64,000 nt of DNA. Origin: Agarophyton chilense. Lineage: Eukaryota > Rhodophyta > Florideophyceae > Gracilariales > Gracilariaceae. A program made the position numbers and the translations under genes. This document shows, one piece after another, positions 1 through 64,000 of this stretch. The DNA lies in assembly GCA_030374765.1 (NCBI GenBank), contig JARGXX010000021.1, positions 558,001 to 622,000 of the forward strand, written 5' to 3'. Numbering within the stretch: the first letter of the stretch is position 1; each line of letters begins with the position of its first letter. Under the pieces are notes generated by a model. It had not been told where the DNA came from and ran no database searches. It worked only from the letters and a program-made list of their open reading frames with translations.

Positions 1-254
1 AAGAGAGAATTTGGGGTTGAATCAGTACCGTTTGGTGAAAGAGTCATTTAAATAACAACTGCTGACTCAACAGTTTGCCTTAATGAAGAAATCATTGCAA
101 AACTCGCCGAGACGCGTCACTAGGGCGCCTAGTACACCAATTGGTAGTCTCCTCCAACGGAGAGGTGTTGCAAAACACATTCTAGACAAACACTTTGCTA
201 CAGATTGTATTAATAACATAGGGAAGTGAATATCAAACGCCTGAAAAGAAGACA

Positions 255-527
255 ATGTCTAATCATGATGATATCAAGTTTCTTGGTATAAAAAGTATTA
301 TTTCTGCAATTCAGGCTCCTGACAATTACATCTCCGAGGAGCTGCAGAAAGCAGAGAGAGAAAAAATGACGTTCGAAGTTCGCGAAGCTGAAGCGCGTTC
401 CACTTGTTCTACACTGAATGCTATTTATAAAACAAAGATGATGCTGCAGAAGGCGTCGAGTGATTATGAGAAAGCGGCTTTTCAAAGAATGTTGAAGATC
501 CGCATGAACAATCTTGATTCACGTTAA
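255..527 (+). CDS. unrecognised small charged protein or exon
   Basis: This is a 90-residue ATG-started frame rich in Lys, Glu and Ala, which could form a helix or coiled coil over residues 25-85. A second open stretch in another frame (533-757) follows the stop after a few bases and has the same charged, helical character near its start. The two may therefore be one protein broken by a frameshift or a short intron. I recognise no family. It lies upstream of an Obg-like fragment on the same strand but shows no similarity to Obg. It could be a real small gene, an exon or a chance frame. Confidence 0.3.
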   Translation: MSNHDDIKFLGIKSIISAIQAPDNYISEELQKAEREKMTFEVREAEARSTCSTLNAIYKTKMMLQKASSDYEKAAFQRMLKIRMNNLDSR

Positions 528-757
528 TACGTTTGCGTATGCGCTTTAGCTGTGCTATGCAGTATGATCGACAGAAGAAGCGCCTTGAGTTTGTAAAGGC
601 TGTCGAAAAGTGCGAAGCCCTCACCATCTGCCTGTCATATACGCAAAGCCGTGAGTGTTCAACACCCTCCTCTCTGTGTGCATTCGAATATCATACACAT
701 GCATTCCATCCCATGCAACAATGTTTATTGTTTAGCGTAGTCGCAGTACTTATTTGA

Positions 758-1126
758 GCGCTCATCCCTGGTCTTGTAATTTCTGACGTTCCGCGTTTGA
801 TTGAAGGTGCTCATCGAGGTCTACGTATGGGCGTTACATTTTTGCGTCACATCGAAGGTTTCAATGTTTTCGTTCACATACTTGATGGAAGCGCAAATGA
901 TGTAATAGAAAAGTTTGACGCCATTCTCCAAGAACTAGAACTCTTTGATCAGCATCTTGCGCGAAAGATAGAATTTGTTCTTTTCAAGAAGGTTGATATA
1001 CCTGTCCTCCGAGAAAGATGGGATACTGGACTCAATGAATGCCTTTTTGAAGCTGGTGGGGTGGACAAGATCATCTCCATCATCAGTACGAAGTCGGATT
1101 TTAGATTGTCTGACGTGATGCCCTAG
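758..1126 (+). pseudogene. Obg-type GTPase fragment (pseudogene)
   Basis: The frame reads ISDVPRLIEGAHRG, then a GMGxxFLRHIEG-like stretch, a VHxLDGS strand, ELELFD and a KVDIPxxRERW segment. This order is that of the G domain of Obg/CgtA-family GTPases, which act in ribosome assembly. The G3 motif should be DxPG, but the Gly is Arg here. A second Gly of the following GLGMG-like loop is also Arg, and the NKxD base-recognition motif reads KKVD. The frame begins just after a stop at 755-757, and neither the N-terminal Obg fold nor the P-loop is visible upstream. Weak, broken similarity to the C-terminal part may continue to about 1370. I read it as a dead copy or a partly spliced remnant, not a working GTPase. 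Confidence 0.6.
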
Positions 1127-1129
1127 CTC

Positions 1130-2060
1130 ATGGCGCTTGTCGGCAGTGCTGTTCATTAAGAAATCATAGTTGTTTCGAAGATGAGGATTATGAATTTTTC
1201 GGTATTAAATCGGTAGCAGTTGTGTGTACAGGTAAACGTCAATTTGAATTCGGTGGTTTCAAAGTGCAACAAGCTTATGATATGGGAATCGGGGATACTG
1301 TCGAAAGAACCGATCAAAATCTATGGCTGATATCGGGAATTAAAATCTATTCAAGCTTTGTCGAACGGAGATTGGCCTGAGAAAGCAGCGCCAGTTGATT
1401 ATTCTGCATTCGTCGATATATGCCTCCAGCATGGTACTGAAGAACAAGCTGTAAGGTACGCAAGGTGGATCGTGGACTGGAGGTATCAAGCCTGAGCTCT
1501 TGCTCGCTGCGATCAGAGCAAAGACGTAGCAAAATTATCTCTCGAGTGAGAAATCAACAACTCTTGGAAGAGGTCTAGGAACTAACCGCAAGCCATCTAA
1601 ACCAACTGACAGTACCACCTTGAAGAGGTGAGGACATCCCGATATTTGAAGCTGGTTGATTCAAATGAGTCTCAAGAAAGAGGACTTCTGTTATCAGAAC
1701 AACTGGAGACGAATTGTATCATGACATTCGTCAAGCATTTGAATGGAAGACGTAAACCCCGTCGCATACTTGAGGTGCGAAATCTTTTTGAGGTTTGTAA
1801 ATTCCTGTTTACTTACGATTCAGTTGCATCGTGTTAAGTGAGGCACCAGTCCAGATCATCCTATTGAATCAAACGTTTCAGTTTTAGTAAACAAGCGGCT
1901 GAGGGGTTATCCACAACCGAGAGCCCTGGTTGATCTTGAAAAGGACCTCTGCTGCAATTTCGTACTGTAGAGCAACGCCCAGTTAGGGGATACTTGAAGA
2001 TGCAACTCATAGAATGAGGATTGAACCCTCCGAGGGTTGATTATGATCCCCTCTAAGGTG
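1130..2060. other. no recognisable gene
   Basis: Only short ORFs are present, the longest being plus-strand 1628-1837, with no recognised motif. The first 250 bases may hold decayed Obg C-terminal sequence. Confidence 0.4.
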
Positions 2061-2940
2061 TGCTGAGGTGGCACTGTTTTCTGGTTATATTTCGCCTATA
2101 AGGGAAAATTCGGATGGCCCATGGTTGGATTGGCCCCGTGATACACGTGGCTGAATTTGGCACCGATTTTTCGGATATTTGTTAGAACGTTGAATTTTTG
2201 GGCCCTGACAATGGGATCTCCACGTGTATGGCCCTGAGCAGGTGTGCACTACTGTAGAGTTTAGTTAGTGGGCCCTACTTAGGGAGTTGAGATCTGACAG
2301 TCCGAGCTCAAAGTAAATGGTAACCAAGGTTGGTCTTCGATACCTTTAGAGGTTCTTCGTCGCCATCGTTTCGGCCTTACAACCCGGAACGGGCTCTGGT
2401 TAGCAACCCCTGCGTAGGGACACCACTCCACTTGGAGAGTGCCCACGTTTGAGTTCCGTGCAACCAACCCCTTGGGACCGCTCAGACGACCTGCGTGCAC
2501 GATACCCCGTGGGGGTTCTGCTTACTTGTTGCGTGCTTTTTGTGTTTCCTTTCGAGGACAGGTTTTCGCCCCTGTATTGGGTTTCTTTTGTTGTTTCGCC
2601 CCTTTTCTGGTTCTCGGGTCCGGTGCCTGTTAGTGCCCGACCCTCGCCCCGTTTTTCCTCTTCGCCGGATTTTCCCCATTCTTTGGGATACCCATACCCA
2701 TTCCCGATCCAACGGTTTCTACCCCTCACCTCCGTCGGTACTGCCGGAATCCGCCGTGGGAGTTACACCCCACACTACGGGTGGAACGGAGGGCTCTGTC
2801 TCTGAGTCTGCCTCCCCCAGGGAGCAAGGCTTCGAACACCTTGAGAGCACTTCCCGTCGCCGGGTTTTGCTCCACACTACCAACCAGGAGGCTGCTGTGG
2901 AACGCGGAACGTGGAACGTGGAACGCATGTAGATTTTAGC
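2060..2940. repeat. GC-rich block, possibly a solo LTR or other repeat
   Basis: This stretch is clearly more GC-rich than its flanks. Like the LTRs at 31.9 and 42.4 kb it carries short ACACGTGGC and GATTGGCCCC words. It ends in a small GGAACGYG tandem repeat near 2898-2925. Overlapping short ORFs occur on both strands, as is usual in GC-rich non-coding repeats. I could not find a matching target duplication, so the solo-LTR reading is only a suggestion. Confidence 0.25.
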
Positions 2941-5641
2941 AGATACACACAAAGTCTATTCATAATTCCAGTTCTAGGGCGACTTCAAAGTTTGCAGGTG
3001 GACGATGAGAACAAATCTTTGTGACTTACCTTCTTTATATATTGCTTTTTAGCCCATCCTGTCGACAGCTTGCGTCAAGCAACTACAAAACAGTCGCCGG
3101 GTAGCGGACAGTACGCCCTACACACCCAGACTCAGAGGTGTACAGAGAGCACTTCTTCGTAGAACTATGGACAAGCGCTGATCACGAGCCCTTTCATGTT
3201 CCCTCTGCTTTTTGATCAGCCTCCGGTGGCGTCCAATCTCCGTAGCCCTGGAGACCGATAATGCCAGTGGTTTGTTACGCCCTACTTCTGCACAAAGAAG
3301 GAAACGGAGGCGGTTGATAATGCACGATTCATTATGGCGACGCGTCAAAATATACCCGAGAAGAACGAAATGCGTACCACTAGCCAGAAGCGTTGACTAT
3401 GTGTGAAACCTGAAGCGATTTTCTAATCCTCTCTTTGAGGTAGGCGGGGGGAGGGAATTGGCTATATCATGGGATCGAGACGCGAGAAGGGGGCGGGATG
3501 GAACGGGTGGCTTTTAATGGAAGCGAAGAGTGCGGTAGAGGACCGATTGATTGTAGCAATTAAAGCAAAGGTACCCCCCCCCCCGACAAATGCAGAAATT
3601 CATGATGTAATGTCAGTCCAAACTCTTTTACTCGCACGAATGGAGAGGGAATTGCACACAATAATCACTGTGCGGCAGATTGAAGTGGACACCTTCGAAT
3701 GCGGCTGAGTTACTGCAAAACGCTTTGTGACAAAAGCTTCGTGCTTGCATTCTAGAATAAGCAACCCCGGCGATGATACGCCGCAGAGATAGTTTCTTAT
3801 AACTCATTTCAAGTTCATATGTTGCGCTAGTTGTGTTCAGGAGGTTTATCGCTGACTCTGTGACGTGTTTCGCTTGGAATGTGACACATGGTAAATGCTG
3901 TGTTCAATGGGCCGGACGCTCTGTGTCTTTGGACCACAGTCAGAATCCATAGCTTCACGAAATCTAAAGATGAGCGACAAGGTTGAGTGTCCCTCGAAGT
4001 AACAGTAGCATAATAGACGTTTGTGGAAACCTGCTGGTTATCAGTCACCTGGGAAGAGGTTGTGGCGGAGATTGAAACGACAGCAGTGTCTGCTTTGCCA
4101 TCTTGAAGAGAGTTGTGACGCGAAGCTATGGAGATCGAGGATGGGAAGGAAGTTTGGGAGAAGAGTGGTGGCAGGCGGGGTTGAGGTGTGACGCGTGTGT
4201 ATGGATGTTGTAGGTTGAGGATTGGGAGGGTAGGTGGGATGGTCTTTGGAGCTGGGAGTAGGGTGTTGAGTGAGAAGAGAAGAAGGAGGAAGGAGGGTTC
4301 GTAGCGGGTATTTCGAGGAGTGTGGAGGAGGATGAGGGGTGCAAGGACTAGGGCGTATTGTGGGTGGTGGTTCTGGGAGGTATCATGGTGATATGGGTTG
4401 ATATGAGGGTGTTTGAGCCAGACTTTTGTCATTCAAATCTAGATTTTGGCATCCAAATATAGGCGATAAACTATAAGGAGCTTCTGCATTCGTTTTCCAT
4501 TCATAATATGCAGGATTTTGATAAAGAATCGAAAGCCAAAACTAGCTCGCACTCAAACAAGGTTACTGAAATTGCCTCTGCATCCACGATCCGTCGTTTT
4601 TTGCAGATGGTTTGCCGGATAACTTTACCGCATACTAAGCTGGCTGCTTATGCTTGCTCTCCAAGAGCACAGACGAAGTAAGACGGACGGTGAAAGGCCC
4701 TTTGCATACCACCGTCCGAAAAACTCCATGAGAAAGTCAATGGGGACATTATTTCCATAGCTTCGAAAACCATGATGCCACATCTAATGGACATCTAAAG
4801 TCTGCAAGGCAAATGCAAGACAGTTCAAAACCACATGCACTGCAATGATTCTATGGGTGGCTAGATGATTAAGAACACAATCAACCTCCACGGCCAATGG
4901 GAGGCGTCCCGATGGAAAAAGATTGCGAAGGGCGGGTTTTTTTCCCTGCGGAACATACCTGGCAATCTTCGGAATAAAGCCTAACCTGCGGAGGCTGAAT
5001 CTAATCATTGAAGGTCGCCTTCAGCGGATTTGAGCTAGCACGAGCCGCAGGAAAAATTCTACGAAGCGTAGGGAGAAGATTTTCGTTTATTATGAGAAGA
5101 AAAGGGAGAGGCCCCGAGTGCGACATAAAGGCGATAGGTCTTGAAAGGTCGGCCGTGAACGCAAACATGGCTTGTCCTGTGGGAGGACTCACTCAGCCGT
5201 CACATAGCGCCCGCGCTCTCCGAGATACACAGGCGGGAGAGTGAAAGTATTTCCAAATCGAGCGGATAAGAAGCGCAACAAAGCAGATACTTCATAAGCA
5301 GAGTAAAGAAACGACAACTACACCGGAAACATAGAGGAGGGGCGTAGAATTGAAGTATGTCTGCGACGCCAAATGTGGACAAAGCATCCCTGGCATCAAA
5401 GCGCGTCACTTGCCAGGCACAAAAAGACACACGATTCCAAAAGTGAAGAAAGTCACTGGAGCGTGTATATTGGCGCTCTGGAACTGCTGTTTGCGGCCGC
5501 GATAAAACTTTCGTCGGTCGTGCTATCACCCTGCTTGTAGCGCAATGGCGCCCTTCTCTCGGCCGCTTTCCGCTGAACTGCTACCAAGATAACGCGAGGG
5601 TTACCTTTACGCGGGGGCTACCACGCGTTTTACAAAGAGCG
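2941..5641. other. gene-poor stretch with skewed tracts
   Basis: No gene is recognised. An 11-base C run lies at 3574-3584. From about 4120 to 4345 the plus strand is strongly G/A-rich, giving a Ser/Pro-rich minus-strand ORF (3827-4432) that looks like a composition artefact. Around 4440-4800 there are scattered GGACATC/CATCTAA words like those at 13.7 and 25.5 kb. Confidence 0.4.
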
Positions 5642-6316
5642 ATGAATTCGCACTTTATGTCCTCCGGGGCGCCGGTTGGCGATGAGGAGCACCTGCCTTC
5701 CTCTCACACTGAAGCCGGCCACTATAATAAACATGACGAAAACTTAGAGGATATGCTGCCTCAATGTTGGTATGAACAAAGCTGCACGCAAGTGGACTCG
5801 CACAACGATCCTGTGGGCACTTTTGATTCCCTCCCGCACAAGGAGCTCATATGGGTCGCCACCGCTTCTGGTATGCTACATGCTCATCACGTTTTGGTTA
5901 TGGCGCGCACTGTGTCCACGTTCATCGCTGAGCCGACGTTCGATCCGTCCAACCACGGCGATGTGCGACATATTCTTGTTTCAGACTCCTTCGTACTCAC
6001 TGCTTTGGGCTATGTTTCGGCTGTTCTCCAGCACGGCGGTGTGCTTTCGTCATCAATGCGCTGTGAGACGATCAAATATGCCAAGTCCATTGCACTCAAT
6101 CCAGTGAGCGACAGTTACATGTGCACTGGAGGCGAATCTCGAATGCTGGTGGTCATCCACATACAGCAACAACGAATTATGAGACAGGCCACCCTACGCG
6201 GTGCTCCCGGAGTTACAGCCGCTGTATGGACCGCTCCCCACCATTATGGAGACGCATCGGTACAAGCGAGAGCGACCTATCCAGCGAGTGACCCCGCAAA
6301 AAGCGCCGCGGCGTGA
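5642..6316 (+). pseudogene. PAN2-like WD40 segment, truncated
   Basis: The 224-residue ATG-started frame contains FDSLPHKELIWVATASGML, then a histidine/valine stretch, VRHILVSDSFVLTALGYVS and a CTGGESRMLVV-like strand. This resembles the N-terminal WD40 region of PAN2, the scaffold of the cytoplasmic PAN2-PAN3 poly(A) deadenylase. Full PAN2 proteins are about 1,000 residues or more, with a dead UCH domain and an exonuclease domain, and neither follows here. The frame closes in low-complexity Ala-rich sequence. It is probably a decayed or rearranged copy, although an unspliced first exon cannot be excluded. The assignment is by eye and moderately secure. Confidence 0.45.
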
Positions 6317-6602
6317 GGCGCGGCAGAAGCGACGAAAGTGATGGCAGCGGCGAGCAGAAAGGCAACGCAAACGGAGCGAAAAAATGCATGAGTGGCATGC
6401 GCGCTGCAAGCAGCACGTAGAAGCATGAAGCCGTGATTGATGCGGTAGGGCGGCAGTGAGAGCGCCCAAGGCACGACTTGTTACGGATGAGCGTAACGTT
6501 GCGACAGGTGTGTGTGTGCTCTTGTAATTCGAACTGGACGACGGCTCAAGTAATGGGCCAATTGTCACACATCCTCTCCATCGCCCTACCCAGTTCGACA
6601 CA

Positions 6603-6860
6603 TTTTCTCCGATTTCCTGCTAATTCTACTGCCAACCCCAACTCCGCCTTCGCAACTAATGTTTGTACCACCAGCATCAAGACATCATCTGCCGCCTCAA
6701 ACCCATTCGCAACACACAATCACAGTGTCACATTCTCCCCACCGCTGTCCCCAGTGAGACTCACCTTCCCCAATTTCCTGCTAAGTCTACTCTCAACCCC
6801 AATTACACCTTCACAACCCACGTTTGTAGCGCCATAACCAAAACATCATCTGCCGCCGTA
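6603..6860. repeat. imperfect direct duplication, offset about 161 bp
   Basis: A segment of about 90 bp beginning near 6612 (ATTTCCTGCTAA) and ending in ACATCATCTGCCGCC recurs beginning near 6773, with the same ending. The copies differ at many positions, so the duplication is old. It sits between the PAN2-like and THO2-like fragments. Confidence 0.7.
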
Positions 6861-6939
6861 GCACCTCTTCAGTTGGGAGACCGAAGGCTACTCCAAGATG
6901 ATGAGCCTCTTTTTCTAATGCATACAGCGACGAGAGCAG

Positions 6940-8177
6940 ATGAGGGTCGAGGCCACCTTCTCCAAGTGCATGCAGCTCATCTCTCGTTTCAAAATCACGG
7001 TTAACAAGGTCACTGAGCCTATTCTCGGCGTAGCCGCCGAGGTCATGGAGCCTCTGTTTGCGAAGTGCTCTTCTATGCCAATCGACCACCGTACCCTCCT
7101 CACCTCATGGCCCTGCTGGCCGTCTTTTTGGAGAATCACATCTTCACCGTCGTGGGCGCGATGCTGCAGTTGTACCGCGCTCCATTCGATTCTGCACAGC
7201 TCGCTCCTCACGAGACCGAGCCGAAAATTGAGCAACTGACTCCCGCCGTCTTACTCGCAACTGTTGTCTTATTAATACGGAAGAGACGCATGACCGTGAC
7301 CGATGTTGGGGGTTACATGTCTCTATGAACAACGAGGTCTTCAACCAACGCTTCTTAGCGTTTGAAAAGCATCTAATGGAACTGTCTTGCGTGGTATCAT
7401 CGGCAAAGCTTGGCAAGCGCGATATCGGAGACAAGCCATTGAATTCGGCGTCGAACGGACGGGTAGCTAAGGATCGCGACGTGTTCAGTAAATACTCCTT
7501 TGTGGATGCTGGACCGGGTCCCCCGTTTTTTTAGCAGAATCTCTAGTTAATCAACATTCTAGTAGATCTACGGTGATGGGATGATGCAATATCTGCCATC
7601 TTTCTGTTGGAGGTCGCCAACGAGCAGGTTGCTATTTCTGGTCTTCTGGACATGGCGCACATCCTAACGTCAGTGGCGGAAGTTTTGTTGCAATCCCTGT
7701 TTCACAACACGCACCTCATTCTGTCCCTTCACGCCGAATCAGGCCCTGAGGCGATTCCTCAGCTGAGTGGAAGGGAGAATGGATTTCATGTGCCGCTGGT
7801 AACGGTTGAGCAGCTGTTATCAGCTCACCCAGAGGGACATGGCGCGGTCGTGCGCCAAATACTAACATTGCATGGACTGCACGCGTGACATTCCCAACGG
7901 CGGCTCTCTGCCCTTTGTCGTTTTTGAAGGGTCGGAGGGAGAACGAGGCGAACGACATTACGCGCGAAGTGATCCTGCCGGCCTTCTCTCGTTTTCAGTC
8001 AAACATGGGGTTGGCCAACGCCATCTGGCATGTGCTGAGGGAGCTGCCACACACCACCCGATGGAAGCTATACGGCTATATACAACACGATGTGCAGAAG
8101 ATTTGTGCAGTATATTTACGGACGTGATTGGATTCGCCCTCCGATTGGCAGGTAGGAAAAGAATGGGAAAGGAATAG
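6940..8177 (+). pseudogene. THO2/THOC2-like fragment, frameshifted
   Basis: Successive short plus-strand frames (6940-7239, 7065-7328, 7325-7534, 7607-7888, 7885-8127) can be chained. The most telling piece is the last. It reads ILPAFSRFQSNMGLANAIW and then LRELPHTTRWKLYGY, which matches the THO2 pattern of an ILPALS stretch, a conserved N, an IW, an LPY and an R-LYG block. Earlier pieces are Leu-rich helices compatible with the helical THO2 repeat region. THO2 is the large scaffold of the nuclear THO/TREX mRNA-export complex and normally exceeds 1,200 residues. Here at least three frame changes occur over 1.2 kb with no clear splice sites, so I call it a pseudogene. Introns could explain some of the breaks. 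Confidence 0.5.
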
Positions 8178-8565
8178 GAATCGGAAATGGACGGGATAAA
8201 CGCAAGCTACCAAACCAGGATGGGCGAGGGAAAAGTGGGGATCGAATATGCGAACTGTCCCGCGGAAGTTCTTGAAGTGGAAACCTCTGCCATCGGATCC
8301 TGCTCCCGTAGATGATGGAAAGCGAACTGGTCTGAAAAATGAACCGGGACGTGGCATGGATGGTCCCAAGCGCGAATTTCGGAGACTGACCAATGCTGCC
8401 TACCAAAATGGTCTGGGGAACAAACGATTTCATCTCCCAAGAAATGCAAGGAAAAGGTATATTACCATGGTCCTCCAGCATTGGCTTGTTCGAAACCTGT
8501 CCACCTCCCCCTTGCTTCGCACGCCTCCTCCGAACGCTCCGCGGAACAAACATTTCGTCATCTTC

Positions 8566-9924
8566 TTAATCCTTATCACCGTCATCCCCAGCTATCTTCT
8601 TAGCCATCTTCTTTATTGAACTCTTCCTGGCGGGTCTATGTACACTGTTCATGATATGAGTTGGTATCATATCAAACAAAGAGGAATCTCCATTGTCGAT
8701 TATAAAGTTGTGTAGCTTGGCTGCAACCATAATGATCAATATTGACTTCGCAAAAGGATACCGCCCTGCCGACCAAAATATACCGCAACGAGAAGCTAAC
8801 ATCTCGAATGATTGCTTCGCACAAATTCTAAGGGATAAATGATAGTAGTTGAAAGAATCCTGTTTCACTTATAAGTTTTTCCCGGAGTACGGTGTTAAGA
8901 TTCTGCGTTCATTCGAATAAACATCATCTCCAAACACTGTAGCCCAACTAGAAAGACGGTAACTAATAAGTAAATCATACAGTTTAGTAGCTGCCAGCGC
9001 TATTGCGTCATGAGATCCCCAAGCACGGCGCGCTGATGTAAACGAGAACTTGTAGTTCGATGCAACTGCCACTTGAAATACGATGGCGAAGAACCCTTTT
9101 TTATCGTACTCTTTACGTGAGTCGGCAATCTCTGAAAGAAAAGGTTTGACTATCTCAATTGCGATCTCGTCCAGTGCTACTTTGGCGCCATCGAAGAGAG
9201 TATTCCGTAGGGTCTGAAATTTTCTTGCGGTCTCCAAATATTCTGCTTCTGTTGTAAAAAACTGTATACTCGGTGACACCATGTCTGACACGCAGAGCTT
9301 TTCTTCAAATATACGATATACCGTTGGTTTAGCCATGTTGTACGGCCAGTACAATTCCAAATAGCTGGAACCTGGAAAACGCCGTAGCGTCAAAAAATTC
9401 ATCGCAGCAAGTGAAACCCCACTAGCAACCGCTGAATCTTGTCTTTGTCTAAGTATACGTGATACAAACAACACCGAATGCAGTACAGAATATTGGGTGT
9501 TACTTAGCCTCAACATACGATTAAATATGCAGTCAATTAATCCAGATATGTTACTATGATACTCAAAAGGAGGCCATGGAGAGATAAGCCGTGAATCACG
9601 CAGCGACTGATTTTCCGTCGAACACTTCAGGAAAGTGTACATAATATGGAGAGCTACTCTGCGAAGCCATTGCTTGTGTTTTTTGCGAAAAGAAGGCTTT
9701 AGTAAACAATAAAGCTGCAAGATGTTGATAGCGCGGTCGCGTTGACGATTATTTATGCTGGGCGTCAAGCAGCTCCCGAACTCTGTCATCCATGTGCTAA
9801 CTCTCATGTCATACATATAAATGTTTTCAAACAGCCTTGTTCCGAAAACTTTGAGAACGTCTTTATTTTTGGAAAGCGGTAATGAACAATTCACAAACGT
9901 AGAACAGCCTTTGATATAAAGCAT
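8566..9924 (-). pseudogene. PIF/Harbinger transposase pseudogene
   Basis: A 351-residue frame (9924-8869, ATG start) and a 100-residue frame (8868-8566) are in register and separated by one TAA at 8869-8871. Together they give a Harbinger (DDE_Tnp_4) transposase. RRFPGSSYLELYWPYNMAKP and PTVYRIFEE form the helical N-terminal part. LDEIAIEI holds the first Asp (residue 252). SARRAWGSHD follows, and GDDVYSNERRILTPYSGKN contains the second Asp. The third acidic residue should lie in an RIxxEQxFGxL helix, but this copy reads RICAKQSFEML, with Lys replacing Glu. The stop in a normally continuous segment and the lost Glu both indicate an inactive copy. No Myb-like partner ORF was found nearby, and terminal repeats were not located. 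Confidence 0.8.
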
Positions 9925-11830
9925 TTGTTGACTTCTGCCTAATTCCTGTCCTTCAAGGATTATTCTGGGCCTCCTTGTGAGGCTGTGTTTACGTATAGAG
10001 CGGACGCAACCCCCCCCCCGAGAGCTAAAATATCAAAACCCTCCCTCAAGCAGTGAAAAAGGGGGGCGGGTGGGAAAGTGGTCGAAAGAGAAAAGAAGGA
10101 GAACGTAGAGGTACGCTTTTCCTGGACAAGCCTTTCAAATAGTGTTCAAAAGAAGTGTAAAATTCATATCAGTAAAAGTATAAAAGAGATACAACGCGGG
10201 TGGTTACAACACAAGCGGGCACAAGTAGTAGATATGCTGTCGAGAGTACCAGCCCATAAGAAAGCAAAGAAAGAAGTCAAGAAAGGCGACAGAAAGCAAG
10301 CGCGTAAAAGGTAGAGCGCAGCTGTGATAAAGTAATCAATATGTGTGTGGCAGGCAGAAGAAAAATAAATATATGCCATTTAAAAAAATGAAGTGTATAA
10401 ACCATTAAAGCCTATACCACAATATAAAATCTGGTTGTGTATATATAAACTGTTTTAGAAACTTGTTTTTGTATTTTTATAAACTCCGGCTCCATGACAA
10501 CAACTTTTAAAATATACTCGGAAAATCGTGAGCTTTAGGAAACGTGATATCGCGTACGCGGCCCTAAACATTAATTTATTTGTAATTATCCCTTCGTAAC
10601 GCGTTTAGGTGCTTACGGCCGCCTTGTTGAACCTCCGTCTATCACTGACTGTATACTATGATTCTGCAGATGCCACAGCGTTTCATGAAGACCTCGCGTG
10701 ATGGAAGACGGCGGCGACGCTCCTCACGTTGAGTAAAGAAGCAAAACATGTGCCAATAGCGGGGGGTGTTAAGGAGATGGAGAGAATGTTAAGAGAAGGT
10801 GCCCGATGTTGCTTCGTTGGTGGCGCTGACTATTTCCACTTTTGAAGCGAATCCTCGCACTATTGAGTAATCGCGCAATGTAATTGCAGACGTTGGCATT
10901 ATATGCATAACAGAAAGAAGTCAATAATTGCACTTAATACCACAAGAGCAGTGAGATCTACTTACTTTTGAACAAATGCCAAATGGTAGAAGAGAGTGAG
11001 CCCTACGCCGTATCAAGCGGTTCTGTTTGCAAGAAAAAGTACTAAACAGTCCCCAGCGAGTGACGATTTTGCGGATTGAATCGGCGCAGCTGCTGTTGAG
11101 AGCGGATCCAAACCCTAAATAAACAAAGACAGAGGCGAAATTATGAGAAAAAGAGAGGCACAGATTTTGTTACAAGATGGTTTGGTTGCCAAAAAAGGGA
11201 GAGAGTCGAGCCTCTTTATTCGAGCTAACTTGAACAGAGTTGGTCGGAGCCGACCGGAGCCGGCGTTATTTAAACAATTTGGAGGCAGGCTGGGACAAGA
11301 ACTCGTGCGGATTCTGGTCCGGAACCGGCTAGCCTGTCCTTCATTGCGCGCTTTACTCGAAGCAGGAAGCTTTTGCGTTTCGTAATGAATTTGTGGCGCT
11401 AAAGAAATCGCTTTTCTACAGCTCCACGTCCAAATAATAGTTAACATTCTTTCTTAGTTGAGGTCAACAATGTTACAAAGACATTAAAACCCAGTCTTTC
11501 ATTTTAAATACAGTTTTTATCTTTTTTCACCGTACTATTGCATCACGAATTAGACGGCTACAATTCGTATTGCCAAACGAGAATCATCCATTACAAACAC
11601 TACAGATAGTTCATAGACTTCAAGTTTTACCACCGGCGCTCATAGTTCTATGTACTTTTCATTGTGTAATCCCGAACCGTTAAAGGAGACCCAGAAAACC
11701 TGCATCCAGATTATGTATTTTGAAAAACCCTTTATATTACTATTCCAAAACAAATGAAACAAATGTAATTCGTCTCAGAATATACCCATAACTCCTCATA
11801 AAACCGCTTCGTTTTCATGTAGTTTATTTC
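9925..11830. other. no recognisable gene
   Basis: There is a run of 10 Cs near 10,010-10,019. The short Lys-rich plus-strand ORF at 10,078-10,314 and an 80-residue ORF at 11,143-11,385 have no recognised features. Confidence 0.4.
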
Positions 11831-13450
11831 ATATTTGTTTCTTACCCATCTCACTAGTTTATTTCGTTCAGCACGCACACTAATTTCGTCAACAACGAAT
11901 CTTTCATTAGCATATCCTGAAGTTTGCTTCCCGCTTCGTCTCCACCCGTTTTATTACAGATCCCCACACCGCTACCACTATCTCCATCGTTGGTTCCCTC
12001 CTCCCGTTTTGCGTCAATCATGTTTTCGTCCCCTCGACACATGTTCTTTCTCGTCGAACCTCTCATTTGGGTCTCTTTCCACCTTCAACTCATCCATCAA
12101 GAACAATTATTTGACCGCCGGCTTCCAATGTACATCATTCGGTATCTTATAGCCCTGCAGCATCAAATATATATGATACCGAAATCAGTGTTGCTTTGCT
12201 GGACCATCTACATAACTTGCACCAGCGTAGAATAAATGTCCCCTCCCAATAAACATACTATATTGGGGAACACGGAACTTCTTCACCACCATTGTCACAG
12301 AAAGCTTTTCGAGCTCTAGTCATCCTTTGCATACATATTAGGTGAGCTCTCACAGAGCCATATTGGAAACTTTTTTCTCCCCAAGACCATCAAAAAGTAC
12401 CATTTGTTCTTACCAACACGGGCCTCCTCTTCCTTCTACTCATTAAAGTCCGTGAACAGCAGCTGCCTTGAAGACCCCTGCTCCATACAAGTTACTCTAC
12501 CTCCAATCTCCTGGGCATACATATTCTTTTCCGCTTTCCTCCTGTTCCAAAATCAAAATGCAGCAGCCACTTGCCCACATCGTGCATCTAGCTTACAATT
12601 AACAAAATTCTTCAACAACTTCCACCTCGTCTACAGTTCCACTGTTTGTCGTGACGTACCGCCCCACATCTCGCTCCTAACCTTCGTACCTCTACCCGCA
12701 CTGGCTTTCATACTCTGGATCAATTTCATTCTTTGCCCCTTCTCAAGAAGGTCTTCATGACTTGGGAAATCCATCCCAGAAAACTTCAACAGCACTCCCC
12801 GACATATCGCCCTCCGTGTCTACATGAACATCCTTTCTTTTCGCTTCTTCACTAAATTTTTCATTACTTCCAAACCGTTCAACACACAGAAAACCCTCTC
12901 CATCTATTCAGTTCTCTTTGTAGCGAAATGTTCCCGGGCGAGGTCGAGTCCCCTCACGGTACACCTCCACAAGTACACTTACTCGCTCTGGAAACTCCTA
13001 TTCGTCGGATGAGTCGCTCCAAAAAACGCCTCTCTCTTATTACCCAGCTCCTCATACAAGTTTCTCCCAGCCCGTCAATGCAATTCATGGCGCACTGACA
13101 CCGATTCTTCAATAGATATCACCTCCGACTTGTAACTATGCTTTATATAAATCTTATTCATCCATGATAGCATATGCGTCCCCCCATCCATTTCTCCAAA
13201 TCACTCATTTGGTATTGCATTCACGAGGTTTTTCCCATCACATATCAGACCACCCCACGAACATATCAGACTTTTACATACCCTTTGCCATTACCCTAGG
13301 TTTGTTATGCTCAAACAATCAAATCTCTCTCTCGGAGTCATCATGGTCTATTGCTAATACACCCTCCGATTCACACTCGCCGTGTTCTCTTTCACTAGAA
13401 GAAATCTCAAATACCTTGCCATCCGACAACAACCCCTTCATATACTTCTA
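11830..13450. other. pyrimidine-rich plus strand, no gene recognised
   Basis: The plus strand is strongly C/T-rich for about 1.6 kb and gives several Ser/Pro/Phe-rich short ORFs (for example 11,835-12,152 and 12,404-12,760) that look compositional. The minus strand is correspondingly G/A-rich, with an acidic Gly/Asp/Lys ORF at 11,854-12,066. It may be a decayed gene read from the minus strand, but no motif supports a name. Confidence 0.35.
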
Positions 13451-13649
13451 GGGCATGTTCTTCAACACCACGATCACTTTCGAAGAGTTCAAAGCAGCTG
13501 CATAAGCCCCTCGTGAACTAATCTGCTCCTACGAATCACATTGATCTCCTCAAGATATCCATCAGGTCTGAGTTTCGAACATCTTAAATACATCCCATGA
13601 GTGTCATTTGAATATCCAAAATGTCCTGTAGCCTCCAAATGATAATCAA

Positions 13650-13870
13650 ATGATGTGCGTAAGAGATACCTGATAAATATCCGAGACATATTTTTTCGAT
13701 ATTCTATTGATATCCAATATGATATCCGACAGATAGCATCAGCTTTCGGAGCATCTATAGGACATCTAACAGATATTTTTAGAATATATCATGGACATAT
13801 TATTACACATCTAACGGAGAACCACAGGTTATCTTTTACACTCATTTGATGGACATCGGTTACACATCGG
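13650..13870. repeat. degenerate ATATC/GACATC-type repeats
   Basis: Short words such as GATATCC, GACATATT, GGACATC and ACATCTAACGG recur every 10-25 bases. Similar words are scattered at 4.4-4.8 kb and 25.3-25.7 kb, suggesting a dispersed degenerate minisatellite family. Confidence 0.4.
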
Positions 13871-15180
13871 TTGGGTGTCTGGTACTTCCCTGAGATCAAT
13901 TCAGATGTCAAACGGATATAACACGGGCATCGTTATGCTTCACTGGGTACCTCTTCTTCGACGATAGCACCCACTTCCTCCACTTCAGGTGTCGCTCAGA
14001 GGCTTTTCTCTTCTTTCCCTTCAACCTCTTTCTTCTCCTCTTCTTCATACCTCGTTCTCCGACCATGAAAACAATCTCATTTCCTAAAACGCGGTCATTG
14101 CAGATAATATTTCTCTCTGATTGGGACCTTAGGCGTTATGTTGAGCGAGCCTGCTTGGCCATTTTTGTCTCCACTGACACGCGGTGTGCCTCTGAATCGT
14201 TTTCCACGACTTCTTTGTAGTTCTCTTTAACCATCGCTACCACCTTGGGATCTATATCAGACTCTTTCTACAGTTTACTTTGCGTTATCTTGAATCTCTT
14301 GAAGAACCTCTTTGGCCAGAAGTATTCCGCCGCTGCAGGCTCCAGTTTTGCAGCCTGCATTACTAAAAACTGTCTCAGCGCTGCCAAGAGCCGTTTCGAT
14401 ATCTTTAGAAGGTCTTCGCCAACTTCAACCAAGCTCGCCGTATTATTTCAGCCCATCTCACTTCAATACGATACAAACCATGCACACACTGAAACCGGTA
14501 CTTATACATCTTCTCGGAGCGACCCATCTTCTCGGATATGGCTGCTCTGAATGAAGTACATAAAGTGAGGATTCCGTTTCCTAAAGTCAAGTTGCGGCCA
14601 TCGAAGATTGCAAGAGCTCCGTCCGGAAGTCCGCCGTAAATGCAGCTCCCCTTCTATAATCATTATGCGTATTATGGAGGCAGAAGAACATTGGGGATGC
14701 CATGGGGGTGGAAATTGCATGAATGGCTGACGTTTCTATAAGATTTGTTGAATCTCATAGCTGCGGAGACGATGTTTGCTTTGAGGGCCGTCACTTTCGG
14801 GTGTCTTAGCGGTAAGAGTTCAATTACACACCTTAATGAAGGCCTTGGGGTTTTCATTGCTCCATCCATTTTGAAAAAGGTTTTGAAAGCACTTCTTTGT
14901 AGCGCTGGTGTGCAATCACAGGGATAAAGGGATGGATCTACACAAGACGTATGAATACAGAATCTCAGTGAGACAACTTGAAATCAGTAAAACATACAGA
15001 AAATACACCGTAGATGGATTGCTTTGCATCATGATGTCCCCGTGATGTACAGTAATTTTGGAAATAATTTTTGAATAATACGTGAAGGTTAGCAGGACGA
15101 ACCCATTCTGTGCTATGGAATACTCCACACACGTTGGATGCGCAATGGTAACTGTTTACATATGCTTTTGATGGACTAAA
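13871..15180. other. no recognisable gene
   Basis: Several ORFs of 60-100 residues overlap on both strands (14,245-14,550 plus; 14,405-14,590 and 14,672-14,869 minus). None carries a motif I can name. Confidence 0.35.
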
Positions 15181-15229
15181 GACGTTTTGTTTTGAGTGTT
15201 GTAGAGTGCGTGATGACTCCCAGAGACAT

Positions 15230-15960
15230 TGAAAACCAGTCGTACAAAACAAGCAGCTGCTCATTTCCACCAACCTCATTTCCAACACGTTTGTACCCTC
15301 CGCTCTTTTTCAACTTTGACACGACCTTTCCCGATTTCAAAGTCGTGAAGAGATTGGCTCCTCTGGGTGTAACTACCGTCGAAAAAATGGCATTGGGCCA
15401 TTCGATTCCTAGTGGCGTGTACGCCGCCATAGCGATCTCCATGCTTTCCATATTCTTAAACTTTGACTGTACCAGTTCCATCTGTCCAACTACCTTTTTG
15501 GACTATGCGTGGTCGTGTTCAAGTTTCTCTATTCCTATATTTTACGTGCTTTGTCTACGCTACTGCGCTGGTAGCTACCGAGCCATCGACAGAGAATTTA
15601 TCGCAGATCTTCTTACCCTTTACCGTCGCACTCTCTTTCCCCTTTTCGATCAAGAGCTGCCAACTTTTTCTCCGTAATACCCATCTCAGCCAAAGGCGAC
15701 TATTGTTATCATTTGCCTTCGGCGCGGAATTCCTCGTGTCAGTTTTGTCAGCGCTTGTAGCTGCGTCGAGAAATGCTTCATGCTACCTTTTGCAGACTAA
15801 CAATATAGCGATTGTTCTTTTACGAGTTGCAATTTTCCACAAAAGATTACCGCTCAACGCTTGGTTGAATGTGTTCCTGGCGTTGGTATCCAGCCTCCTG
15901 TTCATGTACGCCAAATCGCATTCCCAAAATTTGGCGTTAGGATTTTCCAGACCCATTGCT
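15230..15960 (+). pseudogene. TPT-family (DMT) membrane transporter pseudogene
   Basis: Two overlapping plus-strand frames, 15,192-15,677 and 15,463-16,002, carry complementary parts. The first gives VVKRLAPLGVTTVEKMALGH, then SIPSGVYAAIAISMLSIFLN. The second ends with NIAIVLLRVAIFHKRLPLNA and LALVSSLLFMYAKSHSQ. These match the middle and the last membrane segments of plastid phosphate translocators and related nucleotide-sugar transporters of the drug/metabolite superfamily. Such proteins have about 10 membrane helices over 300-400 residues. The first helices are missing or unreadable and the central helices need at least two frame changes. No intron borders stand out. It is best read as a pseudogene, and the family call rests on these blocks. 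Confidence 0.65.
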
Positions 15961-16002
15961 AGCCCCTCAAATTTGAAGATGCTGCTCTCCATAGCAGTTT
16001 AA

Positions 16003-19000
16003 GTGGACCGCCAAGTCGAACCCGCAGCACCAAAGGTTGCCGACGGCAGGACGTGATCATGCTTTTGACTCCGGAGACACAAGCAACACGTTATCTTTTG
16101 CCAGCCCTCGTACTCGTATAAAGTGCGCTTGGACCAAACTCCTAGGCTCCATGAGCTTGAAATTGTAGATACATAGTAGCAGAATCGTGACTAGGGTGTT
16201 GCCTCTTGACCAATCACCCATCTGACCCGTTGGCAGCAAAAGGTCAATGGCCCCGATTGTGATGGAAGTTGTTTGTATCAATCGGAGACCGTGGTTTCAC
16301 TTAAAATAAACAAAAGTAAGTGCGACGCGTTCAAGGATCAGTGGATAATCAACATCTTCCGGAATAGTTTACTTTTGTACAGCTACTGGACATCGACCTG
16401 CCCAATATTCAAGTCCGAAGCGAAATTTCAACGAACAATAAGCGTCAGAGAAGTCCATACATGACACATTTCAGTTTTTCTATTAGTGGGGGAAGGTTCG
16501 AAGGTCGATATCTGGTTAGCCTGTGGGATTGCTTAAGAGCTTTTACGTGAGGCAGATGAAGGAGAGTGGCTATCTCAAGTTTATATGCAGAAAGAAGCTC
16601 ATAAAATATGTAGGGCGGGAGCGTGAAGTTTGGTAACGGGTCAATGTACTAGACTTTGAAGCCCTCGATCTGAGGCGAGGAAGTCTGGGATTTCAATTTG
16701 TGATTTCGTATGCAGCCGCCGTACTCAAGTTGGAACTCTGTCGAAACGCCGACATTCTTGAATTCAGCGCTGCTCTTTCATTTAAACTTATACCAGTTCG
16801 CTTCTTTTCAACACATCCAGAGATACAATTCTTAGAAACTACCAATGTGATTTTCTGTCTCACCACTTCCTATAGTTCTGGCCATAGTCCAATTATATCT
16901 TGCTCTCTTGCTTCCAAATTATGTCGAAGCTTTCGCTGCGTACTCCATCCAGAGTATGGGGCCAACATCAGCTTTGTAATAACATCGTAGAAGTCCAGGA
17001 GGTACTGCAATTGCTGTAGGGAAGCTGTATCTAGAGTTCTTTGAACCACTTTGATAGTGACACTCACAGCCTAATATAATATCTCCGTGTCGTACACTGC
17101 ACCAAGTTATGACGTCAGACTGGCGAGAGCTGCGGCACTGCGCAGATATGTGACAATTCGAATGGCATTTGGTATCGAATTGCCAGTGATCTTGTTCAGG
17201 TCTTCAGAAAATTTGGTCACCGTCTTGGAATCCATACTTCACGAACTCCCTCAGGTGGAGAGAATGAAAATCACCATAACTTTTTCCAGCTGCTGTTAAG
17301 TTGAGTGACTACAATCCAGAAATGCGTCGTCAGCCTCCGGGGCGAATGCCGAAGGGTCCGAATCCCGCATCATCACTAGAACCTACGAAGATGTTTCGGC
17401 CATTGGCCGATGCCAATAAAGAGTACCACCCAGTGACTCATACACATCGCATCGCACGCTTTAGTTTTCCCCCGTTCCGAACTCAAAACTGATAAAATTA
17501 ATACAGTGGCATCCACCTACGCATATTTCGAATCCGACTTTATCGATTTACAGAAAGACAATCTTCAGGTCTACATCGTGTGTTGCATATGCCGACAAAG
17601 TGTAGGTTTCATTTTCCGAAACGGACGATCATAGAAGCCTTACAAAGGTGATACTGGGTTGCTCAACTGTCTTTAGAAGGATTTTTTGTTCAGTCACACC
17701 GAGGCCCACTCGAAACGTAGAAATCAGAACCGAGTAGTCTGTGTTAGGGGAGGGAACGTTCGCCCGTGTCCGAGAATAGAATCTACTAGGATCAGCTCCA
17801 ACCGTGAAGTAGCCAGGGACCGTCAGCAAGCTATCTTTTGTTGGAAGCAATCATTGGGTGTACGGGACAATAGTGAGCAACTGGAATAACCATGTCGTTG
17901 CATTCAATTCGGAAACAGCCGTGACTATATCATTATCGTAGTAATGCACATTGGCTAAATCCACAACAGTAGGTAAATTGTTGATAAAAGCAATCTCAGA
18001 TAGAGCTTCATATATCTGACATGAGTCTTGACAAAGGATCAGAGTTTACCTTACTGCATTCAATTCTCTTTCACTTGGAGCTCCAGTCGCATTCTGTGAT
18101 GTGTTTTGGAACTCGAAGAGAGTATTTAATATTCATCGGACCTTAAGTTTTCTTAAAATCTTGAAACGTAGCAAAGAAAACGGTCAACTCATTCGTTACG
18201 ATGGCACCTCCTAGCATGAGATTTGTCTCACATTGCTGTGGGTTCCCAATGGATAAGATTTTTCTGAATCCAGATGACCAGAAGTATCTAAAATCAAGAG
18301 AATGGTGTCCAGAAAGAATGTCTGGGAGAGGCAATCCAGTGGCACTCATATTTAAGTCTTACCCGACGAAATCAGCTTGGATGCTTCTCTTCCTTTAAAC
18401 TGGTAATTGAGCTCTATCTGACGAACAACTACGGTTGTGGTATCTGAAGTGATTACATCTTGTAGGTAGGTGAGATATGCGGTGAGATGCAGAGGGAAAG
18501 ATCCGTATTCCATGAACGCTTGAGTTATATGCAACCCTTGGCCCAGATTAGTAGGACTGGTTTCTTCCATTGCTGAGGATCGGTTGAGTTAGAAAAGCTC
18601 ATAGACTGTGTTCCTCTGTTTCCATATGATTTTCATCGCAGTGAAGTTGATAATAAGTTCTGGTCCTAAACATAAGAGAAGGCCACTGATCGAAGCAATA
18701 GCAAGGGACACATTCGGATTCGAAAGAGAGATAGGTCTTGGAATTACGATGTGCACGCTAATCACGTTGGCGTTGTGCTGGACCAAGGTGGGACTTGACT
18801 GAGCAGAAATTAAACCAAGATTAGACAAGAACATGAAAAGAGTAGTGTTAGTTCTCAGCCTGAAATACACTAAAAGGAAAGAGAAGCACGCCGAAATCGG
18901 GTTTGACAGAAGACGAAAGAACTTCTGTGGCTCTGTCTGGGGCGATCAAAATCCATTTATAAGTTTGATTCAAGAACCTGTACCGAGGTGATACAACAGC

Positions 19001-20687
19001 GCAGAAGAACACTTAATTGAATAGACCAAGCCGGTACACGCCAGAGGCGCAGTCGAAAGTGGTACCGTTCCTGGTAATAGTGACTTGAGCATTGTTCTCT
19101 TCGTAAAATAGAAAGATGATGTTTGATGTCGTCGTGGAAATGGCGAAAGTCAATGGCTGGGAATAAGAATTTCAAATATCATCTAGTGGTTGTTTCCGGT
19201 CTGCAAAGCGCTGTTGCTGACTGAAAGAATTCGAACGCATAAATGAGGGGTGCCCCTCACCATAATTTATGATAAAGATATGTCGAAGTTTATGATTTGT
19301 CCTGGTAATGTAACCACCGTGTCTATGTTCTCCGTACCATAATTGGGTGTGACAGTATCAGTAATGACTGTGGCATTGTAAGAAATTTCAAGCGAGTTCA
19401 AGGCAACTGTGAAATGATGTTATCACCATGAAACGCACAAAACTGCAATAGCCAAAAGCTATCAAAGAAAAAAATTCCATCTACCATCAAGACAAGGCGT
19501 GTATAAAGTTAACGACCGCGATGAAGTGTGAGGAAGAATGCAGGGTCACTTCTTGCAACTTGCGATGGAATCACCGCTCAGCAAAATGTTGTACTCGCGC
19601 AGCAACAGTGCGTCTTTTGTACGTTTTACCGGGTGTTTTCTCGCTTCTAACGCATTTCGCACGGAAAAAGAAAGAAAAGGGCCATTGATGCGCACCTGGA
19701 AAGATGAAAAAGTAGCCATCTATCCAATATTTCAAGGGAAACTTCGGCACGAGTCGTGTTCATTTATAAAAGTGCGCCTTTCTTAATCCTCGTTCTCAAA
19801 TATTTCATTGTTATTCGGCTTGCACGAAATGGACAGTTAAGACCCGTCTACACGTTTTTCAAGACCGTGAGTGGGTAAAGCGAACGGCTCTTTCGTGAGA
19901 CATGCGATTCCTTTTGGCGCTGCCAGTGCCTTAAGCAAGGCCGTCCGCTCCTTTAAACTGCAAACACAAATTTCAAATAAGTTCCCGAGGCCACAATGGT
20001 TACATGGTACCAAAAAGTTCGAAAGATGCGCCGCGCTCATCTTCACTCCGCTAAGCACACTGTAACTCACTACCCATCACACACCTGTACGCGTATGCAT
20101 CTTTCGCAGTGTGCAACTTGTCAACGCCTCAATACTCTGCACTGGTGGCTCCAGACAGTTGCGCAGCTCATCGCAGCTAGGAGTATATTTATCTATCCGC
20201 TAAGTTCCGCGAATTCCAATGTCAGGAAGCGACATTGCTCACTTTCGTGCTCCTGCACAGCTGATAGTGGCCTTTGGCCTGGTTATCTCTCCGGCGGAAC
20301 TCAGTGCAAGTAGGATTTGAGAGAACGCATTCTTCAAATCCTGTACCATCTTGTCCTGTTTGTGCGACAGAAGGATTCTGTGGGATCGAAGGTTACATTT
20401 CTGAGCAACTCGGAAGAAATTGGTGAAGAGACCTGAACGGAGATCAGGATAGTGCATGACTTGGTGTGGAGAACTGAAAGCGTGGAGAGGGAAGACGGAT
20501 GAAGCATGAGGCATGAAACGGTTGATGGAACAGCTGCGCAAGAAATGTGGAGAATATATGGCTTTGCCCGAGTACAGTTTCTTTTTGGCAAAAACTCCCC
20601 ACCACACTTTCATTTGGTTTTCAAAACGCAATAAATTGTTTCCATTTCTGTCCGAAATCTGTTGTGCTACCAACATTGTGCAACATA
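16003..20687. other. long stretch without recognisable genes
   Basis: Many ORFs of 60-95 residues exist on both strands (such as minus 18,589-18,870 and minus 17,629-17,850). None has a motif I can name, and no repeat structure was obvious. The minus strand carries several hydrophobic or Ser/Thr/Val-rich pieces between 17.6 and 19.2 kb that could be one decayed surface-protein gene. That is a guess. Confidence 0.3.
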
Positions 20688-20713
20688 CAGTGCGTTTCAA
20701 AAACATATCCCTG
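20688..20713 (+). repeat. outer left terminal repeat of the Tc1 element
   Basis: CAGTGCGTTTCAAAAACATA and the following TCCCTG pair with the outer right repeat at 21,962-21,987. Confidence 0.9.
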
Positions 20714-20794
20714 TACAAAAACTGCGCCAAAAAGGCATTTCACGTACTGTAGAGCACATTTCACAACAAATAAAAACCACTAAGTCAACAACAC

Positions 20795-20817
20795 TGTTTC
20801 AAAATTATATCCTTTAT
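20795..20817 (+). repeat. inner left direct repeat of the Tc1 element
   Basis: TGTTTCAAAATTATATCC followed by TTTAT repeats the core of the outer end, 100 bp further in. It is likely the second transposase binding site. Confidence 0.85.
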
Positions 20818-20835
20818 ACAATCATTCGCTCAATT

Positions 20836-21831
20836 ATGGCTCGTGGCGCACCTCTGACACGCTCTGAACAGCTCGAAATCATGGAATTAGTAGGCCAGGG
20901 TATGATTCCAGCAGATATAGCCCGAAAACTCAAGCGCAGCCCAAAAACAATCAGCAACTTCATCAAAAACCCCGCTACATACGGAACAAAGCGTTCAACC
21001 GGCCGTCCTACGGCACTATCCCCGGCCGATAAGCGCGGAATTAAGCGAGAACTATGTCGCAACACTTCATCTTGCGGGAAAATTGTCAAAAACCTAAATT
21101 TGCGTCTATCAAGATCTACAATATGGCGTGAAGTCAACCGTCAAAATTTTTTCAAGTACACAAAAATGAGGAAAACTTTTTTTTTAAAAGATAATCACAG
21201 GAAAAGTCGAGTTGAATGGTGTGCTCAAAAGGCTTATTGGAAAACAGAATGGAATAATATTATCTTTTCCGACGAAAAAAAGTTTAACCTTGATGGTCCA
21301 GATTGCTATAAATTTAATTGGCATGATCTACGAAAAGAAAAGAAGGAATTTGTGACTAGGCATTCAGGAGGCGCATCAGGAATGGTTTGGGCTGGAATCT
21401 CCACGAGAGGAGCAACTGATATGGCTTTTGTTGAAACTACAATGAACTCTGAGAAGTATGCTGAGGTTCTAGAAAACTATCTTTTACCTTTTTCATACTG
21501 TATGCACGGAGAAGAATTCATTTTTCAGCAAGATAATGCACCTGTGCATAAGTCTAATTCTATGAAACAGTGGTTCAATAGTCTAAATATGTCGGTTATG
21601 GAATGGCCTGCGCGCTCTCCTGACCTCAACCCTATCGAAAACATTTGGGGAATGTTGGCCCGAATGGTTTATGGGCAAGGAAGGCAATTTGATACAGTTT
21701 TTGATCTGAAAAATTGTATCAAAGATTGCTGGGAAAAGATTGACAGTAATTGTATCAATCCTTTTATAGAATCAATGCCAAAGCGTTTTATAAGTGTTAT
21801 ACAGGCTAGAGGAGCAAAAATAAACTACTGA
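20836..21831 (+). CDS. Tc1-type DD34E transposase
   Basis: The 331-residue cut-and-paste transposase is full length for the family (about 330-350). Residues 8-45 form the first helix-turn-helix, followed by a GRP motif (STGRPTALS, about 54-62) and a second helix-turn-helix with LSRSTIWREV (about 91-100). The catalytic residues are Asp146 (IIFSDEKKF), Asp233 (FQQDNAPVHKS) and Glu268 (SPDLNPIENIWG). There are 34 residues between the second Asp and the Glu, so it is DD34E as in Tc1. I chose the ATG at 20,836 because the upstream 58 codons of open frame run through the left terminal repeat. No stop or frameshift is present. Confidence 0.93.
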   Translation: MARGAPLTRSEQLEIMELVGQGMIPADIARKLKRSPKTISNFIKNPATYGTKRSTGRPTALSPADKRGIKRELCRNTSSCGKIVKNLNLRLSRSTIWREVNRQNFFKYTKMRKTFFLKDNHRKSRVEWCAQKAYWKTEWNNIIFSDEKKFNLDGPDCYKFNWHDLRKEKKEFVTRHSGGASGMVWAGISTRGATDMAFVETTMNSEKYAEVLENYLLPFSYCMHGEEFIFQQDNAPVHKSNSMKQWFNSLNMSVMEWPARSPDLNPIENIWGMLARMVYGQGRQFDTVFDLKNCIKDCWEKIDSNCINPFIESMPKRFISVIQARGAKINY

Positions 21832-21859
21832 ACTCGCGTTAGAATAAAAAGGATGCAAT

Positions 21860-21882
21860 AAAGGTTATGATTTTGAAACAGT
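21860..21882 (-). repeat. inner right direct repeat of the Tc1 element
   Basis: Read on the minus strand this is CTGTTTCAAAATCATAACC, the inverted partner of the inner left repeat. Confidence 0.85.
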
Positions 21883-21961
21883 TTTTTTACTTGAAAATTT
21901 TTTCACACTGATTTTGTTAGTTTTACTGTAGCTAAAACGTCGATTTTTGGAAAATTTGCGC

Positions 21962-21987
21962 GAGGGATATGATTTTGAAACAGACTT
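21962..21987 (-). repeat. outer right terminal repeat of the Tc1 element
   Basis: Read on the minus strand it starts AAGTCTGTTTCAAAATCATA and continues TCCCTC. It matches the outer left repeat except for a few bases. Confidence 0.9.
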
Positions 21988-22229
21988 TATGTACTTGGGG
22001 TATGGGATCATATCCAGCACTGTTATTGATCTCTGAGGGTGTGTAGGGATGAGAGGGCGAAGACGATCACGCCAGGACTTGGGAACCAGGGGTGCACGTT
22101 CAATTCGCAGAAACCCGTTATTTGCACTGAGAGGTCAAAATGAGAGCGCATGAAGCACAGCTTCATCCGATTACAGTACAGAATCAGTGAGGCGGGCAAG
22201 GAAGAGATCAGCGTCAAATAACTTGCTCT

Positions 22230-22541
22230 ATTGTACCTTTCATCGCCCAGCAAGTAAAAGGCAAAAAATCTGCGAGTTCCGTTCGTGATGAAGTAACTTG
22301 CGATGCAGCTGATGGGTCATTGAAAATTACTGAAGTGGAAGAGGGAGAAGATCCTGCGGTGTTATCCGAAGATATCACAGCTCGTCGTATGGATGAGAAG
22401 CCTCAAACATTTCGAGAGGATGGACGTGAAGTAGATGACGATCCACTGAGAAGAGTTGATGACGGCCATGACGAAGACGAAGCATTGCAAGACGCTCCGC
22501 TCAACAGTTCGGGGCATAAAACAGAAGCATTTGAAAGATAG
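22230..22541 (+). other. open acidic segment, unrecognised
   Basis: The frame is open without an early ATG and gives a highly charged Asp/Glu/Arg-rich stretch of about 100 residues ending at a TAG. It may be an exon or a remnant of a disordered acidic protein. No family can be named. Confidence 0.25.
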
Positions 22542-22899
22542 CAGAATGACAGGAAACAGCAAAACGATCTGTACAGTCAACAATTGTAACTCTCAATGTG
22601 TGCTTCAATTAGATCCCGAGAAAACACAGAGATAATGAAGATTCTCTCCAATCGAGGAGTCAGCGATTTAGTAAGAGAGTCAGAAACAAATGAATTAAGT
22701 AGGGTCTCCTTGATAAATGAGTTTGGTGGTCTCTTTGAAACTTAAACTCGCAATCTGCCAGCCACTGATGTTGTTGCCCCTGGTTTTAGCTACGATTTAT
22801 GGGTTTACTAAATTCAAAGACGAACGGGAGCGGGAGTATTTTATGAGATCATTTGCAGCGACGAGCATGGTCCTACCTGCGGAACCGAGGTTGATGGAA

Positions 22900-23400
22900 T
22901 GGTGCGTCGTAGTTTCAAATGCAATAATGCCGGTTCAATTGGTCATAGATCTTGGTACAGGCTAGTCTCTGAACAGTTTGCATCTCTCTGCAAAGACGGT
23001 GACACATTCAAATTTCTCATGAGGGGTTGTGAGGATGCAGCAAAGACAACAACTCCAAACAACTCCACAAAGGGCATCGTTTACGAATATTTCAAGGGAA
23101 CATGAATCCAGAGAATGCATTGGCAAAAGGCCGCCGTCTTGTTCAAATGACACAGAGCTTTTCGTGTTTCTCTCATTTACATCTGATGGAATTGCAGTAT
23201 TCAATGAGCAAAAGACTAGTAGATCAGTGAGGCCACTTATATTCGTCATTCTTAACTACGGCCTCGAACAGAGGTTCCAGGATTTCAGTGTTCTACTTAG
23301 TGCGATTGTACCCGAATCTCATGATACAACAATTTTGATTTGTATTTTTCTCCGCTTCTGAAAGGATTGTATCGCTTTAAGAGGAGCACACGTACCGATT
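22900..23400 (+). pseudogene. CACTA/EnSpm-like transposase remnant
   Basis: Two frames (22,899-23,105 and 23,029-23,361) overlap. The second reads FLSFTSDGIAVFNEQKTS, then VRPLIFVILNYGLEQRFQ and a VLLSAIVPES block. The pattern of DG-xxxF, an S-x-x-x-PL segment, an N-x-L-like turn, an R and then a hydrophobic strand ending in P is that of Tnp2/EnSpm-family transposases. The first frame supplies a plausible preceding helix (GIVYEYFKGT). Only about 150 residues of a protein normally of 700 or more can be read. No ends were found. The family call is tentative. Confidence 0.35.
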
Positions 23401-25970
23401 GCAATGATAGAATCATCCGAACGTTGTACACTTTCTTATTTTTCGTAACCGCTTAATGGCCTGCAGCGACCAAAATTCTTGTCCATAAAGGGCACAATGC
23501 AGAACGTCTGTGTCGAAGGTGTTATCAAGTAGCCCGGGAAGAGTTTCCTCACTGGCAATCTACTGTATTTGGTCCAAAAAGGAAATTGTGCTGCTTTCTT
23601 CTCGTTCTGAAAGCTTGTCAAGGATTCTTCCCGCCAACTATACAGAACTGCAATGTCCTCTTACCAGAACAGAAAGACAAACCAGAGGGATCTGGAAATA
23701 TTTGATGAATGCCATGTCCAAATCAGAATGAGTATGAATCATGAGACAAACTGCTATTAAACGGTTTCCGGCTATCGCAAAGCTTTTGCTAGGTGTTTTG
23801 AAGTGTTAGCCGTATGATTGCATCCATTTATGTCTGCTAGGAGGGGTAAAAAACTTGCTAATTTTTACATTGGATAGCGTCAGCGATGTCGCATCGATAA
23901 ACCAGCGTACGTGTTAGGGGAAGGTATAGTACGACGGATCAATGTCTCTCTTGGCAAAGGATACAGGGGGATTCACTCTTCACGGGGGAGACCTTACCAG
24001 CCCTTAGATGGCTTTTCGGGCAACATGGCGAAGGATTTCAAGAACTTTGCCTTTCACTTCGGTCAAACAGTATTCATTGGCGATGGTGTTAATGGAAGGG
24101 TTGCAATGCTCTGTTCGTTCAATTCAAAGTGACTCACATTCTGTTCAAAGCCTCTCCGACAGTAGAAGGTATCTCTTAGCCAAACAAATACATTTAACGC
24201 ACCCACCAGTTATTCCTGAGACTATTCCACACCATCGATTCAGGAGCCTCTGTCACATCCCCACTATCCAAGCTATTCTGCATCCACCGTAAATTCTTCA
24301 AGAATTTGGACCACTTAGGAATATTTCTCAATTTTTAGTGGAGCGTATCGCTGGGATGCTCCGTGACATGAGACATTCTTTTCAGAAACCGGAGGCGAAT
24401 GTCTTTATCCAGACACACAATCTCTTAAATCTTCTCATGATCGGTGGTGTCTTTGGCCGTGAAATGGAGAAAATTGATTCTGTTGGCAGTGGCTCCCTGG
24501 AATCAAGAGCAGCGCATTCAACTTCTCCTGGATCTTCCGATACAGGTGACGTCATTCAGGTAGTGGGTGTTTTGAAAAGAAGATGTAGCGCTAGGTGCGT
24601 CGATGGTGCTTCTATGATAGTCACTGGCTCAAGTAAGGAAGTGGGTGGTGAACAACGCATTCTACAAGTTGTGAAATATGCGCAAACTATCCTTCCGGTA
24701 ACGGCGTATGATGTCAATGTATCAACCCCACGACTATTCCTTTCAATCAAATCGTCCTTCGGGGATGTTTCGGTTAGGCTTAAGAGCCAAACAGAGCTCA
24801 TACAACGGGAAAGGCAGGGGATTTATCCTGCAAGGCAACGATGCTGGGTAGCCCCTCATTTTGGCAGAAGTGACTCGACAAGCAGAGATGAACAGTGAAG
24901 TGCATCTGATGTTTCCTTCGACATTTATGACGGTTTTATAGATGAGATCTGGAAAGCTGGAGCATCTTATCGAACACCTAGAGAGCAACTCTTGTATTAC
25001 AAGACTTTCAAACTTGCCCGCTTAAATTGGTTGCATGGCTTGCGTCTGTAAAAAGCTGTGCCGCGTCCCTGTTCTTTCCTATATGGCCGAAACCGTAGAG
25101 GCACACTGTGTGACACTCGCCGGAGTGCGGAGGACATTGTGTGCATCAAGACGCTCATTGGGTGTATGCATCATGACTGACGTCGAATGTTTCATGATCC
25201 GGTTTTTGATTCGGATTTTTATGGCAACTGATCCAAAGAGTTTCTAAGAGGAGTCTTGGGAGGGACGAAGTGAGCTAGAATTCGTAATGAATATTATGAT
25301 ATTCGAATGCGATATGCTACTACGATATGCTAATAGAGTTAGAAAACTAGCGAATAAAATTTAAGCATGCACTATTTATGTATATGATTAGTTTGAATTA
25401 GAACTACATATGGAACGGGGGTCGACATGCAACACCATTCCAAGGTCTATCATTGGTGTATCGCAATGTCCCACTGAACTTATGAAAAAATGTACGTCAA
25501 GCAGAGATCGCTGGGACATCAATTCGTACATCATGGGCACAATTTCTGCACACCAGCCGGGGGTTCTTTTGTGCATCAATAAAACGTCTTCTAGGAGCGC
25601 TACTGAAAAACTTGGGTGCATCATATGTACATCTTTTGGGCATCCAAAAATTCTAAGAAGTACTAGATAAATGCCTAATCTTTCGCACTTCTTTTGAATA
25701 TCATTCGGACATCACTTTGCTTCATTGGGAATGATCGGGATGGCTTGTCAAATTTCAGAGTCAGTTTCATTAGGGGATAAATGTTGGCAGTCTCCCAATC
25801 CTTTAATTCTTCTTTTTGTTTGGGAAAAAGTTAGTGCCATTATATTAAAAGAGTTCCTTGTAGGCCTTTGTGAATCTCTTTCTACGGATACCGTTCAGAA
25901 TGGGGAATGGTGTCAAAGGGGAATCGAACGTCAGGCACACCAGATGCCGAACTGAAAAGACGTCCAACAC
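23401..25970. other. no securely recognised gene; degenerate repeats at 25.3-25.7 kb
   Basis: The longest ORF is plus-strand 24,338-24,898 (186 residues). It is an unremarkable soluble sequence and might be decayed transposon DNA downstream of the CACTA-like remnant. Between 25,270 and 25,700 the DNA is full of ATATTC/GATATGC and GGACATC words like those at 13.7 kb. Confidence 0.3.
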
Positions 25971-25979
25971 ACAAATCAA

Positions 25980-26800
25980 GAAGTTTAGTGGCAGTCAGGC
26001 CTGTTTCGTCATGAGTTCTCTAATCGTAACGCGCAGATAGCACCCAAAACTTGTAATTCACTGCAACTACCCCATTCTTTAAAATAGAAAAAGTCTCTTT
26101 CTTACTGTACTATATAGGTGGGTTGGCAATCTATGACAAAGAGGGTTGAATTATCTCAGTTTCGTGGCCATCAAGTGCTGCATTCTCGCAATCGTGGGGA
26201 ATCTTTCGTAGGATATGAAAAATTTCAGCGCTTTCCAAACATATCTTTTTCATTGAAACAAATTGTAAACGTGGCAAGGGCCTACGCAACTCGCAGAAAG
26301 TTTTTTTTAGATTACAATATACAGAAGACACAGCGATGTTGTAAGACCAGTACAGGGCAAATAAACAGGCACCTGCTAAAAAGCCGTAGTGTGAGATATG
26401 GCATCATAGCAGGTGCAACTGCACTTGCCGCCACTAAATGCCGTCATTTGTTACGCCTAAATGATTCCAAATGTACCGAATGCTGTAAAGATAATTACGC
26501 CTTAGTTGGTTCACACGTGTGAATATGTAGTGGGTTAAACCAGATGTATGGGTACAATTATCGAACTAAGGTCTTGGACAGATACACCGTGATTCTCGTA
26601 ACGACTGACTTATCGTCTTGGAATTTAAAACACTGTAGACGATGCAGAGAGCTATTTTGCGCAGTCATTGCTTGCGATGGGCGAGCGGGGGCAGTTTGTG
26701 TATAAAACAAGGCTGCAAAAGTTTGATATCGCATTCGAATTGACGAATCTACCTCATTAGCGTCGTGCTGATCAGGAACTCTCATGAGATTCGTATGCAT
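25980..26800 (-). pseudogene. second, heavily decayed Harbinger transposase copy
   Basis: At DNA level this stretch aligns collinearly with the Harbinger pseudogene at about 8.99-9.69 kb. Shared anchors, in order, are CGTCATGAG, ACTTGTA-TTC with TGCAACTxCC, GCCAGTACA (here GACCAGTACA), AAAxGCCGTAG, and TGGAGAGCTAxTxTGCG with CATTGCTTG near 26,645-26,675. Numerous indels and substitutions leave no long frame on the coding (minus) strand. The plus-strand ORF at 26,118-26,522 is a shadow of it. The two copies come from one family but are very different in age. Confidence 0.65.
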
Positions 26801-28390
26801 GATTTTTAATTTTATGGTATACCAAACTGAGAAAAAGTTTTTCTATTTGCAAAGCGGTATTCACCTAAGCACAAATTTTGCAGTAAAAACTTGTTTCAAC
26901 TCATTAAACGGCCACCATTGAACGATAAAATCATTAATTATATTTTGAGCATTATTCCTTTCATTGATACTCAAAACTATATAGTTTTGACTTACCCAAT
27001 AATTATTTGAAGACTTAGATTAAGATAATCTCTGAATGATTGGATCTTATTCGGTATCATTGATTTTAAAATCTCAAACAAGGTTTGGAAACAAATTAGT
27101 AATGCATAGCATTATAAATTACTTGTATTTGATTGATGGAAGTATCAGTTTGACATAAGTGTCAAGCAGTTTGGGCAAAAATGCATGGTGATTGAGACTT
27201 AATAAACTCCACTCGTCTTGATCTTTAGATCCACCAAATTGAACTGGTATTCTTCTTTCTGGTATCGAAATGATATGTATAGATTTTTGAATCTGTAAGA
27301 ATATATAAATAAAATATAAAGAACTCTTCTTATCGACAAAGTTAGAATAATACTTCTTTTTAAACAGTTTAAAAAAAAAAATTTTAAACTGGAAGAACGA
27401 TTCGAACCTCAGATCTTTCTAATAAAATTCTGGTTAAAAAAGAGGCCAAATGAATCTAAATGTTCAATTTTTCATTGAAATATTGGAGTAGCTATTTCGC
27501 CCGAAATACAGTTTTTTCGTTGTCCCAAGTACTATTAATTACCTACTTCGCTTTCTCAATACGTTGAAATTATTCTTAGCATTCAATCTCATTTGAATCT
27601 CGCTTGTGCAATCCTTCTCAATCACTACGGCTGTCATCGGTGCTTTATTGGTTTAATACAAAGGAAGTTCTTCAATAAATATATATATATCCTGTTTCAA
27701 AAACTATACGAAGAGTACGTAAGTTTTCTGAAAGGTGTTCAGTAGAAATTGAGAGCTACATTAATATTTAGTAAGATAGAATACGATGTACGGAAATTCT
27801 AAAACCTTTCAAAGAATGTAAAATAGGCTTTTTGGTTCCAGCGAAATATAAAAAATAAAAATTGAAACATTTTTATAAAGCCATGAGCAAGTGAAACAGA
27901 TGATAGTGATTTATGGTTGAAAAGAAGTGCACTAGAAATCAGGTGGAGTTCTGAAATACAGCGATTCTAGTAAAAAAAAATTTGTTGGCTTGCGCCTCGA
28001 TGAAGGACGTTGGAAAGTTTGAAAGTGTTAACATATACATAGTTTTCCACACAGTGCATCACAGTTTCTTACATTTACCTTCCAGTTGAAAAACTGAAAT
28101 TGTATCATTTTTCCAAACCCCACCGGTGGAGACATCCAACAGAGGGTGGAATGGATATCATATAAAGCTTTTGAAAGGTTTACGATTCGTTCAACCCCCC
28201 AGCTTCACTATCAGTTTCGAGCCACTTTCTTTTGAGGAAACCCCATAAAAGGCTCCTATACCAATAGAAGGGCCGCAAAAGTGTACAAGGTTTACGCCTA
28301 ACATTTACAATTTTTATCATTATCAAGCTCGTAAATATCGTCTATTTCTACTTTGAAGGTTAGAGCCACCATCTGAATTTTATAACTGCA

Positions 28391-28675
28391 ATGGATCAAC
28401 AGCTTCCCTCTTCATCCAATAGATCCAGAAATTGTGACTGTTGTGGAAAACGGGCCGATAGTCATTGCTCCCAATACCGGTGCCCACGCTTTTGTTGCCG
28501 TACAGCGAAACACGATAAGCCGAGACGTGGTTCCCAGTTCTGCACGGTGAATGGTTGCAACAGAACAAGGAGATCTAACTGTTACTGGTATTGTAGTACT
28601 CACTGCTGTATGCTGGATAACAATCATGGACATAAATCACTTCTTCCATGGAATAACAGTAAGAGAAAGAACTAA
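28391..28675 (+). CDS. small Cys-rich, probably zinc-binding protein
   Basis: The 94-residue ATG-started frame has about 15 Cys and several His in clusters: NCDCCGKRADSHCSQYRC, RFCC, FCTVNGCN, NCYWYCSTHCC. This spacing suggests one or two zinc-binding knots followed by a basic tail. Its local GC content is higher than that of the AT-rich DNA around it, which argues that it is a real coding segment. I do not recognise the family. A viral or retroelement nucleic-acid-binding protein is one possibility. Confidence 0.4.
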   Translation: MDQQLPSSSNRSRNCDCCGKRADSHCSQYRCPRFCCRTAKHDKPRRGSQFCTVNGCNRTRRSNCYWYCSTHCCMLDNNHGHKSLLPWNNSKRKN

Positions 28676-28962
28676 TTTGACACAGGTGTGTCAACCATTG
28701 GTTTTGGGATTGATTTAACTATTTCATACCGTTGCTTCAAAATATGTTTTAGATGATAGTTAGTTTTATATCTTTTTTGTTTCCTTTTAGACATCCACAT
28801 ATATTCGTACCCTTCAACGTCATTTATATTCGAAAGAAGAACAAATGAGATGATCTTAGGTTGTTGCTTTCCGATCCTTTCTTTTGACCTTACCAGAGAA
28901 TTTGTCAAATCTTTCTGCCGTGAATCTATCTCATTCTTGCAGAATTTCTTTAATTTGACCAA
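28672..28962 (-). CDS. Lys-rich hypothetical ORF
   Basis: This is a 96-residue basic frame with MSKRKQKRYKTNYHLKHILK in its middle, ending against the Cys-rich ORF (4-base overlap, convergent). No family is recognised. In AT-rich DNA a Lys-rich frame of this length can arise by chance. Confidence 0.2.
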   Translation of the reverse strand: MVKLKKFCKNEIDSRQKDLTNSLVRSKERIGKQQPKIISFVLLSNINDVEGYEYMWMSKRKQKRYKTNYHLKHILKQRYEIVKSIPKPMVDTPVSN

Positions 28963-29860
28963 TCATATGTAGCCCATGCGAAGAAAATAAACCAGAAATC
29001 GTCTAAAAGTCTATAGTCAACGTCAACCTTTTAAAATGCAAGAAGTTTAAGTATCTGAAGAAGTTTAAGGTCTAGAATATTCAATATGCTAGAAAGACCT
29101 CGGTAAGTCCACACCATCTGACCACAACTGATATGAAACAGGGTAATGTTTTCTCAATTTCCAGTTATTATACCCATTTCACGTAAATAAATATAATGTA
29201 ATGAATGTTTTTGGCATATACCTTGTCTCTGTGTTCTACCTCTGGAAAGAATCAGTTCAATACTTAGAAGAAATTCTCTTGGAGCGGTCTACCACTGTTG
29301 AATTCTTTGAGGCAGTCAAGATTCAACATTTTGCCTCGGTCTGGGAACGCCCGTAAGAGCAGAATAAAAATTCTTAAATGGATTCCAAAAGGTGAGAACA
29401 GTATGGGCGAACATGGTCCTTCTGAAACACTCTTTTTGGGCTATGAGTCTTTTGGGTTATGAGTTTTAATGGAGTGCACACAAAAAACACTACATACCAA
29501 TTTCAAATCCATAAATGTCCACGACGTTTTTCATACTCCAAATGTAATCTACAATCGTTCATTAGATTGAAAAAACCAAAAAGTGTGAATATCAGGCTGT
29601 CATTTGAAAGTACCTCTTAAGTGTATACTGAATTTTTTTGGAGGTTTAATCTCTTTTTTTCGATAAATGTTACTCAATAGAAGTGAAAAAATCTTTTTGT
29701 GATTTGGGGTTGGAAACAAGCACTGAAAAACAGCATGATTTAAAAATCAAATTCGAAAACGTTTTGCGACTAATATAAAAATAGCTACCATATTAGAACG
29801 TCGATTTCACTTTTTCTTCTGTCCACGCAAAAGAAATAAAATGACCTTATTTAGGAAAAC

Positions 29861-30718
29861 CTATATATATTACAGGATGTAGGTGTGGGCTGGCTCTTGG
29901 TAAAACGCGGTTGTCATTAGCGCTTGGTAATTACATACACCAAACGCCACGCGCTGCATTCGACGTATGTGCAATTTTGACCCGCAGGATGGAAAACGTT
30001 GTGCTGGAGAGCGCGTATGACACATTGGCACGCTCAAAAAATCGTGGCTAATTGCGCTCAGGCGCTTCGTTCGGGTAACGTAGCGCGCGACTTGCCAGAT
30101 GTTGGCGCGCAGCACCCATTTTCGCAATTTTTGCTTTTGAAAAAAGCATAAATTTTACGCGCGCTGGGCTTTGTGCCAAAGCCTGCGTTTGCACATGCTT
30201 TATTGTAACAGTTTTGCTACACAACGTGGAGGCGTGCGTCGAGTGTGGCACTCAAAGGCGCTTGGTTTCAGCCACATCTCCGCTGCACAGTCGAGATGTG
30301 TTGTAAGCTGGATAATGTGCGAAAATTTTATCAAAAGAAAGGACTATGGTATGCGTTTGCGCTTGGTTCTGTGGCGATTTTGTAGAGGCGGTTGGCACAT
30401 TGTCAGGCGTTTTGTATGTGCGTTTTTGGGGTCGTGTACGCTGCTAAAACAGGTGTGTTTGCGCTTTGTTCTAGGATGGTTTCCATATCCGGCAACACTG
30501 GGGGCCGATATTCGTTGGTATTGTCAAGTTCAATGTAGGTTGAGTGTGGTAAGTAGTAGGTCAGGCGAGTGCTGGCGCCACACTCTCAGCTAAAAAAGAC
30601 ACGTGCAGTGCGTTTAGTGAGGTAAGGATGACGTATGCTTAACGATGCCAGGTAGGGTCTTATGACGTTAAGCTTTGTCCAACGGTGCCATCGCCACAAA
30701 ATAGCTATCGGTCAGGGC
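29861..30718. repeat. tandem repeat unit 1 (858 bp)
   Basis: The unit starts at CTATATATATTACAGG and ends at GGTCAGGGC just before the next CTACATATATTACAGG. It is one of three head-to-tail units. The first 319 bp is shared by all three. The last 539 bp is shared by units 1 and 3 only. It contains an ORF (30,171-30,593) that is preserved in unit 3. Confidence 0.9.
30171..30593 (+). CDS. ORF within repeat unit 1, unknown
   Basis: This is a 140-residue Arg/Cys/Trp-rich frame. The copy in unit 3 (43,293-43,697, 134 residues) keeps the same frame and stop, with about eight substitutions and no indel. The copies are too similar for this to prove selection. No motif is recognised. It may be non-coding. 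Confidence 0.2.
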   Translation: MCQSLRLHMLYCNSFATQRGGVRRVWHSKALGFSHISAAQSRCVVSWIMCENFIKRKDYGMRLRLVLWRFCRGGWHIVRRFVCAFLGSCTLLKQVCLRFVLGWFPYPATLGADIRWYCQVQCRLSVVSSRSGECWRHTLS

Positions 30719-31564
30719 CTACATATATTACAGGTTGGCAGTGTGGGCTGGCGCTTGGTAAAACACGGTTGTCATTAGCGCTGGGTAATTACATAGACCA
30801 AGCGCCATGCGCTGCATTCGACGTATGTGCGATTTTGACCCCCTTGATGCAAAAAGTTGTGCTGGAGAGCGCGTATGACACATTGGCACGCTCAAAAAAT
30901 CGTGGCTAATTGCGCTCAGGCGCTTCGCTCGGGTAACGTAGCGCGCGACTTGCCAGATGTTGGCGCGCAGCGCCCATTTTTCCAATTTTTGCTTTTGAAA
31001 AAATCGTAAATTTTACGCGCGCTGGGCTTTCTGCCAAATTTTGAATATATTGGTGTTTTGGCATGCTGAAAAATCAATGAATTTTTCGATGTCTGTGTCT
31101 GGGTTGTAAACAGGGTTGGCCAGACAGAAAAATGTAAAAGTTATGCTGTGGCGCAGGTCAAGCAGCCAGACATGTATTTTGATTAAATCTACCGAATAGC
31201 AGGCCTCAGTACACCGCAAATGCAAGTCTGATCGAGACTAGAAAAACGCGATAGAAGGTGCCAAAAATGGAGGTTGTCCGAGAAAAAACGGGTATCTGAG
31301 ACAAAACGGGTGTCTGAGACACCACGGGTGTGTATGAACTGGTGGCAGTTGCCATACCAAACTCATCTGTGGGCACTGGACTACACGTTGCACGGGCATG
31401 TAACGCGGCTAAACACGTAGGAAGACGTGTGAGGGAGGATCTTACAGAAATCCAAAGTGTACAGTTGAACATGGTGGCCGCTAGATGATCTGATCTAATT
31501 TTCGAAAAGCTTCGGATTTGGGTGTGTTTGGGATGGGTTTTGCAATCTGAGAGAAGGTCTTTGC
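30719..31564. repeat. tandem repeat unit 2 (846 bp, different 3' half)
   Basis: The first part to about 31,037 is nearly the same as units 1 and 3. The remaining 527 bp is unrelated to them and includes a small tandem motif, CGGGTxTCTGAGAC, repeated at 31,289-31,330. Units thus look modular: a constant 5' block with alternative 3' blocks. Confidence 0.9.
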
Positions 31565-31885
31565 CTATATATATTACAGGTTGTAAGTGTGGGCTGGCGC
31601 TTGGTAAAGTTTTCAGTAGCGCTCCGTAATTACATACACCAAGCGCCGCGCGCTGCATTCGACGTATGTGCGATTTTGACCCCCAGGATGGAAAACGTTG
31701 TGCTGGAGAGCGCGTATGACACATTGGCACGCTCAAAAAATCGTGGCTAATTGCGCTCAGGCGCTTCGTTTGGGTAACGTAGCGCGCGACTTGCCAGACG
31801 TTGGCGCGCAGCACCCATTTTCGCAATTTTTGTTTTTGAAAAAATCGTAAATTTTACGCGCGCTGGGCTTTCTGCCAAATCCTGC
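31565..31885. repeat. tandem repeat unit 3, left part
   Basis: This is the constant 5' block of the third unit. It is cut at 31,885 by the LTR retrotransposon and resumes at 43,286. Confidence 0.9.
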
Positions 31886-32751
31886 TGTAGGACAAAGCCC
31901 CAAGGGGGAAAACCTACGAAGACGTCCGGATCTTCCTCTCACGAGGTAACCGGCGCGGTAGAGCCCTCCCAGGGATCGGCGCGCAATGCCGGGTGTAAGC
32001 CGGAGCCGAACCGTCGCGACGGGCGCAGGGAGGCTGAAAGAAGCCGAGAATATCCGCGTAATGCAGTGCTTGCGTATCCTCTGAGGAGGCAAAACCCACG
32101 AGAGTGGCGAGCGCGACAGGTGTCAGTGCGAGCCGCAAGAGCGGGAATTGCCCAATGAAGGGGAGGAAAAGGGAAGGAAAATGGGAAGGGAGGCAAGAGG
32201 GCGAGTTTGACCAAGAGTCGCAAGAGGGGACTCGGGAATAGCCGGCACTGCCGGGTGTAGCAAACCGTATACACGGGCGGAACCACGAAAGTGGGAATAG
32301 ATACCCAACACACGAAGGCTGCTTGAACGTCCAAGGGGGTTGGGAAGCCGTGCACCACGGGAAATCCCTCCGTAAGGAGTTGTATTTCCGTGCAGGCGGT
32401 TCGACCCAGAGCCAAGATCTGGAAGACCAAGATCACCCTTGTTGGGCAGACTTTACTGGACCGGCGGCCGCGAGGCCGGCGGCCTAAGTACTGTAGTCGC
32501 CGCACAATAGAATAAATAAAGTCTATCCTAAATAGCTAAATGTCCGTCTAATAAAAGGGGCCAATCTGGCGGCCACGTGTTGCGCGGGCGCTGCAGCCAC
32601 GTGTATGGCACCCGGTCTCGCCGGTGCATCACCGGCGTTCCGGCCATCGCCGTGAAAACGGATTACTCCTACTCATAACGAGGTTGCACGCCGGAGGCTC
32701 CGGAAAAAAACTTAAGTCCCCAAAAACCTCCCTGGAGGACGTTGCTCTTCA
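31886..32751 (-). repeat. 3' LTR of the retrotransposon
   Basis: This is 866 bp, TGTAGGACAA to GCTCTTCA on the plus strand, the same length as the other LTR. It holds a GC-rich palindromic patch near 32,460-32,485 and an ACACGTGGC word. Confidence 0.95.
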
Positions 32752-32766
32752 TATCCCCCCCCTTAA
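32752..32766 (-). other. polypurine tract
   Basis: On the minus strand TTAAGGGGGGGGATA lies directly before the 3' LTR. It is the expected primer for plus-strand DNA synthesis and fixes the orientation. Confidence 0.85.
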
Positions 32767-32798
32767 GACAGGGAGAACACCTCGAAGAGGAAGTCTGC

Positions 32799-34574
32799 AT
32801 GGCAGCTCGTCATGATAAGAGCGCGTCCGACACCGGGTCTCCGGAAACCAACACACCTTCACCAAGGATCCCACGCACGCCCTCCGCATCCGATTCCAAC
32901 CACAGCACACCAACACGCACCATGTCCAACCCCGACCGTCATAACACAGCCGCGACTCCCGCCCTTGGCGGTTCCACCGGCTTCCGGTCCGCGCCCCACC
33001 CTGGGGATGTTACCAACCTCGCGTACGAAGACCGCCGTATTGGCGCCCGCTTTCGCGGACAGGCGGACCCACCGCAGTGGCCGACCTACGACGCCCTTGT
33101 GGGTGCAAATCCGAGAACTCGGCATGGCTCCGCGAGGTTGCGGTATGCGCCTTGGTTTCACCCATTGGCTGTCCGCGACGAGGATTTGATCCAATCCTAC
33201 ACCGATAATTCGGAGATGCTCCCGGGCGACCTGCCCGGCGTGGTGACCATGTCCTGGGATTGGCGTAATCGTATCGCCATCCCGGTACACCACATACTCC
33301 GCCGACGCGGTGATTCCTCTGCGGAGGCTCAGGCCGCGCTTGTGCGGATCGCTTATCTCAGGCACCATCGGGCGCCTTTCGAGTTCTCGATACCGCCAGA
33401 GGTCGAATTCGACGTCCACCTTTACCGCACTCGCGAGGAAATGTCGTACTGTGACCGTCTTAACGGATTGGAAACTCTCGCTTGGAGGGGCACATCGATC
33501 GCTCGGCAAGAAGCCCTTTGCTGGGGACGACCGATTCTTCGGGCAGAGTTCCGCTACCAACCGCGGCAGTCGCGCTCGAACTTCCTTCAGAACTTCATAC
33601 GCGATGAGCGGCGTTGGCGGGCCCGGACCGGGTATTTCGTACCGTACCAGAACACGGAGATTGAGCGCATCGCGCCTGCTCACCGACGTGGTCGGTACAT
33701 CAGTCTCCCAGACTGGTGGTCCTCCTTGGAGGCGTGCTGGGGTTGCTTCGTTGAGCTGCCCCCAGTATTCACCTATGTAGGGTCGTCGTTCTTGAACGAT
33801 CCCCAGTCGTGGTGGTGGTCCGTCGTGGTAAGCGAATGGGCCGTCCGCATTGCGGCTTTTATCCTCGCTGAGGCGTACGACCAATACTGATTGTGGTACG
33901 TGCCACCGCGTGTGCGGGCTGCGATCCGTCGTTTGGACATGCGCATCCCCCTCGGGGGCGAGGCGAACGAAGAAGAGATGCTGGGCCTCCTCGACTTGGT
34001 GGAGGGGGTCCAGTGGGATGAGGTCCCGCTGGAGAACTCCCAACGCATTCAACCGCGTCGCGGGTCTGGCCCTGGACTCGGGAGGAATACCGCGCTAGCG
34101 GGGGATTTCGTCTACTTCGACCCCTGGGAGTACCACGAGATCAGCCGCGAGGAAGCGGAAGCCAACCGGCATGCGCCGCGTGAAGTCCCGGCCGACCACC
34201 CGCGAGGGTATGTCGACTCGAGCGACTATTACCGCGACTATGCGGATGGTGACCCGATGGTCGACAACGAACCGGAGGATCCGGGTGACGCTCCGATGGA
34301 AGATGACGGGTCCGGAGAGGCCGGTGAGGGGTCCGTTGAATACGGTGGTGCGGCTCCATCCGGGGCTGCTGATGCCGTGCGAACGGATTCCTATCCGACT
34401 CCATCGGTGGCGGGCCCGCCCGCAACCGTCGCTGGCGCGGGGCGGGGCGAGGTCATCGCGCGCTTCCTTCGGGAGGTGGGGCTTCGCCCTTCCCAGATCT
34501 CGGGTGATGTGGCCGCCATGCGGGATGCCTTAGCCAACCGCCTGGGCGGAGGTCCACCTCGTGCGGAGGAATGA
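32799..34574 (+). CDS. antisense ORF in the retrotransposon, unknown function
   Basis: On the strand opposite gag-pol, between the end of pol and the 3' LTR, an ATG-started frame of 363 residues ends in TGA at 33,888-33,890. It continues in the same frame for 227 more codons to a TGA at 34,572. The first part is Trp/Tyr/Arg-rich and looks globular (MSWDWRNRIAIPVHHIL, DWWSSLEACWGCFVELPP). The second is acidic and disordered (DSSDYYRDYADGDPMVDNEP). The opposite strand has an ORF here too (32,859-34,052), but its composition is that of a shadow. Antisense genes in this position are known in some plant Tat/Ogre-lineage elements. I recognise no domain. Transcription could start from the 3' LTR. 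Confidence 0.5.
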
Positions 34575-34906
34575 CCGGAGCTTCCGGTAGAATGTAGGAC
34601 GGCGCCCCTAGGGCGCCCTTGCCAGTAGTGAGAAATAAAAGAAGAGGGTCGCCTTTCCGACGCCCTTTCCGAAGTCCACTTCTTTTTTTCCGGGGTACCG
34701 GCCTTCAACCGGGGTTCCGGCGTTCCAGGGAACGAGCCTAGCTGGGAGTCCCGTGTTTAACGGTGGGCGCTTCGCGCGCGGACCAGGTAACTGGCACGAC
34801 CACCAACGAGGTTGGGATAGCGTGAGCGGTTGCTTCCTTCCCCGCGTTGGGGCATGGACGGAGATGGCGCGTGGCGCCGTCAGCCATTCCATTCCGTGTT
34901 CACGAT

Positions 34907-37900
34907 TTATCCCTCTTGGGCGTTTACCAGCGTGGCTGGGAGTGCGGTCCCCGCAAGGCGGTGGTATCGCACTACCGCAGAGCGCGGGAGGTGCTCGATG
35001 GGCTCCGGGGTGTCCCACTCCGGCCCGTATCCGTACCAGCGGGTCCGATACTGGAGCACCCCGTGCTCATCGTAGATATGTCCGACGACTCGGTCGAGGA
35101 CGTACTCCTGCACGTAAACATGCCGGCCTTGCCGGGTGGTGGTGACCCGAGCCTCAGCGCCGCGTGGTGCTGGGCTCGTCGTCGCCTGTTCCGGGTCACC
35201 CGGATTGTCATTCCGGTCTGCGGTTGTTGCCGGGTTCCCGGGGCTGCCGTACTGCTTCGCGGAAGTTGCCGGCGCGGCCGGGTTGTGTTTCCGCTGGGCT
35301 GTACGGGCTTCCCTGAAGTCCGCTCTTACCGCGAGTTTGCGTGGGTCCTTCCGTCTTGGTGACGGTTCGCCGGAGGCCTCCGCTTGAATTGCGGCATGCG
35401 GCGTTCCCATTGGTGGGCAGTTTCCGCTGTGCGGTGCGCCGTGGGCGGTGAGTGGTTCACCGTCCCGGCGATCTGCCTCCGCGGGGTGGCTGTCAGCCAA
35501 TGACCGGGATGCCGGGTGCCCATTGGTCCGATCTCCCGCCCGGGTCTAGTGACCTTGAGAACGGGTGGTCGGGCTGTCGCGGACGGTTGGCTCCGATTGT
35601 TCGGCAAGGGAGGCGGTTTTCGACTTGTCGTTGCGCCCCTTTTCCCCCATGGGGTTCGTACAGTTCTCAACGGAGTGGCTCGCTAGACGTGCTTGCGCAG
35701 CGCCCGCCGGAGTACCGGTATCGACCGAAACGCTCGGTGTGCGCCCGTGAATGTGCGTGGAGCCCTCAGTTGCTTCCACGCGATGCAGAGCGTCCGTAGG
35801 GTCTCGCTTCCCGGCTTCGGGTCTTCGAGCGCCTTGGTTCCCCTTGCGGGGTGGCGTGGCGGTCAGGTTGACCGCCGCGTCCCGCGGGAGCGGATTGGCG
35901 TCCGGCGACGATGCCGGTTGCCCGCTCGGGGGCCTTGCCCGGGGTGTCCGGTTAAACTTCCGTTGCGACGGCGATGCTTCCGCGATGGAGCGGGTCCCCT
36001 CCCCCTCCTTAGACGGAGCGACGGGTGCTGGTGGGCTAACCGCATGGCGGGTATAAATACCGCTGCGCGGCGCCCGTAAGGGTAGCTGGCCGCGAGGGCC
36101 AGGTGTTTCCGGCATTGCCGGTGGTTCCGATAAAGTCGGTATATCGGAGAGACCCCGTGAGGGGTGCGGTACCACGGCGGGGCGTGGTGCCACCGTTGTA
36201 ACCGTGGTATCCGAAGCCGTTTCAACGGGGTCTGATGCGGTTTCCGCCTGCGGCGGTGGGGCGGCTACGATGCGGTCTTGTGAAAGACGTTCGTGGTCGC
36301 CGTTCTTGTCCACCACAACGGTGCCGGAGGGGGAGGACACGACCCGGAACGGACCTACAGCGACAGGCGAGAGCTTGTGACGCTTGTCGGTCCGGGGGTT
36401 GTAGTACTCCCGGCGAACGAACACGTAGGTTTCCGGCTTGGGCGGTGACGGAAGTGGTCCGCGTAAGCGGTTATCAAAGTCCCGCTTGTAGGCGGCCTGG
36501 GCACGTTCCATGGACTTCCGGGCTACCGGTATGAGCTTGATAATCCAGTTCTTCCACTTGAGGCCGTATTGGCCCACGGATGGGAAAGAGTTGACGCTGT
36601 GTTGGGGTTCGACCGCCACTGGCTGGGGTGTCCTGGAGAGCACAAGCTCGAAGGGAGTCAGACCGGTTGTCCGGTGGACCCGCGTGTTGTAGGCGTAGGT
36701 GATAGCATCAGAATAAATGTCCCACGTCATTGGGTGATCGGATACCTAGGAGCGTAGCGACGAGAGTAGGGTGCGGTTGAAGCGTTCCACCTGCCCGTTT
36801 GTTTGCTGGTGTTGGGTGGTAGTAAACAGGTTCTTGACGTCGAGGATGCGGCAGACGTCCTGAAAGAACTTAGAGGCGAACTGCATACCGTTATCGGATA
36901 GAACCTCTATCGGAGGGCCATAGACGAACGCCCAGTGCGTAACGAAGGCGTTCGCAACCGTGAAAGCGGTGATCTTCCATAAAGGTACGGTGCGCACCAC
37001 CTTCGAAAAGCGGTCAGTGATAACCAAGAGGAACTTGTTTCCCTTGTGCGTCTTGAGTAGAGGCCCGAGAATGTCGATTGCGACAAACTCGAGGGGCGCC
37101 CTTGCGGGGAAAAGCTTCATCCGTTTGGAGTGCTTCCGGAGTTTCACCCGGTTCTTTGCGCATTGGGTGCAGAACTGCACCGTAGCGTAGCAATCAACCG
37201 CCACAGCGGGCCAATAAAAGTCCCTTCGCAGGGTTAGATAAAGTTTTCTCCCACCGGAGTGTCCCCCGAGGGTCGGGTAGTGTGAGAGGTGGAGCACTCC
37301 GGTTTGCAGGGTGTGGGGGACCACGATCTGGGATCGGTGGTCCACCGTCCGGACGAGGTAACAGATGTCGTTTACCTCGAACGGGAGGTCCTCTCCACCG
37401 TTTAGGCGGGCCCGTATGCGCGTGCAGAACGGGTCGCCGAACTGTTCTCGGATCATCTCCTCGGTGGAGATGGGTACAAAGGTCCCGGGTACGGGTGTTT
37501 CATTCTCGCGCGCTGCGAGTAGCTCATCCATTTCCATGGTGTCTTCCCCGGTTTCGGGCCAATCCGACTCCGTCGGTGTTTCCCCTTCCAAGGTAAAGCA
37601 CGGGATCTCGTCGACCTCCGGGTCGGCAAGTGCTTCACCTGTCGTAGGTAATCGAGAGAGGGCGTCTGCTTGGGTGTTCTGGACACCCTTCTTGTAGACG
37701 ACCTCGAAGTCGAATTCCGCTAATCGGAGGCGCCACCGCATTAAGCGGCCAGAAGGATCTGCGATGTTCAGCAGCCACCTCAACGAGGCATGGTCCGTGT
37801 ACACGGTGAAATGAACGCACATGAGGTATGGGCGCAGAGTGGATAGCGCCCAGACCACTGCGAGGCACTCCTTCTCGGAGACCGAGTAGTTGCGCTCGTG

Positions 37901-39163
37901 GACGTTCAGCGTGCGGGACCAATAGCCAATTGGTTTGCGTTCCCCCTCGGGGGTGGTTTGGAACAGTGCGCAGCCCACCTTGTGGTCGCTGGCGTCGGTG
38001 TCGATGGAGTAGGGAAGCCCAAGTTTGGGCAAGGATAGGATGGGAGCTGTCGTAACTGCCTTAATCAAGGAGCGAAAAGATTCCGACTGATCGGTGGTGA
38101 ATGGCGCAAGCTTCGGTGGCTGGCCCTTTCGCAGTAGCGCGTTTAGCGGAGCGGCGATATCCGAGAAACTCGGTATAAACCGTCGATAGACGTTGACCAG
38201 ACCTAAAAAGGATCGGAGCTCCGTTTGAGTACGGGGCTCCTTTGCCTCGCAGAGGGACTTGATACGAACTTGTTCGATCATTAACCGTCCTGGACGGATG
38301 ACGTGCCCGAGATACTTCACCGTATCGGTGAAGAACTCCCACTTCCTCAACTTGAGGGTTATTCCTGCGTCTCGCAGTACGGTCATCACGTCCCGCACGT
38401 GGGTCAGGTGATCGTCCAGGTTTCTGGAAAAGACAATGATGTCGTCCAAGTAGACAAGGCACGTGCGCCACTTGAATCGCGACATCAGTTTGTCTATCGC
38501 CCTTTGAAAGGTGGCCGGTGCATTGGTTAAACCAAACGGCATCCGCTTGAAGCAGTAGGAACCCGAGTGGCAAACAAACGCGGTTTTGTCTCGGTCCTCT
38601 TCCCGGAATTGGACTTGCCAGTAGCCCCAGTTATCATCCAGAGCCGTAAACACGGTAGCGTCCCCGAGCGAGTCTATACACTCGTCCATGCGCGGAATCG
38701 GGTAGGTGTCCCTCACGGTGACGGCATTGAGGCGGCGGTAGTCAACGCAAAATCGCCACGTGCCGTCAGCCTTGAGGGCCAGCACCACCGGTGAAGCCCA
38801 AGGAGATTGGGCGGGCTCGATGACTCCAGCACGGAGCATCTTGTTCACCTGAAATTCTTCCTCCTCCCGAGCTTTCGGTCCCGCCCTGTAAGGGGGTTGT
38901 GCAACCGGACGTGCGTCCGGTAGCAAGTCTATCCGATGTTCGGTTGTATTGATCTCACCCAGTGAGCCGTCCCACATTGTGGTAAACTCGCGTAGCATTC
39001 CGCGTAAGCGGTCCCGGTGTGAGCCCGGTACATGACTCAGGTCCAGGTCCTCGAGGGCCTTGATCGGGTCTATCTTATCGTAGCTCGTGGGCTGTGCCCT
39101 GGTGTCAGGTGTGGGGACCGACGAGGTCAGAAATGCATCCGTCTTGACGGTTTTATCGAGCGC
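34907..39163 (-). CDS. pol: retrotransposon pol: RT, RNase H, integrase, chromodomain
   Basis: One frame of 1,419 codons follows the protease TAG. It contains further TAG codons at 36,746-36,748 and 35,546-35,548 and ends in TAA. Counting from the Met at 38,998, RT has FCVDYRRLNAVT and the catalytic VYLDDIIVF (183-186). RNase H has SIDTDASDHK and VYTDHASLRWL. The integrase has an HHCC zinc domain, the first Asp in FVAIDILGPL, Asp702 (LSDNG) and Glu738 (QTNGQVERFN), spaced DD35E. The TAG at 36,746 falls 13 residues after the Glu. Beyond it come YAYNTRVHRTTGLTPFE, a GPF/Y module (LSPVAVGPFRVV), a long Pro/Arg linker with the third TAG, and a C-terminal chromodomain (YVLDRVVGHIYDEHG, WYGYGPEWDTPEPIEHL). 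The chromodomain should guide insertion to marked chromatin. Confidence 0.93.
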
Positions 39164-40123
39164 CTACTGCTGTGCCTCCCCGGAGGTTTCTGCACCGGAT
39201 ACCGAGAGACCATCCTCGGTAGAGGGAGTTATTCCGAGTACTTTGGCAGCCGTCACCTTTGTAGGGAGCATCGCGAGCGGGTGCGGCGTCATAGACCCAA
39301 CGACTTGGTTCTTTGCCAGCGTCTGGGGAGCCTTTCCCAGATTGGCAACCAACACCCTGAAAGGAAAATTCGGCGTGACTTGCACGATTCCGTTCGCAAC
39401 GGTTAACTGAAATTTCTCGTACAACGAGGACAAGGGCTGAACAACCCGAAGACCGTGTTGACGGGATTTGACTGAAACCATAACCTGGCTCTCCGGGGGT
39501 ATGGTGACTGACGAGGCAACGCGTAGCTTCGTAGAATCCCGGTTCGCCGGTGTGGGTTTCTGCGCAGCAGGTAAAGGAACGTGTTTCCTCGATGCCCGCT
39601 TCAGCGGTTGACGAACAATGGGGACGGTCGATCCGTCCTCAAGTTCCACCTGCTTAAGGCGTGGGCGGATGGCGTCGACAAACCTGTCGCAGTAGTCACA
39701 TCCCAGTATAACTGGCGCGGCCAGCGAGTGGCACACAATAAAAGTTAGTTTAACCACCATCCGCCCTAGCCTGACGACCAGGTCGATCACACCAGCCGTT
39801 TTCAACGGGTTGTTATTGGCGTCTGACACGTCGGGTACCGTTTCAGAACGGATGAGTGACCGCAATGGCGGGGGTAAAACCGATTCCACAATAAAGTTCG
39901 GCCCAGCACCTGTATCCAGGACAGTGAGATGTCTCACCATAAACTGCGTGTGCAGACCAAGGTCAGCGTAAACCTTGTAGTTACGCTTGGCCATTACCAA
40001 GACTCTATCCGGGATCCGGTTATTTCTAATCCGTATCCACGGTCGACGCAACACACCGAGGTGTTTAGAGTCCGCGTCTGCGGTGTCCTTCCTTGTCAGG
40101 ATTTTCACCGGGGAGCGAGGCAT
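39164..40123 (-). CDS. retrotransposon aspartic protease
   Basis: The retropepsin-like domain shows the active-site VLDTGAGPNFIVES and the downstream ILGCDYCDRF hydrophobic-Gly motif, about 95 residues apart. The frame is open upstream past the gag stop (at least to 40,197), so it is probably reached by frameshift. The ATG at 40,123 is the first in frame. It ends at a TAG (39,164-39,166, context CAG TAG GCG), beyond which the same frame continues without a break into reverse transcriptase. Confidence 0.88.
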   Translation of the reverse strand: MPRSPVKILTRKDTADADSKHLGVLRRPWIRIRNNRIPDRVLVMAKRNYKVYADLGLHTQFMVRHLTVLDTGAGPNFIVESVLPPPLRSLIRSETVPDVSDANNNPLKTAGVIDLVVRLGRMVVKLTFIVCHSLAAPVILGCDYCDRFVDAIRPRLKQVELEDGSTVPIVRQPLKRASRKHVPLPAAQKPTPANRDSTKLRVASSVTIPPESQVMVSVKSRQHGLRVVQPLSSLYEKFQLTVANGIVQVTPNFPFRVLVANLGKAPQTLAKNQVVGSMTPHPLAMLPTKVTAAKVLGITPSTEDGLSVSGAETSGEAQQ

Positions 40124-40185
40124 CGGCGCCTCGGGCGTCGTCAGCCTCAACTCTGAGGACGCCTCTCCCGAAGTGGAGACTCCCT

Positions 40186-42297
40186 CTATTCTATTCCCTG
40201 TACAGGGTCCTGGTCGGGCGAAGGCCCGACTTCCTCTGCAACGAGTGCATGATTCCGTTGCACGGTAGCTACCGCAGGAGCGGGTTGAGATCCACCAGCG
40301 TGGTTTGGCGCTGGTGCGGCGCGTGCCGGCTGAGCCGGTTTGTACCGAGAATTCGGAGTGTGAGCCAATGCGTTGGGGAAGTCCGTCTTCGCGCGGAGAT
40401 ATGACGTGAGTGGCACGGAGCCCTTCTCCTGCGGGGAAAGGGCTTCGTAATTATCCACCACTCGCGCCATATCTCGTAGCGATAAAAGGCATTGCAGGGA
40501 GGTGTGCCCGCGCTCGTAGCACAAGTGGCACACCAACGTCACTCCCGCGTTTCGCGGTACGGAATTCCGAGCATCGGTGTATCTTCCGGGTTCCGGGTTT
40601 CCAACCCATCCAGGGCGCTGACTTCGTGTCATTCCGTTCGAGTACAGCATATGGGGGGCCGGAGTGCGGCGGTCATTAAGATAAAAGACCTGCCCGTTCT
40701 CCATGTCCCTTGCGGTTGAGTCAACCGAGCCATCCGTCGTAGACGGTAATTCCGTTGTCGGAATAGATAAACCATCGCGATGGATGACATTCATATTGTC
40801 ATAACCCTGTTTGGGGATGCCATCCGTCGCAAATGACGGTGAAGAAGAGTCTGACTCAAGCAGCAATGCTTTAGCGGCCTTCGACCGGGTTCCCGGATTG
40901 CGTGCACATAGTTCATCTCCCTCTGCGCGGGCAAACTGTACGAGTTCAAGGTATGTCACCTTCGGCTCTTGTTCCCTGTAACGGGCGACAAGAGTCTTGA
41001 TGGCTGGATCCAAGCCATCAATGAACATCGTACAGCGTTCCCCAGCGGGGTATACATTACCACAACGGTGGAGAGCCTTATTCAGGCGTACCGAGTAATC
41101 GGTCTCGAGCTCGCCGGAGCGTTGTCGAGTGTCTCCCAAAGCGAGTATCGCCGCTTGTATCGCGGAGTTGGTTGCGTAGGAACGCAGGAGGTACTGCACG
41201 GCCTCGGGCCAGCAGGTCACACCTCCTTCGGAGGCTCGCGACGAGCCCCGAACCGACAAAAACTGATCTTCAGCGACACCCCGTAGAAAGTAGGGTAGCG
41301 CCACGTAGGCTTGTCCTTCGTTCATTCCGAGTATATCGGCTTCCGCTACAAAGCGGTGTAGAAAATCCAAGACCAGAATTGGATCATCCCCAGTAAACGA
41401 CTGGTTACGAACTGAAAGCTGCATCCGCTTGATGCAGTCTTTCACTTTACCCGTGTCACGCGGTGTCCGACCTAAAGAGGAATCTTCTAGCCGGTAATAC
41501 CGGTAGGACAGGAATGTCCTGTACAGAGGGTTGGTTGGCTTCAAGGGTTTGAGGCCCGAATGTCGCCGACCCTTGGGGCGCGACCGGATGGCCCCGTAGG
41601 TGGCAGAGGACCGCTTTGAGCGGGAAGAGCGCCCATAACGATCCTGTGAGTCATCGCTCACCGACGAATCGGAACTCTCCGAGTCACTCGGTTTACCGTC
41701 CGACTCAGATGATGAGTCGGACGGGTGTCCGTGCTTACGGTTAGAATCCCGGTTCTTCCGGCTCTTCCGGTTCCGCGACTGGGTCTCTCGATGACAGACA
41801 ACTGGTCTAGCCGCGTTCGCGGGCGAAGTTAACGTCCTCTCGACCGACTCAAGTCGGCTTCGGAGACGCTCGAAGCGATTCTGCATACCTTCTGCGAAGG
41901 AAGACGGAGCGCCAGAACACTCGAGTAGTGTATTGACGTCCGACCGCAATACGCGGATATCCTCGGCTAACTCACTTGTAGGGGGGTTAGCGAGGCTTCC
42001 TCGTAAAGAGGTGAACTCCCTCGAGAGGGTATTGTGAGCAGCCCGCAGGGAGCGGAGCTGCTCTTCCAAGCGTACAATCCGCGTTTGGTCGACCAACCGC
42101 GGAGGCGGAGAAACCACCGTTGCGACGGTCGTTAACCCGGAATCGGGCTGCGGGTCTTCAGTGCCGGTGACCGGTATCTCCCGGGAATGGGGTGTTGGAG
42201 CCAGGGCCTGTGGAACATCAGTGCCCCTGGCATCACCGCTTTGGCGGGAACGGCTGCGTGTTGCAGGAGGCTCCATGCTAGGCGGTTTCCTTGGCAT
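40186..42297 (-). CDS. gag: retrotransposon gag
   Basis: This is 703 residues from the first ATG (42,297). A Ser/Arg/Asp-rich disordered region (about 160-260) precedes the capsid-like retrotransposon-gag domain (about 290-480, with FTGDDPILVLDFLHRF and YFLRGVAEDQF). A CCHC zinc knuckle of CX2CX4HX4C form (CHLCYERGHTSLQC) lies at about 593-606. It ends in TAG at 40,186-40,188. The protease frame is -1 relative to gag and open across the gag stop, so a -1 frameshift could make a gag-pro-pol fusion. No perfect heptamer slip site is visible at the junction (CAGGGAATAGAATAG). Confidence 0.92.
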   Translation of the reverse strand: MPRKPPSMEPPATRSRSRQSGDARGTDVPQALAPTPHSREIPVTGTEDPQPDSGLTTVATVVSPPPRLVDQTRIVRLEEQLRSLRAAHNTLSREFTSLRGSLANPPTSELAEDIRVLRSDVNTLLECSGAPSSFAEGMQNRFERLRSRLESVERTLTSPANAARPVVCHRETQSRNRKSRKNRDSNRKHGHPSDSSSESDGKPSDSESSDSSVSDDSQDRYGRSSRSKRSSATYGAIRSRPKGRRHSGLKPLKPTNPLYRTFLSYRYYRLEDSSLGRTPRDTGKVKDCIKRMQLSVRNQSFTGDDPILVLDFLHRFVAEADILGMNEGQAYVALPYFLRGVAEDQFLSVRGSSRASEGGVTCWPEAVQYLLRSYATNSAIQAAILALGDTRQRSGELETDYSVRLNKALHRCGNVYPAGERCTMFIDGLDPAIKTLVARYREQEPKVTYLELVQFARAEGDELCARNPGTRSKAAKALLLESDSSSPSFATDGIPKQGYDNMNVIHRDGLSIPTTELPSTTDGSVDSTARDMENGQVFYLNDRRTPAPHMLYSNGMTRSQRPGWVGNPEPGRYTDARNSVPRNAGVTLVCHLCYERGHTSLQCLLSLRDMARVVDNYEALSPQEKGSVPLTSYLRAKTDFPNALAHTPNSRYKPAQPARAAPAPNHAGGSQPAPAVATVQRNHALVAEEVGPSPDQDPVQGIE

Positions 42298-42389
42298 TGG
42301 CCACACCGTCTCGACGGAAGAATAGAAAGCAAACCGGTGAGACCGGAGAAAACCCGTTAAACGGAAACAACCTCAGAAAAGACACAAGC

Positions 42390-42418
42390 GGTCTTGACTT
42401 CTAAGTCGGGAGACCAAT
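42390..42418 (-). promoter_or_regulatory. primer-binding region with self-complementary hairpin
   Basis: Three bases inside the 5' LTR the minus strand reads TGGTCTCCCGACTTAGAAG. It starts TGG as a tRNA-primed site should. The same stretch folds on itself: GGTCT pairs with AGACC and GACTT with AAGTC around a two-base turn (42,390-42,415). I could not match the site confidently to a tRNA 3' end. Confidence 0.5.
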
Positions 42419-42419
42419 T

Positions 42420-43285
42420 TGTAGGACAATGCCTTCAAGAAGGAAAACCTACGAAGACGTCCAGATCTTCCTCTCACGAGGTAACCGGCGCGGTAGAGCC
42501 CTCCCAGGGATCGGCGCGAAATGCCGGGTGTAAGCCGGAGCCGAACCGTCGCGACGTGCGCAGGGAGGCTGAAAGAAGCCGAGAATATCCGCGTAATGCG
42601 GTGCTTGCGTATCCTCTGAGGAGGCAAAACCCACGAGAGTGGCGAGAGCGACAGGTGTCAGTGCGAGCCGCAAGAGCGGGAATTGCCCAATGAAAGGGAG
42701 GAAAAGGGAAGGAAAATGGGAAGGGAGGCAAGAGGGCGAGCTTGACCACGAGTCGCAAGAGGGGACTCGGGAATAGCCGGCACTGCCGGGTGTAGCAAAC
42801 CGTATACACGGGCGGAACCACGAAAGTGGGAATAGATACCCGACACACGAAGGCTGCTTGAACGTCCAAGGGGGTTGGGAAGCCGTGCACCACGGGAAAT
42901 CCCTCCGTAAGGAGTTGTATATCCGCGCAGGCGGTTCGACCCAGAGCCAAGATCTGGAAGACCAAGATCACCCTTGTTGGGCAGACTTTACTGGACCGGC
43001 GGCCGCGAGGCCGGCGGCCGAAGTACTGTAGTCCCCGTAGAATAGGATAAATAAAGTCTATCCTAAATAGCTAAATGTCCGTCTAATAAAAGGGGCCAAT
43101 CTGGCGGCCACGTGTCGCGCGGGCGCTGCGGCCACGTGTATGGCACCCGGTCCCGCCGGTGCATCACCGGCGTTCCGGCCATCGCCGTGAAAACGGATTA
43201 CTCCTACTCATAACGAGGTTGCACGCCAGAGGCTCCGGAAAAAACTTAATTCCCTAAAAACCTCCCTGGAGGACGTTGCTTTTCA
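42420..43285 (-). repeat. 5' LTR of the retrotransposon
   Basis: This is 866 bp and matches 31,886-32,751 with scattered substitutions, most densely in the first 20 bases. As the 5' LTR it should carry the promoter. Confidence 0.95.
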
Positions 43286-43824
43286 CCTGCGTTTGCACAT
43301 GCTTTATTGTAACAGTTTTGCTACACAACGTGGAGGCGTGCGTCGAGTGTGGCACTCAAAGGCGCTTGGTTTCAGCCACATCTCCGCTGCACAGTCGAGA
43401 TGTGTTGTAAGCTGGATAATGTGCGAAAATTTTATCAAAAGAAAGGGCTATGGTATGCGTTTGCGCTTGGTTCTGTGGCGATTTCGTGGAGGCGGTTGGC
43501 ACATTGTCAGGCGTTTTGTATGTGCGTTTTTGGGGTCGTGTACGCGACTAAAAAGGGTGCGTTTGCGCTTTGTTCTAGGATGGTTTCCATATCCGGCAAC
43601 ACTGGGGGCCGATATTGGTTGGTATTGTCAAGTTCAATGTAGGTTGAGTGTGATGAGTAGTAGGTCACGCGAGTGCTGGCGCCACACTCTCAGCTAAAGA
43701 AGATGCGTGCAGTGCGTTTAGTGAGGTAAGGATGACGTATGCTTAACGATGCCAGGTAGGGTCTTATGACGTTAAGCTTTGTCCAACAGTGCCATCGCCA
43801 CAAAGTAGCTATCGGTCAGGGCTT
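43286..43824. repeat. tandem repeat unit 3, right part
   Basis: It continues unit 3 after the retrotransposon. CCTGC at 43,286-43,290 duplicates 31,881-31,885. The sequence is nearly identical to 30,180-30,718 of unit 1. The telomere-like tract begins directly after it. Confidence 0.92.
43293..43697 (+). CDS. ORF within repeat unit 3, unknown
   Basis: This is the second copy of the ORF at 30,171-30,593, lying immediately right of the retrotransposon. The insertion removed or replaced its first residues, and the rest is collinear. Confidence 0.2.
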   Translation: MHMLYCNSFATQRGGVRRVWHSKALGFSHISAAQSRCVVSWIMCENFIKRKGYGMRLRLVLWRFRGGGWHIVRRFVCAFLGSCTRLKRVRLRFVLGWFPYPATLGADIGWYCQVQCRLSVMSSRSRECWRHTLS

Positions 43825-43828
43825 ACGG

Positions 43829-44125
43829 GAGTTTACGTTTTCGTAGAGGAAACCATTGTGTACGGGCTTTCACAGGTTTCAGGGGTTTAAGGGTTTTAGG
43901 GGAAGCTTTACCTGTATGGGATTTTGAATTTACGGAGAGGGGTTTAGGGGTTTTAGGGGTTTTAGAGGTTCAGGGGTTCAGGGGTTTAGGGGTTTTAGGG
44001 GAAACTTTACCTTTATGGGATTTTTTATTTACGTAGAGGAAAACATTGTTTAGGGGCTGGACGGCTTTAGGGGTTTTAGGGGAAACTTTACGTTTATTGG
44101 ATTTTAGGGGTTTTAGGAGTTTAGA
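43829..44125 (+). repeat. degenerate telomere-like tract (TTTAGGGG/TTTTAGGGG)
   Basis: GGGGTTTTAGGGG and GGGGTTTAGGGG words recur many times. They are embedded in a larger unit of roughly 110-130 bp containing TTTTAGGGGAAACTTTACCT and TACGTAGAGGAAAxCATTG, present about two and a half times. The G-rich strand is the plus strand. The tract starts immediately after repeat unit 3 and ends about 750 bp from the stop of the helicase gene. Confidence 0.8.
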
Positions 44126-44871
44126 GTCGAGACGTCAAGTTCCAGTATAGTACGAATGCGTGGTGTACAGATTGTTTGAGGGTGTACTCGATATCTGCGG
44201 TGGTTGTATAAAGTTCTGTTTTGAGCGACCTGCATTCGATAAGTGTACTGGGCTTTATGTGTGGGACTGATATAGAGAGTAGGTTGTTCCGTTAAACTGT
44301 ATTTTTGAGGCGGAGTTCGGGTATTTAGGGGCTGTGGGTGAGGTGGAGATAGAGACGTTTGAATAACGTTTGTTGCTGGATTAGGTGTAATGTAACGGTC
44401 GAATATGGGGTTTTTGGCGTTATACTTAAGTATAAAGAGGAGGAAATGTGTTTTTCTGTGGCAAGGAAGAGAGTTGAAAGCAAAATGGAGAAAGAAGAAT
44501 TGGTGTTTATTGTACCGGGTTGGAATCTAAAATCGTGCTAAAATGAGTGTTGTGGTTGACTTCCACCAAGCTGCAAGGCGTAGAATGTTGGGTACGGCAA
44601 AGTGGTTGTTGTGTGTTAACCAATCATGAAACATGGCGTCTGTTTCAAGGTGGGGGGGTGACGAATCTTGGGAGGATTGGGAAATGGAGTTGAACTTGGA
44701 TTGCATGCGTCCGTCAAAGAGGTGGAGTGCAGTTTCGGAGCGAGTTTTGGAGCATGTTCGCCACAAGACCCATGCCAGTTGATAGAGCGAAATGAAGATG
44801 CAGTGTCTTGTTCCAAATGTGTGCGGTTGAGAATGAGTTTTGAGTCCTTTGCACAATCCGAGATGGCATCG
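44126..44871. other. spacer downstream of the helicase gene
   Basis: No gene is recognised. The plus-strand ORF at 44,359-44,541 has no features. Part of the stretch next to the helicase stop is probably its 3' untranslated region. Confidence 0.4.
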
Positions 44872-47800
44872 TTAGCAGGTTTCTTGAGGTGATTTATCGA
44901 ACCTGCAGTTGCGCGATATATGGTGCGGCGAAAAGCATCTGAAGCATCGTTGACGAGAATGCGGGCATGCATGATTGTCCGTCAAGTGCACTTGCGTTTT
45001 TTCGTGCAGCAAGCACGACACACAGAGAGCGGCAAGTCGGTGAGAGAGCTCCTCGAAGTGTGACACGATTTGTTGCGGTGTTTTTCGTTCCAAGGTGTAA
45101 AAGAAGGTGGCAGAGTGGGACTGAGATTGAGAAGGAGCGACAGTGGGGGATTGGGTCGCAGCGGATGGATGCGTGGTTGTCAGCAACGGCGATGGAGTGG
45201 AGGTGGGGGGTCGTGGTGGACGACTGGCGTTGGGTTTGGGGCTTTGTGTTGTACCGCCGTTGTTGTTGGTGTTTTGGTTGTTTAAGGATGTTCCGTTTGA
45301 TTGATTGGGACCGTTTTTTGGCGGTGTGGGCGTTTGTGGGGAAGCGCTGGGTGGCGGTGAAATGGATTGGGCGTGCTGAGAGGCAGAAGGGGTAGCGGAA
45401 ACGGAGCTTCGTTCTGGGGTGGGAGAGGGGGAGACAGCTGCGATGCTATTGCAAATATCGCAATTACGAACCGAAGGAGAGAAGAGACAGATGCTTGGTT
45501 CTTTTTCGTCCATGTGGAAATAGAGGGCGTTCCTTCGACAAACAGATTTGCAGTCGACCCAATGCTGCGCTTCCAACCACCGCTCCGTGGAAAGTGCTTG
45601 GTTGTATATGCGATCGGGCTCTTCAAACGCATTTGTGTTGAATGAGGACGAAGAAAGAGTTTCCGTGACGAGTTTGAAGTAGGGCTTGAAGTAAATGGTG
45701 ACGCAACTGGATGGGTTTCTATCGCGGCCGGCCCTGCCAGCCTGTTGCGCGAGGTCGCAAAGACTCGCTACTCCACTAAAGTTGAAAACCAGGCGAAAGT
45801 TGGGAACGTCGATACCCGTACCAAAAGAAGAGGTGCAAACCATAAAGAGAATGTGGTTGGTTGTTGGTGCGCTGGAAGAAGGCGGAGAGTTCCAAAGGGT
45901 GTGAGCCCGGCGTTTACGAACATCGGAGAGACCAGAATGGTACAGGAGACCCGTGACAGTAGTGGATTCTTTAAGGGCACCAAAAGAAGAACGCGAAGCG
46001 GCGAGAGCTTCATGGACAGCTTCGGCAGCCGGGCGTGTTAACGAGAATATAAGAACGCGAGCTAGGGTTGTGTCAGCCGACGAGTGAAGCAATCGAGCCA
46101 CATGCTCTTGCATGATTGAGACGCCCAGCTGAAGCAGGTATCCAAACACATGCTGAAAGTGGCCATGAGCGGCGCGAAAGCGTGTGGCACGCGAAGTGGT
46201 GGGGGCTGAGCTTAGGTGATACACGACAAAAGAAATATTGTTTCTTGCAGTCGAAGAAGCGTACACATGCGCGTTTGGGATGTGCAGCTGCGACAGAAGG
46301 AGGGGGCGGTCGCGCGGCGGCACTGTCGCGCTTAAAAGCACGCGAGGGATCTTTGTGGGAATGTGGCCGAAGCAGTTGTGGAGGTTGGCCAAGCAGGGGC
46401 AAAAGTGTTGCCACAAAAGAAACAAGTGACATTCATCGATGGCAATGCGGGCGAGGCGGTCGGCGGCGATCAGTCGCGTGGTGAACTCTGTAAAAGAAGG
46501 AAGAGAAAGTCTTTCGGCGGAAAAGATGTAAATGTCGGCAAAGGAGTGCGATCCGGGAGGGGTGGGTGTACGAGAAGCACGAAGGCCGAAGAGCTGAGCG
46601 CGCAGTTCGTATTCACTGAGAAAGGCTGTGAGAGGGGTGATGAGAACGGTGGAGTATTTTCCCTTTTCCATGAAGACGGGGAGCAGAAGAGATAGTGTTT
46701 TTCCAGATCCAGTCGGCTGGAGTAGTAGCATGTTGGAAAGCCTGTTGTACACGGCCGCCGTGTTCACAAATTGTTGGTGGGACTTGAATAAAGCGGAGTC
46801 GTTGGAAATTGCCTGTCTTAGTGCTCGGAGCATTTCTGATGTAATATGTTCGTAGGTCACAAGCGGTTGTTGTAAGAGAGAAGCTCCCCCGCGCGGTATG
46901 GCGGCTGCCATAAAAGCAGGTGGATGTGGATTGAAAGGATGAGAGGCCGCCAGGTTTAGGTTGATTTGAGAATGGGGGATCGCAGAGCGGTCAGTGGGAG
47001 GGGACGGGGTTGGTTGCGATGTATGGATGGAGCGCTTTGGTTCAGGTGTAGGTAGAACTGTGTCAGTAACCGGACGTTTTCTGTGGTGTTGTTGTTGTTG
47101 TTGGGTGAGGGGAGCATTAAGAAGAAGACCGAGATACTGGTGCCATTTGCTGGACCACTCGCGATATTTGGAAAGTTGAGAGTGCTGCAAACCGGATATG
47201 TCATGTGGTGTACGAGCGTAAAGAAAAGCGGCGGTGTGCGCAGAGTGGCCCGCCTGGCCATGGGAAGTGGTCAATAGCTCTTCCAAGATGATATCGGCTA
47301 CAGAAGATGCGGTGACATTAGAAACTGTGTTGGTCATTCCCACGGTGAAGTTTCTATAGTCGTTGAAGGATATCGGGAAACCGCGTTTGCTCAAGTGAGA
47401 GCTGATAATCGAGCGGATGGTGTTTGTGGCATACGGAATTCCGCAGTTGGCGAACAGCATTTTCCAATGCATCTGGAAACAGTTTTCCCCGTGCAGTCGG
47501 TGTACGATATATGCTTCAAACGGACGTATGACAGTCAAGTACATGAGCAGAAGACGGGATGTTTGGGCATCGGGAAAGCGAGCAATCGGAGTGGCGGCCC
47601 CTTTGCTGTTTCGTGTTTTCATGTAACGGCAAATGAGAACAGGCGATTTGTCGATGAGCATGAAACAACGTTGAAAGGGTTGGTCGTTGTGTATACGGTA
47701 TGTCTCAATCTTTGTGCCGCGCGCAGGAGAGCCCGACGAAAGGTGTAGCGCAACCAACAGGCGTTCTTTGATTTCCTGCGCACATGAGAGCCACCTCGAC

Positions 47801-49245
47801 AACGCATGGGTGAACATATCGGTGCCGAAAATGTCGGTTGTGGGCAGTTGGGTGCGGGGAAAGGTACCGTTTTGCTTCCGTTGCGGAAGAAACGGAGTGC
47901 GGTCGGTGTTGGAGTTGTGGGGCACGGAAGACGTGAGACAAGTGAAAACGAAAGCCATGTTTTGTTCGATAAACGGGCGGTTGTTGAGTTTGGTAAGGAA
48001 AGAAAAGCCTGCGCTTTTGTTGAAAGAGTCGTCCTGAAGTGAGTGTAGCGCGTTTGTGAAACCGGTTGGCAGAGCGTGGCCAAGAAGCAGGTCATTGTGA
48101 AGAGTGTGTTGTATTTCTTTGTGTAGAGTTAAAACCAAAGAGCCGACTTCTGAGAGGGCGAGGTGAATGTCACGCACTATGCCGCAGGACGGGTGAACAT
48201 CACAGTTGTGGAAAGAAACGAACATTTCCTCGCGAGAGGATATGGACATTGCAAGCGTGAGTGTCTTTCTGACAAACGAAAGTGCGCTGTTGGAATCAGC
48301 GTCGATTGCCGCGTAGATGGTACGCATGCGTTCTTGAACGTGAACTGTGCGTTCGGAAGCAGGGGTGGCAGGTTGCAACAGGGGAGAAGATTTGGAGAGC
48401 ACGTGCAGTTCGTGTATGGCGGAAGCACAGATGCCATATTGAAGAGCGGCGAGGAGGTGCGTCACATCCGAGGCGGCTGCAAAACGAAAGGAGGTATTGT
48501 TGGGGTCGTGAGAAATGACCGTGGCGTAAGGCTCAGGCGTGCAGTCAGACGGCAAGGGGGCAGCGATAGGCGGGTTGGGGTCGGTGCTTATCACGCTTGC
48601 GCAAGCAATGAAGTTGCGAACGGAGAGGAGATCTAAAGACTGGTATGGCGCTAAAGATTGAAGCAAGAAAGGCTTGAGAGCGCTATGGACCGCTGTGCCA
48701 TGTTGGGTTGGAGGAAACGGGGCGGGGAGCTCATCGGAGGAAGACATGCGAATGGCATCCAACACGGAAGTAGTGTAGCAGTACATGAGGTCTGAGTCGG
48801 GTACGAGATGAGGGAGGTTTGCCCTTGTCCTGTGAGTAAACACAAGCAAACGGGAAATGTGTGAAGCGTAACGCTTGCGGGTTTCAGTGGAGACAGTTTT
48901 AAAAGCTGTGTCCGTGCGCTTGTTGAGGCGGTCCAAGAAAGCCAGGGAGGTCTTACTAACCAAAATGTTCACCTGAGAGAGGTAGTCGAAGATGTGGTGG
49001 GTGATGGTGCTTTCAGCGGATGTGGGCGTTGTGCCAGTTCTGGATAGTTGAGCCGCCACATCCAGATGAACATGAAGCGAGTGAAGAACGATGTCAAACT
49101 TGGAAAAGGTGATGAAAGAATTCTTCTCAGAGTGGTGACGAAGCAAAGGGTCTGATTGCGAACAAGGAGCGCCGGTGTTGAACTTTTGTAAAAAGTGGTT
49201 AATGTGTTGAAGCGGGGGCTCAATGCCTTTGGCAGTCGTTGCCAC
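44872..49245 (-). CDS. tyrosine-recombinase-like + RecQ helicase protein (C-terminal 1457 residues)
   Basis: Residues 470-720 resemble a tyrosine recombinase catalytic domain: Arg509 in SGSPARGTKIE, Arg631 in NDYRNFTVGM, and QAGHSAHTAAFLYART with His667 and Tyr676. The His-to-Tyr spacing of nine matches the GHSxxxTxxxY box of integrases. Only the HxxR His is replaced (Asn628). Residues 820-1270 are a RecQ helicase: LLQPTGSGKT (842-850), DECH (937-940), SAT (972-974), SSFGTGIDVPNF (about 1139-1150), QQAGRAGRD (1167-1175) and a Cys-rich zinc site (CRRNALYF to NCDIC, 1236-1265). A Ser/Pro/Thr linker leads to a CCHC knuckle (Cys1434, Cys1437, His1442, Cys1447). The frame starts with GTG, not ATG. 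It joins the upstream C2H2 ORF if one base of the G8 run at 49,283-49,290 is removed, giving about 1,730 residues. The architecture recalls fungal telomere-linked helicases. Confidence 0.85.
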   Translation of the reverse strand: MATTAKGIEPPLQHINHFLQKFNTGAPCSQSDPLLRHHSEKNSFITFSKFDIVLHSLHVHLDVAAQLSRTGTTPTSAESTITHHIFDYLSQVNILVSKTSLAFLDRLNKRTDTAFKTVSTETRKRYASHISRLLVFTHRTRANLPHLVPDSDLMYCYTTSVLDAIRMSSSDELPAPFPPTQHGTAVHSALKPFLLQSLAPYQSLDLLSVRNFIACASVISTDPNPPIAAPLPSDCTPEPYATVISHDPNNTSFRFAAASDVTHLLAALQYGICASAIHELHVLSKSSPLLQPATPASERTVHVQERMRTIYAAIDADSNSALSFVRKTLTLAMSISSREEMFVSFHNCDVHPSCGIVRDIHLALSEVGSLVLTLHKEIQHTLHNDLLLGHALPTGFTNALHSLQDDSFNKSAGFSFLTKLNNRPFIEQNMAFVFTCLTSSVPHNSNTDRTPFLPQRKQNGTFPRTQLPTTDIFGTDMFTHALSRWLSCAQEIKERLLVALHLSSGSPARGTKIETYRIHNDQPFQRCFMLIDKSPVLICRYMKTRNSKGAATPIARFPDAQTSRLLLMYLTVIRPFEAYIVHRLHGENCFQMHWKMLFANCGIPYATNTIRSIISSHLSKRGFPISFNDYRNFTVGMTNTVSNVTASSVADIILEELLTTSHGQAGHSAHTAAFLYARTPHDISGLQHSQLSKYREWSSKWHQYLGLLLNAPLTQQQQQHHRKRPVTDTVLPTPEPKRSIHTSQPTPSPPTDRSAIPHSQINLNLAASHPFNPHPPAFMAAAIPRGGASLLQQPLVTYEHITSEMLRALRQAISNDSALFKSHQQFVNTAAVYNRLSNMLLLQPTGSGKTLSLLLPVFMEKGKYSTVLITPLTAFLSEYELRAQLFGLRASRTPTPPGSHSFADIYIFSAERLSLPSFTEFTTRLIAADRLARIAIDECHLFLLWQHFCPCLANLHNCFGHIPTKIPRVLLSATVPPRDRPLLLSQLHIPNAHVYASSTARNNISFVVYHLSSAPTTSRATRFRAAHGHFQHVFGYLLQLGVSIMQEHVARLLHSSADTTLARVLIFSLTRPAAEAVHEALAASRSSFGALKESTTVTGLLYHSGLSDVRKRRAHTLWNSPPSSSAPTTNHILFMVCTSSFGTGIDVPNFRLVFNFSGVASLCDLAQQAGRAGRDRNPSSCVTIYFKPYFKLVTETLSSSSFNTNAFEEPDRIYNQALSTERWLEAQHWVDCKSVCRRNALYFHMDEKEPSICLFSPSVRNCDICNSIAAVSPSPTPERSSVSATPSASQHAQSISPPPSASPQTPTPPKNGPNQSNGTSLNNQNTNNNGGTTQSPKPNASRPPRPPTSTPSPLLTTTHPSAATQSPTVAPSQSQSHSATFFYTLERKTPQQIVSHFEELSHRLAALCVSCLLHEKTQVHLTDNHACPHSRQRCFRCFSPHHISRNCRFDKSPQETC

Positions 49246-50077
49246 TGGACGATGGGGTGGTTGGAGACAAACAGGCTGCGCCGGGGGGGGTCTGAGGCCG
49301 TGCCGCAGGCACCTGCGGAACCTGGAAATTTTTGGACAAGCAGCCTATGGGTTGAGCATTGGTAACGGGGAATAAACGGCGACGAACGCCGCCGTACACT
49401 GTCTGCAAGGCAATACGGCCCGACCAGACGGTACGGTCAAGGTGCGGATGGGCACCCGCAGGCGACATGTTGTGGCATTCGATCAGATGCGTTTGCAGAC
49501 GAACGGGGTCGAGGTAGCAGAATTTGCAGAGCGGGCACTGATAGCCATTGTGAATGGCAATGTGTGCCAGGGGCGTGAGGAACGTAGAGGGCCCGGACAC
49601 AAATTGAGCGTTGTGGTAGGGGCGATACTTTTGCCACACGGGGGCAACGGTAGAGTTGTTGCGCAAGGTGTGCACCTCGTGCAGGATTGCCGTTGACATG
49701 GGACGTGCAATTTCCAAAGGGATGGAGTGCTGTTTGCGCAGGTGATGTTGGATTGCGCGAGCAGACGGCAGCCCACACTGGCAGTTGACGCACAATGGAA
49801 AGAACCCAATAGAATGAATACCCATATTCACAATGGTACCGAGTGACATGATAAAATAGGAAGAATCGTCGGCTGCATTCGCGTCAGTAACGGGTAAGTC
49901 GGAATGGGGTTGAGCATGGGCGTCACGCGCCACGGGCGGAGGCGGTGGGGGGAGCAGTGGATTAGGGGGAGTGGGCGGTGAGATGTTCACCGCAGCCTTC
50001 GGTGGGCTGTGCACCGAAGAGTGGATGAACACGGGCAAGCCATGTTCGCCGGCAGAGGATAAGCTGTTTTGCGACAT
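49220..50077 (-). CDS. C2H2 zinc-finger N-terminal part of the RecQ protein
   Basis: The frame begins at the ATG at 50,077 (MSQNSLSSAGEHG), although it is open slightly further upstream. After a Pro-rich stretch come two zinc fingers. The first is LCVNCQCGLPSARAIQHH with a following LRKQH. The second is YQCPLCKFCYLDPVRLQT followed by HLIECH, spaced CX2CX12HX4H. This pair resembles the N-terminal Cys/His module (OrsD/DUF3505-like) that precedes RecQ in fungal helicase proteins, a comparison made from memory. The frame overlaps the helicase frame by 26 bases and shifts relative to it by +1. Eight consecutive Cs on the coding strand lie just before the overlap, so this is most simply one gene with a one-base indel. 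Programmed slippage or a sequencing error is possible. Confidence 0.75.
   Translation of the reverse strand: MSQNSLSSAGEHGLPVFIHSSVHSPPKAAVNISPPTPPNPLLPPPPPPVARDAHAQPHSDLPVTDANAADDSSYFIMSLGTIVNMGIHSIGFFPLCVNCQCGLPSARAIQHHLRKQHSIPLEIARPMSTAILHEVHTLRNNSTVAPVWQKYRPYHNAQFVSGPSTFLTPLAHIAIHNGYQCPLCKFCYLDPVRLQTHLIECHNMSPAGAHPHLDRTVWSGRIALQTVYGGVRRRLFPVTNAQPIGCLSKNFQVPQVPAARPQTPPGAACLSPTTPSSSGNDCQRH
49283..49290 (-). other. C8 homopolymer (coding strand), frameshift point
   Basis: Read with seven Cs instead of eight, the zinc-finger frame runs directly into the helicase frame through AQPVCLQPPHRPVATTAKG, with no stop. Confidence 0.7.
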
Positions 50078-51047
50078 AACTGAACGTGTAAGAGAGAGAA
50101 GAAGACGCTTGGGAGGATTGTTTTTGAAGACCCAAAGAAAGACACACACAAACAAACACAAATGAGTCAAGGAGCAACAGCGAAATGGACGGGTTCACTG
50201 CCGATGTAGCAGAATAAGTAGTAAACAGGTGGGGCGAGGGTAATTGGAGAAAGGCGGTTTGGTGTTTTGGGGGAGGGCGCGTGTGGCTGGCTCGAGCAAA
50301 CGGCTTACTGTAAAAGGGAACCAACACGATAATATGTGGTATTGCAGGTCATTCATTCCCGGTGTATGACTGTGGGGTTGTGGGGAGGAGTGTGTCACAA
50401 TAAAGCGCATTGGCCTCCGCCCCATTGAGGAGAGTGATTTTGTGTAAGGGGCGTGGTTTGCGTGCAGGGGGGGAGCGGGATGGGGAAAAAGGGCAGCGCA
50501 GAGAAGAGATGGGGCTGCGCGGTGGTGCAGTCGGGTTGGGAGAGGGCAGAAGTTTTAAGGGTGGGTTCGTATTTGTGTGTAAATGGACGGAGGTTTAGAA
50601 CGAGCTGGCGTGCGATCGGGTGCGCCAGCGGATGTTGTGCGGCAATGTGGCAACTTGTTGTGAAGCATGACGTTTTCGGAACGGCTAACTAGTGGCGGTG
50701 GTGGCGTATCGTACACATGTATCAGTTTGAGCACAAGCGGTGCTGCACCGCGCTTGAGCTCATATATGCATATGCGACATGTTTGACGGTTGATTTTGGA
50801 AAAATGGTGCTACATGTGACGTGAGTAGGAGGGGTGCTATGTGTTACACTATGCGCACTGTGTAACGTTATGATTGTGTTTGGCAAAAGAAGTGAGATGT
50901 TGCGGGGCGTGGCACTGGGGGCCGAAGAAGAAGGTTATAGGTTTTTATGTTTTTAAAACGAATGAAGGAAGAGATTTTGCGCGTGGTTGTTCTTAGGAGA
51001 GAAGGTTTAGTTTTTAGTTTTGTTTTACTGAGAAAGAAAAGAAACAA
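50078..51047. other. intergenic region between methyltransferase-SET and zinc-finger-RecQ genes
   Basis: About 970 bp without a recognised gene. It should hold the promoter of the C2H2-RecQ gene (minus strand) and the 3' end of the methyltransferase-SET gene. Plus-strand ORFs here are short and Arg/Gly-rich. Confidence 0.5.
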
Positions 51048-54000
51048 CTAATCTACAAGATTCACATGAAAGGTGTGTGTTTGTGGTTTTGGAACCCTGG
51101 GCCAATGATTGTAGTCGTTGCCATAGTCTATTAGCACTTCTTCTTTTCTCTCAATGATTCGGGTGGCCACTATTGTGATAAGGTGGTAGTCTTGGATTCC
51201 TGACTTTGAGTTTTTCAAAGTAGACGAAAGGCGCGCTACTACATTTGGTGTGCGAGGGTTTGGGAGTACCTTGTCCCGTAAGGCCTGAATGTCGAGGTTC
51301 TCTGGGCGGTATTGGGCATCATTGATGATTCCGCCAACACAGAACGGGGCAGGCGTGATCCACATGGAGTGGGTTCCACGGTCTCCCGGGGTGGGCAGTC
51401 TGACAAAGTCCGGACCTGTCACTCGGATTTCCATGGAAGTGGAGTTGACGCGCTCCACGGTGACGTCGAGCAGACCGTTGGCATACGAAGACTGTGTGGC
51501 GGAGCGTTTGGAGAGGTCGTGGTAGACTAGGGTTCCATAAAAGTAGCACACGGTGTCGCCTTCATTAAACTGGCGTGCGGCAAAGACACCGTCTCCCGCC
51601 AAGGGGTGTCGGATGTCGGACTTTTTTGTATACACTCCATGGGCATACCCTTCTATGGCAAGTAACGTAGCCGGATCGATCTGAGTGAGAAGGCCCTGTT
51701 TCTCTCGCGGCCATTCATGCACCGGTTTAGTGCGGCAAACGGCTGCAAGCTCACGTTCTTTCCACAAGTTGCAGAGAAAGGAAGCGAGCGGCGCAGGAAA
51801 AATTTGGTACTGTGGCAGACCAGGAGGCGCGGTCCAAAGGTATTTCGATCGCAGGTCTTTGTTCGGTAGTGAGCGAACTAGGCGATTGAACTTGGCGATG
51901 AGATGGTGCGGCACTTCAATGTCGGTCCTGTTCTGTAAAACGGTTTTGATAAAGTGAACGAAAGCATTGTGTTTTGCGTGAGCGTAACACACTGCGTCTT
52001 TCTCGCACCCCAAAAAGCGTCTGTGACCTGGGAGCTCCATGCACGCCAAAGCGGTGGAACCCGTTCCGGCAAATAAATCCACCACCATGTCGCCAGGCTG
52101 AGAATAGCGGCTTATGAGTTCCTTGAGTAGAGCACGACTCTTCTGCTCCGGGCGTAATTTTTCAGTGACAGCGTTGTGATTGTTGGTGACAGAATGCAGG
52201 CGATTCCAACGCAGGGTCTCGCCAGCGGCTAGTCCCGGCACGTTATCAATCACGTTCTTGTAAGCCGGGTAGCGAGATGGAACGTAGTTGTAGTTGACGA
52301 GGTTTACGCGAGCCAGGTTTTCATCGTGAGTGAGCCCCGTTTTGATGCCGTGAATGGCATACTCGGTGATGGGCAACGGCGACGTTCGCAGCCCGCGGTG
52401 GCTCCCAGTAGGATGGGAGGCGGCGCGGACGAAAACCAACGGCACAGGGTCCACCTTGAACAGCGCAGTTTGGGACTCGGAAATGCTCTTGAAGCACGAC
52501 AACCACGGCCTGAACTGGCGAATGGAGCAAAAGAGAATAAAGTGGCCGCCAGGGCACAACAGCTCGCCAATAACCTGCGCCGTGCGCTTCATATCGTCTT
52601 GGGAAATGGCGTCGTGGAGGCGGTTGTGGCGGTCAGCTAAGGAACGAATGTTGTAGGGCGGGTCGGTGAGGACGAGTTGCACTGCTCCGACTGGAGATGA
52701 GGCGGTAGTTCGTTTGATAATATCCACCTGTACGAATTCTTTGAAATCGACACCGTAGAGGCGAATATGCTTTTCCATTTCGTCCTCTGCCTCTTGTAAA
52801 GCGTTGAGAGTGGTAGTTTGGGTGAAGGAGTGCGGCGGGAGGACGCGAGTTTCGTTGACGTTGTAGGGAAGATTTGGGGGTTCGGGAGGAGGTGAGGGAC
52901 CAGCGGCGTTGGCGCGTTCCGACGACGACGGTAGTGGCGCTCCAGGATCAGGCGGAGGTTGCTGCTGTGACTCGTTCATAATGATGTCCACCAACTCGGC
53001 TTCTTTTTTGGCTATCTCCACGACCGGGTTGAGGGGTTGGCCCGGAATAGGGCCGACCATAGCCATCCGATTCGGGGTCCAAAGTGGCAGACCGAACTTC
53101 GTGAAGCGGTGAGGGTACACGTCGACGGTCGAGTTATACTCGAACTGCGTCAAAGATTGCCAGCGAGTGGTTTCATCCATTTCGTATAGAAAGTCGTTGA
53201 ACAGCAGGCGGTGAAAGTCGTTCAAAAACTCGGAAGCTAGCACGCGTAGATTGCGGTCAACCTCGTCGGTGTGGGACCAGGCGACGCTGTCCACTTCAGA
53301 TTGGACTTTGGAAGGCTGTGCCTCCTTGGTAAATGTGGTAGTTTGCGATAACGGGGTGTAGCCTTCCTCGCGGCGTTCGAGAGCGTGGTAGGTTAGGGTG
53401 TTGCTGTCGAACAAGATGTACGGAGCGAGCATGTGCTCCAGTGAGTCATACCCAAGATGGCGGCAGAACACATTCCAAGAGGTCACAAGCTTGTGCACGA
53501 CAAATGAAATTCGCTCGCACGTTTCGTGCTTAAAGTTTTGCAACGAAGGCAACAAAGAGGTCGCGGTTGCAACGCCGGTATTGAGGCGTTGTTTCTTGGT
53601 CTGGCGCGATTTGAGTTTCTCGCGTTTGAGAGTGTAGATCATCGAAAGGTACAAAACCATTTCAAAACGAGATGCCTCAACGGTAGTGGAGAATCGTGAG
53701 CGACTGTCCTTGGAAGTTTGCGACTGCGGATGCACAATGCTCGATTTGAGGAAGGACGACAAGAGAGCCGTTTTCGGAATGAGCAAGTCGACCTGACGGC
53801 TGGGGCGGCGGCGATTTGTAGGCGCATTGGAAGAACGAGCACTTGCACGGGTGGTACCATTACCAGCAGCAGAAGACGGTTGCTGCTCAGAAGTATTGCT
53901 TGAAGCTTGGATTTGGAGGTAGAGCTGGTACAAGTCCCTGAGACGCCGGTCGTTGCAACCATTGTCGAGGTCTACACATCTGGCCATGAGGTACACCTGA

Positions 54001-54245
54001 GAGAAGTAGTTGTTTTTGAGGAGGCTGTGTTGTATCTCCTTGTTGGTGTACTTGCCGTGCTTTTCAGATGGCACGACCAAGGAGCAAACTTCCTCTGCAG
54101 CTGGCACAGAGCCTCGGTTCTGAACTGCGAAGTAGACCAAGTCCAGGTACTGGAGCGCGCGGGCGTTGGGATCATCGGGGCGCATGCGGGCGTACGCGTC
54201 GCGCAGCGGCAAGAACAAACCAATGAGACCTTCGGTGGTGACCAT
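51048..54245 (-). CDS. DNA methyltransferase (beta class) fused to SET domain
   Basis: This is 1,065 residues from the ATG at 54,245 (MVTTEGLIGL). The frame is open for 153 codons further up but has no ATG there. Residues 505-770 carry a SAM-dependent amino-DNA methyltransferase in beta order: VLTDPPYN (catalytic DPPY, 528-531) precedes VVDLFAGTGSTALAC (SAM motif, 722-735). DPPY enzymes make N6-methyladenine or N4-methylcytosine. Residues 880-1050 are a SET domain: GDGVFAARQFNEGDTVCYFY, INDAQYRPEN in place of the usual NHS motif, and EEVLIDYGNDYN. SET domains methylate lysine, usually on histones. The N-terminal 500 residues are helical and unrecognised. The gene lies head-to-tail behind the C2H2-RecQ gene on the same strand and has no stop or frameshift, which argues for recent function. 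Target base and protein substrate are unknown. Confidence 0.85.
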   Translation of the reverse strand: MVTTEGLIGLFLPLRDAYARMRPDDPNARALQYLDLVYFAVQNRGSVPAAEEVCSLVVPSEKHGKYTNKEIQHSLLKNNYFSQVYLMARCVDLDNGCNDRRLRDLYQLYLQIQASSNTSEQQPSSAAGNGTTRASARSSNAPTNRRRPSRQVDLLIPKTALLSSFLKSSIVHPQSQTSKDSRSRFSTTVEASRFEMVLYLSMIYTLKREKLKSRQTKKQRLNTGVATATSLLPSLQNFKHETCERISFVVHKLVTSWNVFCRHLGYDSLEHMLAPYILFDSNTLTYHALERREEGYTPLSQTTTFTKEAQPSKVQSEVDSVAWSHTDEVDRNLRVLASEFLNDFHRLLFNDFLYEMDETTRWQSLTQFEYNSTVDVYPHRFTKFGLPLWTPNRMAMVGPIPGQPLNPVVEIAKKEAELVDIIMNESQQQPPPDPGAPLPSSSERANAAGPSPPPEPPNLPYNVNETRVLPPHSFTQTTTLNALQEAEDEMEKHIRLYGVDFKEFVQVDIIKRTTASSPVGAVQLVLTDPPYNIRSLADRHNRLHDAISQDDMKRTAQVIGELLCPGGHFILFCSIRQFRPWLSCFKSISESQTALFKVDPVPLVFVRAASHPTGSHRGLRTSPLPITEYAIHGIKTGLTHDENLARVNLVNYNYVPSRYPAYKNVIDNVPGLAAGETLRWNRLHSVTNNHNAVTEKLRPEQKSRALLKELISRYSQPGDMVVDLFAGTGSTALACMELPGHRRFLGCEKDAVCYAHAKHNAFVHFIKTVLQNRTDIEVPHHLIAKFNRLVRSLPNKDLRSKYLWTAPPGLPQYQIFPAPLASFLCNLWKERELAAVCRTKPVHEWPREKQGLLTQIDPATLLAIEGYAHGVYTKKSDIRHPLAGDGVFAARQFNEGDTVCYFYGTLVYHDLSKRSATQSSYANGLLDVTVERVNSTSMEIRVTGPDFVRLPTPGDRGTHSMWITPAPFCVGGIINDAQYRPENLDIQALRDKVLPNPRTPNVVARLSSTLKNSKSGIQDYHLITIVATRIIERKEEVLIDYGNDYNHWPRVPKPQTHTFHVNLVD

Positions 54246-54690
54246 CTTGTAAGACGGAACTTGGAGAGATATTCGAAGTGTCGGTGGAGAAGGCGGTTGG
54301 GGGGAGACAGAGAGGTAGAAGGGGGGGTTATTGAACGAAGAGAGACTTGTTCTTTTGAAGGGGAATTCGAGGGCTGTAGTTGTGCACGGGCATCTTGATT
54401 GAAGGGGTCGTGGGTTCGTTTGGTTCAAAGAGCGGGGCCGTTTAGGGGTTTGCGCAATGGTTAGGTCTTGGGCTTTAGCGGGTGCGTGTACGTCAAAGCC
54501 GTTCTTGATCGTAACTCGATACCGCAAGGGGCGCAAGAATCCAAAACAAGAAACACCGCTAAAACAACGACAAAGTTTCGAAAGGAGAACGTTGCAAAGC
54601 GGAGAGGACTGCAGAAGAGCGATAGCCGACAGCTCAAATACGGTCGGGGTCGGTTTACGTGCGATGCAGTTTGGGGGAGCAAAAGGGGGA
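54246..54690. promoter_or_regulatory. upstream region of the methyltransferase-SET gene
   Basis: This is the 445 bp between the start codon and the hairpin repeat. The frame is open but Pro/Ser/Phe-rich with no ATG, so I take it as 5' untranslated and promoter DNA. No specific motif is claimed. Confidence 0.35.
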
Positions 54691-55350
54691 TTGCCTCCAG
54701 GCAATAAATTTCAACTGCGAATTACGGCTCATAATTTGCACCCCGATTGTTGATTTGCATTATTTTTTCGCACTTTCGGGGTGCAAATTATGAGACGTAA
54801 TTCGCAGTTGACCAAAAGTGCCCGCAGGCAATTTCACTCAATGTGAGCAAACTCGTTTCCCTCCTACCAGGCGCCGTACCAAGGCCATAGCTGTTCTATA
54901 GAGCCGATTCCCATGCCTGTGTCTCCCTCTAACGGCTTTATACCGGCGGTAACGAAGGTTATTGAACCGGTTGGGGCTGAACGTCTTTTCTAGCGGCGGC
55001 CAACCTTAGACTACCACAGGGGAATAGTGTCGAATGTGAATGGTGAACGAGCTCGCGTAAACGATGTCGACAGACATGTTTGTGGAAAGACATGTTTTGG
55101 TGCACTTCCGAGAGTTAGTAGCATCTGTATAGAGAGGAGAGTGGTGAGAAAATTTGGTTTTCTACAGTACTTGGTTGATATTAAAAAGTTGAATGAATAT
55201 TAGTTGTGACACGGTGCAGTGGAGAAGAAGCGCTGTTTTCGAGTGAAGGGGTTTAGTGAAACATCATTAGGCTTTCGGTTTTTGCAATGGCGCTCGAGAG
55301 GGGTCTACATAGACGTATGCGAGAGACGAGGGGTGTGGTGAGAGTTTAGG
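54691..55350. repeat. 660-bp direct repeat, copy 1, with hairpin
   Basis: This copy and copy 2 are offset by 774 bp and share GCAATAAATTTCAACTGCG, CTCGTTTCCCTCCTACCAGG, CTAGCGGCGGCCAACCTTAG and GTGCAGTGGAGAAGAAGCGC in order. Near the start lies an inverted repeat: arms 54,712-54,746 and 54,776-54,810 (35 bp, one mismatch), loop 29 bases. Confidence 0.9.
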
Positions 55351-55464
55351 AATGTGGCGCAAATTTAGGGAGAGGCGTGTGGGCGAAGGCGAAAAACGGA
55401 GTCTGGGGGGCCCAGGGGGGTGTTGTTGGATGTGGGCAGACGTAGTCAAAAAGGGCGATTGGGA

Positions 55465-56124
55465 TCGCCTGCAGGCAATAAATTTCAACTGCGAATTACG
55501 GCTCATAATTTGCACCCCGATTGTTGATTTGCATTATTATTTCGCACTTTCAGTGTGCAAATTATGAGCCGTAATTCGCAGTTGACCAAAAGTGCCCGCA
55601 GGCAATTTCACTCAATGTGAGCAAACTCGTTTCCCTCCTACCAGGCGCCGTACCAAGGCCATAGCTGCTCTATAGAGCCGATTTCCATGCCTGTGTCTCC
55701 CTCTAACGGCTTTATACCGGCGTTAACGAAAGATATCGAACCGGTTGGGGCCGAACGCCCTTTCTAGCGGCGGCCAACCTTAGACTACCACAGGTGAATA
55801 GATTCGAATGTGAATGGTGAACGAGCTCGCGTAAAGGGTGTCGACAGACATGTTTGTGGAAAGACATGTTTTGGTGCACTTCCGAGAATTATTGGCATCT
55901 GTATAGAGAGGAGAGTGGTGAGAAAGTTTGGTTTTTTAGAGTACTTGGTTGAAATCGAAAAGTTGAATGTATATTACTTGTGACACGGTGCAGTGGAGAA
56001 GAAGCGCTGTGCGCGAGTGAAGCGGTTTAGTGAAACATCATTAGGCTTTTGGTTTTACAATGACGCTTGTAATGGGTCTAAACAGGCGTATGCGAGATAT
56101 GAGGGGTGTGGTGAGAGTTTAGGA
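55465..56124. repeat. 660-bp direct repeat, copy 2, with hairpin
   Basis: The hairpin arms are at 55,486-55,520 and about 55,552-55,584. About 30 bp are perfectly paired at the base and the arm ends have diverged. This copy runs directly into the second telomere-like tract. A 114-bp unrelated spacer separates the two copies. Confidence 0.9.
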
Positions 56125-56680
56125 AGGGGTTAAAGGGTTTAGGGGTTTTAGGGGTTTAGGGTTCTTTCTACTATAAATATAGGGGTTGTTTTTCGGTTTA
56201 AGTGCGGTTTTCGTATTGTTTTACGCGGTTTTAGGAATTTGGAATCAGTTTTTCGAAGGAGAACGCGAAACCGGGAAATGTGTTTGACGAGGTTTTTTGT
56301 GTTTTCTATGTTTTGTAGAGAGTCGTTCTTGGTTTAAGGGTTTTTCAAGGTTTTAAGATTGGGTTTAAAAGGTTTCCCATGATTTTCATGGTTTTCAGGG
56401 GTTTTAGGATAGAAGCAATTGTGTTTTCCTGGTTTTATAGGTTTTCATAAGGATTGACGAAACTCGAGAATATATTTTTGAGGTTTAAAGGGTTTTTATT
56501 TTGGTTTTTAGGGTTTTATCGGATTTACGGTTTTAGAAATACAAGGTTTTATCGGTTTAAGGGGTTTTCATCTGGAGTTTCAGGGGTGCATCGGTTTTAC
56601 GGAATGAGAAATACCTGGGTTTACGGGGTTTTACTCGTTTTTCCCGGTTGTTTCCTGTTTTATACAGGATTCAGAAGATG
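56117..56680 (+). repeat. second degenerate telomere-like tract
   Basis: It starts with GGGTTTAGGGGTTTTAGGGG and another GTTTAGGG, then decays through GGTTTAAGGGTTTTT, GGTTTTAAGATTGGG, GGGGTTTTAGG and GGGTTTTTA words to about 56.68 kb. The G-rich strand is again the plus strand, the same orientation as the tract at 43.8 kb. Confidence 0.7.
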
Positions 56681-58290
56681 GACATCATGTTTGTCAGGTT
56701 TGAGGGTGATTTTTTGTGCCAACCATCCTCCAATGGGGAATGGAGGAGTTTATCCTCCATTTTAGACAACACGTGGCACACGTAGCGAACTCTTCCGAGG
56801 ACACACATTACACGTTCACTACACGCTGAACGCCAACGACACGTTGTCCACCGCTCTCGCTCTGTGATACGTGTTTATTTACACATACCGATGTTGCCAT
56901 GGTTTGTGCATAGGATATTGGGATACCGCAAGACCGCACTTTAGATCATATTAGACCGCTGGTCGATGGTTGACCAAGCGAAATCCGCTGGCGTAGTACA
57001 GTGTGCACTGGCCGTGCACACTGTGCTACGCCGCCGGAGATCGTGGGTTCAATTCTCGTCACACTGCATGGCTCACACTGGCCATGGGCGTCATGCAGTG
57101 TTTACAAAGGAGTTCTTATCATTCGCTGCTGTATTTTGTTTTTCATTATTGCCCAAAATTGCCGAGGGCTTTCTAAACTACAACTTGAAATTGGAATCTG
57201 TTCTTTTATATGAGTCTGGTCGTTCTAGAATAGCTATCAGCTTTTTATACTATACTACTAATGGTTTTTTGTAGCAGAAAGTTGTCAGAGTAGGCTGATG
57301 AGCAAAAAATACCTGAGCACTACGCGCACAACTCCATGCTTTTTTCTTAGCGTTATAATCGCCTGCAAAGGCAACACAACAACGAGTTGCAGAAATCGGG
57401 ACTTTGGTTCTCGCCTCAGAAGAAGACGTAGGGGTTTTAGGACTTCATGCAGATGTTCCCAGTTTAGTTTCAATGGGGTCGGACCATTTTTAGAATGAAA
57501 CGAGATTGCCAACACCTCAAGCGTCATACAGCACGGAGCTAGCGTGACACATGTTTCGGCAATGCGTGAATATATGCATGATCCTCAAAGATGGAGCAGT
57601 TACCTATCTCGCGAAGTCCTTCCCTTGATTGTATACAGCGCAGCACGGACAAACTCCCTGTCTTCCCCACAAGATCAAATATACATTCCAAACTGCAAAT
57701 ATGACATCAATTTTGGCGAATACACCTCTCAAGTGGTACCTCCACTGCCTACATACTGGAAGAGAAGTAAAAGGTCCGCCCGCCATGAAATCCATCAGTT
57801 CCCCCGCAAGTTGGCGATATTGAAATTGAAATTAAAAAGGTACAAAACTGACGCGCGTACATACACTTTGGCATGAACTGAAAAGGTAGAAGCAACAATG
57901 CCGTCGTCGTCCTGTATAAACTGTTAATTTGGATGCTGTAAGGAACAAGCAAGAAGTCCAGTTTGTGTACCCTGTGCTCTCTGCACACAGTCCATGCTCT
58001 CATCTTCGCAGAAAAGGAGTATTTCAGAGCCAGCTTGTGTTTCTCAGCGTAGTAGTTGAGTCTTTTCTCGTTTGTACATTGTCCCGAACCCGGGATGAGT
58101 GTCTTCGGCTTCTGTTGCATTTCCTCTCTGTTTTTATTATCCGGTTCTAACGTCTTCTAAACCCTACAGTTGCGTTCTGCATTCCAAACTCTTCACATTT
58201 ATTTGGAGACTTTGAGCGACGAACGCGGCCGAGTTTTTTAACGCCGTCTACGGAATCTCGTCCCACACAGAGTCTCCAGAACCACATTAT
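56681..58290. other. spacer without recognised protein gene
   Basis: No coding sequence is supported. It contains the tRNA-like hairpin region listed separately. ORFs such as 57,544-57,876 show no motif. Confidence 0.4.
56991..57100 (+). ncRNA. hairpin pair with B-box-like word (tRNA-like or SINE-like)
   Basis: Arms 56,991-57,008 and 57,014-57,031 form an 18-bp stem with one G-U pair and a five-base loop (TGGCC). At 57,045-57,055 comes GGGTTCAATTC, close to the pol III B box and tRNA T-arm. Then 57,062-57,070 pairs with 57,092-57,100 (CACTGCATG/CATGCAGTG). TGGCGTAGTAC at the left resembles an A box. A proper cloverleaf does not fold. It could be a tRNA-derived short element, a decayed tRNA or a small hairpin RNA. 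Confidence 0.3.
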
Positions 58291-58299
58291 AAGCTTTCA

Positions 58300-58790
58300 C
58301 GACTTGAAGGCCAGTCTGCAGCACACGAAAGACATCGCCAAAAACAATCCAGAAGAGACGAAAATGATGACCAAGGCCCTCTAAATAAAAAGAACCAGGC
58401 AACGCCACCCGATGATCTGTCTCCCTGCCTTGGATCCCGTCTGATTCAGTTCCACATCCGAGCACTGTGGCAAGGAAAAATAGAAAGAACCTGTTGACGT
58501 CTGCGGGTCCCGAGTTGCCGTCTACGCAACAGGTGAAAAAAGCTCTCCATGCTCTACGAAGCGATAATGAAGATGAAGGCCCTCGAAAGAAAAAGAAAAA
58601 GGCAACCCCACCAGGCACTTTGTCTTTCTCACTTACATCCCAGTCTGATTTAGAACCCAATCTTAGCAATACGACAAGGAGTAATAGAAAGAACCGATTG
58701 AAGTCTGTGGTTCCCGAGCTTCCATCTACAAAAAAGATGAGAAAACCCCACCATGCTCCACATTTCGATCACGATGAAATGCAGAGAGCA
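58300..58790 (+). repeat. coding tandem repeats at the start of the recombinase gene
   Basis: Three units of roughly 110-195 bp share AATAGAAAGAACC, CCCGAGxTxCC and a GATGAAGGCCCTC block. In protein terms this is RKNRKNLLTSAGPELPST followed by SNRKNRLKSVVPELPST. The first unit (to about 58,480) lacks one base relative to the second near TCCCGTCTGATT, which breaks the frame. Confidence 0.7.
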
Positions 58791-60759
58791 TGGGAAGATG
58801 AAGGAGAGTATCATGAAGATGTCCACTATCCACCGCCAGGTGATTCCGGCGAACAGCCGCCTGCATTTGAGATACCCGTGGGAGATACAACAAATGACGG
58901 GAAAGTTCTTGTTTCTTCAAAAGAAATTCCCCAGCGCTTGAGCTTTAGTGACTCCGAAGAGCACGGAGAAGGGGAAAATGAGGATGAAACGGGGCTCTTG
59001 AACCATATCGACGGAAGAACTGTTGATATTATTGGAGAAGAGGAAGGAGTAAAAGCAGAAAACACAGATGATGGTGAACAATTAAAACCCGTGGATTTAA
59101 CAGGTCTTCTCGAAGATCAAGAGAGAGAGCTGGATCAGATTAATGATGCATATTGGCACTCCCGAGTAGACATCTACCGTTCTAAATTCAATTCCAGGCG
59201 TGCTTATGGATACGGGAAGATAGACGACGTCATCGCCCCCGATCTGATGATCACACACAAGGATCCAGGGCAACAATTATCATCCAAAGAAAAGTGGCAC
59301 ATGATGATTCGTGATACGCTCCTTCGTAACCCAGAATTCTTCACGAGCCCCATCGCTCTGCTGAAGGAGAAATGTCCTAGGGTCGGGAAGGGCCTCACAG
59401 TCTGCGCAGGTCTCAGAATTACACCTGAAAACTGTGAAGACCTGAAAGAGATCTATTCCCTGAAATACAAAACACGCGAACTGATTAATGTTTCCAGTGG
59501 GACCAGTTTTATGTTGGTGAAGTCAATCACCGGGCAGTTTATGCGCTGATGTATTTCTGCTTGTGTGATGCGCCGATCTTCGGGATGGCGGAAGAACTCG
59601 TTGTTTTCATGTGTTTCAAATGAAAACCTTATGAAGTGTTTCATCAACCACTTCATTTCCATGGAATCCTGCTGCACTGTGGCTTCAAAGTGCAACACAC
59701 TCCTCAATGTGTGCAGGTTTGCTAGAATGAGGTACGTAACGGATGCGAAAAAGATTTCTGACTTGGAAAGGGTTATGATGTTTTTGAGTACAACCTTCAA
59801 CGCCGCTAAAACACGTGCCCGAAAGGAATCTCGAATGAAGCAGGCGGCTGAGAAAGGCGTTCAAAATCATACGATCGTCACTGAGGATCATATCAAGCGT
59901 GGGGTTCGGCTTGCGCGAGGCCGTCTCTCAGATATTTGTAACAATTTTGCGGCTGATTTCAATGGCAAAGGCCATGAGAAGAGCGTGCAGAAGATGCAAA
60001 AGAACCAAGGGTTCCTCGACAAATGGTGCATCAACTTTCTAGCTCTCCTTGCTTTGTGCGGTGAAGGACAACGGCCACAGGCATACGCAAAACTGCAGTG
60101 TCCGACTAAGAAAGAGCTCAAGGAAATGAGGAGGGCTGGTGGCAATGGCGGAAATACAGTCGGTATCAACACACTTTCAGAGAAGACTGCCAGAGCGCTA
60201 GACATTTCGAATGTTAACTTTCCCTGCATGATTGTGTCATACCTCCGATTCCACGTCCAAGTAGTACGACCAATTCTTCTACATCGCCGTAGAAATGATC
60301 AGTTGATATCTAAGACTTGTCAGCCACTTCTCTTGCATTCACGGTACGGGGACTTTCTTACCACAGCCAATGTTTCAAATTCCATCAAGGTGTTCATGCG
60401 CGAAATAGATCCCGATCTGAAATCAGTTACTGCAATGACATTGCGCGCCAGCTACGCCACATCAATGCTGCATCAGTTTCGTTCTGGTTCGCTTGGTAAA
60501 TCCATGTCCGAGGAAAAGTTTTTGGGATTGGTTGCAAAGCAAATGAACACATCAGTTGAGCAATTGCGTTGTACGTATGCTGCTTGCTACTCCACTGACT
60601 TCAAGGAAACCATGGACCTTATCTCAAAGCATTTTTGCATTGTCCTCAATGAAGAAGATGACGACAAACCAGTGAAGCGCGAAGTAAGTGAGGCAGGTAC
60701 TCCAGAGAAAGACAACGTGATAAGGGGAAATTTTGGACATGGAAGTGATGATGATGATA

Positions 60760-60798
<39 letters not shown>

Positions 60799-60848
60799 TC
60801 TCCAGTGGTGGGTTTCAACTGTTTAAAGAGGATGAGGAGGAGATTTAG
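58467..60848 (+). pseudogene. Crypton-like tyrosine recombinase gene, interrupted
   Basis: Frames 58,467-59,549 and 59,565-60,848 are in register, separated by one TGA (59,547-59,549). The first part is charged and disordered with a basic KKKKK stretch, followed by a folded region (MIRDTLLRNPEFFTSPIALL). The second part carries the recombinase core. LLALCGEGQRPQAYAKLQCP resembles the first catalytic Arg box of Crypton recombinases. SVTAMTLRASYATSML holds the second Arg, with the usual His of HxxR changed. SVEQLRCTYAACYSTDF holds the likely nucleophilic Tyr. An Asp repeat follows at the C terminus. No ATG opens the first frame (it starts GTG), and the upstream tandem unit shows a one-base deletion. 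The gene is thus either split by small introns or slightly decayed. It converges on the Ulp1 gene. Confidence 0.65.
60745..60797 (+). repeat. GAT microsatellite (poly-Asp coding)
   Basis: A nearly perfect GAT run encodes an Asp tract at the end of the recombinase. Such runs vary in length between individuals. Confidence 0.9.
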
Positions 60849-61189
60849 GAAAAAGTTCGATAGAAATGCTCTGTTCAGAAAGGGTCGCAACGGAGAGTTC
60901 TGCGCTTGATACATTTCCGAGCCATGATATAGAAAACGCGGTGAGAAAGTAGTGAATAACGTAAGTGATGCGCACTACTGTGATCTCTCGGAGATACATT
61001 GTTCAGCGGGAAAGAAACAAACTCTATAGAATGGATAGGTAGAATGTATTCACTCGATAATCTGTCTGAAACAAGAGGTAAAATGTTGAACGCCGATCCC
61101 TTGTCAAATTCACAGCCTTGCATTTTATGTCTTGGAAACTGAAAAGAGAGACAGATAGAACATACGACCGTACCATGAACCTCGGGCCA
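60849..61189. other. spacer between convergent genes
   Basis: This is 340 bp between the stop codons of the recombinase and Ulp1 genes. Nothing is recognised in it. It should hold both 3' ends. Confidence 0.5.
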
Positions 61190-63060
61190 TTAGATAGACC
61201 TTCTTTTCTTCATACGATTCACCAGATCCTCGGCATTCTTCATGCATGCTTCCCACTCCATCTTCATCTCATTATCTTCAACCCTGTGTACTAGATACCC
61301 ACTTTCTTGTATGATTTGGCTCCATCTCGGTGCCGACTCAGAACTTTCTTCACCCTTAATTCTATGCACTTTGCTTACTCTCCGAATCAGGCGCTCGCAG
61401 CTTGGAAGTGGTTGGCTATTTGCAGGAGGTGAGACCTTCCTCTGCTTGTCTTGTTCTCTTTCAAATCTTGGAGGCACTGTAGAAATGATTTGTTCAACTT
61501 TGCTTCGTATAGTGGCCTCATCGTCAAGCTCTTCCCTCACTTTGTTCATCTCTGGCTCATTCAAAAGTCGGCGAATACTCGTTTTCTTCTTCAAATCCTC
61601 TTCATTGTCAATGGCCTTGATGGCTCTCTCTGACATACTGCGTACAAGAAACTCAGGCTCAGATGTCGACATACACTGCGTACTGTCTAAGCGTTTTTGT
61701 TGGAGAGAAGAGATCCAGGAACATTTTTCGAAGTGTTTGTCACTATTTGCGAGTACAGAGCCTTCATCAAAGTGCTCTTTGCATGGGTTTGGCTTTCCGA
61801 TGGTTGGAGGTCCCTTGGCGGATTGTGCCTGGATAATATCATTCGTTTCTGAAAGAGGCAGTGTTCGCACAGGTGCGTTGTCGTCATCCCAAAGGTAAAC
61901 ATTGCTCCTGATCGGTTTTGGTGATTGTTTGTCGTATGCTATGCAAAGTAGTTTGAGACGCAACTGGATGTCATGACTGTACTGTGTAAACGTGTACTTC
62001 GAATAACACATCTTCATATATTTTTCAACGTGTGTCACAGAACCACCCAGGAAGATACTGAAGTTTCTAGAGACCAAAGAAACATGGTAGGTAGCGTAGA
62101 ATCCACATTCCAGGCGCTTCTGAAGAGCTTTCCTAAGACTGACCACTTAAATAAAACGGCTCAACGTAAACCTGGATACACAGCGCTTTCCAGGATAGCT
62201 TGCTACCAGATAGTGGATCAAGTTGGAGTCTAGACCCTTGTGAGGGGAACTGCTCTCCATACTATCCAAGCAATACACATGCGTCTTCCTTTCTGTTTCT
62301 GGCACTGGCTCACTTGAGCTCCCATCCTCGTGTTCAAGGTCGTACAGTAGTCGCAGGAGATTAGCAACGATGGCTATAGACCAGTGATTGCTGCCACAAA
62401 TCATGACGACGGTGATATTCGAGTCCCAGACAATCTCGTGAGCATTCTGTTTTGTAATCTTGTGTTCCTGCACCTTTCGAATCGGTTCATCCAACTCAGG
62501 ACCGTCTTCCATGAAAACACTGTCCCACCATCTGCTAACTAGAATAGAAGGCAAAATGTACACCTCCGAAATTGATTCCATAGTCCAGTTGTTAAGAAAA
62601 TTCAAAATGAATAAAAGCGTTTCGTCGCTTGCCATTGTGAGGGCTTGGATAGATTTCATGTCCTTCTTCCCCAAGGTGAAAGATTCCTGGCAGGTACCAC
62701 CATCCACGAGTAATCGAGCTTCTTTCAGTCCCTGGGTCTCAAGCACATCGATTGCATTGTTGATCATTTGTATAAGATTGAACTCTTCTACATCTTCTTC
62801 AATATACCTCTTCTTCTCCAGCTCTGTTCTCACCATGTTGATAAATATTATCTTCTCTTCAGTGCCATCGAATACATGTATACGTCCTTCCTTGATATCC
62901 GGATCTTCCTTCACTGCTTCATTACGTATAATGAGGTCAAGGTCATCTAAAAGCGCAACGCATCCCGGAGTACTCCAATCAATATAGTGCTCCCAGCCTT
63001 TAGGAGGCTTGGTTCGGAACGTTCGCGTGCTTGTGTCTCCTTGCTCATACTTTCTTTTTC
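61190..63060 (-). CDS. Ulp1-type (C48) cysteine protease gene with possible 39-bp intron
   Basis: Frames 62,914-62,147 and 62,146-61,190 are in register, split by one TAA (62,147-62,149). The 62,914 frame is open upstream to about 63,060 with good protein (KPPKGWEHYIDWSTPGCVAL). In the first frame CGSNHWSIAIV (His177) and VYCLDSMESS (Asp217) give the His and Asp of a Ulp1 SUMO-protease fold. In the second LQKRLECGFYATYHV supplies Gln and Cys. Removing 62,171-62,133 on the minus strand (GTTTAC...CTTAG, 39 bp, a multiple of three) deletes the stop and brings KRCVSR next to KALQKRLECG. The intron is an inference; a nonsense mutation is the alternative. The C-terminal 250 residues are charged and unrecognised. 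The enzyme would cleave SUMO-like conjugates or an element-encoded polyprotein. Confidence 0.6.
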
Positions 63061-63321
63061 TTCCCTTTTTTTCCCGTCCACTTCACTTCCAGTGATATCA
63101 GAAAACTGGCAGATGACTTTCATTCCTTCACTTCTTCGCGAAAGCCACAGAGATACTGTTCTTCTTATATTTTCCACGGGCCATCTCTTCAGAGTATTCA
63201 GTGTGGTTCGAGTGAACTTCGAATCTCCGCAATCTTCTATTACACAAAGGTCCGAAACAACGTCGGCCTCGAGAAGTCGATCGGCGCCGGACATGTACCC
63301 TCCTAAAGTATTCATTACCAA
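62947..63321 (-). CDS. upstream ORF, possible exon of the Ulp1 gene
   Basis: This is a 124-residue minus-strand frame with a globular first part (ADVVSDLCVIEDCGDSKFTR). Its last 40 codons overlap the upstream extension of the Ulp1 frame, and the latter reads better there. The first 80 codons are a plausible exon, joined by a splice or frameshift. No family is recognised. Confidence 0.35.
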   Translation of the reverse strand: MVMNTLGGYMSGADRLLEADVVSDLCVIEDCGDSKFTRTTLNTLKRWPVENIRRTVSLWLSRRSEGMKVICQFSDITGSEVDGKKREEKESMSKETQARERSEPSLLKAGSTILIGVLRDALRF

Positions 63322-63522
63322 ATTTGAATCAAGAAAAGAAATGGCGTATTTGCTCCAGTCACCCGTTAGATCTTAAAGTCCTTCGTAGAGTTTAAGCAGT
63401 TTTGAATGTGTCATGGATTTTGGTTTCGCGCTTCTTGTCTGTGAAAGTCTATTGCTTTCCTGCCAGAGCCAGTACTCCTTCAGCTTTCCATATAGAACCA
63501 CTTGCTGCATGATTCCATACGT

Positions 63523-63915
63523 TTATGGGCGGGGTTGAAGCGATTCTATATGGTGAGTAATAAGAGCTTCATGAGTTCTAAGGTTCGATTTTCCGTGAAG
63601 TGATGAGAAGTCGATTATTTGATACGGTAACAAAGGAATCAGCATTTGCCTTGCACTCACTATCAGTCTGTGCGAACCAAGGAGGACAAGGAGCTTCCCC
63701 TGGCTAACACCCTTCATACCTTTCACGATCAGCAATGGGTCTGAAAGCCGAAACTCAGATGGGGCCCTGATTTCTTTGGAGACCTGAAAAAGTCTAAGCG
63801 GTGAGGTGCTGCGTCCGATAATGGGGCCTATAAACCGATCAATAGATCCCAAAAATACCTTGGAGGATCTTCCTCTCAGAATGAATTGATAAAGCTCCCT
63901 TTCGAAAGAATCCAT
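63523..63915 (-). CDS. N-terminal exon candidate of the Ulp1-linked protein
   Basis: This is 130 residues from an ATG at 63,915 (MDSFERELYQFILRG) in the same frame as the 62,947-63,321 ORF, about 200 bp upstream of it. It is a hydrophobic/charged mix (KVFLGSIDRFIGPIIGRS, GKLLVLLGSHRLIVSARQML) that looks like a folded domain, but I do not recognise it. The gap contains stops and may be an intron. Confidence 0.4.
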   Translation of the reverse strand: MDSFERELYQFILRGRSSKVFLGSIDRFIGPIIGRSTSPLRLFQVSKEIRAPSEFRLSDPLLIVKGMKGVSQGKLLVLLGSHRLIVSARQMLIPLLPYQIIDFSSLHGKSNLRTHEALITHHIESLQPRP

Positions 63916-64000
63916 GTGCTTGGGGGAGATGATACTTTTGAAGAAGCGGAGAGGATGTGTAAAAGTAATCCTGGGGAGTAGTATAGTACGGTTTGTGTTT

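Follow-up and report, generated by a model that had tools for sequence, protein, structure and literature searches.

We know of no settled function for the telomere-linked helicases (TLHs) of fungi, and a gene of this type in a stretch of 64,000 nucleotides from the red alga Agarophyton chilense (hereafter the window) raises the question whether such a helicase may also be a recombinase. An initial annotation had read the gene as a TLH-type RecQ helicase with a tyrosine recombinase (YR)-like domain ahead of its motor. TLHs have long been described at fungal chromosome ends (available parts of PMC5576322, PMC10532341 and PMC4522978); the TLH/RecQ-like proteins of Magnaporthe, Ustilago (UTASa/b) and S. 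pombe (tlh1) combine OrsD (DUF3505) with a helicase and are subtelomeric (available parts of PMC5576322 and PMC10532341). As far as these parts describe them, the fungal TLHs and the red-algal element have OrsD, helicase and subtelomeric position in common. The present element differs in that it is found in a red alga and is accompanied by a methyltransferase-SET (MTase-SET) gene, and the YR domain recognised here is not mentioned in the available parts of PMC5576322 and PMC10532341.

The TLH gene lies on the minus strand. Its YR-RecQ part occupies the 1457-aa ORF 44872-49245(-), whose first codon, at 49245, is residue 1 in our numbering, and its N-terminal part is the upstream ORF 49220-50170(-), in which the start proposed earlier is the ATG at 50077. 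This N-terminal ORF carries a C2H2 pair and matches the OrsD profile at 49472-49795 (1.7e-7). Pfam confirmed the RecQ motor at 45721-46740(-) (DEAD 4.8e-10, Helicase_C 3.3e-8), the nearest solved relatives by sequence being RecQ, BLM and RECQ5, and the C-terminal CCHC knuckle was located at 44905-44946(-) as CX2CX4HX4C, a spacing that the family-B paralogue L036 also shows by eye. The proposal that all these parts form a single protein fails for the window copy, which is broken: the OrsD and YR-RecQ ORFs are in different frames, overlapping at 49220-49245, and there is an early stop at 44872, past which copy L002 continues for about 110 residues. It holds for the intact copies. Fifteen of the 20 genomic copies retrieved (the window's own included) consist of one stop-to-stop frame of 1878-1880 codons, the other five being shorter, and OrsD is in frame with YR-RecQ in L002 and, by frame length, in 14 further copies. 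The assignment to the TLHs is borne out by a red-algal tlh2 relative as well as by the presence of copies at contig ends. The nearest named relative of L036 is 'ATP-dependent DNA helicase tlh2' from Gracilariopsis chorda (37% identity, E 7.5e-239), which shows 34% identity to the window region; it was reached via this family-B paralogue, the window region by itself having retrieved nothing when searched against proteins. A fungal host, considered at first, was discarded in view of this red-algal relative and of the phycobiliprotein genes on contig C39 (14 of 15 matches listed). Scans of viral contigs yielded no relatives.

The YR-like domain lies N-terminal of the RecQ motor and covers approximately residues 461-705 (47131-47865(-)), its recognition being based on alignments, hhalign and a Phage_integrase match in homologue P0004. 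Inspection of the codons, all on the minus strand, confirmed the Arg motifs that had been pointed out, SGSPARGTKIE with Arg509 (47719-47721) and NDYRNF with Arg631 (47353-47355), as well as the QAGHSAHTAAFLYAR box with His667 (47245-47247) and Tyr676 (47218-47220), separated by the nine residues that had been claimed. Lys543 (RYMKT, 47617-47619), absent from the initial list, is also conserved and aligns with K235 of lambda Int. Arg509, Lys543, Arg631 and Tyr676 are invariant in all seven TLH proteins of alignment A4, where they make up four of the 17 invariant columns, and His667 is present in six of the seven. The nine rows of alignment A3 all have R, K, R and Y, and eight have the His, which is Arg in P0002. 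Among the 20 retrieved genomic copies R, R, H and Y are conserved throughout and K in 19 (Asn in L018). In the HxxR box the first His is replaced, by Asn in the window and by N, L, G, Q or S across the members of A4; this His is not absolute among YRs, since a control phage integrase from Mannheimia (RDMR) also lacks it.

Constraint on the domain was compared with that on the motor. Between the window and four of the ten mapped family-A copies pN/pS amounts to 0.28-0.31 in the YR part versus 0.30-0.35 in RecQ; the family-B pair L036/L037 is weakly constrained (0.67 in YR, 0.57 in RecQ and 0.99 in the N-terminal part). These data bear on a somewhat unlikely alternative, in which the YR domain has been domesticated and binds DNA without catalysing a reaction, while homologous recombination or break-induced replication carries copies from one chromosome end to another, as in yeast Y' elements, with the helicase assisting. 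The variable HxxR His and the loss of the GHS-box His from P0002 are in line with a non-catalytic module, but the invariance of R, K, R and Y in seven proteins and a family-A constraint that equals that on RecQ argue against it.

Profile comparison addressed the homology of the domain. P0004 matches Pfam Phage_integrase (PF00589) at 3.4e-4 with the whole protein and at 7.6e-6 with the domain alone, spanning profile positions 8-167 of 172 at 26.2 bits, slightly below the cut-off of 27.1; it is the one member out of seven to do so, no such match being found in the window protein, L036, P0001, P0003, P0005 or P0002. When the TLH alignment was compared with 15 known YRs, hhalign gave E-values of 2.4e-4 in local mode (probability 44%) and 2.4e-5 in global mode (50%), aligning all five residues with R212/K235/R311/H333/Y342 of lambda Int. 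The score was 33.1, whereas 100 column shuffles reached 18.6 at most and reversing the alignment gave 11.6. The probability held upon removal of P0004 (49%) and was highest for the pair P0002+P0005 (68%). Of 16 YR controls 15 were used, the Cre-like L201, whose translation was poor, being left out and L203, an unannotated phage stretch, being kept; from 17 homologue proteins P0003-P0005 and P0017 were aligned, and P0017, which is without the YR region, was then dropped.

Chance occurrence of the R/K/R/H/Y pattern in an unrelated domain, suggested by the lack of a Pfam integrase match in the six proteins named and by the hhalign score of only 18.2, inside the shuffle range, for the three red-algal sequences alone, is highly improbable: the extent of the P0004 match, the alignment of five residues in register at a score above all 100 shuffles, and the scores of 11-14, without a match, for four control regions from the same TLH proteins all speak against it. 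When the YR region was searched by profile against PDB sequences, two matches came up (E 0.27 and 2.1), neither of which is a recombinase, and no informative match was obtained from PHROGs (best 0.0051, a one-member family of unknown function) or NCBIfam (best 0.058). Pfam includes DUF3504, the Crypton-type YR domain, and membership of the Cryptons was rejected because no DUF3504 family was found in the Pfam-A scans.

The conserved R, K, R and Y, the Phage_integrase match in P0004 and the register with lambda Int support the recombinase reading, and homology of the YR-like domain to tyrosine recombinases is, at the level of sequence, well supported; from this we infer that it may also cut and join DNA. 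Like lambda Int, Cre and phage integrases, the domain has R, K, R, H and Y in this order, whereas it is fused to RecQ, OrsD and CCHC and does not conserve the HxxR His.

The TLH and the N6-MTase-SET gene together form a two-gene subtelomeric element. The second gene, a DNA N6/N4-methyltransferase-SET fusion, lies at 51048-54704(-) (MTase 51984-52682, 1.5e-16; SET 51120-51596, 5.8e-5) and has DpnA/CcrM relatives in the PDB; among the matches listed, an MTase match is found at most 2 kb from the TLH in 19 of the 20 retrieved copies. The PADLOC matches were the helicase and MTase ones. Three elements follow one another in the window. The first, distally truncated, occupies 29861-30718(+), and its fixed centromere-proximal end abuts DNA that has one genome match among the matches listed. 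The second is a fragment at 30719-31564(+) that begins with the fixed end. The third, two-gene element has its fixed end (CTATATATATTACAGG...) at 31565-31885(+) and resumes at 43286, a Gypsy-type LTR retrotransposon lying in between at 31886-43285(-) (LTRs 31886-32751 and 42420-43285, 96.7% identical; 5-bp duplication CCTGC). Position 43286 had been considered as the element end and was rejected, comparison with other copies identifying it as the edge of the Gypsy insertion and placing the true end about 320 bp further. Telomere-like repeats of the TTTAGGGG type, in G-strand orientation, are found within the element at 43823-44124(+). Its distal (5') region with 0.74-0.93 kb repeats (54687-56125(+)) stops at 56125, and an interstitial telomere-like array (56126-56165(+)) abuts this distal edge.

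The genome contains at least 32 TLH copies. Eighteen of the 20 retrieved lie on contigs larger than 100 kb and all 18 point away from the nearer contig end; the remaining two lie on short contigs, where orientation is ambiguous. The exception is a degraded copy in the interior of C4, at 1.10 Mb, which reads toward the nearer contig end from a distance of about 660 kb. The centromere-proximal fixed end occurs 12 times in 30 scanned sequences, in at least nine different upstream contexts that include arm DNA with a single match among the matches listed, a dispersed repeat, the family-B TLH start region and the element's own internal sites. It corresponds to the sense-strand 3' end, the distal (5') ends being variable and truncated, and the distally truncated L031 and L035 lead directly into telomere repeats. 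C98 carries a tandem array whose step stays at 798 bases over six copies. This combination of a fixed proximal end with variable distal ends resembles serial chromosome-end addition. Telomere-associated TEs of Colletotrichum higginsianum also have one orientation and internal telomere repeats, a likeness that goes as far as the available parts of PMC5576322 and PMC10532341 describe them.

With moderate confidence we propose that the TLH belongs to a telomere-capping mobile element, of which OrsD-YR-RecQ-CCHC would be the recombinase. Binding of the element end, and of the single-stranded or telomeric end, would fall to the zinc fingers and the CCHC knuckle; RecQ would open the chromosome end, and the YR tyrosine would cut the element terminus and transfer it to the chromosome end, resulting in a new element in fixed orientation; the distal side would then be shortened by erosion and telomerase healing before the next addition. 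Simple end addition does not account for the interior copy on C4, except in the case that this contig is a fusion. A YR typically creates two defined junctions and, in contrast to lambda Int, Cre and phage integrases, a second defined element end is not seen here, which counts against a YR mechanism; with its single fixed end, the pattern suits reverse transcription too.

Tentatively, and with more doubt than confidence, the proposal can be extended to OrsD-RecQ TLHs in general, which could be the recombinases of mobile elements forming a distinct eukaryotic class, one that builds chromosome ends by YR chemistry in red algae and other eukaryotes, the YR-RecQ fusion joining and unwinding the terminus. 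If the YR domain is conserved family-wide, TLHs become candidate transposases; chromosome ends would then be lengthened with mobile DNA independently of reverse transcriptase, and DNA cutting and unwinding would be combined in one protein. The occurrence of a YR-RecQ fusion at chromosome ends suggests that TLHs may drive the mobile elements that build those ends.

The arrangement of the copies also bears on their spread by recombination, the second part of the account with a non-catalytic module. Homology for exchange would come from the telomere-like repeats, which lie inside the element as well as directly at the distal edge, and the C98 array, with its constant step over six copies, resembles a recombination product. 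Recombination alone, however, leaves one precise end and unrelated flanking sequences unexplained. We know of no YR domain in yeast Y' elements. These are subtelomeric, encode a helicase and have spread between chromosome ends (in part PMC4522978); the TLH element is, on that description, likewise subtelomeric and helicase-encoding, but has a precise end that abuts unrelated DNA.

A fixed 3' end with 5' truncation is a signature of reverse transcription, and HeT-A and TART show 3'-end attachment at chromosome ends, 5' truncation and head-to-tail arrays; to our knowledge, HeT-A itself encodes no reverse transcriptase. The same three features are described for Terminons (available part of PMC6431247), and the TLH element is, to that extent, like both, whereas its unit contains no reverse transcriptase. 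Copying through RNA, in which a trans-acting reverse transcriptase or telomerase would use the chromosome's 3' end as primer at the transcript's own 3' end, as in HeT-A and Terminons, with YR-RecQ as an accessory, appears quite unlikely. Besides the absence of a reverse transcriptase gene from the two-gene unit, the internal Gypsy, which has a target duplication of its own, inserted separately, and neither poly(A) nor a telomere-complementary tail was found at the very end of the element, all of which argues against this route. The fixed sense-strand 3' end, together with truncation on the 5' side, is consistent with it, as is the folding of the sense strand near the fixed end, which is more stable as RNA than its shuffles (z -2.9, 1 of 200 being as stable; z -2.3 as DNA).

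The initial annotation had placed a tyrosine recombinase (YR) motif, comprising Arg509, Arg631, His667 and Tyr676, in front of the RecQ motor of a telomere-linked helicase (TLH), and these sites were confirmed in a 1457-codon open reading frame (44872-49245, minus strand; residues numbered from the first codon at 49245). The profile searches it proposed recovered DEAD (4.8e-10) and Helicase_C (3.3e-8) in the RecQ motor of this frame and OrsD (1.7e-7) in the frame directly upstream (49220-50170, minus strand). That one protein unites these parts holds for 15 of the 20 TLH copies fetched (the window's own included), which have a single stop-to-stop frame of 1878-1880 codons, shorter in the other five, but the window copy is broken twice, by a frameshift between the OrsD and YR-RecQ frames and by a stop where copy L002 continues. 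The four residues are retained in all 20 copies, and Lys543, also of the candidate catalytic set, in 19 (Asn in L018). Comparison of the window with four of ten mapped copies yielded pN/pS values of 0.28-0.31 for the YR part and 0.30-0.35 for RecQ.

A protein search with the region from the window alone had no match. The same genome contains a divergent paralogue, family B, represented by L036 (1846 aa) and the broken L037, a pair under weaker constraint (pN/pS 0.67 for YR, 0.57 for RecQ and 0.99 for the N-terminal part). Queried with family B, the search retrieved a Gracilariopsis chorda protein that bears the name tlh2 (37% identity, E 7.5e-239) as well as homologue P0002, and a three-sequence profile identified 17 proteins including P0003, P0004 and P0005. 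The host is most probably a red alga: the TLHs of this genome are related to that of a florideophyte, and the genome has phycobiliprotein genes, mostly on contig C39 (14 of 15 matches listed). Similar motifs may also occur in fungal OrsD-RecQ proteins. In the nine-row alignment A3, which spans the YR region, Arg509, Lys543, Arg631 and Tyr676 are invariant, and His667 is retained in eight rows, P0002 having Arg instead. The seven-row alignment A4 has 17 invariant columns, among them Arg509, Lys543, Arg631 and Tyr676. At the first His position of the HxxR box the window protein has Asn, and the homologues vary.

Pfam Phage_integrase, likewise proposed as a check, matches P0004 (3.4e-4 for the whole protein; 7.6e-6 for a 237-residue piece that covers profile positions 8-167 of 172 and scores 0.9 bits below the cut-off) but none of the other six of the seven members, and a PDB profile search with the YR region returned no recombinase. 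By means of hhalign, A4 was compared with 15 YRs (lambda Int, Cre, one Cre-like, nine phage integrases, one unannotated phage stretch and two YR genes from the same genome), resulting in E 2.4e-4, a probability of 44% and a score of 33.1; the maximum over 100 column shuffles was 18.6 and the reversed alignment scored 11.6. Global mode gave E 2.4e-5 and a probability of 50%, and aligned the columns of Arg509, Lys543, Arg631, His667 and Tyr676 with R212, K235, R311, H333 and Y342, the catalytic residues of lambda Int. Each of these columns was inspected in two alignment modes; the lambda HxxR His (H308) is aligned with Gln of P0004. Scores were 33.8 (49%) without P0004, 36.4 (68%) for P0002+P0005, 14-25 with single sequences and 11-14 for four regions elsewhere in these proteins, and the three red-algal rows alone were not significant (18.2, 1%). 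The domain preceding RecQ is very probably homologous to YRs, and a residue pattern arisen by chance is highly improbable. Catalytic activity of the domain, judged from sequence, is slightly favoured.

The genome (79.8 Mb, 135 contigs) contains at least 32 TLH copies at 95-100% identity. Contigs above 100 kb carry 18 of the 20 fetched copies, all 18 reading away from the nearer contig end; the orientation of the two on short contigs is ambiguous. The exception is a degraded copy with stops at 1.10 Mb of contig C4 (a TLH/MTase copy, G000:C4:1098464-1102399), which reads toward the nearer contig end from approximately 660 kb away. Because a copy of a second subtelomeric repeat family lies nearby, the locus may reflect a misassembly or an old chromosome fusion. 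Beside the TLH gene a DNA N6-methyltransferase-SET fusion (window 51048-54704) is repeated at chromosome ends: of the 20 fetched copies, 19 have a listed match to it no more than 2 kb away and reading the same way, and the remaining copy, on C90, is truncated close to the start of its contig and retains partial MTase sequence there. PMC5576322 describes telomere-associated elements of fungi that encode helicase and DUF3505 domains and share one orientation.

Comparison of copies revealed a precise centromere-proximal end starting CTATATATATTACAGG, with 12 occurrences in 30 sequences scanned and nine contexts in front of it: three occurrences share one context, at slightly shifted positions, two share another, and the other seven contexts are single. 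Its terminal 172 bases have at least 40 full matches at 100% in the genome. At window 29861 it is preceded by arm DNA with one match among those listed, on C13 by a dispersed repeat (13 other places, 86-90%), on C33 by the region where a family-B TLH starts, and elsewhere by internal sites of the element itself. Distal ends are variable, and two truncated copies (L031, L035) continue directly into telomere repeats, TTTAGGGG/TTTTAGGGG. In the window two fragments (starting at 29861 and 30719) come before the copy with the genes. That copy begins at 31565, is interrupted by a Gypsy-type element (31886-43285, CCTGC duplication), continues from 43286 and extends to 56125, next to a telomere-like array. 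Another repeat (56700-57700, at least 10 copies) lies beyond. From this arrangement we take 29861 as the end of the unique arm and the start of the subtelomere. The strands are strongly asymmetric: GC skew is 0.28 across the element (43286-56125) vs 0.04 in 20000-29860, two non-coding parts reaching 0.40 and 0.43 and the distal repeats 0.21, with the telomere G-strand side being G-rich. By eye, the distal-repeat units contain a long imperfect inverted repeat (54710-54815/55480-55580, arms of about 34 bases). G000:C98:1476908-1481069 is a tandem array of six fixed ends at a constant 798-base step.

What the sequences show is a domain homologous to YRs, the structure of the element and its orientation; whether the OrsD-YR-RecQ protein is the element's recombinase, acting by YR chemistry, we judge evenly balanced. 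The protein would bind the element terminus and open the chromosome end, to which the terminus may be joined by YR chemistry, and YR-related telomere resolvases indicate that such chemistry is workable on DNA ends. YRs usually leave two defined junctions, so one fixed end with distal truncation counts against this recombinase reading. The same structure is also a mark of reverse transcription, which, acting in trans, appears unlikely as the source of the copies. Somewhat less unlikely, though still doubtful, is a non-catalytic YR domain in copies spread by recombination, as Y'-like recombination could do.

No paper in the full-text collection searched, outside which most subscription papers lie, combines 'telomere-linked helicase' and 'tyrosine recombinase', and a search there for tyrosine recombinase with RecQ and subtelomere gave only unrelated passages in the text retrieved. 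The passages seen of PMC3212892, PMC10532341, PMC4522978, PMC7473861 and PMC5576322 mention no recombinase within a TLH; those of PMC4522978 treat RecQ and Cryptons apart, and one of PMC10532341 names OrsD in Ustilago.

The second repeat family (window 56700-64000; copies of 56700-57700, the window's included, 94-100% identical) contains frames at 58467-59549 and 59565-60848; four of nine other copies among the matches listed have an 869-codon frame. The C-terminal half resembles a Crypton/DIRS-type YR by eye and has no Pfam match; a C48 peptidase frame follows at 62147-62914 (E 5e-4). A third subtelomeric frame of opposite orientation (L021:3310-7002, 1230 aa), whose product has no match in Pfam or PDB, shows by eye an HxD...H pattern resembling 2-oxoglutarate dioxygenases. 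Other YR genes, at G000:C95:241538 and C121:216551, match Phage_integrase and are probably separate elements. A Tc1/mariner-type transposase frame lies at window 20662-21831.
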